Notes under the pieces: model-generated
Told to the model about the DNA's origin: nothing
Databases searched by the model: none
What the model saw: the letters and a program-made list of their open reading frames with translations, nothing else
Translations under genes and position numbers: made by a program
Source: Geobacter sp. AOG1
Lineage (GTDB): Bacteria > Desulfobacterota > Desulfuromonadia > Geobacterales > Geobacteraceae
NCBI RefSeq assembly: GCF_019972315.1
Contig: NZ_BLIZ01000001.1
Location: 756,513 to 820,512, forward strand
Reading direction: 5' to 3'
Length of the DNA stretch: 64,000 nt
Shown here: piece after piece, positions 1-64,000 of the stretch
Layout: the number at the start of each line of letters is the position of its first letter
Position numbering within the stretch: position 1 is the stretch's first letter

Positions 1-3000
1 TTTTGAGCATCCGATAGCGGTTTTCGTTATTGGTGTACTCGTCAAAGCTGATGGTTGCCGGCTTGCTGTCCAGCTGCAGCGGGTTCTTGTTCTCGGCAGC
101 CAGGGTCGGGTTGTAGCGGTACAGCGGCCAGTAGCCGGACTGTACTGCCTTTTTCTGAGCATCCACACCAGCGGTCATGTTGATGCCGTGTGCGATACAG
201 TGCGAGTAGGCGATGATGATCGAGGGGCCGTCATAGGCCTCGGCTTCCAGCATCGCTTTGATGCACTGGGCCGGATTGGCCAGGGAGACCTGTGCCACGT
301 AAACCGAACCGTAGGACATGGCGATCATTCCCAGGTCCTTCTTGCTCACCGGTTTGCCACCGGCAGCAAAGAGCCCGACAGCGCCCATCGGTGTCGATTT
401 GGAGGCCTGTCCGCCGGTGTTGGAGTAGACTTCGGTATCCAGTACGAACAGGTTGATGTTCTTGCCGGAGGCGATGACATGGTCCAGGCCGCCGAAACCG
501 ATGTCATAGGCCCAGCCGTCGCCACCAATGCACCAGACCGACTTCTTGACCAGGTAGTCCATAATCGGCAGCAGTTGCTTGGCCGTTTTGTCCTTGCTCC
601 CCTTCAGGGCAGCCTTGAGTTTCTCCACGCGGCCGCGTTGGGCCTCGATGCCTGCCTGGCTGGACTGATCTGCAGAGAGGATTTCCTTGCACAGTTTGGC
701 ATTAGCAGCAAATGTCTTGTTGTTAGCCAGTTCGGTCAGATAGTCACCGGCTGATTTGGTGAATTGATCAACGGTCAGGCGCATGCCGTAACCGAACTCG
801 GCATTGTCCTCGAACAGCGAGTTGGACCAGGCTGGCCCACGACCGTCAGCACGCTGCGCGTACGGTGTGGTGGGGAGGTTGCCGCCGTAGATCGAGGAGC
901 AGCCGGTAGCGTTGGCAACCATCATCCGGTCGCCGAACAGCTGGGTCAGCAGTTTCAGGTACGGGGTCTCGCCGCAGCCGGCACAGGCACCGGAGAACTC
1001 GAACAGCGGTCGGACCAGCTGGTTGCTCCGCAGGGTCTCCAGCTTGACCTGGGTCGCATCCACATCAGGCAGCTTGAGGAAGAAGTCGAAGTTCTCTGCC
1101 TCTTGTGCCCGCAAAGGAGGCTGGAATGCCATGTCCAGCGCCTTGTGATTCGGATTCTGCTTGTCCTTGGCAGGGCAGTTGTAAGCACAGGCGCCACAAC
1201 CGGTACAGTCTTCCGGTGCCACCTGGACGGTCAGCTTTTTGCCCTTCATTTCGGGGATGGTACAGTCGACCGATTTGAATGCCTTTGGTGCCGATTTCAG
1301 TTCCTTGGCGTCGTAGGCCTTCATCCGCACTGAGGCATGGGGGCAGACAAAGGAGCAGATGCCGCACTGGATACAGATCTTCTCGTCCCAGACCGGGATT
1401 TCGGTGGCGATGTTGCGTTTCTCGTACTGGGAGGTGGCGGTCGGGAAGGTGCCGTCAGCCGGCATCATGGAAACCGGCAGCTGATCGCCCAGGCCGGCCA
1501 CGATCACGCCGGTAACGTCCTTGACGAACTTGGGGGCTTTGGCGGAGACTGCAGCAGCCATCTTCAGCTTGCTGGAAGCCTTGGCAGGAACCTTCACTTC
1601 GTAGAAGTTGTTCAGACCAGCCTCAACAGCCTTGTAGTTCATCTCCAGTACTTTTTCGCCAGCCTTTCCGTAGGACTTCTTGATGGCATCCTTGATGGAG
1701 GCCACGGCGTCCTTCAGCGGGATGATGCTGGATATCTTGAAGAATGCAGTCTGCATGATCACGTTGATGCGGGGTCCCAGGCCGATCTCGTTCCCCAGCT
1801 TGACGCCGTCAATCACGAAGAACTTCATCTTCTTGTCGATGATCTGCTGCTGCACCTCTTTGGGCATGGTGTCCCAGACGTCCTTGGGGCCGAACGGTGC
1901 GTTCAGCAGGAACGTGGCACCAGGCTTAGCCTTGCTCAGCATGTCATACTTCTCCAGGAAGGAAAAGTTGTGGCAGGCCACGAAGTCGGCCTCCTGCACC
2001 AGATACGGTGCGCGGATGTACTTCTTGCCGAACCGGAGGTGCGAGGTGGTCATGGAGCCGGCCTTCTTGGAGTCGTACACGAAGTAGGCCTGGGCGTTGT
2101 TGCTGGTCTCCTCGCCGATGATCTTGATGGAGTTTTTGTTAGCCCCCACCGTACCGTCGGAACCGAGGCCGAAGAACATGGCCTGGTAGGCCCCTTCCAT
2201 CGGGTTCTTGTAGGAGTAGTCCACCTTCAGGCTGCAGTTGGTGACATCCTCTTCGATACCGACGACAAACTTGTTCTTTGGCTTGGCAGCTTTGAGGTTG
2301 TCCAGCACCGCCTTGGCCATGGCCGGGTTGAACTCCTTGGACCCCAGGCCGTAGCGTCCGCCCACGATGACCGGATAACCGTCGCATTTGAACTTGCCGG
2401 AAGCCATGGCTTCCCCAATGGCGGTGCGCACATCCAGATAGATCGGCTCGCCCAGGGCGCCGGGCTCCTTGGTGCGGTCCAGCACGGCGATTTTCTTGAC
2501 GGTCTTGGGGAGAGCCTTGATGAAGGCATCCAGCGGGAAGGGGCGATAGAGGCGAATCTTAACCACGCCAACTTTCTCCCCCTTCTTGACCAGGTTTTCC
2601 ACGGTGTCCTGCACCACATCGGCACCGGAACCCATCACCACCACTACACGCTCGGCATCCTTAGCGCCGACATAATCAACCAGCTTGTACTTGCGGCCGG
2701 TCAGCTTGCCGAACTTGTCCATCTCTTCCTGCACGATCTTTTCGCAGGCCGGATAGTAGGGATTGACGGTCTCGCGTCCCTGGAAGTAGACATCCGGGTT
2801 CTGGGCGGTACCACGCATTACCGGGCGGTCAGGATTCAGGCCACGCCCCTTGTGTGCGGCGATCAGCTTGTCGTCCAGCATGGCTCGCATCTCGTCGAAT
2901 GAAAGTTCCTCTACCTTCTGGATCTCGTGGGAGGTGCGGAAACCGTCGAAGTAGTGCAGGAACGGCACCCGGCTGCGCAGGGTTGAGGACTGGGCGATCA

Positions 3001-3460
3001 GCGCAAAGTCCATAACCTCCTGTACGTTGTTGGAACAGAAGAAGGCCCAGCCGGTGGAGCGGCAGGACATCACGTCCGAGTGGTCGCCGAAGATCGACAG
3101 GGCCTGGGCCGCGATAGCACGGGCAGACACATGGAATACGGTGGAGGTCAACTCGCCGGCAATCTTGAACATGTTGGGGATCATCAGCAGCAGACCCTGG
3201 CTGGCGGTGAAGGTGGTGGTCAGTGCACCGGCCTGCAGGGCACCGTGTACGGCACCGGCTGCGCCGCCTTCTGACTGCATCTCGACCACAGACGGGACGT
3301 TGCCCCAGATGTTTTTCTCGCCGACCGCGCTCTTGGCATCGGATATCTCCCCCATGACCGATGACGGCGTAATGGGATAGATGGCAATCACCTCGTTGGT
3401 GGCGTGGGCCACATGGGCCGCCGCGGTGTTGCCGTCAATGGTTACCATTTTGCGACTCAT
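1..3460 (-). CDS. nifJ: Pyruvate:ferredoxin (flavodoxin) oxidoreductase, 3' end cut by window edge
   Basis: Single-chain PFOR, which interconverts pyruvate + CoA and acetyl-CoA + CO2 using a low-potential ferredoxin in the cytoplasm. About 1153 codons are visible against a usual length near 1190, so only the extreme C-terminus is missing. Seen in order: an N-terminal pyrimidine-binding domain (IYPITPSSVMGE, about residues 27-38), a two-cluster ferredoxin domain (CIQCGICSFVCP near 695 and CTGCGACAYNCP near 752), a cysteine pair CAGCGE near 820 for the proximal cluster, and the TPP motif starting GDGWAYDIGFGG near 980 and ending in YSNTGGQ. The start is the ATG at 3460, preceded by AGGAGG-like bases (CAGGAGGAGTTTT). 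The gene is monocistronic or the last of the recR group; the order dnaX-ybaB-recR-por is familiar from Geobacter. Large plus-strand frames over it are shadows. Confidence 0.97.
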   Translation of the reverse strand, partial: MSRKMVTIDGNTAAAHVAHATNEVIAIYPITPSSVMGEISDAKSAVGEKNIWGNVPSVVEMQSEGGAAGAVHGALQAGALTTTFTASQGLLLMIPNMFKIAGELTSTVFHVSARAIAAQALSIFGDHSDVMSCRSTGWAFFCSNNVQEVMDFALIAQSSTLRSRVPFLHYFDGFRTSHEIQKVEELSFDEMRAMLDDKLIAAHKGRGLNPDRPVMRGTAQNPDVYFQGRETVNPYYPACEKIVQEEMDKFGKLTGRKYKLVDYVGAKDAERVVVVMGSGADVVQDTVENLVKKGEKVGVVKIRLYRPFPLDAFIKALPKTVKKIAVLDRTKEPGALGEPIYLDVRTAIGEAMASGKFKCDGYPVIVGGRYGLGSKEFNPAMAKAVLDNLKAAKPKNKFVVGIEEDVTNCSLKVDYSYKNPMEGAYQAMFFGLGSDGTVGANKNSIKIIGEETSNNAQAYFVYDSKKAGSMTTSHLRFGKKYIRAPYLVQEADFVACHNFSFLEKYDMLSKAKPGATFLLNAPFGPKDVWDTMPKEVQQQIIDKKMKFFVIDGVKLGNEIGLGPRINVIMQTAFFKISSIIPLKDAVASIKDAIKKSYGKAGEKVLEMNYKAVEAGLNNFYEVKVPAKASSKLKMAAAVSAKAPKFVKDVTGVIVAGLGDQLPVSMMPADGTFPTATSQYEKRNIATEIPVWDEKICIQCGICSFVCPHASVRMKAYDAKELKSAPKAFKSVDCTIPEMKGKKLTVQVAPEDCTGCGACAYNCPAKDKQNPNHKALDMAFQPPLRAQEAENFDFFLKLPDVDATQVKLETLRSNQLVRPLFEFSGACAGCGETPYLKLLTQLFGDRMMVANATGCSSIYGGNLPTTPYAQRADGRGPAWSNSLFEDNAEFGYGMRLTVDQFTKSAGDYLTELANNKTFAANAKLCKEILSADQSSQAGIEAQRGRVEKLKAALKGSKDKTAKQLLPIMDYLVKKSVWCIGGDGWAYDIGFGGLDHVIASGKNINLFVLDTEVYSNTGGQASKSTPMGAVGLFAAGGKPVSKKDLGMIAMSYGSVYVAQVSLANPAQCIKAMLEAEAYDGPSIIIAYSHCIAHGINMTAGVDAQKKAVQSGYWPLYRYNPTLAAENKNPLQLDSKPATISFDEYTNNENRYRMLK

Positions 3461-3538
3461 AAAACTCCTCCTGTCTGATTTTCGTGGATTATTCGAAACG
3501 CAATCCCGTCTGCTTCAAGTATCTATCGCTATCGACCA

Positions 3539-4132
3539 CTAAACCTCGGACCGTCCCTCCATGGCCCGCTGTACTGTTGCCAGATCCACATACTCAAGGT
3601 CGGAACCGAGAGGGATACCATGGGCAAGACGGGTGATCCGTATTCCCAGCGGCTTGATAAGGCGGGCCAGATAGAGTGCCGTCGCCTCTCCTTCCACGGT
3701 GAAATTTGTGGCCAGTATCACCTCGTTGCATCCACCCCGCTCAAGCCGTTCCATAAGTTCCCGAATCTTCAGCTGTCCCGGCGTGATGCCGCTCAAGGGA
3801 GACAATGCCCCGTGGAGCACATGATAGCGCCCTTTGAAGGAGTGGCTCCGCTCGATGGCCAGCATGTCTTGGGGCTCTTCCACCACGCAGATAAGCGCCG
3901 AATCGCGGTCACCCGTGCAGATATGGCAGGGGTCCGCCTCGGTGATCCCGAAGCAGGTGGAACAGAAGCGCACCCTGCTGCCCACTTCCACCAGGCTTTC
4001 CGCCAGAGCATGAACATTCGCAGGGGATTTCAACAGGTGAAAGGCGAGCCGTAATGCGGTTTTTTCCCCAACTCCCGGCAGTTTCTTCAATTCACCAAGA
4101 AGCTTTGTCAATGACGCAGAAAAATGTAGCAT
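3539..4132 (-). CDS. recR: Recombination mediator protein RecR
   Basis: RecR (197 aa, normal length) acts with RecF and RecO to load RecA on SSB-coated gapped DNA. Visible parts are the N-terminal helix-hairpin-helix (LPGVGEKTALRLAFHLL, residues 18-34), a four-cysteine zinc finger (C57, C60, C69, C72), and a Toprim domain starting about residue 80 (ICVVEEPQD) and running to the conserved GGCNEVILATN and THLARG-like segments (TRLAHGIPLGSDLEYVD). It lies downstream of ybaB and dnaX on the same strand, a common bacterial arrangement. The 196 bp between ybaB and recR carry three inverted repeats, so recR may have its own control or be attenuated rather than simply follow ybaB. Confidence 0.97.
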   Translation of the reverse strand: MLHFSASLTKLLGELKKLPGVGEKTALRLAFHLLKSPANVHALAESLVEVGSRVRFCSTCFGITEADPCHICTGDRDSALICVVEEPQDMLAIERSHSFKGRYHVLHGALSPLSGITPGQLKIRELMERLERGGCNEVILATNFTVEGEATALYLARLIKPLGIRITRLAHGIPLGSDLEYVDLATVQRAMEGRSEV

Positions 4133-4181
4133 ATTTTCCCGATAAGATAAAACATTTTTTTATTATACTATAAATAAAAAA

Positions 4182-4214
4182 ATTTATTATGCATAAAAAT
4201 AATGCATAATAAAT
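4182..4214. repeat. Perfect 13-bp A+T-rich inverted repeat upstream of recR
   Basis: Arms 4182-4194 (ATTTATTATGCAT) and 4202-4214 are exact reverse complements with a 7-nt loop. It lies 50 bp upstream of the recR start codon. A TATAAT hexamer on the minus strand at 4162-4167 lies between it and recR, so this could be an operator at a recR promoter; no convincing -35 box is visible. Function is inferred only. Confidence 0.4.
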
Positions 4215-4234
4215 AATCGTTACGTAATGTTACA

Positions 4235-4262
4235 AGCGGGCAGATATTTCACTCTGCCCGCT
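4235..4262. terminator. Hairpin between ybaB and recR (10-bp perfect stem)
   Basis: AGCGGGCAGA (4235-4244) pairs perfectly with TCTGCCCGCT (4253-4262) around an 8-nt loop. On the minus strand it follows ybaB, but the T-tract after it is poor, so it may be a weak terminator or a processing/attenuation structure rather than a full terminator. Confidence 0.4.
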
Positions 4263-4274
4263 CCTGTTCAGAAG

Positions 4275-4296
4275 CACTCCCCAGCGGTGGGGAGTG
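4275..4296. terminator. Second hairpin downstream of ybaB (8-bp perfect stem)
   Basis: CACTCCCC (4275-4282) and GGGGAGTG (4289-4296) form a perfect stem with a 6-nt loop, 32 bp after the ybaB stop codon. On the minus strand T-rich bases precede rather than follow the stem, so termination of ybaB transcription is possible but not certain. Confidence 0.35.
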
Positions 4297-4328
4297 AAAA
4301 ATAAACTGGCATTGCCGTGACACCGGGC

Positions 4329-4643
4329 TCAAAACAGCCCAGGAATACTGAGGCCGCCCGTTATCTTTCCCATCTGTTCGGACAGTTCACCCTGCACCTT
4401 GGTCAAGGCTTCATTTACCGCCGCGACGACAAGATCCTGAAGCATTTCGACATCTTCCGGATCTACCGCCTCTTTTTTGATCGTAAGTGAAAGAAGCTGG
4501 TTCTTGCCGTTGACCACCGCTGTCACCATGCCCCCACCCACCGTGGCCTCGGCGGTTTTTTGGGCTGCATCTTCCTGTAATTTCGCCATCTTCTGCTGCA
4601 TCATCTGGGCCTGTTTCATGATCTGCGCCAAACCTTTCGACAT
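4329..4643 (-). CDS. ybaB: Nucleoid-associated protein, YbaB/EbfC family
   Basis: 104-aa DNA-binding protein of the YbaB/EbfC family, normal length (about 100-115 aa). The family forms a dimer with two alpha-helical arms that bind DNA. The N-terminus MSKGLAQIMKQAQMMQQKMA is the typical Met/Gln-rich helix, followed by the beta-strand core with the conserved GGGMVTAVVNGKNQLLSL segment and the C-terminal AAVNEALTKV helix. It sits directly downstream of dnaX, as in E. coli and many bacteria. The start is the ATG at 4643 with an AAGGAGG sequence upstream (CCCAAGGAGGTTACGG). Confidence 0.96.
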   Translation of the reverse strand: MSKGLAQIMKQAQMMQQKMAKLQEDAAQKTAEATVGGGMVTAVVNGKNQLLSLTIKKEAVDPEDVEMLQDLVVAAVNEALTKVQGELSEQMGKITGGLSIPGLF

Positions 4644-4714
4644 CCGTAACCTCCTTGGGTTAGTAGTATATTTTTTTACTCACGCTGAACAAATTTTGTT
4701 ATACTAAAACGCAG

Positions 4715-6469
4715 TTATACTTTTTCGGAACCATCGCCCTCTTTTACCGATTCGATCACACCGTCAAAAATTTCCAGAGCGGCCGCCACCAGCGGATGAC
4801 CAACAGCAACCGCCCTCAGTTCCTGCTCGCGGGCAGACTGATCAAGACTTTTTTTTTCCAGGAGCGTCGGGGGAAGACCTTCCGTACTCCCGCTCAATGG
4901 CTTTAGCTGCACCGCGGTAGCTGTGCGGAAATAGGCTTGGGCAAGACCGGTCAAATCGGCAATCACGTCGGCGTCTTTCAGCTTGTTGTACTGGAATGAA
5001 CCAGCGCTATAGCCCAGTTCCATCGCTTGGGCAGAAACCTTAAGCGGCCGGCCATGCTCAAGAAGGGCAGCCAACAACGGCTTTTTCCCCCGCACGAACG
5101 CTACGAATCCCTCCCAGTCACCGCCCCCCGCTTCAGAGGTCTTCGCCTGAGCCGCAGCAGGCGCCGGAGCGGGTTCCGCACACAAACCGGGAGAATCGGC
5201 CTCCTCCGCAAGCTGCGGGGGTTTGGTGGAACGGGGTAATTCAGGACGGGTCCGAGCGGCAGGCGCCTCCGCCTGGCGGGAACGGGGTGCCTCCCAACTC
5301 GGCACACCGGAAGCCACTATACCACTCGCCGGTTTTTCCAATACCTGAAGACGGGCCAGAAGCTCGTCAACCGGCACGACCGGCGCCAGATTCGCCATTT
5401 TCAGCAGTACCATTTCCAGAACCAACCGCGGAAAACTGCTCTGAGCTATCTCCGTATCCGCCCGCAACAGAAGGGTCAGGTGGCGTTGGAGCTCACCCAG
5501 AGCGACACCGCCTGACAGCTCCTGCAATTCCGCCAGTTCGCCGGCGGATAGCTCGGCAAACTCAGCGGCATCCCCCACTGCCTTGAGGATGACCAACGTA
5601 CGGAACTGGTCGATCAATTCCTGGCCGAAATGACGCATGTTGTAGCCGTAACCATCCACCTGCCGCACAATGTCCAGCACTCCCCGGCAATCCCGGGCAA
5701 AGATCGACCGCGCAGTCTCCTGCAACAGGCGGCGGTCGACGACACCAAGAAGGGCGACCACATCCTCGTCCCCAACCCGCTCACCACAGAACGCCAGGAC
5801 CTGGTCCAGGGTCGAAAGAGAATCTCGCATGCTCCCGTCCCCTTTGCGGGCGATCATGGCCAGCGCCCCGTCACTGATGCCGACCTGCTCCTGATCGACG
5901 ATGAAGCGGAGACGGGCAACGATCTTCGGCAACGGTATCCGCTTGAAATCGAAGCGCTGGCAGCGTGAGAGGATGGTGATGGGGAGTTTGTGGGGTTCGG
6001 TGGTGGCAAAGATGAACTTGACGTGGGGAGGAGGCTCTTCCAGGGTCTTCAGAAGCGCGTTGAAGGCATTGGTGGACAGCATGTGCACTTCGTCGATGAT
6101 GAATATCTTGTAGCGGCTTCGGGAAGGGAGATACTTAACATTTTCCCGCAACTCCCGGATGTCGTCCACGCTGGTGTTGGACGCCCCGTCGATTTCGAAG
6201 ACATCCACCGACGTCCCCGCCGTTATCTCCGTACAGGCGGAACAGTTGTTACACGGCTCGGTCGACGTCCCCTGTTCGCAGTTGAGGGCCTTGGCAAGAA
6301 TCCGGGCCGAACTGGTCTTCCCCACCCCCCGGGCGCCGGTAAAGAGAAAAGCATGGGCGATCCGGCCGGAATCGATGGCATTCTGGAGGGTCTGGCTGAC
6401 ATGCTCCTGCCCGATCAGATCACGGAAGGTCTGTGGCCGCCATTTTCTCGCTAACACAAGATATGACAA
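4715..6469 (-). CDS. dnaX: DNA polymerase III gamma/tau subunit
   Basis: Clamp-loader ATPase (584 aa). Walker A GARGVGKT at residues 45-52; zinc module C64, C73, C76, C79; Walker B IIDEVH near 124-129; sensor-1 region FATTEPHKLP; and the SRC box (LSRCQRFDFK, arginine finger) follow. The start MSYLVLARKWRPQTF matches the conserved family N-terminus and uses TTG at 6469 with no clear Shine-Dalgarno; the next possible start is a GTG four codons on, which would cut the conserved N-terminus. The C-terminal third (Pro/Ala-rich linker then a tau-like domain) is weakly conserved. A run of nine A on the coding strand (plus-strand T run 4849-4857) lies near codon 538. It is followed by ybaB and preceded by the SRP RNA. 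Confidence 0.96.
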   Translation of the reverse strand: MSYLVLARKWRPQTFRDLIGQEHVSQTLQNAIDSGRIAHAFLFTGARGVGKTSSARILAKALNCEQGTSTEPCNNCSACTEITAGTSVDVFEIDGASNTSVDDIRELRENVKYLPSRSRYKIFIIDEVHMLSTNAFNALLKTLEEPPPHVKFIFATTEPHKLPITILSRCQRFDFKRIPLPKIVARLRFIVDQEQVGISDGALAMIARKGDGSMRDSLSTLDQVLAFCGERVGDEDVVALLGVVDRRLLQETARSIFARDCRGVLDIVRQVDGYGYNMRHFGQELIDQFRTLVILKAVGDAAEFAELSAGELAELQELSGGVALGELQRHLTLLLRADTEIAQSSFPRLVLEMVLLKMANLAPVVPVDELLARLQVLEKPASGIVASGVPSWEAPRSRQAEAPAARTRPELPRSTKPPQLAEEADSPGLCAEPAPAPAAAQAKTSEAGGGDWEGFVAFVRGKKPLLAALLEHGRPLKVSAQAMELGYSAGSFQYNKLKDADVIADLTGLAQAYFRTATAVQLKPLSGSTEGLPPTLLEKKSLDQSAREQELRAVAVGHPLVAAALEIFDGVIESVKEGDGSEKV

Positions 6470-6539
6470 GGGATGATAACCTCATATGCAGTTACGGGAT
6501 TGCGGGAGGGGGGTTGGGGTCGCGGGTTTACAGTCAGAA

Positions 6540-6645
6540 CTGATAGCTGGGCACCCCCGCGGCACACGGAGCCGGTTACTGCCGCTGCTTCCTTCCGGAC
6601 CTGACGGGATTCATAACCTTCCGTTGCGCGGGACCCAGCTATCAG
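6540..6645 (-). ncRNA. ffs: Signal recognition particle RNA, small bacterial (4.5S) type
   Basis: The minus strand folds into one long hairpin closed by CTGATAGCTGGG (5') against CCCAGCTATCAG (3'). It carries the diagnostic SRP apical motif GTCAGGTCCGGAAGGAAGCA (plus-strand complement around 6588-6608). Length is about 106 nt, matching the 4.5S class without an Alu domain. It lies just upstream of dnaX and downstream of the tRNA-Ser pair on the same strand; ends are set by the terminal pairing and may be off by a few bases. Confidence 0.95.
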
Positions 6646-6708
6646 CTCTGACCGCAAGTGCTGCCACGGCGGGGCGCTTGAAGCGAGCCGACGACAGTGC
6701 TGAAATAA

Positions 6709-6799
6709 TGGCGGAGAGAGAGGGATTCGAACCCTCGGTACGCTATTAACGTACACACGCTTTCCAGGCGTGCTCCTTCAACCGCTCGGACATCTCTCC
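6709..6799 (-). tRNA. tRNA-Ser (anticodon GGA)
   Basis: 91-nt class II tRNA with a long variable arm. Acceptor GGAGAGA pairs with TCTCTCC, the discriminator is G and CCA is encoded (plus-strand tgg 6709-6711). The anticodon stem-loop reads CACGC CTGGAAA GCGTG, giving GGA; the T-loop is GGTTCGAATCC. It is one of four serine tRNAs in this window. Confidence 0.97.
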
Positions 6800-6846
6800 G
6801 TGAAGGGGAACTATAGTATAAACCGTGCTGGTTTGTAAAGGGTTTA

Positions 6847-6936
6847 TGGCGGAGAGATAGGGATTCGAACCCTAGGTGGAGTCACCCCCACACCTGATTT
6901 CGAGTCAGGCGCCTTCGACCACTCGGCCATCTCTCC
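6847..6936 (-). tRNA. tRNA-Ser (anticodon CGA)
   Basis: 90-nt class II tRNA with acceptor GGAGAGA/TCTCTCC and encoded CCA. The anticodon stem-loop CCTGA CTCGAAA TCAGG gives CGA. The variable arm is GTGGGGGTGACTCCAC. It lies 2 bp downstream of the tadA stop codon on the same strand, so it was probably part of a mixed mRNA/tRNA transcript. Confidence 0.97.
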
Positions 6937-6938
6937 GT

Positions 6939-7421
6939 TCAGTCAGCCGCATCGTTATTCCGTCGCTTCCGCTCGCGCAAACTCGCGAAAAAATTGCTGA
7001 TGGTCGCGGCGCACTCAGCGCCCCGCACGCCGGCGGTCAAACTAACCCGGTGATTGAGCCGGGGGTCGGCGGAGAGATCGTAGAGGGAACCCGCCGCACC
7101 CGCCTTCGGGTCATGGCAGCCGAATACAACCCGGTCGATCCGGGCCAGGAGTATCCCCCCCATGCACATGATACAGGGTTCCACGGTAACGTAGAGGGTC
7201 GCTCCGGACAACCGCCAGTTGCCCAGCCTGCGAGCCGCCTGACGGATGGCAATCATTTCGGCATGGGCCGTGGGGTCATGGCGGGACTCACGCAAATTAT
7301 AGCCTCTGCCGAGCACACCGTCATCCCTTACCACCACAGCGCCGATGGGGACCTCACCCAGGTCAGCGGCCTTGTTGGCCTCGCGGAGCGCGATCCCCAT
7401 CCAGTACACATCGTCTTTCAT
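6939..7421 (-). CDS. tadA: tRNA-specific adenosine deaminase TadA
   Basis: 160-aa zinc deaminase that converts A34 to inosine in tRNA-Arg(ACG); normally essential. Zinc/catalytic motifs are HAE (H53, E55) and PCIMC (C83, C86), and the flanking VPIGAVVV, TLYVTVEPC and FGCHDPKAGAAGS segments are typical. The ATG at 7421 has no visible Shine-Dalgarno, because only 9 nt separate it from the CCA end of the displaced tRNA-Arg fragment (7431). In the ancestral chromosome tadA would directly follow tRNA-Arg(ACG), its own substrate. The island has cut it away from that upstream sequence, so expression must now come from a promoter inside the island end. It is followed within 2 bp by tRNA-Ser(CGA). Confidence 0.96.
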   Translation of the reverse strand: MKDDVYWMGIALREANKAADLGEVPIGAVVVRDDGVLGRGYNLRESRHDPTAHAEMIAIRQAARRLGNWRLSGATLYVTVEPCIMCMGGILLARIDRVVFGCHDPKAGAAGSLYDLSADPRLNHRVSLTAGVRGAECAATISNFFASLRERKRRNNDAAD

Positions 7422-7427
7422 CTGATT

Positions 7428-7475
7428 AAATGGCGCGCTTGGAGAGATTCGAACTCCCGACCTACGGATTCGTAG
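7428..7475. repeat. Attachment-site repeat, left end (displaced 3' half of tRNA-Arg)
   Basis: A 48-bp sequence identical to 39005-39052. It contains the 3' half of tRNA-Arg from the anticodon-stem side to CCA, without a 5' half, so it is a non-functional fragment. This is the chromosomal 3' end displaced by integration. Identity stops at 7475/39052 (next bases a versus t). Confidence 0.93.
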
Positions 7476-7489
7476 AGGCTCCCGGTACG

Positions 7490-7517
7490 CTTATATGTAA
7501 TAATTACAACTAGTTAA
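7490..7517 (-). promoter_or_regulatory. Possible promoter now driving tadA
   Basis: On the minus strand TTAACT (7517-7512) and TATAAG (7495-7490) are separated by 16 bp. Transcription from here would cross the tRNA-Arg fragment into tadA. It lies inside the island, so it would be a promoter supplied by the element in place of the lost chromosomal one. This is a motif match only. Confidence 0.3.
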
Positions 7518-7568
7518 GGCGTCAGTTTTTCGTCAGGGGAGAATACTTTTACCACAATCTGCGTCAAA
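7518..7568. repeat. GCGTCA repeats near left end (possible integrase arm sites)
   Basis: Copies: GGCGTCAG (7518-7525), TCGTCAG (7530-7536) and TGCGTCAAA (7560-7568). The same word occurs at the right end at 38211-38240 (inverted) and 38944-38963. Its restriction to both ends of the element next to the integrase gene suggests arm-type integrase or excisionase binding sites. Inference from position and repetition. Confidence 0.45.
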
Positions 7569-7583
7569 AGTGTAGCAAAATAA

Positions 7584-8597
7584 TCACTCTATTTCCTCTA
7601 ACTTCATTACTGCATGAGCAAGCTTATGTGGTGACAGGTGAGCATATCTTTCCGTTACCTGAATAGTGCTATGCCCCAACCATTCCTTCACCACATATAA
7701 ATCAATACCCTTGTTCACCAGCCTACTTGCACATGTATGCCTCAATGCATGGATGATAAACTCTTTATCCTCCTTAAGCCCCATCTCTTCACGAGCCCAT
7801 GCCCACGCTTTATCTGCTTGGTACACGGTCAATTCAAATGGTTGCAACGTATCATCATCATTTTTCCTCCTCTTCATTATTGCAGCTACCCGCTTGGTCA
7901 TGGGTACGCTTCTTGGCTTGTCCCCTTTGTTGACCCATATATGTATAAGGTTGCTGGGGTAATTCACGTTTTCATATCTAATGGACAATGCCTCGCTCAA
8001 TCGCATGCCAGTATCCACCAGTACTTCCACCAGATCAGCAACATCTGGATAGAACCACCTTCTCTCGCTATGCTTTGTATTCCGAAGCAAGTCCACCATC
8101 ATGTTTTCTTCCTCCTTGGTTAATACCCTGAGCCGTCCTTTCTTCTCTTTCCTCAGCTTGATGTGGTCCCATGGTTGCCGTTTGAATCTAAGTATCGTCT
8201 TTAACGTGGAAAGATACCGGTTAACAGTAGCGGGTTTATTCCCGTTCGCTTCCAATTTTTGAATCAAAGTGGCAACAGCATCATCATCTATCTTGGCAAG
8301 AGGGACATTACCCAACAATCCTACTAGATACTTGCTTCTGGCCTTGGGTCCATGAGTATCCTTATTATTTTTCCACTTCCCCTCAAATACCTGCTTTATA
8401 GCATCTTCCAAAAACATTTTTGCGTTACGTTCCTGTGGCGTCATTAGCGGCTCATCAATAAGCTTTTGACGTTCCATTGCCTCAACTTGCTTTGCTTCCT
8501 TCTTGGTAAACTTGCCGGTACTCTTGAATACTCTCTGCCCGTTGACGGTGAAATTCATGTAGAAGACACCTTTAGCACCTCGTTTATATACAGCCAT
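7584..8597 (-). CDS. int: Tyrosine recombinase / integrase of the island
   Basis: 337-aa site-specific recombinase of the phage integrase family. The N-terminal arm-binding region (VYKRGAKGVFYMNFTVNG...) is followed by a SAM-like core-binding domain (about 60-150) and a catalytic domain. Visible catalytic residues are Arg in DTGMRLSEAL (R199), a Lys in the NKGDKPRSV turn, HxxR in HALRHTCASR (H283, R286), His in WLGHS (H309) and the nucleophile Tyr in TERYAHL (Y318). The start at 8597 is chosen because AAAGGAG precedes it by 7 bp; a longer frame to 8627 lacks this. It lies about 110 bp inside the left att repeat and presumably catalysed insertion into the tRNA-Arg gene. A terminator separates it from the radC-like pair upstream. 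Confidence 0.95.
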   Translation of the reverse strand: MAVYKRGAKGVFYMNFTVNGQRVFKSTGKFTKKEAKQVEAMERQKLIDEPLMTPQERNAKMFLEDAIKQVFEGKWKNNKDTHGPKARSKYLVGLLGNVPLAKIDDDAVATLIQKLEANGNKPATVNRYLSTLKTILRFKRQPWDHIKLRKEKKGRLRVLTKEEENMMVDLLRNTKHSERRWFYPDVADLVEVLVDTGMRLSEALSIRYENVNYPSNLIHIWVNKGDKPRSVPMTKRVAAIMKRRKNDDDTLQPFELTVYQADKAWAWAREEMGLKEDKEFIIHALRHTCASRLVNKGIDLYVVKEWLGHSTIQVTERYAHLSPHKLAHAVMKLEEIE

Positions 8598-8624
8598 GAC
8601 ATACTCCTTTCCTGATTCCAGGCA

Positions 8625-8646
8625 CAAAAAAAGAGCCTAATGGCCC
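8625..8646 (-). terminator. Rho-independent terminator after the radC/Zn-finger pair
   Basis: On the minus strand GGGCC-ATTA-GGCTC (one G-U pair) is followed by TTTTTTT (plus-strand A run 8626-8632). It lies between the 76-aa Zn-finger gene and the integrase start. Confidence 0.55.
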
Positions 8647-8698
8647 CTGTTGTCCTGAAATGGTTATGTTGTTGGATTTGGTTGTTGCTACTTGGTGG

Positions 8699-8929
8699 TT
8701 ATCTGGTCTGCGTGAAGGTTTTGTACAAGGCGGGATTAATGGAGGGCTTGCTTTTTAACTTGGCATAGATCAGCTTCAAGAGCATATCTCCGCAAAAACT
8801 ACATGTAACCGTATAAGCTGAATCTCTTGCTGGAAGGAATACATCTGTTGATCCATCTGCTATCCCATACCTGATACCATGTACTACCTCTCCTGGTCGA
8901 ATTGTCTTGTTGCAAAGTTCACATTTCAT
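8699..8929 (-). CDS. Small zinc-finger protein, unknown function
   Basis: 76-aa protein with two CxxC pairs (CELC near residue 3 and CSFC near 44), the arrangement of a small treble-clef or zinc-ribbon fold. Its ATG overlaps the stop of the radC-like gene by 4 bp (ATGA), so the two are translationally coupled. A terminator hairpin follows it. I do not recognise a family. Its company with RadC and ArdC genes suggests a role in establishment or DNA handling of the element, but that is inference. Confidence 0.7.
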   Translation of the reverse strand: MKCELCNKTIRPGEVVHGIRYGIADGSTDVFLPARDSAYTVTCSFCGDMLLKLIYAKLKSKPSINPALYKTFTQTR

Positions 8930-9426
8930 AAAAGCCCCTCGTTGGTAAAAGAGAGATACTTGTCACCAATAATGATGTGGTCGAGTATCTTGATCCCTAA
9001 GAGATCCCCTGCTTCCTTGAGTCGTTTGGTTATCTCAATATCTTCCCTGCTAGGGGTAGGATCTCCGGTGGGATGATTGTGGATCAGTATGATTGCTGCT
9101 GCTGAGGAGAGGAGTGCTGTTTTGAAGGTTTCTCTTGGATGTACAATGCTCTGATTTAACGATCCGACAGATACCTGATCTATGCAGACAATCCTGTTCT
9201 TGCCGTCCAAATGCAGGGCAAAGAAGTATTCCTTGGTCTCATGCTTCAGGAAGCTGAAGGTTGCATATACCTGATCTGGGGAGGTGAACCTGTTCAACGG
9301 TTGGAGGTAATTGGTTATCTCATCCTTAACGGTGAGGGTTTCATATACCGCTTTGATCTGTTTGAACTTGATGCTTCTGGTCTTGGTGGATACTTCTTCC
9401 TGGCCGAATAAGGTTTGAACTGTCAT
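8926..9426 (-). CDS. RadC-like JAB-domain protein
   Basis: 166-aa protein with the RadC/JAB metalloprotease-type motif: a Glu upstream and IHNHPTGDPTPSREDIEITKR, the HxHx(n)SxxD signature. Chromosomal RadC is longer; this short form lacks the N-terminal helix-hairpin-helix and is the kind common on plasmids and islands. The family has the fold of a JAMM deubiquitinase, but its biochemical role in bacteria is unsettled. The start at 9426 is chosen from AAAGGAG 8 bp upstream; a longer frame to 9459 runs through a hairpin. It is coupled to the downstream Zn-finger gene by a 4-bp overlap. Confidence 0.9.
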   Translation of the reverse strand: MTVQTLFGQEEVSTKTRSIKFKQIKAVYETLTVKDEITNYLQPLNRFTSPDQVYATFSFLKHETKEYFFALHLDGKNRIVCIDQVSVGSLNQSIVHPRETFKTALLSSAAAIILIHNHPTGDPTPSREDIEITKRLKEAGDLLGIKILDHIIIGDKYLSFTNEGLL

Positions 9427-9448
9427 GGTGATTTCTCCTTTCGAAATG

Positions 9449-9480
9449 AAAAAGGGCAACCTGTAGTGGTCGCCCTTTTC
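9449..9480 (-). promoter_or_regulatory. Leader hairpin upstream of radC-like gene
   Basis: GAAAAGGGCGACC-ACTACA-GGTTGCCCTTTTTC on the minus strand forms a stem of about 12 bp followed by T residues, ending just before the Shine-Dalgarno of the radC-like gene. In this position it could act as an attenuator, or as a terminator that insulates the gene from upstream transcription. Confidence 0.45.
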
Positions 9481-9720
9481 TAATAATTTGAAGGTAACTA
9501 TGCATTTTTCGATACATATATTCTTGAGTTATCCACTTTTAAATATCATTTTGCACCTCCATTTCTTAACGGTATATGTCCAGCAAAAATAGCAGCACCA
9601 CAAATTAACTATTGACATGTAAAAACGGTTAGTTAAACAACATGCCTCTCTAATGAGCAAAGAGCTAAAGTGCCTGTAGAAACATTGCATTTTTGAAACA
9701 TATCCACAGCTACAGAAGAG

Positions 9721-9858
9721 TTATCCACATTTGCTGTGGAATTGCTTGTACTCGGCAACTATCTTAATGATTCCGCGTTTACATTTGATGCAGGTGTCAT
9801 CTGGAGGGTAGTAGTCCTCGTATATCTGGTTACAGGTATCGCACTTAAAATAGGCCAT
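9721..9858 (-). CDS. 45-aa zinc-ribbon microprotein
   Basis: Short frame beginning MAYFKCDTCNQIYEDYYPPD and continuing with CIKC, so it has two CxxC knuckles 14 residues apart, as in rubredoxin-like zinc ribbons. AAAGGAG stands 7-8 bp upstream of the ATG, the same strong leader (AAAGGAG plus a short A-rich spacer) used by the radC-like, ardC and integrase genes here. Function unknown; it could be a transcription or antirestriction accessory factor. The clear ribosome site and regular cysteine spacing argue that it is a real gene. Confidence 0.65.
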   Translation of the reverse strand: MAYFKCDTCNQIYEDYYPPDDTCIKCKRGIIKIVAEYKQFHSKCG

Positions 9859-9907
9859 GATGTTTCTCCTTTCTTGATATAATTGTGACTAAAGGGAGGA
9901 TGCTGAT

Positions 9908-10099
9908 ATGGTATTTCTCAGGACAATGGTCTGGTCGTGGAAGGATATTATGCTGCTGAAATGGTGTGTTTTTGCCTTCGGGATGATAGTCGGAGCTTAC
10001 CTGTCAGAGTTCATCAAGCAGCATGTTTGGATATTTGTTCTGGCGGCAATACTTCTTACGGTTCGGCCTGCTATCAAGTATTTTGGGAATAATGAGTAG
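9908..10099 (+). CDS. Small hydrophobic protein, probably membrane
   Basis: 63-aa frame with two predicted membrane segments (about residues 17-35, LLKWCVFAFGMIVGAYLSEF, and 40-54, WIFVLAAILLTVR). GGGAGG lies about 10 bp upstream of the ATG. It is divergent from the zinc-ribbon gene and convergent with ardC, the only likely plus-strand gene of the island. No family recognised; it could be spurious. Confidence 0.45.
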   Translation: MVFLRTMVWSWKDIMLLKWCVFAFGMIVGAYLSEFIKQHVWIFVLAAILLTVRPAIKYFGNNE

Positions 10100-10134
10100 G
10101 TGGGATTTGCTGTTGGTAGGGTTATGTGGTGGGA

Positions 10135-11022
10135 TTATGCTGCGATGGCTTCTACTAGTTCGATCTCTTCACCTTCCTTTTTATTTAAGATATAGTCCGC
10201 TCCCTTCTGAGCTTGGGCTGCTGCATGGATCAGTAGAGTCTTGTCATTCTTAAGTTCTCTTAACCATCCCTGGATATATGCTGCGCTATTCTCTATTGTC
10301 CTCTGTTCAATCCCCGTATATCCGCATAAGAATGCTGCTCCCATCTCAGCTACGAGTTCTTCCTTGGAATATTCATGTGATCCAAAGTAAGAGGGTTCCA
10401 GTATGCTCTTCCTGCCAAGTCTGGATATGTGCCCTGTGCTGTGTACCAGTTCATGGAACAATGTTGAGTAGTATTCTTCTGGGGAATCAAAGGTGCTCAG
10501 GTTGGGAAGTTGGATGTAATCAAGGGAGGGAGAATAGTATGCTTTGTTACCTCCGAATCGGAGTTCTGGTCTAAGAGGCATGTTCTTGATTATCTGCTCT
10601 GGTCCAGGTAATGGTTCATGGTCGTTTTGGGTCTCTTCTGTTGTTGGTGGTGAAATGCCTTCGGTCTGGTCAATGTTGAACACGTTGTAGTACCTGAGAA
10701 TGGGTATCTTACTTGTAGAAAGGGTCTCATTTAAAATGATACCCTCTGTGCTCTTGTCCAACCACTTCCAGAAGATCACCATTGTTGACCTCTCTCCCTT
10801 CTTTACATGTCCACCCTTGTCCTGAACCTGTTTGAAAGTAAGCCAGTAGGGAGAGTGGTAGGGAGTGCAGGAGAGTAGGAAGTGATTAATTCCCCGGTAA
10901 CTCTTTTTGCTGATCAGGTTCTTGGGATTATTGCTCTCTGCGTTCCATGGTTTCCTCCAGGGGATAGTACCTTGCTCCAATAGCTCCATAATCCGATTGT
11001 TGATGATTTCGTACACGTTCAT
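10135..11022 (-). CDS. ardC: ArdC-type antirestriction protein (ssDNA-binding plus zincin-like peptidase)
   Basis: 295-aa protein with the ArdC layout. The N-terminal ssDNA-binding domain (VYEIINNRIMELLEQGTIPW...NLISKKSYRGIN, residues 3-48) is followed by a zincin-like metallopeptidase domain with HELVH (190-194) and a downstream Glu in SKEELVAEMGAAFLC (219-233). Plasmid ArdC proteins protect incoming single-stranded DNA from restriction. The start at 11022 has AAAGGAG 7 bp upstream; a longer open frame to 11448 is low-complexity upstream sequence and is rejected. It follows a 43-aa membrane microprotein gene whose stop lies next to its ribosome site, so both are probably one operon. Confidence 0.9.
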   Translation of the reverse strand: MNVYEIINNRIMELLEQGTIPWRKPWNAESNNPKNLISKKSYRGINHFLLSCTPYHSPYWLTFKQVQDKGGHVKKGERSTMVIFWKWLDKSTEGIILNETLSTSKIPILRYYNVFNIDQTEGISPPTTEETQNDHEPLPGPEQIIKNMPLRPELRFGGNKAYYSPSLDYIQLPNLSTFDSPEEYYSTLFHELVHSTGHISRLGRKSILEPSYFGSHEYSKEELVAEMGAAFLCGYTGIEQRTIENSAAYIQGWLRELKNDKTLLIHAAAQAQKGADYILNKKEGEEIELVEAIAA

Positions 11023-11039
11023 GATCTTTCTCCTTTCTT

Positions 11040-11171
11040 TTATTTGCGGTTTAACGCCGCGCCGATTACTACCAATAAGAACAGGACAAACATTCCTACG
11101 TGGAACATTCCGCACATTGCCAACCATGCGAAGTTGACTAGACCGATGACTAAGAACAGAAGTACTTGCAT
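11040..11171 (-). CDS. 43-aa membrane microprotein upstream of ardC
   Basis: A short frame, MQVLLFLVIGLVNFAWLAMC and onward, ending in ...VVIGAALNRK; nearly all hydrophobic, with two possible membrane helices and a positively charged C-terminus. A strong AAAGGAGG precedes the ATG by 6 bp. The stop codon is 18 bp before the ardC start and touches its Shine-Dalgarno region, indicating cotranscription. Family not recognised. Confidence 0.6.
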   Translation of the reverse strand: MQVLLFLVIGLVNFAWLAMCGMFHVGMFVLFLLVVIGAALNRK

Positions 11172-11318
11172 ATGGACCTCCTTTCTTGGATATAGGTATC
11201 CCTTGACGGGGATACCGCTTAGTGATGGTACGATTGCGTTTAGTTTGATTGGTGTTACAGGTGGGGATTACTGGTGGGAATTGCAGCTCTACTGGTTCAC
11301 ATCTTACGAAATAGAAAG

Positions 11319-11352
11319 AGGCATGATCAGTTATGACCATGCCTCTTTTAGG
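11319..11352 (-). terminator. Hairpin with 11-bp perfect stem between the lipoprotein gene and the ardC leader
   Basis: AAAGAGGCATG and CATGCCTCTTT pair perfectly around a 12-nt loop; T residues follow on the plus strand and also on the minus strand. It separates the 192-aa lipoprotein gene from the ardC operon. The right arm with its flank (ATGACCATGCCTCTTTT) recurs at about 13600-13616. Confidence 0.5.
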
Positions 11353-11398
11353 ACCGGTGATGCAAATTAGTTCACTGCAAAAATCAATATGATCTCGG

Positions 11399-11977
11399 TT
11401 ACTGTGCTGGCCACTCTGGATGATTTGGGTCTTTGTGTTTAGCGCCATTCCTGTAATCTTGATAACTTAAAGGTCTGCCATCCTCACCTAACAATGGCCT
11501 ATGAGTATACATGTCATAAACTTGCCCATTTCCGATTGAGACATTGCTGTTGATTCTATTGTTGTAAGTAGAATTTGCATTTTCAGTTACATTATTTTGG
11601 CTGCACATATTATTCAGAAGATTTTCAGCTGCCTCCTGTGAACGGAATGACAATATTTGAAGATCAATATTATCGTTGGACTTTGAATGGCCAGTAATTG
11701 TTGTAACACCGGTAAGCTCATGACCATTTTCTACTGCAGTCGCTGTAAACAATGTACATTTGCCGCGAGTTTCGTCAATTTTTACATTTTTGACTTCTAT
11801 CTTCGGATAGTAATTTTTCATATACGTAGCTATCTTTGACTGTGTACTACCTGTACAATTTGATATTTTATCCTCTATTGTGTTTGTTGCTCTGCTTATT
11901 TTACTGTTAGATTCAGAACAACTGCATATCCCAATAATGTAAACAAAAAAACAAAGTAAACATAAAATATTACGCAT
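11399..11977 (-). CDS. Putative lipoprotein of unknown function
   Basis: 192-aa protein with a hydrophobic signal sequence (NILCLLCFFVYIIGICSC) ending in a lipobox-like IGIC, so lipidation at that Cys is likely. The body is polar, Asn/Ser-rich, and begins with a region resembling a short folded domain (residues about 35-120); the C-terminal tail is Gly/Pro/Asp-rich. The start at 11977 is preferred because AAAAGGAG lies 7 bp upstream; an earlier ATG at 11995 would translate that ribosome site. I recognise no family. Small secreted lipoproteins of mobile elements can act in entry exclusion, but nothing in the sequence shows this. Confidence 0.7.
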   Translation of the reverse strand: MRNILCLLCFFVYIIGICSCSESNSKISRATNTIEDKISNCTGSTQSKIATYMKNYYPKIEVKNVKIDETRGKCTLFTATAVENGHELTGVTTITGHSKSNDNIDLQILSFRSQEAAENLLNNMCSQNNVTENANSTYNNRINSNVSIGNGQVYDMYTHRPLLGEDGRPLSYQDYRNGAKHKDPNHPEWPAQ

Positions 11978-12248
11978 ATCAAATCTCCTTTTCATAATAA
12001 AAGATAGAATTAGTTAGCTTTCATCGCTTTTTTCTCCTTTATCAATGCAAAACTTCCAGAAGTATTTATAACGTATCTTTATCTTAAATAGCCTAATTCT
12101 TCACATGCTTGAGCTATATTTCCATAAACCTTGTAATGTGGCGCATATACTGGAACATATTTATTATAACCAACTATAATAATTATTATTTTCAGATATT
12201 ATAATCACGCATGCCTCAATATTTATTATCAAAACTACAATTAAACAA

Positions 12249-12368
12249 CTACTTGTTACTAGCCATTTTAACAACATATGCTATTGCAAAAACAACTATA
12301 AACACTACTATTCCTATCCCAGTGAAACCAAATAATGCTACAACAAGGTTTCCTATTAATGCGGCCAT
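12249..12368 (-). CDS. 39-aa single-helix membrane microprotein
   Basis: Short frame beginning MAALIGNLVVALFGFTGIGI, one long hydrophobic stretch with a C-terminal KMASNK, as expected for a single-pass protein with a cytoplasmic positive tail. GAGG lies 8-9 bp before the ATG. The opposite-strand frame 12211-12420 is poorer and rejected. No family recognised; toxin-like holin or type I toxin peptides have this shape, but there is no direct evidence. Confidence 0.45.
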   Translation of the reverse strand: MAALIGNLVVALFGFTGIGIVVFIVVFAIAYVVKMASNK

Positions 12369-12622
12369 ATCTATTCCTCATATGGTACTAGTATTAAGTT
12401 ACACTAAAAGCGTTTTATAGTATTACCTCACTAATTCTAATAATGAGCACCACCCTCGTCAACGAGACATTTATTAACAAATTACTGTGTTGCACTTCAT
12501 CAATTTTGCTAGTTATCTTACGCGCCAAAAACGTAAACCATAAAACAATTAAACATAAAGAAGCAGATATCATTAAAGAGACAGTCTTAGCCCTTTATTG
12601 ATTATCAATAGCAAATCAATAA

Positions 12623-13546
12623 TCAGAACAATCCATAATTCCTCAATGCTCTTAGGATAGCATGACGGTCTGATAGATCGTATGTACTGTCACTCATTAG
12701 CCAATTATATCCATCCTTGATTATTTTTATGTATACATCATATGAAACACCAGTAACTTCTAGCAATTGTTCAAAAGATTTATTATTGCTGAGTAAGTGT
12801 GCATTTAATATATTACTTTGATTGACTATGATATCCTTCAGTTCATTGACCTCTTCTATAAGTCTTGCTTTAAATGATGCATCATCTTCAAAGTCCTCTT
12901 TATGAAATATAAATGATTTAACATTTTTTATTTTAATCGGATTATTAGTAGGACGCGCGTATTTGATTTTATCGGATCGTTCTTCATACACAGTGTTTGC
13001 TGGCACAACATCAATATATGACCCCATGGTAAACATCACACTAATATAGATTTCTGATTTGTCGGGCGGCAATATATAATCTTTTGTTGTTACAAAAGCA
13101 GTATATTTAAATGACGGACTCCAAAAGCCAAGTGGATGAAGTACTTTAATTGGTCTATTATTATTGTATTTACCAAATGTCCCGTTATTGACATATATTT
13201 TAAATATTTTCTCTTTTTCTGATATTTCATATGGTCTAACTTGTCTCGTACTACGTTTCCTGCTAAGGAAACGTCTTGTTGGGTTTATGGGTTCATTAGA
13301 AAAATCATCGCTTATTTTATCCAGTTGTTTTCCTCTTGCAGATTTGTATTTCGATATATAGGTATCCAGAAACTTAATTTTTTCAGCAGTCGATTCATAT
13401 AATTTTTTGTCTTTAATCTTTTCAAGGCCATTTCCATTATTTCTTGCTGAGGCACCAATTTCATCTTCGCAATAAGAATACAATGCTGATCCTGCCAGTA
13501 GTGGGATAAGCAACAGAAAAATGGCTAGTTTCTTATAACTTCGCAT
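12623..13546 (-). CDS. Secreted or membrane-anchored protein of unknown function
   Basis: 307-aa protein with an N-terminal signal or anchor (KKLAIFLLLIPLLAGSALYSY, residues 5-25) and a charged, Lys/Asn-rich mature part. Residues 40-90 look helical (KIKDKKLYESTAEKIKFLDT...), the middle is beta-rich with aromatic residues, and the C-terminal 80 residues are again helical. AGGAGG lies 5 bp before the ATG. Not recognised. It lies in the low-G+C accessory part of the island, next to the PLD nuclease gene, so an envelope role is likely from the signal sequence alone. Confidence 0.75.
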   Translation of the reverse strand: MRSYKKLAIFLLLIPLLAGSALYSYCEDEIGASARNNGNGLEKIKDKKLYESTAEKIKFLDTYISKYKSARGKQLDKISDDFSNEPINPTRRFLSRKRSTRQVRPYEISEKEKIFKIYVNNGTFGKYNNNRPIKVLHPLGFWSPSFKYTAFVTTKDYILPPDKSEIYISVMFTMGSYIDVVPANTVYEERSDKIKYARPTNNPIKIKNVKSFIFHKEDFEDDASFKARLIEEVNELKDIIVNQSNILNAHLLSNNKSFEQLLEVTGVSYDVYIKIIKDGYNWLMSDSTYDLSDRHAILRALRNYGLF

Positions 13547-13811
13547 TTGTCCTCCTAACGCTATTTTGATTAATTACGCCGATTAAATACAGGCAGATGG
13601 AATGACCATGCCTCTTTTTGGGGTATGCGGGTTCCTAATATTTATGTTTGCTCTTGTATCACTTCATCTGGGTATTAGGATGTTATAGAGTTTTGGAATG
13701 GGTATGGGTTCAAGGGGCTAAGGGTGATACTAGACATATTCATATCGTTTCTTCTCTCGAGAACCCAGTTGCCGTGAGCTTGAGAGATTTATAGAAATGA
13801 GCATCTAGGAT

Positions 13812-13961
13812 TCATAAATAATCAGCGCGGCTTATTTCACCGTTATATATTCTGTATATTTGTCTTTTTCTACCACAATAGCTTGGTAGGATAGCTGATA
13901 TGCTATATGTTTTACCATGATTCCCAACCACATCTTCTCTTGAGTTCAATTCAACTTCCAT
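13812..13961 (-). CDS. 49-aa hypothetical protein
   Basis: Frame starting MEVELNSREDVVGNHGKTYS with a G-rich leader (GGGGGG, 4-5 bp upstream) and charged, soluble composition ending in RIYNGEISRADYL. It lies 21 bp after the PLD nuclease stop on the same strand, so cotranscription is plausible. Not recognised; short length makes this tentative. Confidence 0.4.
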   Translation of the reverse strand: MEVELNSREDVVGNHGKTYSISAILPSYCGRKRQIYRIYNGEISRADYL

Positions 13962-13982
13962 TTATCCCCCCAAATTAAGAAG

Positions 13983-14555
13983 TCACTTCCCCTGATACAC
14001 CTCTGAATGCCCATTATGCTCTTCAAAGTTCTTTATATAAATATCCACCAAGTCCTTATTACCCATAATCACCAATAGGTTCTCAGCATTCTTCTCTTCA
14101 GCGGCTCTTGTGAAATTGAATGATCCAGTTATCAGGGTACTTCTATCCAAAATCATTATCTTGTTGTGGGCTATTGCGTGTTTGTCATCTATATAGGTAG
14201 GGATTCCTGCATGGGCTACGAAGTCTGCTGAGGTGTATTTCTGTTTCCTCTGGCTCTTGTCCAAGACTACTTCGATCTTGACTCCTCTCTTAAGTGCATT
14301 AATAAGGGCCTTGGCTATTGGCGTGGATGTGAAGGAATAAGCTTGTACAAGGATCTCGGACTTAGCGGAATTGATTTCTTTAATGATGGCCTCAGTAGCT
14401 CTACCGTTGGGGGAGAAGTAGACCGCTGTGGTTCCTGTAGAGGTGAATTGATCTGCTTGGACTATTGGAGGGCAAATATAGAGGGATAACGTAATCCAGA
14501 GGATTATGCAGGAGGTCTTGCAGGAGATGAAATTACACAGTAGGTGGAAGTTCAA
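13983..14555 (-). CDS. Periplasmic phospholipase D-family nuclease (Nuc type)
   Basis: 190-aa protein with a signal peptide (hydrophobic CIILWITLSLYICPPIVQA, cleavage likely after QADQ) and one HKD motif: H130, K132, D137 within HNKIMILDRS, followed by GSFNFTRAAEEKN. Single-HKD proteins of this size dimerise to make one active site and act as non-specific DNases (Nuc of conjugative plasmids). The start appears to be TTG at 14555 with only a weak Shine-Dalgarno. The first about 200 bp, including upstream DNA, are duplicated at the start of the helicase gene 3.2 kb upstream (17580-17785). Location with an exported signal points to the periplasm. Confidence 0.88.
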   Translation of the reverse strand: MNFHLLCNFISCKTSCIILWITLSLYICPPIVQADQFTSTGTTAVYFSPNGRATEAIIKEINSAKSEILVQAYSFTSTPIAKALINALKRGVKIEVVLDKSQRKQKYTSADFVAHAGIPTYIDDKHAIAHNKIMILDRSTLITGSFNFTRAAEEKNAENLLVIMGNKDLVDIYIKNFEEHNGHSEVYQGK

Positions 14556-14726
14556 ATCATCTCGCTTCTTGTAGCAGGATGTCCCTACATACCAGAATAT
14601 TTTAATAATGTCAATTTAAGGCAATAAATAACGCCGCCTAGGCTTGGGTTCTCTAAGTTCATTTATTCTAAAGATTCAATCTCTTTAGTAGCTTGCTTGT
14701 CGATGATCTGGATTATGCAATTTTTA

Positions 14727-17700
14727 TTATGAGGTAAGCCGACGACGACCAGCGTGGGACGATATGTTGATAGTATGCGTACAGAAAAAGTCTGCATCGC
14801 GGCGGTAGTTGATACAACCGAAGAACCTTCCAGAGGGTCCGCTTCGCTCAACCATCTCACCTCCACACTTGGGGCATATTGGTATCTCGGTACTACACGC
14901 TCGCTTTGTGCATACGCGAGACCCCCCTCTCCGCCTCATTAGACCGCCGCATTGCGGGCATGGATGCTCTTTGTACTTACAATAGGGGAAGTTGTTGCAG
15001 GCAACAAAAGCACCATAGGCGCCCTCTTTAGGAATGAGTGATCCTGTGCCACAATTTGGACATGGCACGTTAGCTATCCCCTCACATGTGAGCTCAGAAT
15101 CGAACTCGTCCGTACATATCGGATAGCCATTCTCTTCATTGAGTAGCTCAAGGACGAACGTGGATGTCTCCATTGGGTTGTATGCAAGGTAGACGCGATG
15201 ACGAGCACGCGTTAGGGCAACATAGAAGAGCCTGCGTTCTTCAGCCAGTGAGAACGATTCTTGTTCGGGAAGCAGGAAATCGAGAACCGAGTCGGTTGGC
15301 TTTTCACTTGGGAATCCGTGCTTTCCTCTGCCCAGTCCTAAAACCACCACAAAATCGGCTTCTTTTCCTTTGGCCGCATGCACGGTCATAAACTTAATGT
15401 CCAGCGACGGATACAAAGTCCTGATACGTCGCTTCTCCGCCGGCGTACTCCACTCATCAACAACAAAGTTGTAGCGACCAAGCACCAAAACTGTGGGATT
15501 GTGTTCGAGGCCATGGCTCATGCGCTTGTCGATTGCGTCCAGAGCCATGTTGAGCCCAACTTCTGTACTCACCGAACGAATGAGAGAAATGGCCGGGTGA
15601 GGTGTCTTCGCAATAGATTGAATGGACTTCACAATTTGCGCAGGGTTTTTTAGTACGAATTTTGATGCAACGTCTCCAATCTGATCATTGAACCTGAATG
15701 TTGTGTCCAACGGAGTTATCGCGGTCGCTCCGAATTTCTTCTGAAAGTCTCTCGTATAGGAAATGTCACTCCCTGTGAAGCGATAGATCGACTGCCAGTC
15801 ATCACCAACCACAAATAGTACCGATTCAGACTGTTGTTTAACCAGCGAGGAAATCAACCTAGCTCTAGAGCTGCTAATGTCTTGGAACTCATCCACTAGG
15901 ATATGGCTGTAAGGCGATTCAAAGCTATTCGACTCAACATGGGCGATCGCCCGACGAATCATGTCCGCGAAGTCGATCTGCCTGCACTTCGCGAGTTCGT
16001 CTTCATATGCCTTCAGAATCGGTGAAAACAGATCTAGTAACAGGAGAAGCCTTGTGGCATCGATGTGCTTTAAAGCAGCCTTCCTGACCGAATCAAGATC
16101 GTGGCCAGACTGCTTGAAAATATCGACGAAACCGGACATTAACTCCGCGAAATCTGTGATTTCAGAAGACTGTCGCAGCTCCAGAAGCAGTTCTTCATCC
16201 GACTTGGGATGCAGCTCAATACCAGCGGTCAATAAGGATTCAGCAAGGACTGATTCCAGAAGCCCCTCTCTTTTGAGATACGAGTAGGTTTCCACTAGCT
16301 TGGTGCCATGCTTGAGATGTAGTGCGCGCTTCCACTTGATACCTTCAAGGTATTTACGTTGATCGAAATGAAATGGCGGCTGTCCTTCTCGATCGAGAGC
16401 GAAGTGTTCTATATATACACCGTTATCAGGAAGGAAGAAGTCCGGTTTGTACTGCCGGAAATCGGGTCCTGACGTATCAATTTCGTATGGGTGCTCATAC
16501 TCGTAGTTGATGCTATTCGCGCTAAGGAAGTTGGCAATCACGCACTCTTCAAAGCTCTTGACCACCTCTCCCTTGAGAGTTCTGAGCTCGTTGGCGCGCA
16601 CGTAATTGTAATAGTCCTGCATCGAGTCGAAATCAAAGGGGTTACGATACGGGAATCTCTCGCTGCCATAGTAACGAACGAGCATGGCTCGGTATTCTGG
16701 CTCATCGCAGTGCTTTGTGATCTCAGAATCGATGAATTTTCCAAACCGTTTCTTGTCTTCTGCCATTGGAGTGAGGTCGGGGCGACGGCCCTCAACAGCA
16801 CCTATGATTTCAAGACCCAAGGCATGGAAAGTCTTGATAGTAGGAACACCGGAACTTAGCCAGGGCTGCAGTCTGCTATTCTGACGCTCCTGCATTTCTT
16901 CAGCAGCCTTCTTCGCATAGGCAAGCATAAGCAACTGGTCAGGACGAGCTCGTTTGGATGCGAGCAGGTAGCCTGCCCGACCGATCATTGTGCTAGTCTT
17001 CCCCGTGCCTGCTCCTGCGAGAACGAGATTGTTGTCCTCGCTGACTACGCACGAACGCCGCTGGGCTGGAGTCAGTGGTTTGCTTTCGACAGTGTCGAAG
17101 AACTCGCTGAAGGTCAAAAGTTCGGACTCGACGAACAACTTGTTCGCATTTGCAACAAGCGACTTCGAGTCGACGAAAAAGCGTTCCACTTTTGAAGTAA
17201 GTTGTTTCTCTGCAAGACTGGATAAAAACCGCCAACGGGCCGTACGAGTGGCTGAGAGAGCCTTACCTGCCATATCGACAAGTATCTGCCGATGTGAATC
17301 ACGTGCATAGGAATTAGTGGCGAGGAAATTGTCTATCCGCTCAGAGGTCATTTTGAGAGCCTCCATCTCGGGTCCAAACCCGCGACGGGCTCGATTACGA
17401 TACAGAGACCATGCTATTGCTATTACCGACATGGCAGCGGAGGATGTAAGCATAACGGCAATAGGCAGCAAAATCGACCTTCCCCCCATACGGTCAATCT
17501 CGACTAATATTGACGTAGGAGAAAAGATTTGCTTCAGGTTCTCAGGTATAGCTACATCAAGCTTTTTTATAAATGACCCTGCATTTCCTCCATTAGAGTA
17601 GAAGTAGGCTGGCATGGTTCCTGTAGGAGGGAATTGATCAGCTAGGAGCATTGGAGGGCAAATATAGAGCGATAACGTAATCCAGAGAACTAGACAGGGA

Positions 17701-17756
17701 TGTCTTACGTGAGATGAAATTACACAGTGGTGAAAGATCATGTCATCTCTGTTCAT
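14727..17756 (-). CDS. Helicase IV-like UvrD/Rep helicase with a PLD-derived membrane leader
   Basis: 1009-aa SF1 helicase. Walker A AGAGTGKT (247-254), DEFQD (Walker B region, LVDEFQDISSSRARL), VGDDWQSIYRFTGSD, TVHAAKGKEADFVV and FYVALTRARHRVYLA motifs are present. An insert with YKPDFFLPDNGVYIEHF (D439, E450) resembles the nuclease-like segment of helicase IV. The C-terminus has three zinc fingers (CPNC, CPQC, CPKC with partners), topoisomerase type. Unusual is the N-terminus: residues 20-80 are a homologue of the signal peptide and start of the PLD nuclease at 13983-14555, followed by a second membrane helix (94-118) and RNRARRGFG. This predicts a helicase anchored by two helices with a short periplasmic loop. 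The helicase body looks G+C-richer than its surroundings, suggesting fusion of an imported gene to a copied leader. Confidence 0.9.
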   Translation of the reverse strand: MNRDDMIFHHCVISSHVRHPCLVLWITLSLYICPPMLLADQFPPTGTMPAYFYSNGGNAGSFIKKLDVAIPENLKQIFSPTSILVEIDRMGGRSILLPIAVMLTSSAAMSVIAIAWSLYRNRARRGFGPEMEALKMTSERIDNFLATNSYARDSHRQILVDMAGKALSATRTARWRFLSSLAEKQLTSKVERFFVDSKSLVANANKLFVESELLTFSEFFDTVESKPLTPAQRRSCVVSEDNNLVLAGAGTGKTSTMIGRAGYLLASKRARPDQLLMLAYAKKAAEEMQERQNSRLQPWLSSGVPTIKTFHALGLEIIGAVEGRRPDLTPMAEDKKRFGKFIDSEITKHCDEPEYRAMLVRYYGSERFPYRNPFDFDSMQDYYNYVRANELRTLKGEVVKSFEECVIANFLSANSINYEYEHPYEIDTSGPDFRQYKPDFFLPDNGVYIEHFALDREGQPPFHFDQRKYLEGIKWKRALHLKHGTKLVETYSYLKREGLLESVLAESLLTAGIELHPKSDEELLLELRQSSEITDFAELMSGFVDIFKQSGHDLDSVRKAALKHIDATRLLLLLDLFSPILKAYEDELAKCRQIDFADMIRRAIAHVESNSFESPYSHILVDEFQDISSSRARLISSLVKQQSESVLFVVGDDWQSIYRFTGSDISYTRDFQKKFGATAITPLDTTFRFNDQIGDVASKFVLKNPAQIVKSIQSIAKTPHPAISLIRSVSTEVGLNMALDAIDKRMSHGLEHNPTVLVLGRYNFVVDEWSTPAEKRRIRTLYPSLDIKFMTVHAAKGKEADFVVVLGLGRGKHGFPSEKPTDSVLDFLLPEQESFSLAEERRLFYVALTRARHRVYLAYNPMETSTFVLELLNEENGYPICTDEFDSELTCEGIANVPCPNCGTGSLIPKEGAYGAFVACNNFPYCKYKEHPCPQCGGLMRRRGGSRVCTKRACSTEIPICPKCGGEMVERSGPSGRFFGCINYRRDADFFCTHTINISSHAGRRRLTS

Positions 17757-17785
17757 GTGGCAGGATGGCTATGTATACCAAAAAT
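17580..17785 (-). repeat. Duplicate of the PLD gene 5' region (paralogous leader)
   Basis: Matches 14401-14605. For example a 37-bp segment starting TTGGAGGGCAAATATAGAG differs by one base between the copies, and GAGATGAAATTACACAGT and GCAGGATG also match. The copy covers the leader, signal peptide and first mature residues of the PLD nuclease, here in frame with the helicase. Confidence 0.85.
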
Positions 17786-17951
17786 AATTAATCTTTGCCA
17801 TTGGTTTCATATGTAGTCCCAACTGAAGGCATTTGTACTGTGCTACGTGATAACGATAGGTCAAAGTCATCCACCAATCTTCATCTGTTGGTACGAGTAA
17901 ATTGAAGGGGTGGGGTTCCGGTTAGCTACAACTTAACTTTCAAATCTCTAA

Positions 17952-18020
17952 ACTCTACCTGACAGTAACTTGTAAAATTGAAATTGCCACTGGAATCATA
18001 TTTTCTGCTATTCTGCTCGT
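17952..18020. repeat. Dispersed repeat copy A
   Basis: About 70 bp similar to 38475-38542: both start ACTCTACCTG, share AACTT(G/A)TAAAA, GAAAT and GGAATCATA and end CTGCT. The two copies flank the restriction operon plus the replication-type module. Seen directly by alignment by eye. Confidence 0.5.
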
Positions 18021-18165
18021 AGGACTGTTATTAGACATGAATTACAGCATATATTCATGTGATTCTAGTATGTTATTATCTGAAATCAAACATCATAATC
18101 CACAGTATTCTAGCTATATTACTGTATCAAGATGGAGAGTGATTTAATACAATATGAAAACACAG

Positions 18166-18189
18166 AGGCCCTGAACATGACAGGGCCTT
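18166..18189 (-). terminator. Terminator-like hairpin beyond the restriction operon
   Basis: AGGCCCTG (18166-18173) pairs with CAGGGCCT (18181-18188) around a 7-nt loop. It lies about 390 bp past the res stop and is the first strong hairpin downstream of the operon; T-rich sequence follows on both strands, clearer on the plus strand. Confidence 0.45.
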
Positions 18190-18573
18190 TATAATTATAT
18201 GTCGTACTGAGTGCTAATATCAGATATAGATTATATATAGTAATAATTGTTGGTACAATTATATGATCAGCTAATATCATATATTAGTTAGTGTATCCAA
18301 TGAAGCTAATGAAGCTATTTAATTAAAATAAATATTTATTATAAATGAGTTTTGTATTGAACTATTGGATTGAATTATTACTTATAAATTGAATACAACG
18401 AATTAACGGGGCATACCTTGAGTATGCCTGATAGTACTGAGTATTAAATGTGACATGTAATTGAGAAATAGAACTATTTGACCATACAAAATCGAATTGA
18501 ATTAATTTAGACAAAACAGATTCATCAGGTTCATCAGCTACATCACCTTAGAATCCTCCCATATGCGATATAA

Positions 18574-21276
18574 TCAATCCACATACTCCCGTTTACCCGC
18601 TAAATAGCCAAAACTCATATTCGGAAGTACCTCGCTATGGGGAATCAACAGGTACTTCCAAGACTTTCCCCCATTCTCTAGGTTGTGATTTGATGCGTGT
18701 TTGCAGTACTGGACCGCCGCCTTAGCCTTTTCCTGGACATCAGCATCTTTCATCTGATTATCTGCTTTGATCTCGGTTAGATAGACATGTTCGGCGGTCT
18801 CAACTACAAAATCAGGCTCATACGTGCGTGCATTGTGATCCCAGTAAATTTTGAACTGCTTGGGTGCCGGTCGGAGCCACTTGATAACACCCTTGTCATT
18901 TTCTAGGATAACAGCAAAATCCTTCTCCCCTTTTGCATCGAACTTGTACAGGGTATGACATGCCTTTTTGAACCCGGAAAAGATCTTCTGCGGAATTGCG
19001 CTGGTAGGGGTGATGGTATCGGTAAAGTGATGGATGTTGTCCTTCTGGATTTTGGTGAGATTGTGCCCCTCGATCTGGGTGAATGGCTTGACAATCGGTT
19101 CTTCATAGGACTTGGTTAAACAGTAAAAGTGCGGCCTCATCTGGGAGTAAATGAAGGTAGCAATTTCCCGCTTGTGGTACTTAACAACATTGATGAACGC
19201 TTCATCATCCAGATAGCTCTTCAGTTTGGCTATGGCCTGCCCCACAAGTTTCTGGAGCAGTTCCGACTGGCTATCATAGTCGATCTCTGAAAAATTGATT
19301 AGCTCGTTCAATATCAAATTTTCCGGTTTATCAGCATTGATACCATACTTGCCGATCAGGGTTGCCTGGGCATTTTCCTTTCGGTTCAGATACTGAATCA
19401 AAATTTCTTCAGCAACAGGCGGATAATTCAGGTTCTTCGTATCCAGGTCAAAATCATGAAAACCGGACTCCACTTCATCAGTCGGTTGAATGACGATACG
19501 GGGGATTTCAATCGTATTCTGGATAAACTCATCCACCGTTGACTGGTAGACTTCCTCAATCTCGGTGAGAATATCCCCGTCGTAAAGGCTCGGCTGCGGA
19601 GAAGAAAGAAGCTGCTCCTTCACCTTTGCAACCACAATATCCTTGATCTCCTTATTACTCAGCTCCGATACGTTCTTTACCTTATTGTTGACCTGGGGAA
19701 TGGTTGCATAAATTGTCTTCCTGATTTCCAGGGTAACTGTAGCCTTCGCCTTTTCCTTCGATTCAGGCATGGCTTCAATCTTCTGTTTCTCGGCCTCTAC
19801 CTTCTCTTCAAAGGCTGACTTGGCAACGACAACCTCTTTGATTCCCTCAAAGGTAGCAGGGTCAATCTCGATGATGTTTTTCTGTTTGATGATGGAACCG
19901 GGCTTGTTGGCTTCTTCGATGATCCTCTGAAAATTATCGTGGGCGATGATGGTCAGTTTATCAACCTTGTCATGACCGGTACGCTTGCCGTAGGGGAGTC
20001 GTAGCCCTCGGCCTATGGTCTGTTCGGTTAAGGTTTCGGATGCCGATGTCCTCAACGGAATAATGGTGTAAAGGTTGGTAACGTCCCACCCCTCTTTAAG
20101 CATATTGACGTGAATAACGATTTCAATCTTATTATCCGAGTCTTCCAAGGTCAGAAGTTGCTGAATGTTCTCTTCCTTCTCTTCTCCCCGCTGATTTGAA
20201 TGTATCTCCATTACCTTGCCGCTGTAGCGTCCCTCAAAGAAGGCGGTTGACTGGATCAACGATTTAACCTTTGATGCGTGGTCAGTATCCCTCGTCACTA
20301 CCAGGACAAACGGTTTTACCAGTCGGCATTTCTCATCACGGGCGTATATTTCAAGGGCCACCTTGGTATCCTCGTGGATACGGATACCATCCTCCAGCTT
20401 GATCCTGTCCAGCTCTTCCTGGGTGTAGCGTGACGGGTCAAAATCCTTCCGAGTGGCAACGGCAGGTTCTTTAACAAAACCATCTTCCATCGCCACTCCC
20501 AGACCATACTGATAGACCACGTTCTTGAATAGTTTCGTTCCGCCGGTTTCTGTCTTGGGCGTTGCGGTCAGTTCGATCCCCAGAACCGGATTAAGCTCAT
20601 TGATAACCTGCATTCCCCGTTCGGCGCGGTAATGATGGGATTCATCCATCAGAATAACCAGGTCATCGAGACCGGCAAGATGATCGAAATAGGATTGGCC
20701 GATATATTCAGAAAGCCGCTTGATGCGGGGTAGTTTCCCCCCTTTGGTCTCGGCGTTGATCTTGGAGATATTGAAGACGTTGATATTGATAGACTCGTCA
20801 AAGAGCGGCAGCGTTCCCTTGCTGGTGTAGTTGTCGCCGGTAATAATCCCCGGTGGGCGGTGTACAAAGTCGCCAATGCCGGGAAAGACATACTTGGGGC
20901 TGCGTGGATTGGAAAAATCCTCGATCAGCTTGTTATAGATGGTCAGGTTCGGTGCCAGAACAAAGAAGTTCTTGATCCCTTTTGCCTGATTCAGCCAAGC
21001 AATGAAGGCTCCCATCAGGCGAGTTTTCCCTACGCCTGTTGCCAGAGCAAAGCAAACACAAGGAAAGTTTCTCTCAAAGTCGGTGAATACCCGTGCTGAA
21101 TCGTTCTCAGCGGCAAGTCCACCGGTGAACTGCAAAACCTTTTCCTGCTCGGTGGCAAGGTCAGCATCTTTCTTGAGTGGCAGGATGTCAGCTATTCCTG
21201 CCAGTATCTCAAGACTCTCGGTCTGGGGATGGCGCAAGCTCAGGCGGTTTTTGATGTAGGCGGCGTGTTTGTCCAT
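18574..21276 (-). CDS. res: Type III restriction enzyme, Res subunit
   Basis: 900-aa SF2 helicase-nuclease. ATGVGKTR (residues 79-86, Walker A), MDESHH (210-215, Walker B), ELTATPKTE (motif III) and TIGRGLRLPYG (motif VI) are visible. The C-terminal nuclease has PDFVVETAEHVYLTEIKA, the PD-(D/E)xK motif near residue 840. Type III Res with Mod recognises asymmetric sites and cuts about 25 bp away after ATP-driven communication. The ATG directly follows the mod stop (TAA-ATG), so they are coupled. This is the last gene of a seven-gene operon. Length is near the usual 900-1000 aa with no visible damage. Confidence 0.96.
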   Translation of the reverse strand: MDKHAAYIKNRLSLRHPQTESLEILAGIADILPLKKDADLATEQEKVLQFTGGLAAENDSARVFTDFERNFPCVCFALATGVGKTRLMGAFIAWLNQAKGIKNFFVLAPNLTIYNKLIEDFSNPRSPKYVFPGIGDFVHRPPGIITGDNYTSKGTLPLFDESININVFNISKINAETKGGKLPRIKRLSEYIGQSYFDHLAGLDDLVILMDESHHYRAERGMQVINELNPVLGIELTATPKTETGGTKLFKNVVYQYGLGVAMEDGFVKEPAVATRKDFDPSRYTQEELDRIKLEDGIRIHEDTKVALEIYARDEKCRLVKPFVLVVTRDTDHASKVKSLIQSTAFFEGRYSGKVMEIHSNQRGEEKEENIQQLLTLEDSDNKIEIVIHVNMLKEGWDVTNLYTIIPLRTSASETLTEQTIGRGLRLPYGKRTGHDKVDKLTIIAHDNFQRIIEEANKPGSIIKQKNIIEIDPATFEGIKEVVVAKSAFEEKVEAEKQKIEAMPESKEKAKATVTLEIRKTIYATIPQVNNKVKNVSELSNKEIKDIVVAKVKEQLLSSPQPSLYDGDILTEIEEVYQSTVDEFIQNTIEIPRIVIQPTDEVESGFHDFDLDTKNLNYPPVAEEILIQYLNRKENAQATLIGKYGINADKPENLILNELINFSEIDYDSQSELLQKLVGQAIAKLKSYLDDEAFINVVKYHKREIATFIYSQMRPHFYCLTKSYEEPIVKPFTQIEGHNLTKIQKDNIHHFTDTITPTSAIPQKIFSGFKKACHTLYKFDAKGEKDFAVILENDKGVIKWLRPAPKQFKIYWDHNARTYEPDFVVETAEHVYLTEIKADNQMKDADVQEKAKAAVQYCKHASNHNLENGGKSWKYLLIPHSEVLPNMSFGYLAGKREYVD

Positions 21277-22950
21277 TTATTCCCCCATCCCGGCAAAGAT
21301 ATTCATCTGTCCTGCCTTTTCCGCCTTTGAAGCCATTTCTTCTTTCTTTTCCTCAACCGGTGGGCCGGATGGAACAAACTCAGGATCATCTGGGTTGCGG
21401 GGCATATCAACGATGTTCAGGCTATAATCGTCTCTGTCAAACTCGCACTTACCTAACAGCATAGAAGGGATTTTCTTAACGGTGATGTTGTTATATTTAC
21501 CGTCAGCCCCTTCAAAGTGGGACTTGCAGCAGATCAGCAGACTCTCGTCCGGCTGCATCTCTTCGTGGATTCTGTCCAGGTGTTCCGGGGTCAAGTGAAC
21601 GGTAGTAGTGAAGATGTAATCTTTTTCCGATGACTGCCCCTGCTTCCAGTAGTAGACCTCATCCGGGGAGTAGCAGAAATTCTCATGTTTCGCCATGGCA
21701 GCGGCCAACATGGTCTGGTTGTACTCCTCGTTGATTATCCACTGGTCATAACAGTCTTTCTTCAGTAGACTTGGGGCCATGTAGTAATACTTGAATCCTC
21801 CGCCACCCTGCCAATTTACCACCTTGGAGATGCCCCCTTGGTCGGTACCGTCACAGACCTTTTGCAGTCGTGGTTGAATGTGAGTATGGCAATGTTCGCC
21901 CAACTCTACCATTATCCATTTGCGCCCCATCTTATGAGCAACTGCACCCGTGGTGCCGGAACCGGAGAAGGAGTCGAGAATGAGGTCTCCGGGGTTCGTC
22001 GTAATTTCTACTATCCTCTTTATTAATCTTTCTGGCTTAGGCGTCGTAAATACGTCCTCTGAGTTGAATGCCAAAGTTTCTTTTTTTGCCTCTTGCGTAT
22101 GTCCAACTTCGTCGTGTCCCCAAACAGTTTGAGGAACTACACCGTCTCTAACCTCACTGAGAAATCTTTTAAACCGTGGCTGGTTATTCCCTTTTGCACC
22201 CCACCATATGCGGTTTTCTGAGTCCAACTCTAAAAATTTCTCTTTTGAAATTGTCCAGTATCTACCTGGAGGGGGGCCAGGAATCTCTTTCCCAGATGGG
22301 GTTGTTACTGGATATTGCCCAAGGGAATAAAAGTTCCTAGCGGACAGGTCACTTGAAGTCCAGAGACCTCGTGAATCATTGTCGGGATTTTTGTAAGTTG
22401 AATCTGCTTTCTCTGTCCTAGGAAGGAGATTTCTTTTCCACAAGTTTTTCAACTTCGCATAGACGAGAATATGATCGTGCGAGTCTGATAGGTGAATAGC
22501 TGTGCTATTTGGTGAAAAGCGTTTTTGCCAAATTACGTTCGATACAAAATTACTCCGCCCGAATATCTCATCGCAAAGAACTTTTAAGTAGTGAGATTCA
22601 TTGTCATCAATCGTAATCCATATCGAACCATCATCCGCCAACAGTCGCCTGAGAATTTCCAGACGATCCCGCATCATGGTCAACCAAAGTGAATGCTCAA
22701 GACCATCATCATAATGGGTAAAAGCACTGCCAGTATTGTACGGCGGGTCAATGAAAATACACTTTATCCTCCCGGTAAATTCCTGTTCCAGTGCTTTCAG
22801 CGCCAGCAGGTTATCCCCGAAAATCAGCATATTCTCCGTATTCCGGTCGCCGTAGGATTTATCAGGGTCTTCAATCAGAATCCTAGGCTCCAGTTTTGGC
22901 TGAATATCCTTTCCGATCCAGGTTAGTTCAAGTTTTTGGTTCAGGCTCAT
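21277..22950 (-). CDS. mod: Type III DNA adenine methyltransferase, Mod subunit
   Basis: 557-aa beta-class N6-adenine methyltransferase. Catalytic DPPY at 68-71 (CIFIDPPYNTGSAFTHYDDG) comes before the SAM-binding motif ILDSFSGSGTTGAVAHKM (about 318-335), the permuted order typical of type III Mod. Between them lies a variable region that would hold the target recognition domain. Mod also provides DNA recognition for Res. Spacing is 6 bp after the Hsp70-like gene and 0 bp before res. It is the only methyltransferase of the operon, so it presumably protects the host for the entire set of nucleases. Confidence 0.96.
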   Translation of the reverse strand: MSLNQKLELTWIGKDIQPKLEPRILIEDPDKSYGDRNTENMLIFGDNLLALKALEQEFTGRIKCIFIDPPYNTGSAFTHYDDGLEHSLWLTMMRDRLEILRRLLADDGSIWITIDDNESHYLKVLCDEIFGRSNFVSNVIWQKRFSPNSTAIHLSDSHDHILVYAKLKNLWKRNLLPRTEKADSTYKNPDNDSRGLWTSSDLSARNFYSLGQYPVTTPSGKEIPGPPPGRYWTISKEKFLELDSENRIWWGAKGNNQPRFKRFLSEVRDGVVPQTVWGHDEVGHTQEAKKETLAFNSEDVFTTPKPERLIKRIVEITTNPGDLILDSFSGSGTTGAVAHKMGRKWIMVELGEHCHTHIQPRLQKVCDGTDQGGISKVVNWQGGGGFKYYYMAPSLLKKDCYDQWIINEEYNQTMLAAAMAKHENFCYSPDEVYYWKQGQSSEKDYIFTTTVHLTPEHLDRIHEEMQPDESLLICCKSHFEGADGKYNNITVKKIPSMLLGKCEFDRDDYSLNIVDMPRNPDDPEFVPSGPPVEEKKEEMASKAEKAGQMNIFAGMGE

Positions 22951-22956
22951 AACACC

Positions 22957-25689
22957 TCAATTTACGCTATAATCATTTCTGAATTTAAGATCAATTGCAT
23001 AGGCTGGCATTGCTTTTGACTTTCCGTTTGTTATCTCTTCAATTTGACTTGATATTTCTTCATAATCAACTTCAATTGATACATCATCATCAACAGCTTT
23101 GTAACTGACTTTTCCCTTTTCATATTTATCGAAAACATAGCACTTTATGCTGCCTACTCTATCTGAACACTCTTCAAAAAAGTAAAACGGCAACATGGAA
23201 ATACACTTTCCAGTTTTTATATCTACAAGTAAAGGTTCATTGATAGGGAAAGAGTGTTCCCCTGCATAATCTAACGATTCAACAAAAGGCTGGCTATCTG
23301 AGGCTTTTCTGAATAATCCGGTATATTTGTTCTTGCTGAACTTAATATTTTTAATATGTTCGAGGTATCCGAATACTTTCCCCTGCATAGCCAGATTGCA
23401 GATATTTGCAAATGCCTTCAGTGTTTCGTGGACATCGATTTTTTCAGCAGATAATTTATCATGCTTGTGTTGATTCAAATCAAAAATAGCTTTATTTAGG
23501 GCATCAAGGTAATCACCGGAAATTTTATTGTATTCACCTGCGAATCCAGAACTCCCTTTTACCACCCTCATGCCTTTGCAGATAATGTCCTTCAATGGTC
23601 CCATTGAACGCAAAAAATCTTTAAAAAGGCCGCCTAGTTCACCTTTGGATAACAATTCACTTGCGATTGTATATGCAGCAAATGCAAGCATCCCCTCAAG
23701 TGCTGCTCTGGCATCCTTAATTGACTGGTCTTGATTCTCAAATCTCAAATATTTTCTGAGCGGGTATGAAATAGGGTATGGTAGTTTTGAAACCAGTTCC
23801 TTAAGTTCTAGCCACTGACTGTCATTATTCCTAACCTCGAGAGCATGTATTTGTTCATTACTCAAATAGCATATCGAGGAGTTACTGGTGCCAAAATCAA
23901 ATCCAATATATTTACTAACTGATTCTGACGACTTAACGCCATCAGTTGTCATGTCCAGCACAAAAGGCTTACCATCGACAGAAATTCCTTGAACTCCAGC
24001 GTCAATATTTTCAACCTTGTATATAAATCGTGGTATTGCGGTACCGTCTTCCTTTACCGTTAATTCAACCCTAAGTTTACTATCGAAACTTATATTGGTT
24101 GGAGAATGTACGGTGTTGTCAACATTGTACAGGCTATCTGTGTCAAAACCTTCATTTCTATTTACAGTGTCGCAAGGGCGGGTAAAAAAATATTTCAGAT
24201 GATGTTTAGGTGGGTGATTTAATCTAAACTTCCACTGCAAAGGTTCGTTGATGAAATTAGATAAAGCTTGTGCTGAGGGTATTAGGTCGCCAAGTTTTGT
24301 GCCGTCCATATCTATTTTATTGCCGACGGATTGATAAGTTCTTTCTTCGATGCCTTTATCATCAGGATTCAAAAATAACCTTACTGGATTATACGTTACA
24401 GAAACAAACTCACTTTCCGGGTTATAGTAACGACGAGCACATTCTATGGCCAACCCTTTAGCCACAATATCTTGAAAAGACTCAGAAAGTGGGATTGGCC
24501 GAGCATGCCCCAAATCCGCTTCAAAATCAGTAGACAATAATTTGTCAAGCCATCGAATATTGGAAGATCCTCCCGATATAAGTGTGACGGTTATCCCTCT
24601 GTCCTTCAATTGCTCTTTTGCCCTTTTGATAGCATTTCTAATTGTTTTCTTTAGATGCTGTTCCCATATGTTTTCTTTGAACAGCTTTCTCAACTCATGT
24701 CCACGTAGAGAATTTTCCTCCCAAGCAGTGTCTATCTTAAACGGGTTCTTGGGCATACTCACTTGAACACTTTCATAGCAATCAATAGTTAAATCCCAAT
24801 TTCTTATTTTATTGCAAAGTTCAAGCTTCGGATTCTCAACTGAATTGATGAGCCTTCTAAGATTGCTGATGAATGCCTGTTTCTCAGACGAAAGGGATAA
24901 ATAATCGGTTTGCCCCTTCTTTACTTTTCTAAAAGTATCCAAAAAGGTAGTAGCCATGTTTTTGGCTTGACCGTCAAGATTTCTTAAAGTCAGGTATATA
25001 GCTATTTGTTCATTTACGAAAAACCCGCCAATTGGCTCCGAAGAAGCGGCGAGCGGCTTAGAATGCTTTCCTGATAAGCTTATATCGCCCAAAACCGTTG
25101 ATTCGATGACTGACACGTCAAAAGTGCCGCCACCAAAATCTATTATAAGGGCTATGTTTTTAGTATTATCTTTTAGTTGAGGGATTCTAAGTCCATATCT
25201 GTAGTATTGATATACGGCAAACGGTTCAGGTAAAAATTCAACTGAATCGTAATGAACCAGTATACGCCTTATGTTGTCCCTGTAATTTTTTATCCAGTTA
25301 CTGCCCCTGTCTTCAATCTGGAACGCTAACGGCTCAGCTACAATTATTTTAAGCCCTTTTTTATCATGTTTAGGTATTAACCCCTGACCTTCAACTTTTG
25401 AGAGTACTGCATCGAAAAAATCTTTAGAAAGCTGAAAAGCACTTTTGGGATTCCCATCTGCACTATCAAAATACTCAATCCTGTCTTTAGTTGCTCCCGC
25501 GACATATTCACCAAGCTCGACCTTGAAATTATGATTGATAATTTCATTGTCCTTCATTGACTTAATTGCTTTATAACCTATTTGTAGACCACCTTTAGCA
25601 TAATGTAATGCTGTAGGGATACATGTATGCCCATCAATTTTAGTAAGGTCAGTGCCTTCAATAAAAAAAGACTTATCTCTATTTTCCAT
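22957..25689 (-). CDS. Hsp70/actin-fold ATPase with permuted motif order
   Basis: 910-aa protein with Hsp70-type nucleotide-binding motifs in an unusual order. Residues 152-166 (FLPEPFAVYQYYRYG) match the connect-1 segment, 181-193 (LIIDFGGGTFDVS) the phosphate-2 loop, 368-380 (VTLISGGSSNIRW) the adenosine loop. The phosphate-1 loop, which opens canonical Hsp70 proteins, is instead near residue 595-605 (IGFDFGTSNSS). The N-terminus (FFIEGTDLTKIDGHTCIPTA) resembles what follows phosphate-1 in DnaK. The last 300 residues are unfamiliar, with no DnaK substrate domain. It lies between DUF2130 and mod in the operon, with 57- and 6-bp gaps, so it is part of the restriction system. Partner or substrate unknown; a switch or remodelling ATPase is inferred. 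Confidence 0.85.
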   Translation of the reverse strand: MENRDKSFFIEGTDLTKIDGHTCIPTALHYAKGGLQIGYKAIKSMKDNEIINHNFKVELGEYVAGATKDRIEYFDSADGNPKSAFQLSKDFFDAVLSKVEGQGLIPKHDKKGLKIIVAEPLAFQIEDRGSNWIKNYRDNIRRILVHYDSVEFLPEPFAVYQYYRYGLRIPQLKDNTKNIALIIDFGGGTFDVSVIESTVLGDISLSGKHSKPLAASSEPIGGFFVNEQIAIYLTLRNLDGQAKNMATTFLDTFRKVKKGQTDYLSLSSEKQAFISNLRRLINSVENPKLELCNKIRNWDLTIDCYESVQVSMPKNPFKIDTAWEENSLRGHELRKLFKENIWEQHLKKTIRNAIKRAKEQLKDRGITVTLISGGSSNIRWLDKLLSTDFEADLGHARPIPLSESFQDIVAKGLAIECARRYYNPESEFVSVTYNPVRLFLNPDDKGIEERTYQSVGNKIDMDGTKLGDLIPSAQALSNFINEPLQWKFRLNHPPKHHLKYFFTRPCDTVNRNEGFDTDSLYNVDNTVHSPTNISFDSKLRVELTVKEDGTAIPRFIYKVENIDAGVQGISVDGKPFVLDMTTDGVKSSESVSKYIGFDFGTSNSSICYLSNEQIHALEVRNNDSQWLELKELVSKLPYPISYPLRKYLRFENQDQSIKDARAALEGMLAFAAYTIASELLSKGELGGLFKDFLRSMGPLKDIICKGMRVVKGSSGFAGEYNKISGDYLDALNKAIFDLNQHKHDKLSAEKIDVHETLKAFANICNLAMQGKVFGYLEHIKNIKFSKNKYTGLFRKASDSQPFVESLDYAGEHSFPINEPLLVDIKTGKCISMLPFYFFEECSDRVGSIKCYVFDKYEKGKVSYKAVDDDVSIEVDYEEISSQIEEITNGKSKAMPAYAIDLKFRNDYSVN

Positions 25690-25746
25690 TTCTTATCTCC
25701 TGGAAAGGATAATATCATTTAAATATAAATTTTTTAACCGGGAGCA

Positions 25747-27000
25747 TTATTCTAACGCATTTAATTCTAATCCTTCAATCTCTTGCAACGTTTTCCCAGC
25801 TATACCATGGAGATCTCCATACATTCCAACTGTCGCCTGCATGACCCGCTCAATCTGCTCCTCACGCTTTGCCCATTGCTTCATAATGGCCTTCCTCTCT
25901 TTATCCAGGTCCTCCTGCATAGAAGAGAATGCTTCGACAATTGCTTGGACCCGATGACGGAACCGTGGGCCTGTGAGGTATTGATAGACCATTTCCATCT
26001 TTGTCTGCTGCCCTTCAGAAGCGCTCCGTGCCATCGCAACTTCAACCAAAGATTGGCGTAGCGCCACGGCTACTGGAATTGCTGCCTTTGGATGTGTCAC
26101 CCAAACTCCATCAATAAGTTCAAATGTCTCAACGTCCTTTGGGAGAGCCTGGCTAACGATTATAGAAATTTCCGCCTTGGCAGTTCGCTGGTCTTCTCGA
26201 AGCTTGGTAAGCCAGCCGTCGCTCCAGCTTTTGGTTCGCTTAGACTCCCATAAAATGGTTCCGCACCTTTGACCGAGGTGGCCATTGACGCGCTGCAAAA
26301 TATCGCCACCATGCTCACCCTTTGGTACTGGTTCAATGGAATCGTAGGGGAACTTCGTACTTAATATTGCTTCGAGATCAAGTTCCTGAACCTCGCCCTG
26401 GAGTTGCTGTGAACCTTGCTCGGCTCTGCGTTTCAATTCCTCAATCTGTTTCTGCATCGCTGTAATGGTATGTTCCTTCTCCAAGACCTTTAGCTTCAAT
26501 TCCTCTTCAGCCTCTTTGCGGGCCTGGTCACGGGTCGAGGTAAGTCCTTCCTGAATCCGTTTTTCAATCGTCAATTCCATTTCCCGCTTGGCATCGTCCA
26601 GTTCCCGCTGTTTGCGGATGAGATCAGCTTGAGCTTTCTGTGCCTCAGCGAGTTTTTCCTCTCGTTGAGCAAGAACTCCCTGCAACTCTTCCAATGACTT
26701 ATCTTTCTGTTCAAGGTCGGTAGCTATGGCAAGTTTTGCCTTCCGTGCTTCATCGGCAACAATCTTAGCCCGTTCCAGACGCAACTTCTCAGCTACTTCC
26801 TCATCAACGGTTTCTTTTGCTTTTGCCAACGCCTCTTCCTGGTCATGCAATGACGCCTCACGTTTGGCGATGTCGGCATCCTTCTGAGCCAGGCGTTTTT
26901 CAAACTCTTTGCGGGTGGCTTCTATAAGCGGAGCCGCAAGCGATTCATTAAGCTTAATTTCAGCTTTACAGCTTGGACAGATGATGGTTGGTTCGGTCAT
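25747..27000 (-). CDS. DUF2130 protein: coiled coil plus restriction-endonuclease-like domain
   Basis: 417 aa. An N-terminal zinc knuckle CPSC (C8, C11) is followed by a very long coiled coil (about residues 25-205, Lys/Glu/Ala/Gln-rich) and then the DUF2130 domain. That domain shows a PD-(D/E)xK-like pattern: GGDILQRV (D233) and GTILWESKRTKSWSDGW (E252, K254). The family is generally annotated as unknown; nuclease activity is inferred from this motif. It is cotranscribed with the GIY-YIG gene (31-bp gap) and the Hsp70-like gene. The coiled coil suggests a bridging or ruler-type nuclease. Confidence 0.85.
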   Translation of the reverse strand: MTEPTIICPSCKAEIKLNESLAAPLIEATRKEFEKRLAQKDADIAKREASLHDQEEALAKAKETVDEEVAEKLRLERAKIVADEARKAKLAIATDLEQKDKSLEELQGVLAQREEKLAEAQKAQADLIRKQRELDDAKREMELTIEKRIQEGLTSTRDQARKEAEEELKLKVLEKEHTITAMQKQIEELKRRAEQGSQQLQGEVQELDLEAILSTKFPYDSIEPVPKGEHGGDILQRVNGHLGQRCGTILWESKRTKSWSDGWLTKLREDQRTAKAEISIIVSQALPKDVETFELIDGVWVTHPKAAIPVAVALRQSLVEVAMARSASEGQQTKMEMVYQYLTGPRFRHRVQAIVEAFSSMQEDLDKERKAIMKQWAKREEQIERVMQATVGMYGDLHGIAGKTLQEIEGLELNALE

Positions 27001-27031
27001 ATAGCCTCCGATAGAATCCCATGAAAGCAGA

Positions 27032-27814
27032 TCACAACTTATTATTCAATGCGGCCTCAAACATCTGCCGGGCCTTTTTCTTCTGAATTTCTGAATCTTC
27101 TTTTTGGAAGTATTCAGCAACTGGTAATCCATCACCCCGTTTCCGGTTCTGACAAGGCTCAAGGGCTTCAATAAGAATTGCTTCCATAGCTGGAATTATC
27201 TTTTCAGCAGGAAATGTACTGGGGAACTCACCAAGCACACCGGATTCAGATACTGGCAACATTCCAAACCAGGAAAAACGGTCCCATCTTGTCGAAAGCC
27301 TTTTCATGGTATGCTCGTACAAGCGCTTCCCTAACGGGCGGTCAGTTGTGCGGCCGACATAAATAACCTCTCTGCCATCATAGAGGAGATAAATGCCAAT
27401 TTGATTGCTGAAATCTACTGCATCTGCCCCAATTTGCTCCATCCCCAACAGCTTTGGGTTTGATGTCCATTCGACAGCATCACGCCGCCAAAACATTCCA
27501 AACGATGTGACGACAGGGTGCTGAACCTCATCCTCTTCGTCGATCTCTTCAGCAGAGATTACGTGTGTCGGACTAGACTCAGAAACTTTCCAGATGAATA
27601 GGCCTTTCCCAGCCTTTTGGAACGGGCAGTTTTCTCCTTCGTTCTTTATTGCTGTCGTAAGATGAGCATTTACCGTTCTGGTGGGTGTTGCGCCAAGGCT
27701 TACCCGAAGACCATCTTCAATGATCTTGTCTGTGAGGTCTTTATAGTGCATTGCCCCTGATGCTTCGCGCAGGACTTTTTCTATAGCTTTACGCCATGTC
27801 AGTTCATTGGGCAT
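27032..27814 (-). CDS. HARE-HTH winged helix fused to a GIY-YIG nuclease domain
   Basis: 260 aa. Residues 1-80 form a HARE-HTH domain (TWRKAIEKVLREASGAMHYK then GLFIWKV), a winged helix found in restriction enzymes and chromatin proteins and thought to read modified bases. Residues 138-230 form a GIY-YIG domain: GIYLLYDG (140-147), VIYVGRT (150-156), an Arg in GKRLYEH, and a Glu in MEAILIEALEP. GIY-YIG domains cut DNA using a single metal. The gene lies 44 bp after the DUF262 gene and 31 bp before the DUF2130 gene. Combination with a methyl-sensing domain suggests modification-dependent cutting, an inference. Confidence 0.85.
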   Translation of the reverse strand: MPNELTWRKAIEKVLREASGAMHYKDLTDKIIEDGLRVSLGATPTRTVNAHLTTAIKNEGENCPFQKAGKGLFIWKVSESSPTHVISAEEIDEEDEVQHPVVTSFGMFWRRDAVEWTSNPKLLGMEQIGADAVDFSNQIGIYLLYDGREVIYVGRTTDRPLGKRLYEHTMKRLSTRWDRFSWFGMLPVSESGVLGEFPSTFPAEKIIPAMEAILIEALEPCQNRKRGDGLPVAEYFQKEDSEIQKKKARQMFEAALNNKL

Positions 27815-27858
27815 TAGCTCCTCCGTGAGTCATATTTGATGACTTCTGCTCTATTGAT

Positions 27859-29772
27859 CTACTCGTCTGAAAATCTATAGATTTTGATCAGCATATCAAC
27901 CATTACTTTGGTCCTAGCTCGGATCATTTCAGGCTTCCATGCCTTCGCGTTGGCAAGAGTCATCTTCTGGTTCTTAACCTTGAACTCAATATTGTTAAGT
28001 GCTAAGCCGTTCCTATATCCAATGTTGATCTTATGTCCAAGGGATAAATGGCCTTTGACAAGGGCCTGTTTGTTGGCAAAGGGGGAGGCGGCCAGCTTGG
28101 AGTTGAAACCACTCAATGTTAAATTTCCTAAGCAATGAGCCATTTCCTCAAGGATCTCTTCTGCTTTACTTATGTTGCCATTTGCAATCATATCAACCCA
28201 TGCTTTGGGGATGTTTTCCCCCTTGGGGAAAACATGCTCAACCGTCCAAATGAACCTGTCCTTGTCATCGCGTAACCAAAGGTCAGGTCTATATTCGCGT
28301 GTATGGTATATGGAATCAAGTTTGATAAGAAGGTACCGGCACATTCCTGAGTTTGTTGAATAAAGATTCCCTTCCAATTCTTCACGAAATGTCTCCAAAG
28401 AGGCTCTTTGATCTCCGCCTTTCCGTCCAAGTAACCACCGTTCGAGGAAGGTAATTGAAAGCTTCTCTCCTGATGTAATTTTTGCATGACATTTTTCTAT
28501 AAGGATAATATGGGCCTGGTCTAGATCACGAGTGCTCGGGATATCGGTAATGTTTCTACGGACGTAATACTTACTAAAAAGCTCCACTGACTTTTCCAGA
28601 AAATCGGCTTCGCTAAAAGATTTTTTGGGAAGTGAAAACAGATACAACAACACTTGGTATGCTGGAGCTGCCCCAATGTAAAGTAGGTCAGCAAGGGCGT
28701 TGTCAACAGCTCCGTTGTCAAACTCAGGCTCTAGTAACCGGCCATAAATCAAGGCCTTATCGCACAGTTGCTTGAAGATTGCCTTAGCATCTTTTTTGAT
28801 GAGAGTTTCATAGATTTGTATGCTCTTCGATTTTACTGCTCTGTTAATTCCGTCAATGCGAATGTCCTTATTAACTTTGAAAGCGTTATAAAATTGGCGG
28901 AGAAAACGTTCCTGATCTCCGGCATCGGGGATTGCGTTAATGATTTCTTGCCATTGTTCAAAAGATTCATCAATGTCAACTTTGTGCTTCCGTTCCATTT
29001 CTGAAAGCATCTTATTCTTAATGATATCGATTGCTGATAATGGAACTCCACGGTTGTTCAGTGTTTCAAAGAGAGTGAAGGCGTCTGCCTGGCTACCAAC
29101 ACTAATGTGAACAAAGGTAAGCTGGTTAATTTTAGTCGTCAATGCAAGTAATTTATCTGCTTCATCAGGGGTATTATCCTGAAAATACCGGAATGCCTTA
29201 TACATCGATCTCACACCAAGATAAGATGGTCTTGGGCGCGTTTTTATGAGCCCCAACTCACTGAGGATATAAAGATAGTCATCATAATTATGGTTCTGAA
29301 AACTTGGCTGAACGCGAATAAAGCACATTTTTGACTGCTCAATAAATCCGCCATACTCTCCTTCCCGATATTCGCCTTTTTTCTTCTTTTTCAGTAGTTT
29401 GTTGCGTAGTCCAGAAAGGGAATTTTCAAAATCTTGCCGTTCCTCTTCGTCCTCAAATTCAACATCATCCTTCAAGCCAGTTAGTTTCTGTAGAATTGCC
29501 ATAATCAGCAAAGCCAAGGTAGTCAGGCGTTGCTGACCATCCACAACTTGGTAAATCAACTCATCGCCTGGAGATGCAGGTTCCCCATCATTCACGCATA
29601 TTATTGACCCCATGAAATAGCCTTGATCGTTCTCGTCAACGTCCTGAAGAAGCTTGTCCCATTGGTTGACACCCCATGTATATTCACGTTGATACTTGGG
29701 TATGTGGTAATGTTCGCGCGCCCCCTGGTCACTGCTGATTATTTTGGAAAATGGCATACTATGAGCATTCAT
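27859..29772 (-). CDS. DUF262/DUF1524 protein, GmrSD-like
   Basis: 637 aa. The N-terminal DUF262 domain has the ParB-like signature YHIPKYQREYTWGVNQW and DGQQRLTTLALL (DGQQR 78-82). The C-terminal DUF1524 domain has EHVFPKG near residue 512 followed by LGNLTLSGFNSKLA, the His-Me/HNH-type nuclease pattern. GmrSD proteins of this type cut modified phage DNA using NTP; single-chain fusions such as this are common. The start at 29772 has AAGGAG 9 bp upstream; an alternative GTG at 29817 overlaps the SNF2 gene. With the shorter start there are 29 bp between the two genes. Confidence 0.9.
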   Translation of the reverse strand: MNAHSMPFSKIISSDQGAREHYHIPKYQREYTWGVNQWDKLLQDVDENDQGYFMGSIICVNDGEPASPGDELIYQVVDGQQRLTTLALLIMAILQKLTGLKDDVEFEDEEERQDFENSLSGLRNKLLKKKKKGEYREGEYGGFIEQSKMCFIRVQPSFQNHNYDDYLYILSELGLIKTRPRPSYLGVRSMYKAFRYFQDNTPDEADKLLALTTKINQLTFVHISVGSQADAFTLFETLNNRGVPLSAIDIIKNKMLSEMERKHKVDIDESFEQWQEIINAIPDAGDQERFLRQFYNAFKVNKDIRIDGINRAVKSKSIQIYETLIKKDAKAIFKQLCDKALIYGRLLEPEFDNGAVDNALADLLYIGAAPAYQVLLYLFSLPKKSFSEADFLEKSVELFSKYYVRRNITDIPSTRDLDQAHIILIEKCHAKITSGEKLSITFLERWLLGRKGGDQRASLETFREELEGNLYSTNSGMCRYLLIKLDSIYHTREYRPDLWLRDDKDRFIWTVEHVFPKGENIPKAWVDMIANGNISKAEEILEEMAHCLGNLTLSGFNSKLAASPFANKQALVKGHLSLGHKINIGYRNGLALNNIEFKVKNQKMTLANAKAWKPEMIRARTKVMVDMLIKIYRFSDE

Positions 29773-29801
29773 ACAATATGGCTCCTTGTATTCAATCAAT
29801 T

Positions 29802-32672
29802 CTATTGCAGGTTCCACCGAATCGAAAACAGCTCCTTTTCAGTAATCTGCTGACGAAGCCTTGCTTCAACATCTTCAATCAGCCCTTCTTTCCGGCTATC
29901 AATTTCATCCTGGGCCTCGAACAGTGTACGGCGTTTGGTATTACGCTTTTTCTCCAGCTCCTTAATCTCCTTCTGTGCCTTTAACTTCTCGTCCAACTTG
30001 AGAATCTTCTTTGATTCGGTCTTCTGGAACTTGATTTCCCTGTCCAGCTCTTTCAACTCGTATTCCAGACCACTTTTCAGATCATCAGCCCATTTCTCCA
30101 ACTTCTCCATTTCGTCATCGAAAAACACCGAGTTTCTGGTACTGATTGCCTCAATGATCCGGGATTTACCTGACTCAAACATCTCTTGGAGCTGGCTACT
30201 GCAATTAATTGCAGATGTCAGTTCGCTGCTTTCCCCTGGCAGTGAAAAGAGCCTCTGCGCCTGCTCATCATCCAGTATGGTTCCATCATCAGCGACAGCA
30301 GAGAATATAAGGTGATCCTCTTCCTCGAAGGACTCCACGGATAATCGCACAAGCGACAAATAACCTGATTTACCAATCAACGGTTCAAGAATGGAAATCT
30401 TCAACGGATGCCCGGAATAGTTGAAGACTATTTCTGCTTTTGGCAATGCTTTATGAGCCGCATCATCGAGAATGTGCTGAGCCAGGGGATGACCGATCCT
30501 GAATACATGACCATCTTCCACATGCCGCCCCATGCGATAAAGGCCGAGCGGAATCTCTTTATTTGAACAGGGGGTGCTCTTCAGGTTGAAAGCAGACTCT
30601 TCCGAACCAAAATCAGCATGGCGGTGAAGGGCATACTTGGCCAGTTCCCAAAGCCAGTTTTCGTACTTGTTCAGGTACTCGGTGCTTTCCTTCAGGTTGA
30701 CCCTTAGCTTCTCGTGAACCTCTTCATCGAAGTTCTCCAGCAGCTTCTTGCGGGTCAGCTTCATGTTCTCGTCAATCTCGGTTTCAAGCTCCCGTTGCAA
30801 CTCATCGAATGATGCCTGAATCTCTTCCGGTGAACGGCACTCCTGGTAAATCTTGACAATCCGCTTCTCAAAATCTACACCGGACTCGATGCTTCCCAAA
30901 ACTTCATCACTGGCACCGAAAACCCCGCTGAAAAGGGCAAACTTTTCTGCCAACAGCTCATAGACTCGTTGATCGGCAGCATTGTTGCGATTGAGGAAGT
31001 TGACTACCACCACATCATGCTTTTGACCGTAGCGGTGACAGCGACCAATGCGCTGTTCAATCCGTTGCGGATTCCAGGGGAGATCATAATTGACCACCAG
31101 TGAGCAGAATTGCAGGTTGATCCCCTCTGCAGCTGCCTCGGTAGCAATCATGATCTGGGCTTCTTCTTTGAAGTAGTCCACCAATGCGGAACGCATGTCG
31201 GCAGTACGTGAACCGGTAATTCGATCACTCCCTTTATGCCGTTCATGCCATTGCTGGTATATCTGTTTGGATTGATCGTCCGTATTGGAACCGTTGAACA
31301 GGACAATCTTTCCCTGATGCTCGGTTTCTGAAAGTACCCTGACCAGATAATTTTGCGTCCTGCGGGACTCGGTAAAGATGATGGCTTTTTTGCTCGCACC
31401 TAACGCTTCGGCCTTGGTGAATCCGGCTTTGAGCGCCTGGATCAATGACGTACCTTTGGCGTTCTCCGATATGGATACTGCAAGGTCTCTGAACGCTTCC
31501 AGGTCTGTAATTTCCTGCTGAATGGTCTCAATATCTTCTTTGGTCAGACGTTCTTCAAGCTCGTCCTCTTCCCATTCATCCTTTATCTCGTCCAGAATCT
31601 CGAAATCATCAGCTAGTTCATCCTCAACCGGCACCTTGATTTCGGTATTCTTCAACTTTGCTTTCAGGCGCGTCACGATAGAATCCAATGCACCGGCAAT
31701 GGCAAACGTGGACGATGCTAACAGCTTCCGCAATACAAGCGTCATCAATGAACGCTGGCTGGCTGGTAACGCCTGAATGTTCTCCCGCCGCAGATACTCG
31801 GAAACCATATCATAAAGAACCGTTTCGTCTTGGGTCGGAACGAACTCCTGGGTGATCGGTATCCGGTTGGTGTATTTGATATACTCCAGCACCTGTCGCC
31901 GTAACGTTCTTTTGCAGATGGGCGCAATACGGGTTTTCAGATCGTCAAAGTTTATCTCGTTCGAGAGACGGGCAAACTGGTTCTTGTAACTCTTGATGTC
32001 ACCAAAGACGTATTCATCAACAAAACTGACCAACCCGTACAGCTCCATCAATGAATTTTGCAAAGGAGTGGCGGTGAGTAGTAGCTTGGGCGCGTGCGTG
32101 AGAATATCTTTGATCGTTCGGGCAATCTTGTTGGATGTCTTGTAGACGTTCCGGAGTCGGTGCGCCTCGTCAATAACGACAAGATCCCACTTTATATTTT
32201 TGACCTGCTCGGCCTTGTTCCGGGCGAACTGGTATGAGGTAATGACAATCTCGGTTTGCTCGAAAGGATTGCGCTTACCCAGCTTGACTTCCTGATTGAA
32301 TGATTTGGATTCGAGGATGGTTGAAGGGAGAAAAAACTTTTCCAGTAGCTCCTGGTTCCATTGCTTGCGTAGGCTGGAGGGAACGATAATGAGGATCTTC
32401 CGCTTACGCTCGGCCCAAATCTGGGAAAGAACAATGCCTGCCTCAATGGTTTTCCCCAGACCGACTTCATCAGCAAGGATTGCACCACGGGAGAGGGGGG
32501 ACCGGAACGCAAACAGGGCAGCATCTACCTGATGAGGATTCAGGTCAACCTGGGCATCCGCCAGTGATGCGGCCAGCTTCTCCAGGCTGTCGGAAGAGCA
32601 GCGTTTAGTCAGCTCGTGCGCGTAATATTTTGCATGATAAGCAGTTAAATCCATCGCATTGTCAATATCCAT
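29802..32672 (-). CDS. SNF2-family (RapA/HepA-like) DNA helicase
   Basis: 956 aa. SNF2 motifs are clear: ILADEVGLGKTIEAG (motif I, 66-80), VVIDEAHRLRN (II), LLTATPLQNSLMELYGL (III), and a C-terminal lobe with TEAAAEGINLQFCSLVVNYDLPWNPQRIEQRIGR... (V-VI). The last 200 residues hold long charged coiled coils. SNF2 helicases of this class act as DNA translocases in defence systems such as DISARM (DrmD) as well as in RapA. This is the first gene of the seven-gene operon; its ATG has only a weak ribosome site. A terminator lies 150 bp upstream, so its promoter should be in 32673-32827. Confidence 0.93.
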   Translation of the reverse strand: MDIDNAMDLTAYHAKYYAHELTKRCSSDSLEKLAASLADAQVDLNPHQVDAALFAFRSPLSRGAILADEVGLGKTIEAGIVLSQIWAERKRKILIIVPSSLRKQWNQELLEKFFLPSTILESKSFNQEVKLGKRNPFEQTEIVITSYQFARNKAEQVKNIKWDLVVIDEAHRLRNVYKTSNKIARTIKDILTHAPKLLLTATPLQNSLMELYGLVSFVDEYVFGDIKSYKNQFARLSNEINFDDLKTRIAPICKRTLRRQVLEYIKYTNRIPITQEFVPTQDETVLYDMVSEYLRRENIQALPASQRSLMTLVLRKLLASSTFAIAGALDSIVTRLKAKLKNTEIKVPVEDELADDFEILDEIKDEWEEDELEERLTKEDIETIQQEITDLEAFRDLAVSISENAKGTSLIQALKAGFTKAEALGASKKAIIFTESRRTQNYLVRVLSETEHQGKIVLFNGSNTDDQSKQIYQQWHERHKGSDRITGSRTADMRSALVDYFKEEAQIMIATEAAAEGINLQFCSLVVNYDLPWNPQRIEQRIGRCHRYGQKHDVVVVNFLNRNNAADQRVYELLAEKFALFSGVFGASDEVLGSIESGVDFEKRIVKIYQECRSPEEIQASFDELQRELETEIDENMKLTRKKLLENFDEEVHEKLRVNLKESTEYLNKYENWLWELAKYALHRHADFGSEESAFNLKSTPCSNKEIPLGLYRMGRHVEDGHVFRIGHPLAQHILDDAAHKALPKAEIVFNYSGHPLKISILEPLIGKSGYLSLVRLSVESFEEEDHLIFSAVADDGTILDDEQAQRLFSLPGESSELTSAINCSSQLQEMFESGKSRIIEAISTRNSVFFDDEMEKLEKWADDLKSGLEYELKELDREIKFQKTESKKILKLDEKLKAQKEIKELEKKRNTKRRTLFEAQDEIDSRKEGLIEDVEARLRQQITEKELFSIRWNLQ

Positions 32673-32829
32673 CTACATTCACTGTAGTCATTACACTGAA
32701 ACAACATATCAATAGCAGAGACGGGTGGGTTTTTCTATTAAAATATTCTCCGAATGCTGTTTGAAATGCCTTGAAATAAGGATTTTAGACATGCGGTAGC
32801 AAAAGCATATCGAGGTTGAATAAAGCAAA

Positions 32830-32858
32830 AGGGCCACCGGTCATTTCCCAGTGGCCCT
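32830..32858 (-). terminator. Terminator separating the ATPase module from the restriction operon
   Basis: AGGGCCAC (32830-32837) and GTGGCCCT (32851-32858) form an 8-bp stem with a 13-nt loop; the minus strand continues with TTTTGC. It lies 29 bp after the stop codon of the 270-aa gene. Confidence 0.6.
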
Positions 32859-32887
32859 ATTTTCTGTTGTATTTTGAATCTATGTTG

Positions 32888-33700
32888 TTAAGCCAACCTC
32901 AAGGTAAAGTGTGCAGGGTCTACAATCTCCACATATTTTTTCCCACTTGCTGACAACTTCAGAACTCCCATTACGAGTAGGTACGCTCCGGCAATCTCCT
33001 CCTCGTGATCAATATGAAAACGCCGGTAAACTGCTCCGATATGGTTACGATCCAACAAAACGCTTATGTCCTCTCTTCCTCCAGAGTTAAACCATAGGGT
33101 ACCGTTGTGGTCTAATTGGGTATCAGGGATCATCCCCCAATAACCGCGAAAACAGTTGATATGGTTTCCCGTCACTTCGGAAAAATTCACAAAAAAATCT
33201 CCGACGGTGAATTCTCCCTCCCCTGCTATCTCGATTATCTGGGTTGATCTCCTGAATTCTGCCGTTTCAATAAGAGAACGCAATAATGAACTCATACGCC
33301 GGGTCATATTCTGGCGAATAGCAACCGCCTGCCCATAACCTACTCCTATATTACAAGCGTTAGCCTGTCCTCCTACTGGCTGAGTAGCTTCAACGGTTTC
33401 CAGTGCGCCATAGTTGAAGTCCACCACTATTCTTTGCCCTGTGGTAAAGATCTCATCTCCTTCATCACCATGCCCAGCTGGAGGGCCATCATGCTCCAAT
33501 GTTGCCAAGGCACATCCCTCTGCATGCGGTCTAGCACCGAAACATGCCTCTCTCCCGTTACGGGTAGGCCCTCTGAAAAATGCGGGGCCGTTACATTCTG
33601 TACAAACCAGATTTTTTCTCTTATCTTCGAAGCCATCCACCTGGTTAAAATTTGTTGCTGTATATGTTATGTTATCCAAAGTGCAAAGTGCGCTTTCCAT
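32888..33700 (-). CDS. Cysteine-rich protein of unknown function
   Basis: 270 aa. The N-terminus has a likely zinc-binding site: CTEC (C33, C36) then C53 and C63 in a Gly/Arg-rich loop (FRGPTRNGREACFGARPHAEGC). The rest is beta-rich with no signal peptide or membrane helix. The pattern with RNGREACFG and a following DxDxG region resembles zinc-containing DNA- or protein-processing factors, but I do not recognise the family. It ends the operon headed by the replication-type ATPase, 23 bp after the radical SAM gene. Confidence 0.75.
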   Translation of the reverse strand: MESALCTLDNITYTATNFNQVDGFEDKRKNLVCTECNGPAFFRGPTRNGREACFGARPHAEGCALATLEHDGPPAGHGDEGDEIFTTGQRIVVDFNYGALETVEATQPVGGQANACNIGVGYGQAVAIRQNMTRRMSSLLRSLIETAEFRRSTQIIEIAGEGEFTVGDFFVNFSEVTGNHINCFRGYWGMIPDTQLDHNGTLWFNSGGREDISVLLDRNHIGAVYRRFHIDHEEEIAGAYLLVMGVLKLSASGKKYVEIVDPAHFTLRLA

Positions 33701-33723
33701 TTTTTCCTCCCTGTATTGTTATC

Positions 33724-34809
33724 TTATTTTTCAGTTCCTGAGCTCTGAGCTGCTTTCTCGATTATTTCTTTCACCGAATCTTTCCATTGAACCTTCGACA
33801 ATCCGTCAAGTTTCTCAACCAATTCCATGATCTCTTCGTCGGTCTGAAGGTTGTAAAGTTCTGTCGCATATCGTACGATTTCGGGGTCTTGGTTTTTCCT
33901 GAGCCCTCCAACCATGTTCATTTTTCCAAACCAAAGATCTTCAGTGGCATATGGTTCCAGCATGTAATACAACTTCTCCGCCTCTTCGCTACCACCAAGC
34001 ATGGGTTCCGCACTCACACTTGTCCTGTAACCTGCTTCAAATGCGTGCTTCAGACAATCCAGACGTTCAGCCAATGCTGGTGCTCCTGGCTCCCAATGTC
34101 TCATGGCTGTAGTGTCAATCCCCCCGATTGTAAAGCGGAAGGTCAAAACATCCCGGAACGAGGAAAACTCGGCACAAATAGCTTCTATTGATTCCCGATG
34201 TGGTTTGCTGACGAGTACTACCCTGTTCCCGGAACTAAGGATATTATAGAGATGACACTGGTAAGCATCCAGGTAATTTGGGGTAATATCGTGGCTCGTA
34301 GGAAACATGATGGCTGAGTCGTATTTTTTGCATCCCTCAGTCGAAAGATCTTGAAGGACTTCCTCTCTCCACTCTTCTGCACCATCAACGCGCTTGAACC
34401 GTGTTGCCATCTTCTCTGCATAACAGTACAGGCATCCATGGGAACATCCATGTCCTATATTGCAGCGATAACCCGCCCACTCGCCTACTCCTGTTTCAGC
34501 ATCTACCTTTGTTATCGGGTTCTTTCCTGTTGCATTCCGATTAAACTCTTCAACCTTAGCAAGAAATTCAGCTCCTGGAGACCGTGTGCTTTTCATTGAC
34601 TCATGGCGCTTCAGGCATGAATTCACCAGTTGAACGGCTTCAGTCTGGGCTCCTCCTTGTGAATATCCCAGTTTCTCCATGAGCACCTTGGCTCTTGTCT
34701 CATATTTGTCCAAGAGGTCGAGGCCAATATGTGCATCTACGATTAAACCTCTTGAGATTAGCGAAGCTGCTTTGGAGCAGGAGAGGCATAAAGCCTCTCC
34801 TTTTTTCAT
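33724..34809 (-). CDS. Radical SAM protein, SplB-like
   Basis: 361 aa. The radical SAM cluster motif CxxxCxxC is in GHGCSHGCLYCYAEKMATRF (C122, C126, C129). An N-terminal C8xxC11 with following helical region (residues 1-100) is an extra domain. The core then has SAM-barrel segments such as DAIMFPTSHDITP and FRFTIGGID. Relatives on phages and islands are annotated DUF5131 or SplB-like, of mostly unknown substrate. The start at 34809 has GGGAG 9 bp upstream; the longer frame to 34950 overlaps the upstream gene. It follows the ATPase by 52 bp. A nucleic acid or ribosome modification is possible, not shown. Confidence 0.85.
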   Translation of the reverse strand: MKKGEALCLSCSKAASLISRGLIVDAHIGLDLLDKYETRAKVLMEKLGYSQGGAQTEAVQLVNSCLKRHESMKSTRSPGAEFLAKVEEFNRNATGKNPITKVDAETGVGEWAGYRCNIGHGCSHGCLYCYAEKMATRFKRVDGAEEWREEVLQDLSTEGCKKYDSAIMFPTSHDITPNYLDAYQCHLYNILSSGNRVVLVSKPHRESIEAICAEFSSFRDVLTFRFTIGGIDTTAMRHWEPGAPALAERLDCLKHAFEAGYRTSVSAEPMLGGSEEAEKLYYMLEPYATEDLWFGKMNMVGGLRKNQDPEIVRYATELYNLQTDEEIMELVEKLDGLSKVQWKDSVKEIIEKAAQSSGTEK

Positions 34810-34861
34810 TGTCCGATCTCCCGTCGGTGACTTGGCCGTAAATGCCGATCTGACGATATAT

Positions 34862-36802
34862 TTATGCACTGATCGCCTCCGGCATTTCGTCGAACTGTAT
34901 TTCCGGAAGCTCACCAGCAGCTTCACCAGGTTCACCAGCTTCATCCTCAATGGCCAAAACCGAACCAGTGGAGGATTCCGCAGGGGGAGGTGTATCTGAT
35001 GAATCTACTTTGGTGAAAAGTATTCTTACCCCACTGCTGCCACGCTCCATAAATTGGTAGGATACCCCGTGTTCCAAGAGTGACGCCCGCAACCTATCCA
35101 AAGACGGTCTTAGATGATGCGGAAGTTTTGGAAATGTCTCGTCCTTGGCATCCCGCTTGGCGATGCTCTTCAAGGTTTCGTGTGCATCACTCACCTTCGC
35201 CAGGTAGGGCTTCCCTTCCGCCATCAAAGTTAGGACCGTCTGACAAAGAACATTTTTTTCGACCACACTCTCGTTCTGATGTTTCACGTTTTGGCTGAAG
35301 TCGTTGAGAAACTGGTCTCCGCTTTTTCCCAAAGCCTCAGCAATGGCATATCCCCACTTCGCAAAGTCAGCCAAGCGGGGCAGATGCTCCACTTCGACTT
35401 CTGGATAAATCGCCATAGCCTTTGCCACCGTATCGAATATCCCGCCGAGGATACTGGCTCTGGACGCCTCGAAAGCCTCCCACAATTCATGTTCCGGTTT
35501 CCGGTCCAGCGGGTCGATCCGGCGCAGCTTCAGAATTATGGACCGATCCATTAAATCAGCGTTGATGATTGCCAGGTTGATACTGTTGAGGATTACAACA
35601 TGTCGGAACTGGGCAATGTTCTCGCCTTCGTCGGTGTAAAGCTGTCGATAGCTCACGCTCCCGCCGGTGCAAACCTGGCAGAATATGTCTGACACGCGGT
35701 TGTCGATTTTTGACAGGTTGTCGAGAACCGTCACATATTTTTGTCTGAGTGTCTGAACAAGGTCGCGCTCATTCTTCGGTTGGATTACCCGTTCGGTAAG
35801 AGTTGGATCTACGAGCCGATTTATGACTGTGCAAAAGAAGGATTTCGAGGAACCTTGATCGCCACAGACCGCGAAAACTGGATGGGCGATTTTGGGAACG
35901 AAAAGGCTGATGATGTAGACCATTACCAACAGCTGGCTTTCTTCGGGAACCGTGAGGAATTTGAAAACGGCCCATGGATCACCACCAGAAATGGGCTCTT
36001 TCTGTGGTTGCAGATGCTGATAGCGGCGAAATAGCGGGAAGGACGGGACAATCTCCCATCCATCAGAAGTGACCTTCACGTATCGCTTATCTCGGAGATC
36101 GTAAAAAATCCCGGCATCGCTGCTTGCTACTCTGTTCATTAAACTAATTCTAGGCCCATCGAACCTGGCCCTAGATTCCAAGATGTTCAGAACAGCATTC
36201 AGATCCTTCTTGGGAGGGAGGTCCTCCATCTCGATCAAAAAGTGATGGGTGAGGCGATTTTTAACATGCACACTTGGGGCGCTGAATGCTTCTCCCTCGT
36301 AAAAGAAGTACGGCTTGCTCTGGTCATCATTGAACAGAATCATGTCCTCGGCAAGTTTAAAAAGTAGGTCCCTGGGCGTCAGAGGTGGCACTTCACCGAC
36401 GGGTTTTTCCGTGAGCTCTTCGACAATGGCTACAATATCTTCTGTAGTGAGTGCATCGCCATTGGCTCGGTTCCAGTCAAGTGCTTTGGAAAGAACCGCT
36501 GCTTTGTCATTTCCTTCAGCTACCCAGATTTGAAGCTCTTTCTGCAAGGCGGAGATTGGGTCGTCGCCTGTATTCTCATGTTCTGAAAATTCATGCGCCT
36601 GCAATTGTTTGGAAACAGTTGCAAACTCATCGATCTCTGAGAATGATTGAGCTTGATCGCTCTTGTTTGTCAGTTCCCCAACTCTCTGATGTTCATCACC
36701 ATTGGTTGGGGTTTCTTGGTTGACTCTTTCTGCCGTGGCCGAGTTGACCTTTTCCTCGGGAGGCCGATCCTCGATGTGGAATGGGGATACTACTGTGTTC
36801 AT
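34862..36802 (-). CDS. Replication-type P-loop ATPase of the element
   Basis: 646 aa with a disordered, acidic N-terminal 80 residues, a central region of unknown fold, then a P-loop domain: Walker A GDQGSSKS (314-321), a Walker B-like VTVLDNLSK (about 356-364), then GGSVSYRQLYTDEGENIAQF and HVVILNSIN. This set (LDN, TGG, RQLYTD, hILN) is typical of SF3-like primase-helicase relatives carried by phages, plasmids and ICEs. The C-terminal 100 residues are acidic. AGGAG lies 6 bp before the ATG. Palindromes upstream (36883-36983) may be its replication origin or operators. A replication role is inferred from the family only. Confidence 0.8.
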   Translation of the reverse strand: MNTVVSPFHIEDRPPEEKVNSATAERVNQETPTNGDEHQRVGELTNKSDQAQSFSEIDEFATVSKQLQAHEFSEHENTGDDPISALQKELQIWVAEGNDKAAVLSKALDWNRANGDALTTEDIVAIVEELTEKPVGEVPPLTPRDLLFKLAEDMILFNDDQSKPYFFYEGEAFSAPSVHVKNRLTHHFLIEMEDLPPKKDLNAVLNILESRARFDGPRISLMNRVASSDAGIFYDLRDKRYVKVTSDGWEIVPSFPLFRRYQHLQPQKEPISGGDPWAVFKFLTVPEESQLLVMVYIISLFVPKIAHPVFAVCGDQGSSKSFFCTVINRLVDPTLTERVIQPKNERDLVQTLRQKYVTVLDNLSKIDNRVSDIFCQVCTGGSVSYRQLYTDEGENIAQFRHVVILNSINLAIINADLMDRSIILKLRRIDPLDRKPEHELWEAFEASRASILGGIFDTVAKAMAIYPEVEVEHLPRLADFAKWGYAIAEALGKSGDQFLNDFSQNVKHQNESVVEKNVLCQTVLTLMAEGKPYLAKVSDAHETLKSIAKRDAKDETFPKLPHHLRPSLDRLRASLLEHGVSYQFMERGSSGVRILFTKVDSSDTPPPAESSTGSVLAIEDEAGEPGEAAGELPEIQFDEMPEAISA

Positions 36803-36882
36803 TCGATTCTCCTCGTACTGCTAAAAATACCTGGATAACGCCAGGTCGCGAGGAGAGTTATTGCAGAAAACATGCGTGCCAA

Positions 36883-36908
36883 CTTCGCATAAGGGGGGTT
36901 ATGCGAAG
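36883..36908. repeat. 10-bp perfect inverted repeat with six-G loop
   Basis: CTTCGCATAA and TTATGCGAAG flank GGGGGG. A degenerate second copy is at 36925-36950 (GCGTAATATTAAGGGGGGGG followed by TATGCG) and a GTTCAG/CTGAAC pair at 36965-36983. All lie 80-180 bp upstream of the replication-type ATPase. They could be operators or an origin. Confidence 0.6.
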
Positions 36909-37063
36909 AGGTAAGGATGGGTGTGCGTAATATTAAGGGGGGGGTATGCGAGAGAAATTGAACTGTTCAGCATAGAACTGAACTATGCATAAAGGTTCTC
37001 ATCGAATTTACAAGAAGAGTTCTTTACGGGGTTTTAGCGATATGCCGATTGTGTGTGGTGATT

Positions 37064-38116
37064 TCACATGATTCGATGTTTTTCGCACTTTTTCAATGCA
37101 ATTGTTTTACTATACACTCTACTTGGGTCAACTTTCTCCATTGCTTCCTTGGCACATTTCCGAAGGATGTTTTCTGATATTTTTTCCATTACCCCATTAT
37201 AGTCTGTATATGTAATTGAAGGGATTCCCGCCTTATTCTGATTCTTCAAAATATACCTTGCAATTTGATTATGGTAACAAGTACATGGTGAGGGTACTTC
37301 ATTTATAATAAATTCTATTATGTTCTCCTTGGCTGTTGTTAATGGTCGATGTTTGATATTTGCAAGCCTGGCCATCTTTTCCGATTTCTTCTTATCGTAG
37401 AACAACCTGCGCAATCCGGTGTCTGCAATCAACTTGTTATTGAGACAACCATTTGACGTTTCTGCCCCTTCCTCCCATACGGATGTAGTTTCACCATAAG
37501 AATATCCATGCCAGCTCTTGTTAATCTCGTAATTATACTTTTCATCTAGAAAATCAATTACCGAATCAGTGAAGTAAACTGCGGAAGCATATTTTCTATT
37601 TTTTGCTTCTGCTACTTGATATTTAATCATTCCGATAGGTGTGTCACTTTTTGCTTTTAATGCCAATATATTGATGAATGTAAATAGTGAATGCAATAAT
37701 GGTACTGCAACACTACATGCAATTATCAGCATGAGTCTCGTAATTATTTCCCATATATCAGCATCAGGATTATCACGCAAAATAGCATTTCTGATAGAAG
37801 TATCGTTCCACAGCCATTTTAACATTGCAGCACAGATTAGTAGGCCAGCAATAGCACCATAAATTTTTATTGGCTCGATATAGTGCTTGCTATCACTAAT
37901 TTTACTTTCTGGTTTGTCTACATTTATCGGATATATAATCCTATCTTCTATTGCGTCATTAATATCAATAACCAATTGTTCCACATAATTTAATTGTTCA
38001 TTTGTACTATTATATTTATCATTACCAGAAAACTCATATCTGATAGCCAATTTAATTATATCGGCATATGTCATGTACAATTGTCTACTATTGGTATTAA
38101 TATTAGATAAGTCCAT
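37064..38116 (-). CDS. Membrane protein of unknown function
   Basis: 350 aa with two strong membrane helices: residues about 83-104 (IYGAIAGLLICAAMLKWLW) and 125-155 (IITRLMLIIACSVAVPLLHS). No signal peptide. Both flanking parts are hydrophilic: the first 80 residues before the helices and the 195 residues after them, which include a CTCYH cluster and a basic end. GGAG stands 7 bp before the ATG. A+T-rich and unlike the adjacent ATPase gene. No family recognised. It lies at the right end of the island behind 260 bp that hold palindromes. Confidence 0.75.
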   Translation of the reverse strand: MDLSNINTNSRQLYMTYADIIKLAIRYEFSGNDKYNSTNEQLNYVEQLVIDINDAIEDRIIYPINVDKPESKISDSKHYIEPIKIYGAIAGLLICAAMLKWLWNDTSIRNAILRDNPDADIWEIITRLMLIIACSVAVPLLHSLFTFINILALKAKSDTPIGMIKYQVAEAKNRKYASAVYFTDSVIDFLDEKYNYEINKSWHGYSYGETTSVWEEGAETSNGCLNNKLIADTGLRRLFYDKKKSEKMARLANIKHRPLTTAKENIIEFIINEVPSPCTCYHNQIARYILKNQNKAGIPSITYTDYNGVMEKISENILRKCAKEAMEKVDPSRVYSKTIALKKCEKHRIM

Positions 38117-38210
38117 TTGGTCTCCAAATTTGGGACAAGAGATTAGCTATCCGTTGCTCGTATTATATTATGCTGTAGTATCGACTAGTTACAGCACCAT
38201 ACCAGAAATT

Positions 38211-38240
38211 GACGCAAATATAGACGCAAATCTGACGCAA
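38211..38240. repeat. Tandem GACGCAAAT repeats (possible integrase arm sites)
   Basis: Three copies at 38211, 38223 and 38234 spaced 12 and 11 bp, about one helical turn. Inverse of the GCGTCA words at 38944-38963 and at 7518-7568 at the other end of the island. Confidence 0.5.
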
Positions 38241-38307
38241 TATGAAGGATACTTACCACATAATAGAGACTGATACAACAAGGGTTTGAAGGTTTTCGTG
38301 GACTCGG

Positions 38308-38347
38308 TTTTTTATGTGCGGATCGCTTTTCATCTGCACATAAAAAA
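38308..38347. terminator. Bidirectional terminator-like hairpin
   Basis: TTTTTTATGTGC and GCACATAAAAAA pair perfectly over 12 bp with a 16-nt loop. T-runs occur on both strands. It could end transcription entering or leaving the right arm of the island. Confidence 0.5.
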
Positions 38348-38474
38348 GCGAAACAATTCATGTTGAAATAATCAGGTAGGGTAACTACGAGGACGGGTAG
38401 GGGATCATGATCATGCTTGGAAAAAAGTGACCTAGGGGTTACCGATCTTTTCATTTACGATATGAATATTCAAT

Positions 38475-38542
38475 ACTCTACCTGGGCCTAACTTATAAAA
38501 ATGAAATCGTCACAGGAATCATACTTTCACATCTTCTGCTTA
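38475..38542. repeat. Dispersed repeat copy B
   Basis: Partner of 17952-18020 (about three quarters identical by eye). The copies bracket the restriction operon and ATPase module. Confidence 0.5.
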
Positions 38543-38943
38543 TCTGCACATCTCGGCAACACCCACCATCTTACCACCACCATCCAAGAATAAGATTAAA
38601 GCATGCGAGACTTGGCGGACGTGCTGCCCACGAATAGGTGTATTGGTACAACTACATATAGTGCATATTGTCAGCTAAACCCACATGATATAGAAAAGCG
38701 ATAATTTAATCAGTATTACCAACTACTTGTACTGGAGACCATAGACATCTATCTAATAGAGGCCATATAGTCGCCTGTACTACTTGAAGGAAGAGTGATT
38801 GCTGCCTTGTTAGGGACAGTACGCGCTTGTAGATCACTCTGATGAGCTTACACATGGTACATGATAAGCGAAGAAGCGTCTGGTGGTTTACGAGAGTATT
38901 GAGTACAACTACCAGTGCTGAGATCGAGCAACACTATCGCGCC

Positions 38944-38963
38944 TGCGTCAGATCTGCGTCAGA
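38944..38963. repeat. Paired TGCGTCAGA repeats beside the right att site
   Basis: TGCGTCAGA occurs at 38944-38952 and again at 38955-38963, 11 bp apart, on the same face of the helix. Possible arm-type sites of the island integrase. Confidence 0.5.
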
Positions 38964-38966
38964 AAA

Positions 38967-39000
38967 TAAAAAAAAGGCTTAGACGATTTGTCTAAGCCCT
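38967..39000 (-). terminator. Terminator immediately downstream of tRNA-Arg, supplied by the island
   Basis: On the minus strand GGCTTAGAC-AAATC-GTCTAAGCC is followed by TTTTTTTTATTTT. It lies 8 bp beyond the tRNA-Arg CCA end and inside the element, so insertion supplies a new terminator to the rebuilt tRNA gene. Confidence 0.8.
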
Positions 39001-39004
39001 TGAA

Positions 39005-39052
39005 AAATGGCGCGCTTGGAGAGATTCGAACTCCCGACCTACGGATTCGTAG
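39005..39052. repeat. Attachment-site repeat, right end (3' half of intact tRNA-Arg)
   Basis: 48 bp identical to 7428-7475. The 3' half of tRNA-Arg is provided by the element here, restoring a full tRNA gene with the chromosomal 5' half (39053-39084). Confidence 0.93.
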
Positions 39053-39084
39053 TCCGTTGCTCTATCCAGCTGAGCTACAAGCGC
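39008..39084 (-). tRNA. tRNA-Arg (anticodon ACG), island attachment gene
   Basis: 77-nt tRNA: acceptor GCGCTTG/CAAGCGC, discriminator G, encoded CCA, D-loop AGCTGGATA, anticodon stem-loop ACGGA CTACGAA TCCGT giving ACG, T-loop GGGAGTTCGAACTCTCC type. A34 must be deaminated to inosine by TadA to read CGU, CGC and CGA. Its 3' half belongs to the island's att repeat. Confidence 0.97.
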
Positions 39085-39092
39085 GTACTGTC

Positions 39093-39575
39093 CTAACTGG
39101 CCGGTACGAAATCGACCAGGGTAAAACCATACTTGGGGTGCTGAAACGCATGGGTTGTCGGATAAAGGGAAAACAGCCATCCCTTGAAAAGCTCTTTCCC
39201 ACCTTCCGTGATCCGCACCTGTGCCGCGGGGTTTTTGGGCTCGTTAGACTGGGACGTAAGGGTCGTCCCCTCCATGCTGAACTGGGGGAGGAAGTTCTCC
39301 ACCCTGACAACGATGTCGCTGCCGGGGAGGGGAAAGTCGGCGCCGATCGGCATGGTATAGACCATCTCTTTGTTGGCAGTCTTGTCGGTTACTGCTATTT
39401 TGACCGCCTTCCATTTCCCTTTCACGTTGTCGGGTACAACGACCACCGACTCTTTGCGCGGGGTCTGGCCGTGGGGTGCAGCCATATCGCCCGCTTTCTT
39501 CTCTTCCTTTTTGCTGCAACCTGCTGCCGCCAGAACAAGCAGGGCAAACAGCGTGAATCTCAGCATGTACTTCAC
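39093..39575 (-). CDS. Small lipoprotein, DUF2155-like
   Basis: 160-aa protein with a lipobox (FALLVLAAAGCSKK, Cys about residue 19) and a charged Lys/Glu linker, then a beta-rich domain (VVPDNVKGKWKAVKIAVTD... to the tail FTLVDFVPAS) that I assign tentatively to DUF2155. The start is the GTG at 39575, because AAGGAGG lies about 6 bp upstream; the ATG three codons on has poorer spacing. It lies between tRNA-Ser(GCT) and tRNA-Arg(ACG) on the same strand (8 bp from the tRNA), so mRNA and tRNAs may share a transcript. Outer or inner membrane location follows from the lipobox. Confidence 0.8.
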   Translation of the reverse strand: MKYMLRFTLFALLVLAAAGCSKKEEKKAGDMAAPHGQTPRKESVVVVPDNVKGKWKAVKIAVTDKTANKEMVYTMPIGADFPLPGSDIVVRVENFLPQFSMEGTTLTSQSNEPKNPAAQVRITEGGKELFKGWLFSLYPTTHAFQHPKYGFTLVDFVPAS

Positions 39576-39618
39576 CAGATCCTCCTTGGCAAGCGGCAAG
39601 CCGCGATGCCTTAATTTA

Positions 39619-39711
39619 TGGCGGAGAGAGAGGGATTCGAACCCTCGATACCGGTTTCCCAGTATACTCGCTTAGCAGGCGAGCGCCTTCGACCTACTCG
39701 GCCATCTCTCC
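39619..39711 (-). tRNA. tRNA-Ser (anticodon GCT)
   Basis: 93-nt class II tRNA with acceptor GGAGAGA/TCTCTCC and encoded CCA. The anticodon stem-loop CTCGC CTGCTAA GCGAG gives GCT, reading AGU and AGC. Long variable arm. Confidence 0.97.
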
Positions 39712-39733
39712 AGGAATCTGTCTCGTCATTAAA

Positions 39734-39819
39734 TGGCGGAGGGAGTAGGATTCGAACCCACGGAACTTTCGTTCAACGGTTTTCAAGACCGCCGCCTTAA
39801 ACCACTCGGCCATCCCTCC
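39734..39819 (-). tRNA. tRNA-Ser (anticodon TGA)
   Basis: 86-nt class II tRNA with acceptor GGAGGGA/TCCCTCC and encoded CCA. The anticodon stem-loop CGGT CTTGAAA ACCG gives TGA. It lies 6 bp after the serS stop codon, so it is probably cotranscribed with serS. Confidence 0.97.
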
Positions 39820-39825
39820 GGAAGC

Positions 39826-41106
<1,281 letters not shown>

Positions 41107-41132
41107 TTACTTTCTGATAAATAAAGCTATAT

Positions 41133-41161
41133 TTTGTAGCATTTGCACGGCGACCCGTCAA
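41133..41161 (-). promoter_or_regulatory. Probable sigma-70 promoter of serS
   Basis: TTGACG (41161-41156) and TACAAA (41138-41133) on the minus strand with a 17-bp spacer, about 40 bp before the serS start codon. Confidence 0.55.
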
Positions 41162-41195
41162 CAATTATTATCCGGCCGCCCGATCGGAATCGCCC

Positions 41196-42245
41196 ATGCT
41201 GCGACAACTCGCGCTGCTGACCTGCCTTTGCCTCTGCGCCCTTTCCCTCCCCGCCAGGGGAGATGAGATTGTGCTGAATGCCGTCGGTGACATCATGCTG
41301 GCAGGGAGCGGCACCCCAACCTATGCCCGACTCGGGTACGATTACCCCTTTGCTGCTACCCGCCGCCACCTGCAAAATGGGGACCTGGCCATCGGTAACC
41401 TGGAAACACCCCTCACCAGCCGCGGCGATGAATTCCGTGACAAGCAGTTCCGCTTCCGGGCCGACCCTGCGGCGGCAATCGCCCTCCGTCAGGCAGGATT
41501 CACCGTACTGACCCTGGCCAACAACCACATGCTCGATTACGGTCCCGCAGGTCTTCAGGACACCACTGACCTCCTGGATCGGCACGGCATCCTCCATGCC
41601 GGCGCCGGCGAGACGCTTGAAGCGGCCCGTCGAGCAGTCACCATCACCGTCAAGGGGAAACGGCTCGCCTTTCTCGCCTATTCCCTCACCTTCCCCGAAG
41701 AGTTCTACGCCACGACAAGTCGCGCCGGTACGGCGCCTGGGTATACTCCCTTCTTCGCAGACGACATTGCCAAAGCACGGCAGATGGCGGATTACGTCAT
41801 TGTCTCCTTCCACTGGGGTACGGAGCGGGCGGAGCGTCCCCACTCCCGACAGATTGCTGCCGCCCACCAGGCGATCGACGCCGGCGCCGACGTGGTGCTC
41901 GGCCACCACCCCCACGTCCTCCAGGGAATCGAGCGCTACAAGGGCAGTGTAATCCTGTACAGCCTGGGAAACTACGCTTTCGGCAGCCTGAGCCCGTCGT
42001 CGCGGCAGAGCGTCATCGCCCGGATCACACTTGGAGAGGGGGTACGAGAAGTGGAATTCATCCCCCTCAACGTCCTGAACAGCACGGTCCGATTCCAGCC
42101 TCGAATAATGGAAGCAGGACGGGGAGACGCGGTGATCGCCAACCTCAACCGCATTTCCGCACATTTGGGAACGACCATCGTCACCAGCGACGGGCGCCAC
42201 CTGCTCGACATGGGAGGGGACAACCAACGGGTTGCCACACGGTAA
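41196..42245 (+). CDS. CapA/PgsA-like metallophosphatase, exported
   Basis: 349 aa with an N-terminal signal peptide (LALLTCLCLCALSLPARG). The mature domain has the CapA-family metallophosphatase motifs: GDIMLAGSG (Asp near residue 33), GNLETPLTS (N/E), LANNHMLDYG (N, H), and VLGHHPHVLQGIE (H, H). In Bacillus PgsA/CapA is required for poly-gamma-glutamate capsule export; many homologues outside that operon have unknown substrates. Divergent from serS with 100 bp between starts. No capsule genes lie nearby, so the role in this organism is open. Confidence 0.88.
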   Translation: MLRQLALLTCLCLCALSLPARGDEIVLNAVGDIMLAGSGTPTYARLGYDYPFAATRRHLQNGDLAIGNLETPLTSRGDEFRDKQFRFRADPAAAIALRQAGFTVLTLANNHMLDYGPAGLQDTTDLLDRHGILHAGAGETLEAARRAVTITVKGKRLAFLAYSLTFPEEFYATTSRAGTAPGYTPFFADDIAKARQMADYVIVSFHWGTERAERPHSRQIAAAHQAIDAGADVVLGHHPHVLQGIERYKGSVILYSLGNYAFGSLSPSSRQSVIARITLGEGVREVEFIPLNVLNSTVRFQPRIMEAGRGDAVIANLNRISAHLGTTIVTSDGRHLLDMGGDNQRVATR

Positions 42246-42258
42246 ACGTAAATCTTCC

Positions 42259-42411
42259 CGTGAGGGATCAGTGTCCTATGAAGCGAATGTCCCCGAGGAC
42301 CTGCCGGTTTAGGCGAAATTGAGCTGAGCCGGCAGGCAGGCCGGCGCGAAGTAAGCCGTAAAGCGGCGGTGCGAGGGGGCTCTGAGCAGAACAGGTCACT
42401 GACCCCTCACG
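42259..42411 (+). other. Nested inverted repeats upstream of thpR, possible structured RNA
   Basis: Outer arms CGTGAGGGATCAGTG (42259-42273) and CACTGACCCCTCACG (42397-42411) pair 14 of 15. Inside, CCTGCCGG/CCGGCAGG (42300-42337) forms an 8-bp perfect pair and GCCGTAAAGCGGC a small hairpin. No gene lies here. It could be a structured leader or a repeat element; strand is assigned from the downstream gene only. Confidence 0.4.
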
Positions 42412-42427
42412 CATTCAGAAGAGGGGA

Positions 42428-42970
42428 ATGGCCATGCCACGACTTTTTGTCGCCATTGATCTGCCGGGAAACGTCAGGGAGGAACTGGCAAGCCTTCGGG
42501 AGGAACTGCCGGGAGGACGGTGGGTGGCAGGGAACCAGCTGCACCTCACCATCAGGTTCATCGGGGAGGTCGAGGCACAGCAGCAAGGGGACATCGATGC
42601 GGCACTACGGCACGTCCATGAAGATCCCTTCAGCCTGACTCTCCGTCAGGTGGGCCATTTCGGCAGGCCGGGACGGGTTCTCTGGGTCGGCATGGATCGC
42701 CCCTCCGGCCTCCTGGCTCTGCAACAGGAAATAGAAGCAGCTCTCGTCCGGGCGGGAATCCCGCCGGAGGAACGCCCCTTCTCCCCCCACATCACCCTTG
42801 CCCGCCTGAAGGGGACGCCGTCACTCCTGCTTGCCGCCTACGAAGGGGAGCACCGCGCGTTCGCCACCTCGACCTTTCCTGTCACGGAGTTTCACCTCTA
42901 CTCCAGCACCCTCACCCCCACCGGGGCTCTGCACCGGCGCGAAGGGAGCTATCAGTTGACCAGCTCCTGA
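42428..42970 (+). CDS. thpR: RNA 2',3'-cyclic phosphodiesterase (LigT/ThpR)
   Basis: 180-aa member of the 2H phosphoesterase family. The two HxT motifs are HLTIRF (near residue 38) and HITLAR (near 120), as needed to hydrolyse 2',3'-cyclic phosphate ends of RNA. N-terminus PRLFVAIDLP is typical. The start may be the ATG at 42428 or two codons later (MPRLF). The 3' end overlaps the convergent DUF2288 gene by 19 bp. Confidence 0.93.
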   Translation: MAMPRLFVAIDLPGNVREELASLREELPGGRWVAGNQLHLTIRFIGEVEAQQQGDIDAALRHVHEDPFSLTLRQVGHFGRPGRVLWVGMDRPSGLLALQQEIEAALVRAGIPPEERPFSPHITLARLKGTPSLLLAAYEGEHRAFATSTFPVTEFHLYSSTLTPTGALHRREGSYQLTSS

Positions 42971-43245
42971 ACAAGCACGTAAGGGCTCACCACCAACGTC
43001 CGGAACCGCCGGTCGGGGGCCGCATCCCACGCCTCCCGCTGCGCGGCCGTCGGTTTCCCCAGATCTCCGGTAGCGATCCAGGATTCAATGGCGGCCACGT
43101 CGTCCGCAGCCACCCGTGCCCCCACCTCGGCCAGATCCAGCAGGGCCGATACCACGATAAGGCCACCCCGCTCGCCATGGGGGCGCAACCATCCCCACTC
43201 CGCCACGTCCACCTGCAAGGCCAGTTCCTCCCGGGTCGCTCCCAT
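42952..43245 (-). CDS. DUF2288 family protein
   Basis: 97-aa acidic protein with the family's layout: an N-terminal ELALQVDVAEWGWLRPH segment, the central hydrophobic stretch GLIVVSALLDLAEVGARVAADD and the C-terminal FRTLVVSPYVLVQELV. Function unknown. AAGGAG is embedded at the end of the upstream DUF1847 gene 5 bp before the ATG, so the two are coupled. Confidence 0.8.
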   Translation of the reverse strand: MGATREELALQVDVAEWGWLRPHGERGGLIVVSALLDLAEVGARVAADDVAAIESWIATGDLGKPTAAQREAWDAAPDRRFRTLVVSPYVLVQELVN

Positions 43246-43247
43246 CC

Positions 43248-43976
43248 CTACTCCTTCCCGGTCAGCACCGGCTGTTTCTGCAGCCGCTTGTAGTAAAAAT
43301 TCTGGCCATAGAGCACCGCCACCGGGTTATGTCCCGTCACCCGGTCCTTGCAGACGAGGGTCGTTACCGGCGCCTTGGAATACTTGGCAAACAACATGTC
43401 GTGGCCGACGCAGAGGCCGACGATGATGTTCATCTCCGTCCCGTGCCTGTTGCAGAGCTCGGCCTGGGCGATGGGATTGCAGGCGGGCTCGAAGGTGCCG
43501 GGACGGACCTTGTCAGCCTCCGCCAGCCCCAGTTCCAGCTTGTCGATGCTCCCCGCCTTACAGCAGACTGACAGGGGCTCAAGCCCCTGGGCACTGAGAA
43601 TGGCAGTGAGCTTCTCCGTTTCGTACAGAAGCCCGATGCAGGTGGCAATACCGATCCTCTTCCACCCCATGAGCTTTGCCAGGGCAATGGTATCCTCCAC
43701 TCTCGTCCAACGGGCATTGACCGCATCGCTTCCCGGAACCGGCTGATAGCAGAGCCCCTCAACCTTTGCCGCCACGAACGCGAGACGGGCATCCTCGCTG
43801 TCGTCGATGTAGCGGGCAAAGGACTCCCTGACAAGATCTTCGCCGGTGCTCGACGGACAGTTTGCCGGCCGGGGGGGCGCCGTCGACGGATCGCCGCTCC
43901 AGCAGTTCGTGGTGCCGTTTTTTTGCCAGACCGCGCTGCATGCGGCACAGCCGGGTAACTTCTTTTCGTCGCTCAC
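43248..43976 (-). CDS. DUF1847 metal-binding protein
   Basis: 242 aa with two cysteine pairs near the N-terminus (CAAC and a later NCW...NCP) and further conserved cysteines (IATCIGLL, VCCKAG, PACNPIAQAELCN, GLCVGHD, LVCKDR), the pattern of the DUF1847 family, which is thought to bind metal. Common in anaerobes. Function unknown. It ends 2 bp before the DUF2288 gene. Confidence 0.85.
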   Translation of the reverse strand: MSDEKKLPGCAACSAVWQKNGTTNCWSGDPSTAPPRPANCPSSTGEDLVRESFARYIDDSEDARLAFVAAKVEGLCYQPVPGSDAVNARWTRVEDTIALAKLMGWKRIGIATCIGLLYETEKLTAILSAQGLEPLSVCCKAGSIDKLELGLAEADKVRPGTFEPACNPIAQAELCNRHGTEMNIIVGLCVGHDMLFAKYSKAPVTTLVCKDRVTGHNPVAVLYGQNFYYKRLQKQPVLTGKE

Positions 43977-44066
43977 AATGACCTCCCTGGGGAGCCCGGA
44001 AAAAAGCCCCCCGTTTTTTCAAGTATCAAACCGTTATGGCGGTCAACCCGTGTTCCCGGGAAACCA

Positions 44067-44732
44067 TCACGAGACCGGCGGGGGAGGGAAGTGACTCCCC
44101 ACGATTTCCAGGAACTGCATGACGAGCCGGTAGGTGATCCCCCAGAGCACCGGCTTGCCTGCCGCCGGCAGACGGATAGAGGGGCGCTCGAAGGTGTCCG
44201 CGCCGAAGCGGACCGGAGCAATGATGTGGCGCGTCGGGGCCACAAGTTCGGCAAGCGGCACCCAGAACGCATCCCGTACCTCATCGCTGAAACTGAACGG
44301 GCCGATCGGGCCGGCCCCGTAGACGAAGCAGGAGACCCTTACCGGCAGATGGGCGCCGACGATGTCGGTGAGGCGGCCGATATAGCGGGCCTGGCCGAGG
44401 TCGAGGTCTAGCTCTTCGCGGGCTTCCCGCTCCGCGGCCTCCCGTGGGCCGTCGTCCCCGGCCTCCACCTTGCCGCCGGGAAACCCGAGGTCCCCCGACC
44501 AGGGGTCTCCGGGCCGGGAGGCCCGTTCGATGAAAAGGACCTCCGGACCGTCGGTGCCTTCACGGATAACGAGGGCGACAGCCGCATGGTTCAGCCCCGG
44601 CGTGGCAGGGTGTTCAGGCATGTGTCCCGCCAGGTCGCGCTCGATGTCGGCAAGGGTCACCTGCACCGGGGACGGGTGAAGCGATGGGCAAGATTCATGA
44701 TCGGATTCGGCTCGACAATCGGGGTTCGGCAT
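44067..44732 (-). CDS. NUDIX hydrolase, probable CoA pyrophosphatase-like
   Basis: 221 aa with a Nudix box at residues 86-108 (GGKVEAGDDGPREAAEREAR then EEL), that is Gx5Ex7REUxEExGU with a slight variation at the last residue, preceded by the GDLGFPGG region typical of the CoA-pyrophosphatase (NudL) subfamily. The first 25 residues are weakly conserved. AGGA lies 7 bp upstream of the ATG. It is 11 bp downstream of the yceH stop and presumably cotranscribed. Confidence 0.9.
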   Translation of the reverse strand: MPNPDCRAESDHESCPSLHPSPVQVTLADIERDLAGHMPEHPATPGLNHAAVALVIREGTDGPEVLFIERASRPGDPWSGDLGFPGGKVEAGDDGPREAAEREAREELDLDLGQARYIGRLTDIVGAHLPVRVSCFVYGAGPIGPFSFSDEVRDAFWVPLAELVAPTRHIIAPVRFGADTFERPSIRLPAAGKPVLWGITYRLVMQFLEIVGSHFPPPPVS

Positions 44733-44743
44733 GGACGTCCTTA

Positions 44744-45403
44744 CTATTCGAACTGGGACTGAAACTCCCTGACCATCCGGCGCAATTCGGCAACTTCCAG
44801 GCGGAGTTCGGCAACTTCCTCTTCCACTTTGGCAACCCGGTCGTCCTCGGCCATCACCCGGAGCCGGGCAGGTTCAGGAGGTGGAGAAAGCTCCTCCACT
44901 GTCAGTTCCGGCTCGCCGGAGAACAGGTGTGCGTACCGCGACTCCTTCAGCCCCGGCTGGCGGGGGAGCTTGGTCACGAGGGGGGGCGTGCGCGCCAGCA
45001 GTTCTTCCAGAACCCCCTCCACAGCGGACAGGTTGAGAAAGGCGTGCATCCTCTCCGCCCGGGTGCGCAACTCCCCTACCGTCTGGGGACCGCGCAGCAG
45101 AAGTTCGGCCAGAATCGCCAACTCAGCGGGGGAAAAGCGCAGTTTCTCCACCAGGGCATGGCGATACTTCGGTACCCTCCCCCCCTCGGCCGACTGCAGC
45201 GCCAGCTGCTTGAAGCGGAGGGAATCGAGGGCGCGCACCACATCGGCCTCCTCCAGGGTGAGTACCGGATCCCGGTTGGATTTCTGGTTACAGGCATTAG
45301 TAAGGGCATTAAGAGAGAGGGGATAGTATTCCGGTGTGGTCAGTTCCTTTTCCACAAGGGAACCGAGCACCCGTACCTCCACGTCGTTGAGCATTGTTTC
45401 CAT
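44744..45403 (-). CDS. YceH family protein (DUF480)
   Basis: 219 aa. Two winged-helix-like halves: EVRVLGSLVEKELTTPEYYP with NRDPVLTLEEADV (1-60), then FSPAELAILAELLLRGPQTVGELRTRAERM (90-125), as in E. coli YceH. The C-terminal tail (165-215) is a charged coiled coil. Function is unknown. AAAGGAG lies 7 bp before the ATG. It heads a two-gene unit with the NUDIX hydrolase. Confidence 0.9.
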   Translation of the reverse strand: METMLNDVEVRVLGSLVEKELTTPEYYPLSLNALTNACNQKSNRDPVLTLEEADVVRALDSLRFKQLALQSAEGGRVPKYRHALVEKLRFSPAELAILAELLLRGPQTVGELRTRAERMHAFLNLSAVEGVLEELLARTPPLVTKLPRQPGLKESRYAHLFSGEPELTVEELSPPPEPARLRVMAEDDRVAKVEEEVAELRLEVAELRRMVREFQSQFE

Positions 45404-45458
45404 GCGACACTCCTTTTCGAGGCTGAGTGATACCAGAAGGGGACCAGTATACCAATTT

Positions 45459-45488
45459 TTGTCCGGCGATGCATGGCTTTAATACAAT
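45459..45488 (+). promoter_or_regulatory. Possible promoter for the DUF4388-pilT operon
   Basis: TTGTCC and TACAAT with an 18-bp spacer, about 300 bp upstream of the DUF4388 start. The 45404-45787 interval otherwise holds no gene. Motif match only. Confidence 0.25.
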
Positions 45489-45787
45489 GGATGACAACGG
45501 AAATCCCCGAAAAAATGGCAACCATTTTGCTTACTCAACAACACTCTACCATGACAGAAAAAAACAGTCCGATGCAATGCCGCCCGATGTCTGCCGGGAG
45601 ACCATGACCGACCGTGCCGGAAGAATGCAGTCTGCCGCTTGCAAGTTTCGTCATTTTGCGGTTTAATGGTGCGGCTCGGCGCAGAACGCACCGACCGGAA
45701 ACCGTGGTTCGTGTTCCGTTTTTCTTCCGGGTCGATCCGGCCCGGGGATATTTTTTCTTGCCGTATCAGCCGAGAGAGGAGCCACCG

Positions 45788-47557
45788 ATGTCTTTCACCG
45801 GAGACCTGGAACACCTGCCGATAGTCGACGTGATACAACTGCTCCACGCGACGAGGAAATCCGGCGTGCTGAACGTCCAAAGCCGCAAGGGTGAGAGTCA
45901 GCTAGTCTTCAAGGACGGCTACATCGTCAGCGCCAATCATCTCAACAACAGCATCCGCCTCGGCGAAATTCTCATCAGCCTCAACGTCATCACCCCCGAA
46001 ATCCTCGACCAGACACTTCAACAGCAACAGCAGGCCGGCGACGACCGCAAACCCCTGATTGTCATGCTGCTGGAAATGGGGCTCGTGAGGGAGGAGGACG
46101 CCTACAAAGGGCTGGAACTCCTCATCGAACTGACCATCGTCGAGATGCTGACCTGGAAGCGCGGCTCCTTCAGCCTGGATGTGATGAATCAGACAACCCC
46201 CGACGACTACCGGTACTACCCGGGGAAAATGGGGATGGAAGTCAACGTCGACACCCAGAGCATCCTGATGGACGCCCTTCGCATCTATGACGAGAAGATG
46301 CGCGACGGCGAACTGGAAGACGAGTCTCCTGAGGACGAGCTCCCTGCAGCACGGGATCTGCCGGGGGGCGCCCCGTCTGCCCTCCTTTCCGCCGACGACC
46401 TGGGACTGGGCGACCTGGACAAGCTGGAACGAAAGATCCCCGCGGTCTTCACGAGCCTGGACGACCGGACCTCGGAAAGCGGTGGAACAGAGGATATGAC
46501 GGCCGAAACCGCCTCGGGCCTTGCCCAGCACGAAGGAGAGGAGCTCCTGGCGTTTCTCGAAAAGCCGGTTCGTTTCTGGGTTGAGTCGGCTCCCACGGGG
46601 GGCCCGGTACCATCCGTCATTCTCTTCACCGCCGACGAGATCCTTTCCTACTGCATAACGACAGTCTGCAAACAGGAAGGGATTCATGTCTTCGCCAGCA
46701 ACGATGAACAGGACCTGGAGCACATCATCGACCAGTTCCTGTCGAAACGGAGAACTCCGCTCCTCGTGCTCGACCGACCGGGAAAACCGGACGGCCTGTC
46801 CGAGGAAAAGGTCCTCCCCCTTCGGCAGCAGCTTCGGAAGCAATTCCCCGGCGTCGCCATCATCCAGCTCACCTCTCCCCTCGACTACCCCCTTTCGATG
46901 CAGGCATACAAGGATGGTGTCAGGGCCGTTATTCCCGCCCCTTCCCTGAAGGAGCGGAGAAATTCCTTTGTTCCGGATATGAAGAGTTTCCTGGAAGCCT
47001 TGCTGGAGTTCCTGTGCGGATATGTCCCCTCGCCGGCGGACCACCTCGTCGGCCGGCTCCGGACAAGCGTGTCGGCTCTGCGGGGGATGAAGGAGGCGCC
47101 GGATATCGCCTTCGCCCTTCTGCAATTCATCGCCGACTCCTTTGAGCGGTCCCTCACCCTGATCGTCAGGGAGAAGGAACTGATCGCCGAAAAATCCTTC
47201 GGAATCAAGGGGGGAAAAGAGCACGGAGCGGCGTCACCCCTCGGTTTCCGGATACCCCTTGACTCCCCTTCGCTACTTCGGACCGTCGTCGAAGAGGGTT
47301 CCGTCTATTACGGGGATACCACCGATGCGGTGGTCAGGGAATTGCTATTCCCGGTAATCGGGGCTCCGGCACGTTCGACCATACTCCTGCTCCCCCTGAG
47401 AAGCTTCGGCAAGACCATCGCCGTCGTCTACGGAGACTTCGGGCGAAACGAGGTCCCGGACGTGCCCGTCGACATGCTGGAAGTCCTGGCAAACTACGCG
47501 GGGCGGGCTCTGGAATACGCCGTATACCGGAAAAAACGGGAAACCGCCGGACAGTAG
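45788..47557 (+). CDS. DUF4388 (PATAN) protein with receiver-like and GAF-like regions
   Basis: 589 aa. N-terminal PATAN/DUF4388 domain (FTGDLEHLPIVDVIQLLHAT onward, residues about 2-180), containing FKDGYIVSANHLNN. A receiver-like region (SVILFTADEILSYCITTV... to AIIQLTSP, about 275-390) lacks obvious two-component phosphate chemistry. The C-terminal part (about 420-580) looks like a GAF-type domain ending ANYAGRALEYAVYRK. Start at 45788 has AGAGGAG 7 bp upstream; a longer frame from 45614 is rejected. PATAN proteins modulate type IV pili and chemotaxis, and the next gene is a PilT ATPase 45 bp downstream. Confidence 0.85.
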   Translation: MSFTGDLEHLPIVDVIQLLHATRKSGVLNVQSRKGESQLVFKDGYIVSANHLNNSIRLGEILISLNVITPEILDQTLQQQQQAGDDRKPLIVMLLEMGLVREEDAYKGLELLIELTIVEMLTWKRGSFSLDVMNQTTPDDYRYYPGKMGMEVNVDTQSILMDALRIYDEKMRDGELEDESPEDELPAARDLPGGAPSALLSADDLGLGDLDKLERKIPAVFTSLDDRTSESGGTEDMTAETASGLAQHEGEELLAFLEKPVRFWVESAPTGGPVPSVILFTADEILSYCITTVCKQEGIHVFASNDEQDLEHIIDQFLSKRRTPLLVLDRPGKPDGLSEEKVLPLRQQLRKQFPGVAIIQLTSPLDYPLSMQAYKDGVRAVIPAPSLKERRNSFVPDMKSFLEALLEFLCGYVPSPADHLVGRLRTSVSALRGMKEAPDIAFALLQFIADSFERSLTLIVREKELIAEKSFGIKGGKEHGAASPLGFRIPLDSPSLLRTVVEEGSVYYGDTTDAVVRELLFPVIGAPARSTILLLPLRSFGKTIAVVYGDFGRNEVPDVPVDMLEVLANYAGRALEYAVYRKKRETAGQ

Positions 47558-47602
47558 ACGGTGCAGAATGCCATTACGACATATCAATAACGAGGAAATG
47601 CC

Positions 47603-48676
47603 ATGGATCTGAAAACATTGCAGCAGATACTGGAAATCGCCTTTGACAAGAGGGTGTCCGACGTGCACTTCGAAGTCGACAATCCCCCCTTTTTCCGTGC
47701 CCGCGGTCAGCTGGTCCGCTCCAAGCTCCCCAACCTGACATCCCAGGACACCGTTTTCATAGCCCAGACCATCATCGAGCACAACAACCGCAAGGTGCCG
47801 GGCGACATCAAGGAACTCGATTCTTCCTACTCCCTTCCCAACGGGGGGAGGTTCCGGGTCAGCATCTTTCGCCAGCGGGGGAATGTGGGAATCGTCATGC
47901 GGGTCATCCCCCCCCGCGTGAGCACCTTCCAGGAACTGAACCTTCCGCCGGTGCTATCGGAAATCGTCAAGGCTCCCAACGGACTCATCCTCGTCACCGG
48001 CCCGACCGGCAACGGCAAGTCCACCACCCTTGCCGCCATGCTCCGCTACCTGAACGAGAATTTCAGCTTCAACATCATCACCATCGAAGACCCCATCGAG
48101 TTTCTCTTCACGTCGGACAAGAGCTGCATCATCCAGCGGGAGGTGGGGATCGACACCGAAAATTTCTCCGCCGCCCTGCGGGCCGCCCTCCGCATGGACC
48201 CGGACGTTATCATGGTGGGGGAGATGCGGGACCTGGAGACCATCGACTCCTGCATCAAGGCGGCGGAGACCGGCCACTTGGTCTTCTCCACCCTCCATAC
48301 CCAGAGCGCCGGCTCCACCATCAACCGGCTCCTCGGCAACTTCCCCCCCGACGCCCAGGAAGTCATCCGCCAGCGACTGGCGGACATCCTGGTCGCCACC
48401 GTCTCCCTCCGTCTCATAAAAGACAAGACGGGGGAGAGGATCGTCCCGGTGGTAGAAGTGATGCGCTCCACGACCACCATCCAGGCGTGCATCCGGGAGG
48501 GGCGGCTCGACGAGCTGGACCGGCACATCGAAAACGGCCGGTCCCAGTACCAGATGCAGTCACTGGACCAGCACCTGGTCCAGCTCTGCCAGCAGGACAT
48601 CATAACCTTCGAGCAGGCGAAGCGGATCACCCGGTCCATGGACCTGGAGCGAAAGCTCACCTTCGAGAACGAGTAA
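47603..48676 (+). CDS. pilT: PilT-family type IV pilus retraction ATPase
   Basis: 357-aa hexameric secretion ATPase. Walker A GPTGNGKST (133-141), Asp box TIEDPIEF (160-167), Walker B DVIMVGEMRD (about 200-209) and His box STLHTQSAG (about 225-233) are intact. The N-terminal PAS-like domain is complete. It probably belongs to the PilT/PilU group (PilT homologues are multiple in Geobacter). Translated from the same operon as the DUF4388 protein, which may regulate it. A strong terminator follows at 48707-48746. Confidence 0.93.
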   Translation: MDLKTLQQILEIAFDKRVSDVHFEVDNPPFFRARGQLVRSKLPNLTSQDTVFIAQTIIEHNNRKVPGDIKELDSSYSLPNGGRFRVSIFRQRGNVGIVMRVIPPRVSTFQELNLPPVLSEIVKAPNGLILVTGPTGNGKSTTLAAMLRYLNENFSFNIITIEDPIEFLFTSDKSCIIQREVGIDTENFSAALRAALRMDPDVIMVGEMRDLETIDSCIKAAETGHLVFSTLHTQSAGSTINRLLGNFPPDAQEVIRQRLADILVATVSLRLIKDKTGERIVPVVEVMRSTTTIQACIREGRLDELDRHIENGRSQYQMQSLDQHLVQLCQQDIITFEQAKRITRSMDLERKLTFENE

Positions 48677-48706
48677 TCACAACCTCGGTTGTTGAAGCTG
48701 TAAACG

Positions 48707-48746
48707 AAAAAAGGACGGGGCCGATAAGCGCCCCGTCCTTTTTTCT
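48707..48746. terminator. Bidirectional terminator between pilT and the DUF3443 gene
   Basis: GGACGGGGC and GCCCCGTCC pair perfectly with an 8-nt loop. Runs of T follow on both strands. It ends both convergent transcripts. Confidence 0.85.
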
Positions 48747-48762
48747 TTGTTACGACCCGGGA

Positions 48763-50247
48763 TTAATAAGCCCAGTAAGGGCCACTCCCCAAGGAGGATG
48801 TCTTTCCTTCAATCCCCGTGAACACACTCCGTCCGTAGAAAAATGGCAGTCCCCAATCGAACTCGCTCGGGGCGGGTCCGCCTAGTTCGGCAAATGCATT
48901 GTTGCCCGACGAGAGGATGTTGCTCGACGAGAAGAGTGTAGTGGAATTACCTATCTGGAAGGAAACCGGACCGCTGGGAGAACCCAAATAGCCACTGTTG
49001 GTGGCGGTAAACGAGACGGTAGAAGGTGGGCAGAACCAGCTCGTATTGGGAGAGGCACAGACCGGCAGCTGGCCGGCAAGTGCTGCGGGAACGCTGAAAA
49101 ACAGGCCATTGGAGCCGCTGTCGATGAAACTGGTGAAGGTGGTACCACCGAACACTGTGGCAAAATCGCCGGTCAGAGGGTTTACAGGGTAGGCCGTCAC
49201 GCCGGAAGGGGTATTGTTTGCCTGGGTGCCGATTCCGAGGACAAGCGAGCCGGCGACCGACGGGGCGCCCCCCGCGGGAATTCCCGGGAGCTGCACGAGA
49301 ACGCCGTTGTTATCCTGGGGAAGAAGCGCCACCGGATTCTGGACCTGGCTGGTAAGGGGAGCCGTCGTGCCGGTGCAGTTCGTCCCGCTGCAGGAGTAAT
49401 ATATCCCGTTGAGAGGACTGGTTACACACCCCGATCCACAATCCTGGGTAAAGAGCCCTACCCCCAGGATCCCGTTATAGCCGGCGGCGGCAGGACTCGC
49501 CTCCGGAATTCCGCATGAAGGAGGGACGGCACCGAACGCGGCGTTGAAAACATGGACGGGAACCCTGACGGCAGGCTCCCCTCCCAGAATGACATCTGCC
49601 AACTGCACCGGCCCCCAATCCGCCGTGCCGTCAACAAACTGGACGCACTCGGCAAGCGCGCCGGCTCCGACGGTCACCTGTGTCAGGGGAACGGTCAGGA
49701 TCTGACTGAAAATCCGCAACCCGTAACTCCCCGTATCCAGCAGGATGTCATTGATCGTCTGGCAGGTAGAGGTGCCGGGGGTGCAGATGGTTACGCTGAC
49801 GGTCGGCTTGTTGGGGTAGAGAAAAGTTGACGAGGGTGAGTCCTTGACGGAGATGGCAAGCACGTTGTTCGCACTGCTGCCAGGCGAAACCGTGAGGGTC
49901 GTTGTCCCCGATATGCCCCCCAGAGCAGCCGTTATCGTGGTGGATCCTATGGCAACGGACGTGGCGAGGCCGGTGGTACCGACAATCGTCGCCACACTGG
50001 TGTTTGAGGATGACCAGGTAACCGAGGCAGTCAGATCCTGCTTGGTGTTATCGGAATAGGCCCCGGTCGCCGTGAACTGCTGGGTGGTTGCAACCGCAAT
50101 GGAAGGGTTGGAAGGCGTTATGGCGATTGAAACAAGAGATTTCGTCCCGCCACCGCCGCCAACGATGCCGCCACCACTGCCACCACCGCCGCAGCCGGCC
50201 ACCAGAACAATCCAGAGAGCGAGAAACAGAACGTTACTTGATCTCAT
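48763..50247 (-). CDS. DUF3443 lipoprotein with N-terminal Big-type Ig domain
   Basis: 494 aa. Signal peptide with lipobox (WIVLVAGC), a Gly-rich linker, a Big2-like Ig domain (SIAITPSNPSIAVATTQQFT... LTVSPG, residues about 40-120), then the DUF3443 domain (VLAISVKDSPSSTFLYPN... ending FDWGLPFFYGRSVFTGI). It belongs to a pair with the DUF2844 gene directly upstream, with 14-bp overlap of the start. Function unknown; extracellular or outer-membrane lipoprotein. The start at 50247 has AGGAG 9 bp upstream. Confidence 0.85.
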   Translation of the reverse strand: MRSSNVLFLALWIVLVAGCGGGGSGGGIVGGGGGTKSLVSIAITPSNPSIAVATTQQFTATGAYSDNTKQDLTASVTWSSSNTSVATIVGTTGLATSVAIGSTTITAALGGISGTTTLTVSPGSSANNVLAISVKDSPSSTFLYPNKPTVSVTICTPGTSTCQTINDILLDTGSYGLRIFSQILTVPLTQVTVGAGALAECVQFVDGTADWGPVQLADVILGGEPAVRVPVHVFNAAFGAVPPSCGIPEASPAAAGYNGILGVGLFTQDCGSGCVTSPLNGIYYSCSGTNCTGTTAPLTSQVQNPVALLPQDNNGVLVQLPGIPAGGAPSVAGSLVLGIGTQANNTPSGVTAYPVNPLTGDFATVFGGTTFTSFIDSGSNGLFFSVPAALAGQLPVCASPNTSWFCPPSTVSFTATNSGYLGSPSGPVSFQIGNSTTLFSSSNILSSGNNAFAELGGPAPSEFDWGLPFFYGRSVFTGIEGKTSSLGSGPYWAY

Positions 50248-50704
50248 CGACACTTACTCCTGTTGGAATGAGAGCCGGCACGTAGGCACGGCCCTGAAGA
50301 TTGCGCATGTGTCCCCATTTCTCCACGACTACCCTGTTCGCTTTCACCTGAAGGTATCTGCGGCCCGGCTTGCGGGGAGTCTGCTTCAGGGCTTGCCGGT
50401 ATTCATCGGCATAGGAACCGAGGAGCGGAGTGAGGTCGGGATGGGACAGCCCGTTCCAGGCTACGGCAAAGATGGTGCCGTCAGGGGAAACGTACTCCCG
50501 CACCGTGTTCGCGTCGGACACGATCACGTGAACGGTAAAGCCATTGCGGGCCGTGGTAGTCCGGCGAACGGCCGAAAGGGCCTTGCTGTCCGACGCCACC
50601 GAAGCGGCCGATTTACCGAGTGCCGCCTGGGCGTCATGCGTGGCTGCAACAATGATGGTTGGAAGGGAGAGTGCAAACAGTAGGGCGATGTGTCGTCGAT
50701 TCAT
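50234..50704 (-). CDS. DUF2844 family exported protein
   Basis: 156 aa with a signal peptide (HIALLFALSLPTIIVAATHDAQA). The body has the DUF2844 signature segments: VHVIVSDANTVREYVSPDG, FAVAWNGLSHPDLTPLLG, and KPGRRYLQVKANRVVVEKWG. Frequently adjacent to DUF3443 genes, as here, with overlapping ends. Function unknown. Confidence 0.85.
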   Translation of the reverse strand: MNRRHIALLFALSLPTIIVAATHDAQAALGKSAASVASDSKALSAVRRTTTARNGFTVHVIVSDANTVREYVSPDGTIFAVAWNGLSHPDLTPLLGSYADEYRQALKQTPRKPGRRYLQVKANRVVVEKWGHMRNLQGRAYVPALIPTGVSVDEIK

Positions 50705-50924
50705 GGTCGTGAATTCCCTTTACGCAATTGGCATCATGAGACTCAATGAATTTACAGTATACCAGTCTTGCCCTGAGATGCATCCGGTTTAGTGTGAACA
50801 TTGCCCGCTAAAAACCGGCCTGAGCCCCCTGAATAAATTTTACTGGACTGCCGGCAGCATTTCCCCGTACTCTGGGTAAGATAGGAATTCCAATTATTCG
50901 AGCATATCAGAGAAAGGTATCACC

Positions 50925-51425
50925 ATGGCACAGGCACAGAAGGGCGATAAAGTAAAAATCGACTACACCGGCACACTGGAAGACGGCACCGTCTTCGATT
51001 CCACCCTTGAAGGCGACGAATGCGAGCACGACGCATGCGACACCGACGAATGCGACGATGGCGACTGCGGCTGTGGTTGCGAAAGCGGGCCGATGGAGCT
51101 GACCATAGGCAGCGGGGAGTTTTTTCCCCAGATCGAGGATGCACTGGTGGGAATGGCCCCCGGCGAGAAGAAATCGGTGACTATCGTCGCCGAAGACGCC
51201 TTCGGCGACTACGACGAAACGAAGGTATTCACGGTTCCGCGGAGCGATGTCCCTGCGGACCTCAACCCGGAAATCGGCGACCAGCTCGTACTTGCCAACG
51301 AGGAAGACGAAGAGATCGGCGTGACCGTGACCGGTGTCAGTGATGACAGCATTACCTTCGACGCCAACCACCCCCTGGCAGGGGAAGACCTCACCTTCCA
51401 GTTGGAACTGGTGGAGATTCTCTAG
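50925..51425 (+). CDS. FKBP-type peptidyl-prolyl isomerase, SlyD-like, with cysteine-rich insert
   Basis: 166 aa. Core FKBP segments are GDKVKIDYTGTLEDGTVFDS, MELTIGSGEFFPQIEDALVGM and GEKKSVTIVAEDAFGDYDE; the IF (flap) domain is near residues 95-150. Between residues 27 and 47 is an insert of acidic residues and six cysteines (ECEH, ACDTDEC, DCGCGC), apparently a metal site, in a place where other SlyD proteins have no cysteines (their metal region is C-terminal). The C-terminus here lacks the His-rich tail. A ribosome site GAGAAAGG precedes the ATG. A role in metal handling is suggested by composition only. Confidence 0.88.
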   Translation: MAQAQKGDKVKIDYTGTLEDGTVFDSTLEGDECEHDACDTDECDDGDCGCGCESGPMELTIGSGEFFPQIEDALVGMAPGEKKSVTIVAEDAFGDYDETKVFTVPRSDVPADLNPEIGDQLVLANEEDEEIGVTVTGVSDDSITFDANHPLAGEDLTFQLELVEIL

Positions 51426-51429
51426 CCCC

Positions 51430-52434
51430 ATGGAGAATGAAGCACCGCAGCAACCTGACCCGGCCGCCACGGAACCAATACACCTCCCCTGGCGACCGGG
51501 TCAGGTCCCCCTCATGCTTGCCCCGATGCAGGGTCTCACCAATCGGGCCATGCGTGCCCTTTTCATTGACTGGGTGCGTCCCGACACGGTTTTTACCGAA
51601 TTCATGCGGGTCAATCCCGTGGCGGCCAGAAAGCGCCTCTCCGCGGGGGACCTGCTGGAAATCGTCCCGGACGAAGAGGGAGTCCCCCTGGTCGTCCAGC
51701 TGATCGGTCACGGCAAGGAGGCCCTGGTGTCCGCCGCCCGGGCTGCCGAGACAGCCGGTGCGGTGCACCTGAACCTCAATCTGGGATGCCCCTACGGAAG
51801 GATGACCAGCGGCCTCACCGGGGGTGGAATGCTCCGCCGCCCGGAGGACCTGGAAGAGATTATCCCCGCACTGCGCGATGCCGTTTCCGGCACCTTCTCC
51901 ATCAAGCTCCGTGCCGGTTACGACGATCACCGCCAGGTCTTTTCCCTCCTCCCCCTCTTCGAAGCGGCCGGGGTCGATTTTCTCGTCCTCCACCCCCGGA
52001 CGGTAATCCAGGAATACACGGGGTGGGCGGACCATGCCGTGACCGCCGACGTGGTACGCCATACCCGGCTGCCGGTCATCGCCAACGGCGACATCCGGAG
52101 CGCCGCCGACGGCATGCGCGTGCTGCGGGAGACGGGCGCCGCCGGTCTGATGCTCGGCCGGGGCGCCATCGCCGATCCTTTGCTGTTCCAAAGGCTGCGG
52201 GGGCTGGCAGCCGCGGAGCCGGACCGGCAGGAACGGGCAATGGCACTGCAACGCTACCTGAGAGATGTTCTCGCCCGTTACCGGGTAATGTTCTGCGGCG
52301 AGGTCCAGGTCCTGAACAAGGTCAAGGGGGTCTTCGCCACCATGGACGATCCCGCCTTCGCGCGGGAGGTCAAACAACTCAGGAAGGCCCGCACCATCCG
52401 GGTCTTTACGGCCATCCTCGATGGTTTGGGATAA
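51430..52434 (+). CDS. tRNA-dihydrouridine synthase (Dus family)
   Basis: 334 aa FMN enzyme reducing uridine in tRNA D-loops. Dus motifs: MLAPMQGLTNRAMRAL (FMN loop), NLNLGCPYGRM with the catalytic Cys, IKLRAGYDD, HPRTVIQEYTGWADH, VIANGDI and GLMLGRGAIADPLLF. Subfamily (DusA, B or C) is not certain. The ATG at 51430 follows the FKBP stop by 2 bp; an upstream frame from 51334 is a shadow of the FKBP gene. N-terminal 20 residues are Pro-rich and poorly conserved. Confidence 0.9.
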   Translation: MENEAPQQPDPAATEPIHLPWRPGQVPLMLAPMQGLTNRAMRALFIDWVRPDTVFTEFMRVNPVAARKRLSAGDLLEIVPDEEGVPLVVQLIGHGKEALVSAARAAETAGAVHLNLNLGCPYGRMTSGLTGGGMLRRPEDLEEIIPALRDAVSGTFSIKLRAGYDDHRQVFSLLPLFEAAGVDFLVLHPRTVIQEYTGWADHAVTADVVRHTRLPVIANGDIRSAADGMRVLRETGAAGLMLGRGAIADPLLFQRLRGLAAAEPDRQERAMALQRYLRDVLARYRVMFCGEVQVLNKVKGVFATMDDPAFAREVKQLRKARTIRVFTAILDGLG

Positions 52435-52438
52435 ACCG

Positions 52439-52672
52439 ATGGACAGCGTGCCACAACCGGATCATCGGGCACTCCTCGAACTGGCCCGCCAGCGGATGCC
52501 CTTCGGCAAATACGAAGGTCGGCTCCTGATCGACCTCCCCGAGCCCTATGTCGTCTGGTTCTCCCGGCAGGGGTTTCCCGACGGAAAGCTCGGAGACATG
52601 CTCCGAGCGGTCTACGAAATCAAGGTCAACGGGCTTGAATTCCTGTTCGATCCTTTGCGTCACCAGCCCTGA
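52439..52672 (+). CDS. DUF3820 family protein
   Basis: 77-aa small protein: LLELARQRMPFGKYEGRLLI and PEPYVVWFSRQGFPDGKLGD, the conserved MPFGKYxGxxxxDLPExYxxWF pattern of DUF3820. The family may resemble RNase H-fold proteins; no assigned function. The start at 52439, four bp after the Dus stop, is preferred to 52421, which would overlap it. Confidence 0.8.
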   Translation: MDSVPQPDHRALLELARQRMPFGKYEGRLLIDLPEPYVVWFSRQGFPDGKLGDMLRAVYEIKVNGLEFLFDPLRHQP

Positions 52673-52763
52673 CAGTTGTTCCCGCATCTTTTTCGGGGTA
52701 TGATTTAGCACGGCAGCCGGCGGGGGAATGGAATCCGGCGGCACAAAAGAGGGAGGAACTTTT

Positions 52764-53054
52764 ATGCAGGAATTTCTAAAATACCTGGCGTTGCTGATAG
52801 CGCTGGTGGTCTGTTACCAGCTCTACGCATATTCCGTTTCCCACACCGGCAAGGAAAAGCAGGCGCGGTGCCAGTCGTTGGGAATCGTGTTCATGTCGAT
52901 CGGAATCGTCAGCCTCATTTTCCGCACCGGCCCGACAGTCATCGGCGGGCTGGTCCTCATCATGCTCGGATTCCGTCTGATCGCCCAGGGGCTCGACCGG
53001 CTGAACAAGAAGACATTCATCGACCGGTACGAGGAAGACCAGGAAGTGGAGTAG
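52764..53054 (+). CDS. Small membrane protein, unknown
   Basis: 96 aa with an N-terminal hydrophobic segment (KYLALLIALVVCYQLYAYS) and two more (about 40-57 and 63-80), followed by a charged tail. GGGAGG lies 10 bp before the ATG. Located after DUF3820 with a 90-bp gap. No family recognised. Confidence 0.7.
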   Translation: MQEFLKYLALLIALVVCYQLYAYSVSHTGKEKQARCQSLGIVFMSIGIVSLIFRTGPTVIGGLVLIMLGFRLIAQGLDRLNKKTFIDRYEEDQEVE

Positions 53055-53080
53055 CCACCCGGACACCCCTTCCCGACAAA

Positions 53081-53106
53081 AAAGGGGAGCGCTCTCCGTC
53101 CCCTTT
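53081..53106. terminator. Bidirectional terminator-like hairpin
   Basis: AAAGGGGA (53081-53088) and TCCCCTTT (53099-53106), between the convergent membrane-protein and cupin genes. Confidence 0.6.
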
Positions 53107-53134
53107 CTTCCACCGTTCCATGGACGCCAAGCCG

Positions 53135-53509
53135 CTACCGACCTGACCTGGCGTAATCTACCATCCCCTGGAAGTCCACCACGACGGCCGGCTCATCGCC
53201 CACAACCCAGGCGTCATGCCCCGTCGGCAGAAGCGACACGTCACCCGGCCCGCAGTCGAACTCGCTCCCGTCATCCATGACCACATGCAGCCTACCCGCC
53301 ACGTGGTACTGGAAATGGGGCGCCTCGCAACTTTTCGTGTTGACCAGCGGCTGCACCGAGGTCGACCAGCGCCACCCCGGCTCGAAGATCGCCCGACCAA
53401 CCATCGCCCCGCCTATCGTCACCAGTTCCACTCTCCCCTTCGGGAAGGTCCTGACTTCATCCGGCATGGTGAAACTCTTGACGTCCGCATTTTCCCCTAT
53501 GGTTTTCAT
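53135..53509 (-). CDS. Small cupin protein
   Basis: 124 aa single cupin domain: GWRWSTSVQPL, APHFQYHVAGRLHVVMDDGSEF (conserved motif 1 with His pair), GPGDVSLLPTGHDAWV and VDF. Metal-binding beta-barrel; substrate unknown. Start at 53509 has AAAGGAG 6 bp upstream; the longer frame to 53686 is unlikely. Confidence 0.85.
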   Translation of the reverse strand: MKTIGENADVKSFTMPDEVRTFPKGRVELVTIGGAMVGRAIFEPGWRWSTSVQPLVNTKSCEAPHFQYHVAGRLHVVMDDGSEFDCGPGDVSLLPTGHDAWVVGDEPAVVVDFQGMVDYARSGR

Positions 53510-53707
53510 GGTTCGCTCCTTTCCCTGCACCCATCCGGAACAGTTCCCTCTTCTTCTGGTTTCATTTTCCTCCTCCGTTCCAGAAACTTCAAGCCAAGAC
53601 GCCCGCGTCGTTACGGCCGGGTCCTCCCGCTGTTTCCCGTCTATTCCCCCCCTAATCAGGGGCAATGCGGTGGAAGACGACGGCAAAGGTCCGGCAGGGG
53701 GAAATTG

Positions 53708-54079
53708 TCACGTACGGTTGTGGGGGGAGCGCCGCCAAAGACTGGCGTATATGGCAAGATTGACGAGGATGGCCACCAGGCCGAACACGATCTGTAAATT
53801 ACGAGTGAGGCCGAGGGGATAGAGGAGCGGCTCCAGGTAGCGCTCGATGAAGGTACCACCGTACCCCGCTTCTCCCCCCAGCCGCCGAAACCGGTTTTCC
53901 ACGAAGGTGAGGGGGCAGACCCATCCTCCCATCTCAATCGCCACACCCCAGATGGCGGCAGGCAGGTGCAACCATGCCAGGCACCGCCAGCGCAGCACCG
54001 CAACTCCTCCCAACAGCACGAAGAGGACGAAAAAGGCATGGACGAGCACGATCAAATCTGCCAGAACAAGATAGGGCAT
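53708..54079 (-). CDS. DUF2784 membrane protein
   Basis: 123 aa with four hydrophobic segments (LVLADLIVLVHAFFVLFVLLG, then WLHLPAAIWGVAIEMGGWVC and the C-terminal QIVFGLVAILVNLAIYASLW). The CPLTFVENRFR motif is typical of DUF2784. Function unknown. A terminator lies upstream of the start (54102-54125). Confidence 0.85.
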   Translation of the reverse strand: MPYLVLADLIVLVHAFFVLFVLLGGVAVLRWRCLAWLHLPAAIWGVAIEMGGWVCPLTFVENRFRRLGGEAGYGGTFIERYLEPLLYPLGLTRNLQIVFGLVAILVNLAIYASLWRRSPHNRT

Positions 54080-54101
54080 GGATATCTCCGTAGTTACACG
54101 G

Positions 54102-54125
54102 AAAAGGCGGCCATTGGCCGCCTTT
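54102..54125 (-). terminator. Terminator after the cox/rhodanese genes
   Basis: GGCGGCC-ATT-GGCCGCC with flanking A/T-runs: AAAAGGCGGCC and GGCCGCCTTT. The same sequence with a GGT loop occurs at 63317-63341. Confidence 0.8.
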
Positions 54126-54143
54126 CATACGTCGTTCACTTGC

Positions 54144-54461
54144 TCACCTGACCGGGTAGCCGGCACCCTTCCAGGCCTCCACTCCACCCAGCAGCGCCGA
54201 GACATTCCCGTATCCCTGCGCCTGATACTCTTCCGCCCGACCGGCGGATGTATGCTCGGTCGGTCAGGCGCAGTAGAAGATGATCTGCTGCCCCTTGTCC
54301 AGGCTGCCGAGACGGCTCCGGAACTGGGCGAGGGATATTCCCCCTTCGAGCATCATCCTGCCACACAACTCTTCGCTTTCATAGGCGCAGACGAAAAGCG
54401 CCTCCCCTGCCGTCACTTTCCGACGGGCTTCCGCCGGGGTTGTCCGTGCAACTTCTCCCAT
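54144..54461 (-). CDS. Rhodanese-like protein with in-frame UGA, candidate selenoprotein
   Basis: 105 codons interrupted by an in-frame TGA at 54264-54266. Upstream, frame ends IIFYCA; downstream it continues PTEHTSAGRAEEYQAQGYGN and ends LLGGVEAWKGAGYPVR, the standard C-terminus of a rhodanese domain. So the site reads YCA-U-P, in a position where related rhodaneses have YCACP or YCASP. A stem of 7 bp (54257-54263 with 54237-54243) begins directly after UGA, where bacterial SECIS elements lie. The start is ATG 54461 with AAAGGAG 8 bp upstream. A pseudogene remains possible, but the reading frame beyond the UGA is fully conserved. Sits at the end of the cox cluster. Confidence 0.75.
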
Positions 54462-54550
54462 TGTCGGACTCCTTTCCCCTATCAACGTAGGTACAGTCTA
54501 CCCCCGTTTCGGGAGAAGGCAACGGAGTGAACGGGATTCCGTCAGCTGCG

Positions 54551-55372
54551 CTATCGCTGGATAAAGAGCAGCAGGGTCAACAGGAGGGGAAAGAGGTTGA
54601 GGGAGGAAAAGATGGCCGTTTCGGAACGGCCGAGAGCGATTGCACCGAGGGGAAGACAAAGGGCCGCATACCATAGAGGGATGAAATGGCCGATGATGCC
54701 AAAGGCTGGCAGCAGCATCGCCCCAACCGCCAGGGCGGCCACCCAGAGCCGGCAGAGACCGTGAGGGGATGAATCGCTCCGTCGGAGTTGGAGCAGGGGA
54801 ATGCCGGCACGGCGGTAGTCGTCGGCGTGACGCTGCTGGAGGAGCCAGAAATGGGGGATCTGCCAGAGGTAGATGAGACCGGCGAAAAGGACAACGGGAT
54901 AATCGATCGGCTCTCCGCCGGCACTGCACCAGCCGATGACCGGCGGGATTGTCCCGCAGAGTGCACCGATCGCCAGGGCCAAGGTGGTGCGCCGCTTGAG
55001 GGGAGTATAGACACCGAGGTACCAGGCGAGGGCCGCCACACCCAACAGCATCGGCAACAGGTCCCGGGACTCGGCGAGAAAAAGCAAGCCGGCCAGCAGA
55101 CAACCGCAACCGACAGCCATGGCCCCCACCGGCGTCATGTCGTCGGCAGGTAATGGGCGATGCCGGGTCCTCTCCATGAGCCGGTCGACATCCCGCTCCA
55201 GCACCTGGTTGAACGCCGATCCCGCCGCCGCCAGGATCGCCACGCCGGTAAAGACCGCGGCCAGCCGAACCGGATCGACCGCAGTCGGGAAGAGGAGGTA
55301 CCCCCCGACCGCCGTGGCACCGTTCAGGAGCGCAAGCCGGGGCCGGAACAGCAGGGAAAGAGCCCCCATCAC
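54551..55372 (-). CDS. ctaB: Protoheme IX farnesyltransferase (heme O synthase)
   Basis: 273-aa UbiA-family membrane enzyme that farnesylates heme B to heme O for the cytochrome oxidase. The Asp-rich motif FNQVLERDVDRLMERTRHRP (residues about 49-68) and the later segment FAGLIYLWQIPHFWLL are diagnostic. The start overlaps the coxB stop by 4 bp, so translation is coupled. It is slightly shorter than usual (about 290 aa). Confidence 0.92.
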   Translation of the reverse strand: MMGALSLLFRPRLALLNGATAVGGYLLFPTAVDPVRLAAVFTGVAILAAAGSAFNQVLERDVDRLMERTRHRPLPADDMTPVGAMAVGCGCLLAGLLFLAESRDLLPMLLGVAALAWYLGVYTPLKRRTTLALAIGALCGTIPPVIGWCSAGGEPIDYPVVLFAGLIYLWQIPHFWLLQQRHADDYRRAGIPLLQLRRSDSSPHGLCRLWVAALAVGAMLLPAFGIIGHFIPLWYAALCLPLGAIALGRSETAIFSSLNLFPLLLTLLLFIQR

Positions 55373-56277
55373 CTGACCCCCTCGATGAACTCGACCATCG
55401 TCGTCACCTCGTCCTTGGTCAGACCAGGGAAAGAGGGCATGATCGGCTGGTACCCCTTCACCACGTCGGCGTTCGGATCGAGGATAGAGCGCCGCAGGTA
55501 CTCCTCGTCCACCGTGATGGTCCGCTCGGTACCCCCTGTCAAGACCGTCACGCGCCGCCCGAAAATCCCCTTGAAGGTCGGCCCCACCTTCGCCGTCCCA
55601 TCGAGGGAATGGCAGCCGAGGCAGCCATGTTTTTCCAGAAGGGCCTTGCCGGCTGCCTTTTCCTCTTTACCTTCCCCCTTCTCAAGCCATGCGGCAAACT
55701 CGGCGGCGGGGACCGCCTCCACGGTCGTGATCATCGCTGAATGGCCTACACCACAGTAGACGGAGCAGAAGAGGTCGTAGGAGCCGGGCTTGCTTGCCAC
55801 GAACCAGGCAAAGTTCTTCATCCCCGGGACCACGTCCCGCTTGACCCGGAAGGCGGGGATATAGAAGCCGTGCAGCACATCCTTGGAGACCAGGTTCACC
55901 ACCACCGGCTTCCCGACCGGGACATACAGCCTGGGGCTGGTCTTGCCGTTGGCGTAGGTGAAGCTCCATGACCACATGCGGGCCGTCGCCGTCACCGGCA
56001 GCGCATCCTTGGGCACATTGCGCAGGGAAAGGTAGCCCGACCAGCCGTAATAGAACATGGCCAGCACCAGGATGGAGGGGAGGACGATCCAGACGATTTC
56101 GAGCCAGATATTGCCGGACGACTGGGACGTCGGTTCGGGTGCACGGGAGCGGCGGTAGCGGATGACGAACCCCACCGTCGTTGCCGTGATGCCGAGCAAC
56201 AGGACGAGGGACACCCCGAAGATGAACTTGAAGACAGGGTCGACCGCCTGTGTCGTGGTGATGAGCAAAGGGTTCAT
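55369..56277 (-). CDS. coxB: Cytochrome c oxidase subunit II fused to cytochrome c
   Basis: 302 aa. Two N-terminal membrane helices (about 14-38 and 61-85), a periplasmic CuA domain with H136, C171, C175, H179 and M182 (CSVYCGVGHSAM), then a class I cytochrome c with C219-LG-C222-H223 and a distal Met in MPSF. The fused heme domain marks a caa3-type oxidase. It lies between subunit IV and ctaB genes. Confidence 0.95.
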   Translation of the reverse strand: MNPLLITTTQAVDPVFKFIFGVSLVLLLGITATTVGFVIRYRRSRAPEPTSQSSGNIWLEIVWIVLPSILVLAMFYYGWSGYLSLRNVPKDALPVTATARMWSWSFTYANGKTSPRLYVPVGKPVVVNLVSKDVLHGFYIPAFRVKRDVVPGMKNFAWFVASKPGSYDLFCSVYCGVGHSAMITTVEAVPAAEFAAWLEKGEGKEEKAAGKALLEKHGCLGCHSLDGTAKVGPTFKGIFGRRVTVLTGGTERTITVDEEYLRRSILDPNADVVKGYQPIMPSFPGLTKDEVTTMVEFIEGVR

Positions 56278-56286
56278 GTTACATTC

Positions 56287-56568
56287 CTACCGGTACAGCA
56301 CGTCGAAAAACGTGAAGCCGATGAAGATGGCCAGGACGGAGAGGGCAAAGAACAGCAGCCAACGCAGGAGACGCCCCTCGTACTTCATATGCATGAAAAA
56401 GGCGATCACCAAGCCTCCCTTAACTACAGCTATGGCGAGTGAACCCCAGACATGGCCTATTCCCACATTATGGCGGGCAACCCAGACGGTGAGGGCCGTC
56501 AAGGCAAGGAGCCCCAGCCAGATCGCCGTCAGTTTGCCGTAACTGACGATGTGTTGTTGTTCACTCAT
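56287..56568 (-). CDS. coxD: Cytochrome c oxidase subunit IV-like small protein
   Basis: 93 aa with three membrane helices: LTAIWLGLLALTALTVWVA, the VWGSLAIAVVKGGLVIAFFM and the C-terminal ALSVLAIFIGFTFFDVLY. The FFMHMKYE motif is shared with CoxD/CyoD subunits that assist CuB assembly. ATG at 56568 with GGAG 9 bp upstream. Ten bp before coxB. Confidence 0.88.
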   Translation of the reverse strand: MSEQQHIVSYGKLTAIWLGLLALTALTVWVARHNVGIGHVWGSLAIAVVKGGLVIAFFMHMKYEGRLLRWLLFFALSVLAIFIGFTFFDVLYR

Positions 56569-56579
56569 CAACTGAATCT

Positions 56580-56730
56580 CCGTTCGAAAGCATTCGACCT
56601 TGCTAACCGGGCGCGAGATTTCGGCTAGATCGTCGCCGGCCCGCAGAAGCTTCGCTGAGGCGTAGCAGCGCTACGTCGAAGCGGGGCTTTGAGGACACGG
56701 CGCCGAGATGGTCGGAAGACCGCCCCCGCC
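56580..56730. repeat. Intergenic palindrome between coxC and coxD
   Basis: Between coxC and coxD, GCTTCG...CGAAGC (56649-56682) encloses CGTAGC-AGC-GCTACG. Several further G+C-rich inverted elements occur. Its style, ending GGGGCTTTGAG, resembles that of 42259-42411 (GGGGGCTCTGAG), so it could be a Geobacter intergenic repeat. Confidence 0.4.
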
Positions 56731-57333
56731 CTACAGAATCAGGTAGTAGAGCGGGAAGATGAAAATCCAGACCAGATCCACCAGATGCCAGTAAAGGGCC
56801 CCGTTCTCCAGCAGCACGTAGTCACCGGCATGGATGGTTCCCCGCTGGACGCGGACCGCCACGAGGGTCAGGAGCGTGCCGCCGATCAGCACGTGCAGGC
56901 CATGGAGCCCGACGGTGAGGTAGTAAAGGCTGAAGAAGACCGACTCTCCCGGAGGGGCAGCAACCAGTTTCGGTGAATTTGGATAGATCCCCTTCCCTAT
57001 CTCATCACTCCACTCCAGGTATTTGTTGAACAGAAATACCGCCGCGCAGAGGACCGTTCCGCCGAGCAGCCAAAGGACCATTCGGCGTGCGTTCCGCTGG
57101 ATGGCAGTCACCGCCATGGCCACCAGCAGACTGCTGGTAATGAGGATCACCGTGTTGAGCGTGCCGAACCCCAGATGCATCTGCCCCCCTGCCGTGCCGA
57201 ATTCCCGGGGGTAGCGGGCAAGGTAGGCGGCATAGAGCAGAAAGAGTCCGCCAAAGAGGAGCAACTCGGTGAAGAGGAAGAGCCACATGCCGAGCTTGGC
57301 GCCGGCATAGTCCTTGTGCAGTGGCCCGCTCAT
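56731..57333 (-). CDS. coxC: Cytochrome c oxidase subunit III
   Basis: 200 aa with five membrane helices: LGMWLFLFTELLLFGGLFLL, NTVILITSSLLVAMAVTAI, MVLWLLGGTVLCAAVFLF and two C-terminal. The LTVGLHGLHVLIG and YWHLVDLVWIFIFPLYYL motifs are diagnostic. The ATG overlaps the coxA stop by 4 bp (ATGA). Confidence 0.94.
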   Translation of the reverse strand: MSGPLHKDYAGAKLGMWLFLFTELLLFGGLFLLYAAYLARYPREFGTAGGQMHLGFGTLNTVILITSSLLVAMAVTAIQRNARRMVLWLLGGTVLCAAVFLFNKYLEWSDEIGKGIYPNSPKLVAAPPGESVFFSLYYLTVGLHGLHVLIGGTLLTLVAVRVQRGTIHAGDYVLLENGALYWHLVDLVWIFIFPLYYLIL

Positions 57334-58958
57334 GGGATTCCCGCTCCCTTGAAATCGTACGGACCATGGGTCACGACCGGCTCTTCTTCGAAGTTCTCCG
57401 TCGGCGGAGGTGTGGGTATTGTCCATTCCAGGGTGGCGGCCCCCCAGGGGTTCCTGTCGATCGGCTCCCCTTTGAAGAGGCCCCGGAACAGGTTCACCAG
57501 CATCAGTATCAGGCCGCTCACCAGAATCCAGCTGCCGATGGTGGAGACCAGGTTGAGGGGGGCGAACTCCGGGAGGTAGTCGTAGTAGCGGCGGGGCATC
57601 CCCTTCATCCCCAATACCATCATGGTGAAGTAGGTGATGTTGAAGCCGACGAACATCAGCACCCAGGCGACGACGGCCGGCTTTTCGGCGTAGCGGCGGC
57701 CGTAGAACTTGGGAAGCCAGTAATGCATGGCCCCGAAGAAGGCGAAGACGGCGCCGCCGAAGATGACATAGTGGAAGTGACCGACCACGAACTGCGTGTC
57801 ATGGACATGGATGTCGGTGGCGGCCGCGCCGAGGATCAGGCCGGTCAGCCCGCCGATGGAGAAGAGCAGGATGAAGGCGAGGGCGAAGAGCATAGGGGCT
57901 TCCAGGGAAATCGACCCCCGGTAGAGGGTGGAGACCCAGTTGAAGACCTTGATGGCCGAAGGAATCGCCACCACGAAGGTGAGGAAGGAAAAAACCAGGA
58001 TGGCCGTGTCACTCATCCCGCTGGTGAACATGTGGTGCCCCCAGACCAGGGAACCGGCGGCGGCGATGGCAAGGCTGGAAAAGGCAATCATCTTGTAGCC
58101 GAAGATCGGTTTGCGGGCAAAGGCGGGAATGATCTCGGAAATTACCCCCATCCCCGGCAGGATCATGATGTAGACCGCCGGGTGGGAATAGATCCAGAAC
58201 AGGTGCTGGTACATGAGGGGGTCGCCCCCCCGTGCCGGATCGAAGAGTCCGGTGCCGAGGAATCGTTCGGCGATGATCAATGCCAGGGTGATGCCGAGAA
58301 TCGGGGTCGCCAGGATCTGCACCCAGGCGGTGGCGTAGAGCGACCAGACGAAGAGTGGCAACCTCCCCCAGGTCATCCCCTCTGCCCGCAGGCGATGGAT
58401 GGTGGTGACGAAGTTGAGGCCGGTAACAATAGACGAGAAGCCGACAATGAAGACGCCGAAGACCGCCAGGGAGACGTTGGTGCCGGTCCGCTCGCTGAAG
58501 GGGACGTAGAAGGTCCAGCCGGTGTCGGGAGGGCCGCCACCGGTGAAGAGGGAGGTGATGATCACGGCGGCACCTGCGATGTAAAGCCACCAGGAGAAGA
58601 GGTTCAGGCGGGGAAAGGCCACATCCCGGGCACCGATCTGGATCGGCATGACCAGGTTGCCGAAAGAACCCTGAAATCCGGGGATGATGAAGAGAAAGAC
58701 CATCACCACTCCGTGCACGGTGAATACGGCGTTGTACGTCTGGGGCCCCATGATGGTCCGTCCCGGCGCCATCAGTTCGATCCGGAGCAGAACCCCGAGC
58801 ACAACGGCTATCAGGAAGAAGGTGAGCACCGAATAGAAGTAGAGCAGGCCGATCCGCTTGTGATCGGTGGAAAAAATCCACGCGGTGATGCCGGTTTTAC
58901 CGGTATCGTTCCAGAAACCGCCATCTCCGGCAGGGGGCACGTTTTCGACTGGGATCAT
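57330..58958 (-). CDS. coxA: Cytochrome c oxidase subunit I
   Basis: 542 aa, twelve membrane helices, catalytic subunit reducing O2 and pumping protons. Diagnostic segments: FTVHGVVMVFLFIIPGFQG (low-spin heme His), FWIYSHPAVYIMILPGMGVI (CuB His and cross-linked Tyr region), WGHHMFTSGM (CuB His pair) and HFHYVIFGGAVFAFFGA (heme ligands). The start at 58958 has CGGAG 5 bp upstream; a GTG two codons before is possible. Preceded by a Sco gene. Confidence 0.96.
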   Translation of the reverse strand: MIPVENVPPAGDGGFWNDTGKTGITAWIFSTDHKRIGLLYFYSVLTFFLIAVVLGVLLRIELMAPGRTIMGPQTYNAVFTVHGVVMVFLFIIPGFQGSFGNLVMPIQIGARDVAFPRLNLFSWWLYIAGAAVIITSLFTGGGPPDTGWTFYVPFSERTGTNVSLAVFGVFIVGFSSIVTGLNFVTTIHRLRAEGMTWGRLPLFVWSLYATAWVQILATPILGITLALIIAERFLGTGLFDPARGGDPLMYQHLFWIYSHPAVYIMILPGMGVISEIIPAFARKPIFGYKMIAFSSLAIAAAGSLVWGHHMFTSGMSDTAILVFSFLTFVVAIPSAIKVFNWVSTLYRGSISLEAPMLFALAFILLFSIGGLTGLILGAAATDIHVHDTQFVVGHFHYVIFGGAVFAFFGAMHYWLPKFYGRRYAEKPAVVAWVLMFVGFNITYFTMMVLGMKGMPRRYYDYLPEFAPLNLVSTIGSWILVSGLILMLVNLFRGLFKGEPIDRNPWGAATLEWTIPTPPPTENFEEEPVVTHGPYDFKGAGIP

Positions 58959-59086
58959 CGTCACTCCGGGCTACTTCGAATGGAACACGGAAAAGGCAGA
59001 AAAGCCAGGATAACTGCGGATCAATCCCCGATTTAAACTATCCGCTTTTATCCGTATGTTCAGATGTGATCCGTGTTCTATTCAAG

Positions 59087-59947
59087 CTATGTTTTTCGGT
59101 CCTTACGCCTGCGGCCGGTCAGGAGAAGGAAGGCGAGAAAGCCCCCCGTGCAGAGGATAACGACCGTGGCGCTGACCCGCAACAGGTTGAAGACGTAGGT
59201 CTTCCCTTCCGGATCGAAGGTGAAGCAGTAGCCGACCACCTTGCGAATCGTCACCCCCACCTTCCCTTCCCGGGCCTCCATGAGTGCCAGGGTCAGGTCC
59301 TTGGGGAGGAAAACGGTCCCGTACAGGTAACGGACAATCGTGCCGTCCGGAGCGACGACCATACTCGCCACCGGGTGAATGAAATCCCGTCCTTTGCGGG
59401 CAAAACGAAACCCCGCCGCATCGGTCAACCGGCGGATATTCTGCGCGTCGCCGGTGAGGAACCGCCATCCATCCTCGGGAAAGGGGGGGTTCATGGAGGC
59501 CAGGTACATCCGCTTGTATTTTGCCGCCAGCGCCGGCGTCTCGGTCTCGTCGAAACTGACGGAGATGACCCGGTACTCTTCTCCCGGTTTCCGTTTTACC
59601 CCCGGCAGGGCACCGGCCAGCCCTCCCTGGAGGAAATTGCAGACGTTGGTGCAGCTGTAGTAGACAGGGAGGATGATGGTCGGAACGGTCACCAGGTCCG
59701 CCAGACGGACCGGTTTGCCCGATTCGTCGCGGAAGGTGAGGTCGAGAGGGATTTTTTCCCCCAACCGTTCGGTGAGGCCGGCCGTTATCGCATCAGCTGA
59801 TCCTGCTGCCATGCCAGGATGGTCATTCGTCGGGAGGTCTTCCGCCGTGTGGGACATCGCAAGGGAAGGGATACCACCGAGCATTATCAGCAGTGCCGCA
59901 AGCACCAGGCATGAGTCGGGCCATCCTGTTCCGCAGCGCCGTCCCAT
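59087..59947 (-). CDS. Sco1/SenC copper chaperone
   Basis: 286-aa periplasmic thioredoxin-fold protein for CuA assembly of the oxidase. Copper motif YYSCTNVCNF (CxxxC) and distal His in FIHPVASMVV. N-terminal signal, and a C-terminal hydrophobic segment (VSATVVILCTGGFLAFLLL). GGGGGAG lies 6 bp before the ATG. It lies 13 bp after folD, so the cox cluster may be read from a promoter ahead of folD or its own. Confidence 0.92.
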   Translation of the reverse strand: MGRRCGTGWPDSCLVLAALLIMLGGIPSLAMSHTAEDLPTNDHPGMAAGSADAITAGLTERLGEKIPLDLTFRDESGKPVRLADLVTVPTIILPVYYSCTNVCNFLQGGLAGALPGVKRKPGEEYRVISVSFDETETPALAAKYKRMYLASMNPPFPEDGWRFLTGDAQNIRRLTDAAGFRFARKGRDFIHPVASMVVAPDGTIVRYLYGTVFLPKDLTLALMEAREGKVGVTIRKVVGYCFTFDPEGKTYVFNLLRVSATVVILCTGGFLAFLLLTGRRRKDRKT

Positions 59948-59960
59948 AAGTCTCCCCCAC

Positions 59961-60833
59961 TCAGGCCAGGTTGAAGTTGTTTTGGTAGGCTACCAGCGTA
60001 TTGATCATCAGGGCGGTGACGGTCATCCGGCCGACCCCGCCAGGGACCGGCGTTATCCAGGAACATTTCGGCGCAACCTGGTCAAATGCCACGTCCCCCA
60101 CGATCTTGCCGTTCTCCAGCCGGTTGATCCCCACGTCGATGAGGACGACCCCCTCCTTCACCATATCCTCGGTGACGAACCCCGGGATGCCGACCGCCAC
60201 GATCACGATGTCGGCCCGGCGGGTCTCGTCCAGGAGCAGCTCCCGGGGGGTCTCGATATGAGACAGGGTGACCGTGGCGTTGCCGATGTCGAAATCGTTG
60301 GAGAGCATGATGGAGATCGGCTTGCCGACGATGTTGGACCTGCCGATGACGACACAATGCTTCCCCTTCACCGGCACTTCGTAGAACTGCAAGAGTTTGC
60401 AGATGCCATAGGCGGTCGCCGGCCGGAAGGCCTTCTGCCCCAGCGTCATCCGGCCGAAATTCGTCGGATGGAAGCCGTCGATGTCCTTGTCGGGGGATAT
60501 GGCATTGATGATGTGCTGCTGGTTGATATGCTTGGGGAGGGGGAGCTGGACGATCACCCCGTCGGTGGTCTGATCGCTGTTGATCTCCTCGATCTTCGCC
60601 AGCAGCTCCGCCTCCTTCACCGTTTCCGGAAACCGGATCAGGTTGCTTTCGAAACCTGCCAGGGTGCTGGTGGTTATCTTCGACTTGACGTACGACTCAC
60701 TCGGCGCGTGCTTGCCGACCAGGATAATGGTCATGTGGGGCTTGCGCAGGCCGGAATCCACATACCCCGCCACCTTCTTCGCTATGTCGGCGATCAGGCT
60801 CTCCGCGCATTTCTTTCCATCCAACAGGTTCAT
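59961..60833 (-). CDS. folD: Bifunctional methylenetetrahydrofolate dehydrogenase/cyclohydrolase
   Basis: 290 aa, normal length. FolD motifs: substrate-binding SESYVKSKI with the catalytic Lys, [39 protein letters not shown] (NADP-binding) and the C-terminal [16 protein letters not shown]. Provides formyl- and methylene-tetrahydrofolate interconversion. ATG at 60833 with AGAGGAC upstream. Confidence 0.97.
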
Positions 60834-60914
60834 GATGTGCTGTCCTCTCTTAAAAAGGGCAGACGGGAATACCCTCGTCGCCTCGCAAAAGTATCTTTCT
60901 TTCTACCACAAAAC

Positions 60915-60940
60915 GAAGGGGGCCACAACAGCCCCCCTTC
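60915..60940 (-). terminator. Terminator after the mechanosensitive channel gene
   Basis: GAAGGGGGGC-TGTTGTG-GCCCCCTTC on the minus strand followed by GTTTTG. It lies 35 bp after the stop of the MscS-like gene. Confidence 0.6.
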
Positions 60941-60971
60941 CCTGTATACCGTACGCTCCTGAAAAAGCCCG

Positions 60972-61787
60972 CTACGGGTTCTGCACCACCACCATCTGCG
61001 CCGGCATGGGGGACGGGAAGCCGGCGGCGGCGAGGGACTCACGGATGGTGCGGTTGCCGTCGAAATAGACCTGCCAGTAATGGTCATTATGGCAGAAGGG
61101 GCGCACGGCCAGCACCGGTCCCACCAGGGTGAAGTCGAGGATTTCCACCTCCACCGACGGCTGCGCCAGTACGTTGGGAACCGCCGCCAGTTTCTCCCGC
61201 AAAAGCTGCATAGCGGCGACATGATCGGCACTGCCGGCCAGCTGGCACTTCAGTTCGACCCGGCGGAAATCGTTGGTGGTGAAGTTCTGGATGGTATCGC
61301 TGAAAATCTTGCCATTCCCCACCAGCGTCATGACGTTGTCCGGCGTGTTGATGGTCGTGACGAAGAGGCCGATCTCCCTGATGGTGCCGGTCACACCGGC
61401 CGCCGTCACGAAATCCCCCACCTTGAAGGGGTGCAACACCACGAGAAAGATGCCTGCCGCCAGGTTGGAAAGGAGTCCGCCCCAGGCGGCGCCGATGGCG
61501 ATGCCGATGCCGGCCACCAATGCGGCGAAGGTCGTCGTCTGTATGCCGCAGTAGCCAAGGATGGCAACTACCAGAATGATGTTGAGGGTCACCGCAACGA
61601 AGTTGCCGATGTAGCGCATCAGGGTGGGGTCGACCTTCTGCCGTTCCAGAACTCCATTCAGCATCCGCCCCACCAGCCCGATCAGCCAGCGGCCGACTAT
61701 CCAGAACAGGATGACGGCGATAAGCTTGGTTCCCAGTTCCGTGACATAGGCTATGGCAAGCTGCTGGTACTGTCCCATCGTTTCCAT
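60972..61787 (-). CDS. MscS-family mechanosensitive channel
   Basis: 271 aa. Three N-terminal membrane helices (LAIAYVTELGTKLIAVILFW and following), the pore-lining TM3 with Gly/Ala pattern (GIGIAIGAAWGGLLSNLAAGI) and the beta-domain PFKVGDFV, then the C-terminal alpha/beta domain. Opens on membrane tension to release osmolytes. GGGGGAAAC lies upstream of the ATG. Confidence 0.94.
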   Translation of the reverse strand: METMGQYQQLAIAYVTELGTKLIAVILFWIVGRWLIGLVGRMLNGVLERQKVDPTLMRYIGNFVAVTLNIILVVAILGYCGIQTTTFAALVAGIGIAIGAAWGGLLSNLAAGIFLVVLHPFKVGDFVTAAGVTGTIREIGLFVTTINTPDNVMTLVGNGKIFSDTIQNFTTNDFRRVELKCQLAGSADHVAAMQLLREKLAAVPNVLAQPSVEVEILDFTLVGPVLAVRPFCHNDHYWQVYFDGNRTIRESLAAAGFPSPMPAQMVVVQNP

Positions 61788-61918
61788 ACAGTTTCCCCCT
61801 TGGAGTTTCCGGTCGTCCCGCTCAACCGAAACGAAGAGACGGAACCATCTCGCTTTGAATTCTACATGATAGTGTAGCCTAATTCAGGGGGTTTCCAAGG
61901 AGGAAAGATAGAGAAGGA

Positions 61919-62404
61919 TCAGAAAAAGCGTGCCAGCAGGTACAGTCCGACCATACCGAATCCCAGGGCCAGCTTGGCCGCCATTCCAAGTGCCATGCCA
62001 AGGGAGGCTCCCAGCCCGGCCCACCCCGCCGCATGCAGGCTCCGCTGGAGCGACAGTTCGCCGATGACCGCACCCGCAAAGGGGCCGAGCAGAATTCCCG
62101 GTATCCCGAAAAAAATGCCGATCACCCCTCCCAGCAAGGCACCCATCATTGCCCGTCCGGAAGCACCGAAGCGCTTCGCGCCGATGGCCGAGGCGGCAAA
62201 CTCCACCAGGTAGGTCAGGACCATCATGACGGCAAGGACCGCCAGCGTCCCCGGCCCCACATAGACAAAATGCTCCGCCCAGGCAGCCAGCAAAAGCCCC
62301 GCGAAGAGAAGCGGCGCCCCCGGCAGTGCCGGCAGCACCAGCCCGGCTAGTCCAAGCAGGGTCAACACTCCTGCCCCTATCCACAACACGACGGTAACGT
62401 CCAT
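61919..62404 (-). CDS. DUF456 family membrane protein
   Basis: 161 aa with about five membrane helices, Gly/Ala-rich: GLVLPALPGAPLLFAGLLLA, then the FGASGRAMMGALLGGVIG motif and FFGIPGILLGPFAGAVIGEL characteristic of DUF456. AGGGAGGAG lies 6 bp before the ATG at 62404; the longer frame to 62539 is unlikely. Function unknown. Confidence 0.88.
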   Translation of the reverse strand: MDVTVVLWIGAGVLTLLGLAGLVLPALPGAPLLFAGLLLAAWAEHFVYVGPGTLAVLAVMMVLTYLVEFAASAIGAKRFGASGRAMMGALLGGVIGIFFGIPGILLGPFAGAVIGELSLQRSLHAAGWAGLGASLGMALGMAAKLALGFGMVGLYLLARFF

Positions 62405-62672
62405 TGATTCTCCTCCCTCTTCCCCCATGTACCGGAAAACATAGCGTAACGACCTCTTCACGTAAATGCAAACCGTAACCTGACGAACGGGTCCGGGCAG
62501 GTTGACAGCAACAGACGACCAATTAGAATTATGAGACACGGCACATGATGTGTCTCGCCACGCAGGATTGAGTCATCCATTTTTTGCCGATCAAGGGCAA
62601 AGACACCCAAAGAACATGTGCGTCGACACCGGTGCGTTTGTCAACGCATCAACTCAAGACGGGAGGAAACAC

Positions 62673-63287
62673 ATGAACCTGAGAATTGCAGCACTCGTGA
62701 CGCTTGCCACCTTTACCCTGGGGATAGCCGGTTGTGCAACCGTTCCGGAAGGGCATGAGGGGGCAACAAAAGGGGCCGGCATCGGCGCGGCGACGGGCGC
62801 ACTGGCAGGTGCACTGCTGGCAGGCGAAGGCTCCCGGACCAAGGGGGCGATCCTCGGAGGACTGGCCGGGGCGCTGGTGGGAGGCGTAGTCGGCAATTAC
62901 ACCGTCGACAAGAAAAAAACCGCTGCAGAGACGGCAAACAAATACGGCTACCAGCCGTCGGCCGGAATCGTAACGAGGATAGAGAATACGTCCGCAGCCC
63001 CCGCCACCGTGAAAGCCGGCGACAAAGTCGACCTGATGGCCACCTACGCGGTAATGGCACCCACCCCCACCACCCCGGTGGCCATCACCGAATCCCACGA
63101 AATCAGGCTGAACAACGAGCTGGTGGGTAACCCGTCGGTGAACGTCTCCCATCCCGCCGGCACTTACAGCTCCAGCATTCCGCTCTTTCTCCCCCAGGAC
63201 GCAAAAAAAGGGACCTACAAGGTAACCACCACCATCAGCACCGCCAGCGGTAAGGACTCCCGGGAGACGTCGTTCACCGTCCAGTGA
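62673..63287 (+). CDS. Glycine-zipper lipoprotein
   Basis: 204 aa. Lipoprotein signal (LATFTLGIAGCATVP, Cys near 21), a glycine-zipper (GAGIGAATGALAGALLAGEG and GAILGGLAGALVGGVVGNY, about 33-75) that suggests membrane insertion, and a C-terminal beta-sandwich-like domain with a THPATY-like HPAGTYSSSIPLFL segment. Likely outer-membrane lipoprotein of the OmpA-associated glycine-zipper class. GGGAGG lies 8 bp before the ATG. Terminator follows. Confidence 0.88.
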   Translation: MNLRIAALVTLATFTLGIAGCATVPEGHEGATKGAGIGAATGALAGALLAGEGSRTKGAILGGLAGALVGGVVGNYTVDKKKTAAETANKYGYQPSAGIVTRIENTSAAPATVKAGDKVDLMATYAVMAPTPTTPVAITESHEIRLNNELVGNPSVNVSHPAGTYSSSIPLFLPQDAKKGTYKVTTTISTASGKDSRETSFTVQ

Positions 63288-63316
63288 CCCCAAACCGGTA
63301 TGGGGAGAGAAACAGG

Positions 63317-63341
63317 AAAAGGCGGCCGGTGGCCGCCTTTT
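63317..63341. terminator. Terminator between the convergent lipoprotein and protease genes
   Basis: AAAAGGCGGCC-GGT-GGCCGCCTTTT, an 11-bp perfect stem with T-runs on both strands. Same module as at 54102-54125. Confidence 0.85.
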
Positions 63342-63375
63342 CCGTTCATGTCCCGAATCCCCCGCTTCCCCCTTC

Positions 63376-64000
63376 TCAAGGGGTCCAGTTGATCACCCGG
63401 TTCCTGAAATCCACATGGTAATGGAGCCCCCGAAGAAAATCCATCCCCAGCAGGCCGTCATAGGGTACCCGCGGGTTACCGTTGCCGATGACGGCCACGT
63501 TCATCTTCGTCCTGGCATGGGGGCCGACCGAGATCTGGTCGAGCCGCACCCCCCGGGCTTCCACGAAGCCTCCCCCCACCACCTGCACGGCACCCGACAC
63601 GGCCTGGTTGAGATTGATATCCAGCTGCGCCGCCACCTGGGGGGTGATGGTGGTCATACTCGCGCCGGTATCCAGGATCAGCCGCGCCTGGACGCTCCGG
63701 GAGCCGAGGGAGAGGGTGACCGGGACGAGGACCGTATTCCCCTCGACGATGACGGGGGTCCCGTTTTTTTCCGGCCGGCCACTCTCGCCGACGAGCCGGT
63801 AGGAAGGAAGGGGGCGATGCCCTTCCAGGGCGCGGGTAAGGGTGGCGGTCAGCCCCGGGTCCAGCTGCTTCAGATGTTCGATTTCCCCGGCTGCCCCCGG
63901 CCGGTCACCAAGGGCCAGCAATGTCAGGCCTAGGTCGTAGTGGGTTTCCGCCCGCGACGGATCCAGTTCCTCTGCCGTGCGCAGCGCCGCCGCCCCCTTT
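63376..64000 (-). CDS. TPR plus retropepsin-like aspartic protease, 5' end cut by window edge
   Basis: The C-terminal 207 residues of a larger protein. A TPR repeat is visible at the edge (RTAEELDPSRAETHYDLGLT, then LLALGDRPGAAGEIEHLKQL). A retropepsin-like domain follows with the active-site motif LDTGASMTT, then GGGFVEARGVRLDQISVG and DGLLGMDFLRGLHYHVDF, as in clan AA proteases such as those of bacterial TIGR02281 type. The N-terminus lies beyond the window. Confidence 0.85.
   Translation of the reverse strand, partial: KGAAALRTAEELDPSRAETHYDLGLTLLALGDRPGAAGEIEHLKQLDPGLTATLTRALEGHRPLPSYRLVGESGRPEKNGTPVIVEGNTVLVPVTLSLGSRSVQARLILDTGASMTTITPQVAAQLDINLNQAVSGAVQVVGGGFVEARGVRLDQISVGPHARTKMNVAVIGNGNPRVPYDGLLGMDFLRGLHYHVDFRNRVINWTP

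Follow-up and report, generated by a model that had tools for sequence, protein, structure and literature searches.

Few ATPase folds are as well studied or as highly conserved as the Hsp70/actin fold of Hsp70-type proteins, in which a phosphate-1 motif near the N-terminus is standard. In canonical Hsp70s, the two lobes close on ATP binding, and the signal exits through the linker that follows lobe II. Hsp70s are also known from GTPase-centred conflict systems, none of them described as permuted in the accessible part of the source. CnuD of the CoCoNuT type IV restriction systems, according to the accessible part of PMC11090510, is an Hsp70-like protein that contains NBD/SBD units and HEAT-like repeats and whose catalytic motifs are degenerate; RNA binding has been proposed for it. 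The open-access literature searched yielded no Hsp70, DnaK, actin or ASKHA protein with a natural circular permutation.

Here, we analysed a 64,000-nucleotide stretch of the Geobacter sp. AOG1 genome (the window), which encodes a protein related to Hsp70 (Table 1). As in Hsp70/DnaK (PF00012), the NBD motifs, the catalytic residues and the NBD fold (Z ~25) are present, but the β1–β2 segment lies at about residue 593 and the natural sequence stays below the Pfam cut-off. Unlike Hsp70/DnaK, the protein also has a beta domain without an SBDβ sequence match and a C-terminal domain that is not recognisable as a lid. Its phosphate-1 segment matches the N-terminus of YegD-type Hsp70s (PRK11678), a model that is matched by 24 of the 32 family members. 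With CnuD it shares the recruitment of an Hsp70-like NBD to restriction systems, whereas the motifs of the window family are intact and permuted in order, and the available description of CnuD (PMC11090510) includes no permutation. The family is an unrecognised one, annotated as hypothetical and absent as such from PADLOC 2.0.

Motif order in the gene and its relatives

The reading frame is preceded by a ribosome-binding site (GGAG, 25700–25697) 5' of the ATG at 25689, and the sequence upstream of this ATG contains no hidden phosphate-1 motif. The sole phosphate-1 motif (residues 595–605) lies about two thirds of the way along the 910-residue protein, with the phosphate-2, adenosine and connect-type motifs at 155–418. 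The motif positions given in the initial annotation are correct (LPEPFAV, 153–159; DFGGGTFD, 184–191; LISGGSSN, 370–377; IGFDFGTSNSS, 595–605), and VAKGLA is found at residue 409. Among the NCBIfam models, residues 147–196 matched HscA and 594–627 matched residues 2–34 of the YegD-type chaperone PRK11678; no PADLOC model matched the protein up to an E value of 0.01.

Table 1. Coordinates in the window of the permuted Hsp70-type gene, its parts and the neighbouring operon genes
Feature	Position	Strand	Details
Permuted Hsp70-type ATPase gene	22957..25689	minus	910 aa; ATG at 25689, stop ending at 22957
Nucleotide-binding domain without β1–β2 (lobe I from β3 on, all of lobe II)	24412..25668	minus	Residues 8–426; VIA-align of the model
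K56 (DnaK K70)	25522..25524	minus	31/31 homologues with a residue there; ungapped alignment to DnaK
Connect-1-like FLPEPFAV, E155 (DnaK E171)	25192..25236	minus	Residues 152–166; invariant
Phosphate-2 DFGGGTFD	25111..25149	minus	Residues 181–193; DFGGG invariant; Pfam HSP70 match 173–196
Adenosine motif LISGGSSNIRW	24550..24588	minus	Residues 368–380; SGGS-N-W invariant
Connect-2-like helix FQDIVAKGLAIECA	24436..24477	minus	Residues 405–418; V-x-x-GLA-x-ECAR invariant; aligned to DnaK DEVVAIGAAIQ
Inserted beta domain, in place of Hsp70 SBDβ	23959..24384	minus	Residues 436–577; structure only
Displaced β1–β2 with phosphate-1, YIGFDFGTSNSSICYLS	23860..23913	minus	Residues 593–610; conservation, DnaK alignment, sliding control, model strands
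Helical part of C-terminal domain, HEPN-like by structure	23386..23856	minus	Residues 612–768; separate model
Beta-rich C-terminal part, no known relative found	22981..23379	minus	Residues 771–903; separate model and Foldseek
Type III Mod methyltransferase	21277..22950	minus	6 bp downstream of the permuted Hsp70 gene; PADLOC MTase_III 8.4e-209
Type III Res subunit, adjoining mod	18574..21276	minus	PADLOC REase_III 1.7e-194
DUF2130 protein	25747..27000	minus	57 bp upstream of the permuted Hsp70 gene; Pfam 1e-81
HARE-HTH protein, weak GIY-YIG match	27032..27814	minus	
GmrSD/DUF262 protein	27859..29817	minus	
SNF2 helicase, DrmD-like	29802..32672	minus	NCBIfam DISARM_DrmD_b 3.2e-219, 730 bits, under the cut-off of 950

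With the window protein alone as the query, a scan of genome contigs returned no relatives. A scan with a three-sequence alignment as the query, taking one genome per species, yielded 36 clear relatives along with a canonical Hsp70; these relatives belong to Pseudomonas, Marinobacter and further Pseudomonadota, Nitrospinae, Acidobacteriota (Terriglobia and Blastocatellia), Verrucomicrobiota and one Pedobacter MAG. A genome of Geomonas and two plasmid records of Bradyrhizobium encode relatives at about 38% identity; phage records and viral contigs contained none. Five loci elsewhere in the phylum (L007, L008 and L010–L012) gave weak matches that proved to be canonical Hsp70s.

An alignment was made of 32 full-length or near-full-length homologues (Pseudomonadota, Thermodesulfobacteriota, Nitrospinota, Acidobacteriota and Verrucomicrobiota), and five more loci (L039, L043, L045, L046 and L047) have interrupted or shifted frames. 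In every intact frame, and in all 32 aligned homologues, phosphate-2 is followed by the adenosine motif and then by phosphate-1, so that the permuted order, which the initial annotation had proposed to check by aligning homologues, is common to the family. Computation thus establishes this order, with phosphate-1 last in 32/32, across at least 32 homologues, as against the PF00012 order of phosphate-1, connect-1, phosphate-2, adenosine and connect-2. A local rearrangement or an assembly error in the window genome has nothing in its favour and is rejected, since the same order recurs in more than 30 independent genomes as well as in the Bradyrhizobium plasmids.

Computation likewise establishes that the catalytic residues are conserved. 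Residues D184, G186–G188, S372–S375, E155, D598 and G600 are invariant across the alignment (D598, E155 and D184 each in 32/32), K56 is found in 31/31 and T189 in 31/32, and position 601 is T or S. These correspond, in the same order of listing, to DnaK D194, the phosphate-2 glycines, the adenosine glycines, E171, D8, G10, K70, T199 and T11; the catalytic set of DnaK (D8, K70, E171, D194 and T199) is thus present in the 32-homologue alignment. The roles of the matched DnaK positions are established Hsp70 biochemistry. In the Roseobacter copies L036, L040 and L042, phosphate-1 reads DFGTA, not DFGTS, with Ala at the position of DnaK T12.

The maximum-likelihood tree has well-supported groups on either side of its midpoint, all of them permuted, and a single ancient origin of the permutation would therefore be the simplest reading. 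The window protein clusters with gammaproteobacterial copies (46% identity), away from that of Geomonas, a genus assigned by the search tool to the family of the window genome; this placement in the tree indicates horizontal transfer of the gene.

Probable circular permutation of the nucleotide-binding domain

When the family profile was aligned with Geobacillus DnaK (2v7y), residues 585–610 fell on DnaK 3–28, 18–61 on 31–74, 171–193 on 157–179 and 349–391 on 289–329, the matched segments being consecutive in DnaK and permuted in the window family. The second of these matches bears out the earlier remark that the N-terminus resembles the DnaK sequence following phosphate-1. The natural sequence matched Pfam HSP70 (PF00012) at 173–196 with 17.2 bits, under the gathering cut-off of 20.6, whereas a rotated construct, with residues 588–621 put ahead of 20–440, scored 31.8 bits against the same cut-off, and its stretch 8–64, matched to profile positions 2–57, spans the joint. 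Profile–profile comparison by hhalign likewise rose from 143.5 for the natural order (DnaK 42–380) to 188.1 for the rotated one (DnaK 13–380), unbroken across the artificial joint.

As a sliding control, the region 441–900 was sampled in 25-residue segments at steps of five residues, each segment in turn was prefixed to the N-terminal part, and the bits were summed over six Hsp70s. The N-terminal part alone gave 142.2 bits, and segments starting at 581, 586 and 591 raised this to 188–192 bits, a gain of 46 to 50. Segments outside 575–605 lowered the score (mean 139.7, sd 0.9, maximum 141.5); the gain was confined to windows starting at about 581–596, and no other C-terminal segment helped. Among the joints tried, 616/15 was the best.

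An AlphaFold2 model of the full chain, built on the 32-row alignment, had a mean pLDDT of 82 and a pTM of 0.71, and its best Foldseek matches were DnaK and BiP structures. By VIA-align, model residues 9–423 superposed on Hsp70 NBD residues 22–383 (Z ~25, rmsd 3.6–4.3, ~335 residues); residues 9–425 thus correspond to the Hsp70 NBD from about its residue 22, and what they leave uncovered is its first ~21 residues, exactly β1–β2. The model thus has the two-lobe NBD fold with RNase H-like cores, β1–β2 aside. In the established ASKHA topology, a lobe I sheet without β1–β2 is short of its middle strands, and we count this in favour of the permutation. Within the displaced phosphate-1 segment, the model has strands at 593–598 and 603–610.

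The apparent circular permutation of the Hsp70 nucleotide-binding domain is therefore supported by the conserved order, the rotated Pfam score, the sliding control, the profile alignment and the structural model. The initial annotation had offered as an alternative a second, degenerate ATPase domain at the C-terminus, which would make the N-terminal part a truncated one. The phosphate-1 motif does lie about 220 residues past the adenosine motif, as such a reading would have it, but none of the 32 relatives has a second phosphate-2 or adenosine motif, the separately modelled C-terminal part is helical and beta with no ASKHA match, and the N-terminal part lacks β1–β2, its score gain coming solely from the phosphate-1 segment. 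We therefore consider a second ATPase very improbable and abandon this alternative.

The hairpin might instead complete the NBD of a neighbouring molecule, in which case activity would require a domain-swapped dimer or filament. The permuted order and the residue conservation fit this equally well, a monomer prediction cannot discriminate between the two arrangements, and an insertion of ~150 residues separates the hairpin from the rest of the NBD. Completion within the chain is, however, the shorter reading, and the hairpin segment has a pLDDT of ~85 in the monomer; we regard the domain swap as quite improbable.

Operon and settings in other genomes

The restriction operon setting noted in the initial annotation holds, in that type III mod and res genes lie directly downstream of the permuted Hsp70 gene (Table 1). 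The latter is an extra gene beside the type III restriction-modification system and no defining part of it. Rfam found nothing over the window operon, and promoter and terminator scans gave no more than shuffled sequences did.

The surroundings show several further features. tRNA-Ser genes flank the defence region (6709–6936 and 39008–39819), and the region between them may be a genomic island. Direct repeats at 14350–14541 and 17536–17728 (163 nt, 72% alike, and 31 nt, 87% alike, spaced by 3186 bases) lie near both ends of a UvrD-type helicase gene (14727–17756). By eye, 33724–36802 encodes a protein whose cysteine motif, NIGHGCSHGCLYCYAEK, is like that of radical SAM or phage Gp37 proteins and which overlaps a large primase/helicase-looking protein; these are possibly mobile-element genes.

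In other genomes, the gene is found 17 bp after a type I hsdM-hsdS-hsdR set (L018), 23 bp downstream of an SNF2 gene (L046), upstream of DUF1156 and SNF2 genes (L044) or upstream of a GmrSD-AlbA gene (L038). In L035, an SNF2 gene of the same cluster lies 23 bp upstream, with an overlapping DUF1156 gene followed by GmrSD and DUF499. Within 10 kb of other copies lie genes for HerA, MmeI, Eco57I-like proteins or 5mC methylases, and many relatives stand alone, with no defence gene seen adjacent. The partners in L035, and partly those in L044 and L046, resemble the Hma / BR systems (helicase, DUF1156 methylase and DUF499 ATPase; PMC8565338, PMC12839542), although a search by term in the available text of these two papers found no Hsp70; the permuted Hsp70 seems to be an optional insert in Hma / BR-type systems.

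Two co-directional genes, one of 816 residues without a Pfam match (L028:12733–15183) and one of 395 residues with DUF1353 (L029:12738–13925), overlap or trail the permuted Hsp70 gene by about 14 bp and are possible partners. On a Bradyrhizobium japonicum plasmid (L006:10004–10882), the C-terminal domain occurs alone, followed by drmD and an N-6 methylase gene; by eye it is close to the B. barranii copy, and it is either a copy in decay or an independent C-terminal gene.

The PADLOC phage defence candidate PDC-M61B matched 6 of the 32 family members weakly. As a permuted sister it was rejected, because its inspected matches in other genomes show phosphate-1 before phosphate-2. Four of these (L050, L051, L056 and L057) are Hsp70-like proteins of ~900 residues, with ~370 mostly helical residues before a canonical phosphate-1 (SIDLGATNT) and with DFGGST or DFGGCT at phosphate-2.

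Appended domains and a possible ATP-driven switch

The inserted beta domain (436–577) sits, in the model, at the sequence place of SBDβ and may have the same fold; some VIA-align rows indeed reach further, with model residues 9–577 on Hsc70 22–505. A profile comparison between SBDβ and the inserted domain gave no match, and a sequence search of the PDB with this domain and the C-terminal domain gave nothing usable.

Residues 612–910, folded separately, gave a model with a pLDDT of 91 and a pTM of 0.91, in which about eight helices are followed by a beta-rich part. Foldseek found no significant match for this model in the PDB or in a viral structure library. In a second-look structural list, HEPN domains were three of the best six. 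The ROQ domain of Roquin-2, which includes a HEPN domain, matched over 132 residues (Z 11.8, 3.8 Å), AF0298 HEPN had a Z of 8.0 and HepT one of 7.1, scores that helical bundles can also reach by chance. The modelled helical part (~612–770) may thus resemble HEPN folds, by structure only, and no family member has a Pfam HEPN sequence match.

Residues S695, G697, P698, K742 and H743 are invariant in the C-terminal domain. The Arg of the Rx4-6H motif is absent five residues before H743, where nearly all members have F, V, I or L, and the canonical HEPN RNase site is therefore absent. Compared with HEPN domains (Roquin ROQ, HepT and AF0298; superfamily in PMC3710099), the family may thus share a helical fold and has an invariant His in the later helices, but lacks both the Arg of Rx4-6H and a Pfam HEPN match. 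A new defence class could be imagined here, with the permuted Hsp70 hairpin tethered to a HEPN-like, RNA-acting domain, such that ATP turnover, ATP loss or a phage-derived client would trigger an RNA-targeting effector, either on its own or as a backup to restriction enzymes; we consider this unlikely.

We think it quite probable that the protein is a circularly permuted Hsp70-type (ASKHA) ATPase, whose hairpin folds back into its own lobe I and whose C-terminal domain is gated by ATP, acting as a regulator or effector of defence. On this reading the break lies in the β2–β3 turn of lobe I; the β1–β2 hairpin with phosphate-1 follows the inserted beta domain and leads into the C-terminal one. 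Judged by topology, the hairpin would return to lobe I of its own chain, where it would restore a working ATP site. The phosphate-1 hairpin is itself the link between the beta and C-terminal domains, so that cleft closure should bear on it directly; ATP binding would then pull on the segment joining the two domains, and cleft opening and closing would gate the C-terminal domain. The protein could thus serve as an ATP-dependent regulator or effector of restriction and anti-phage systems, alone or inserted in their operons.

As the main rival, the permutation could be right while the protein is a dedicated chaperone for the assembly or protection of large restriction complexes and not itself an effector. 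The ATPase residues are conserved, large multi-subunit restriction or helicase systems recur next to the gene, and the beta domain stands where a substrate-binding domain would. However, many copies have no such partner seen nearby, the beta domain has no sequence match to SBDβ, and the invariant S-x-GP and KH of the C-terminal domain suggest more than a lid. A chaperone role therefore appears somewhat unlikely to us, and we infer that an ATP-driven switch of the C-terminal domain in defence is to be favoured, given that the hairpin is the link between the beta and C-terminal domains.

The order is kept in more than 30 relatives from several phyla, and it therefore looks like a real and old rearrangement. 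The permuted Hsp70 family is an addition to restriction and SNF2/methylase defence operons. An ancient natural permutation with intact active-site residues would mean that lobe I can receive its hairpin from another part of the chain, and since phosphate-1 is here joined directly to the output domains, the family would provide a natural test of how the nucleotide state is transmitted in Hsp70s.
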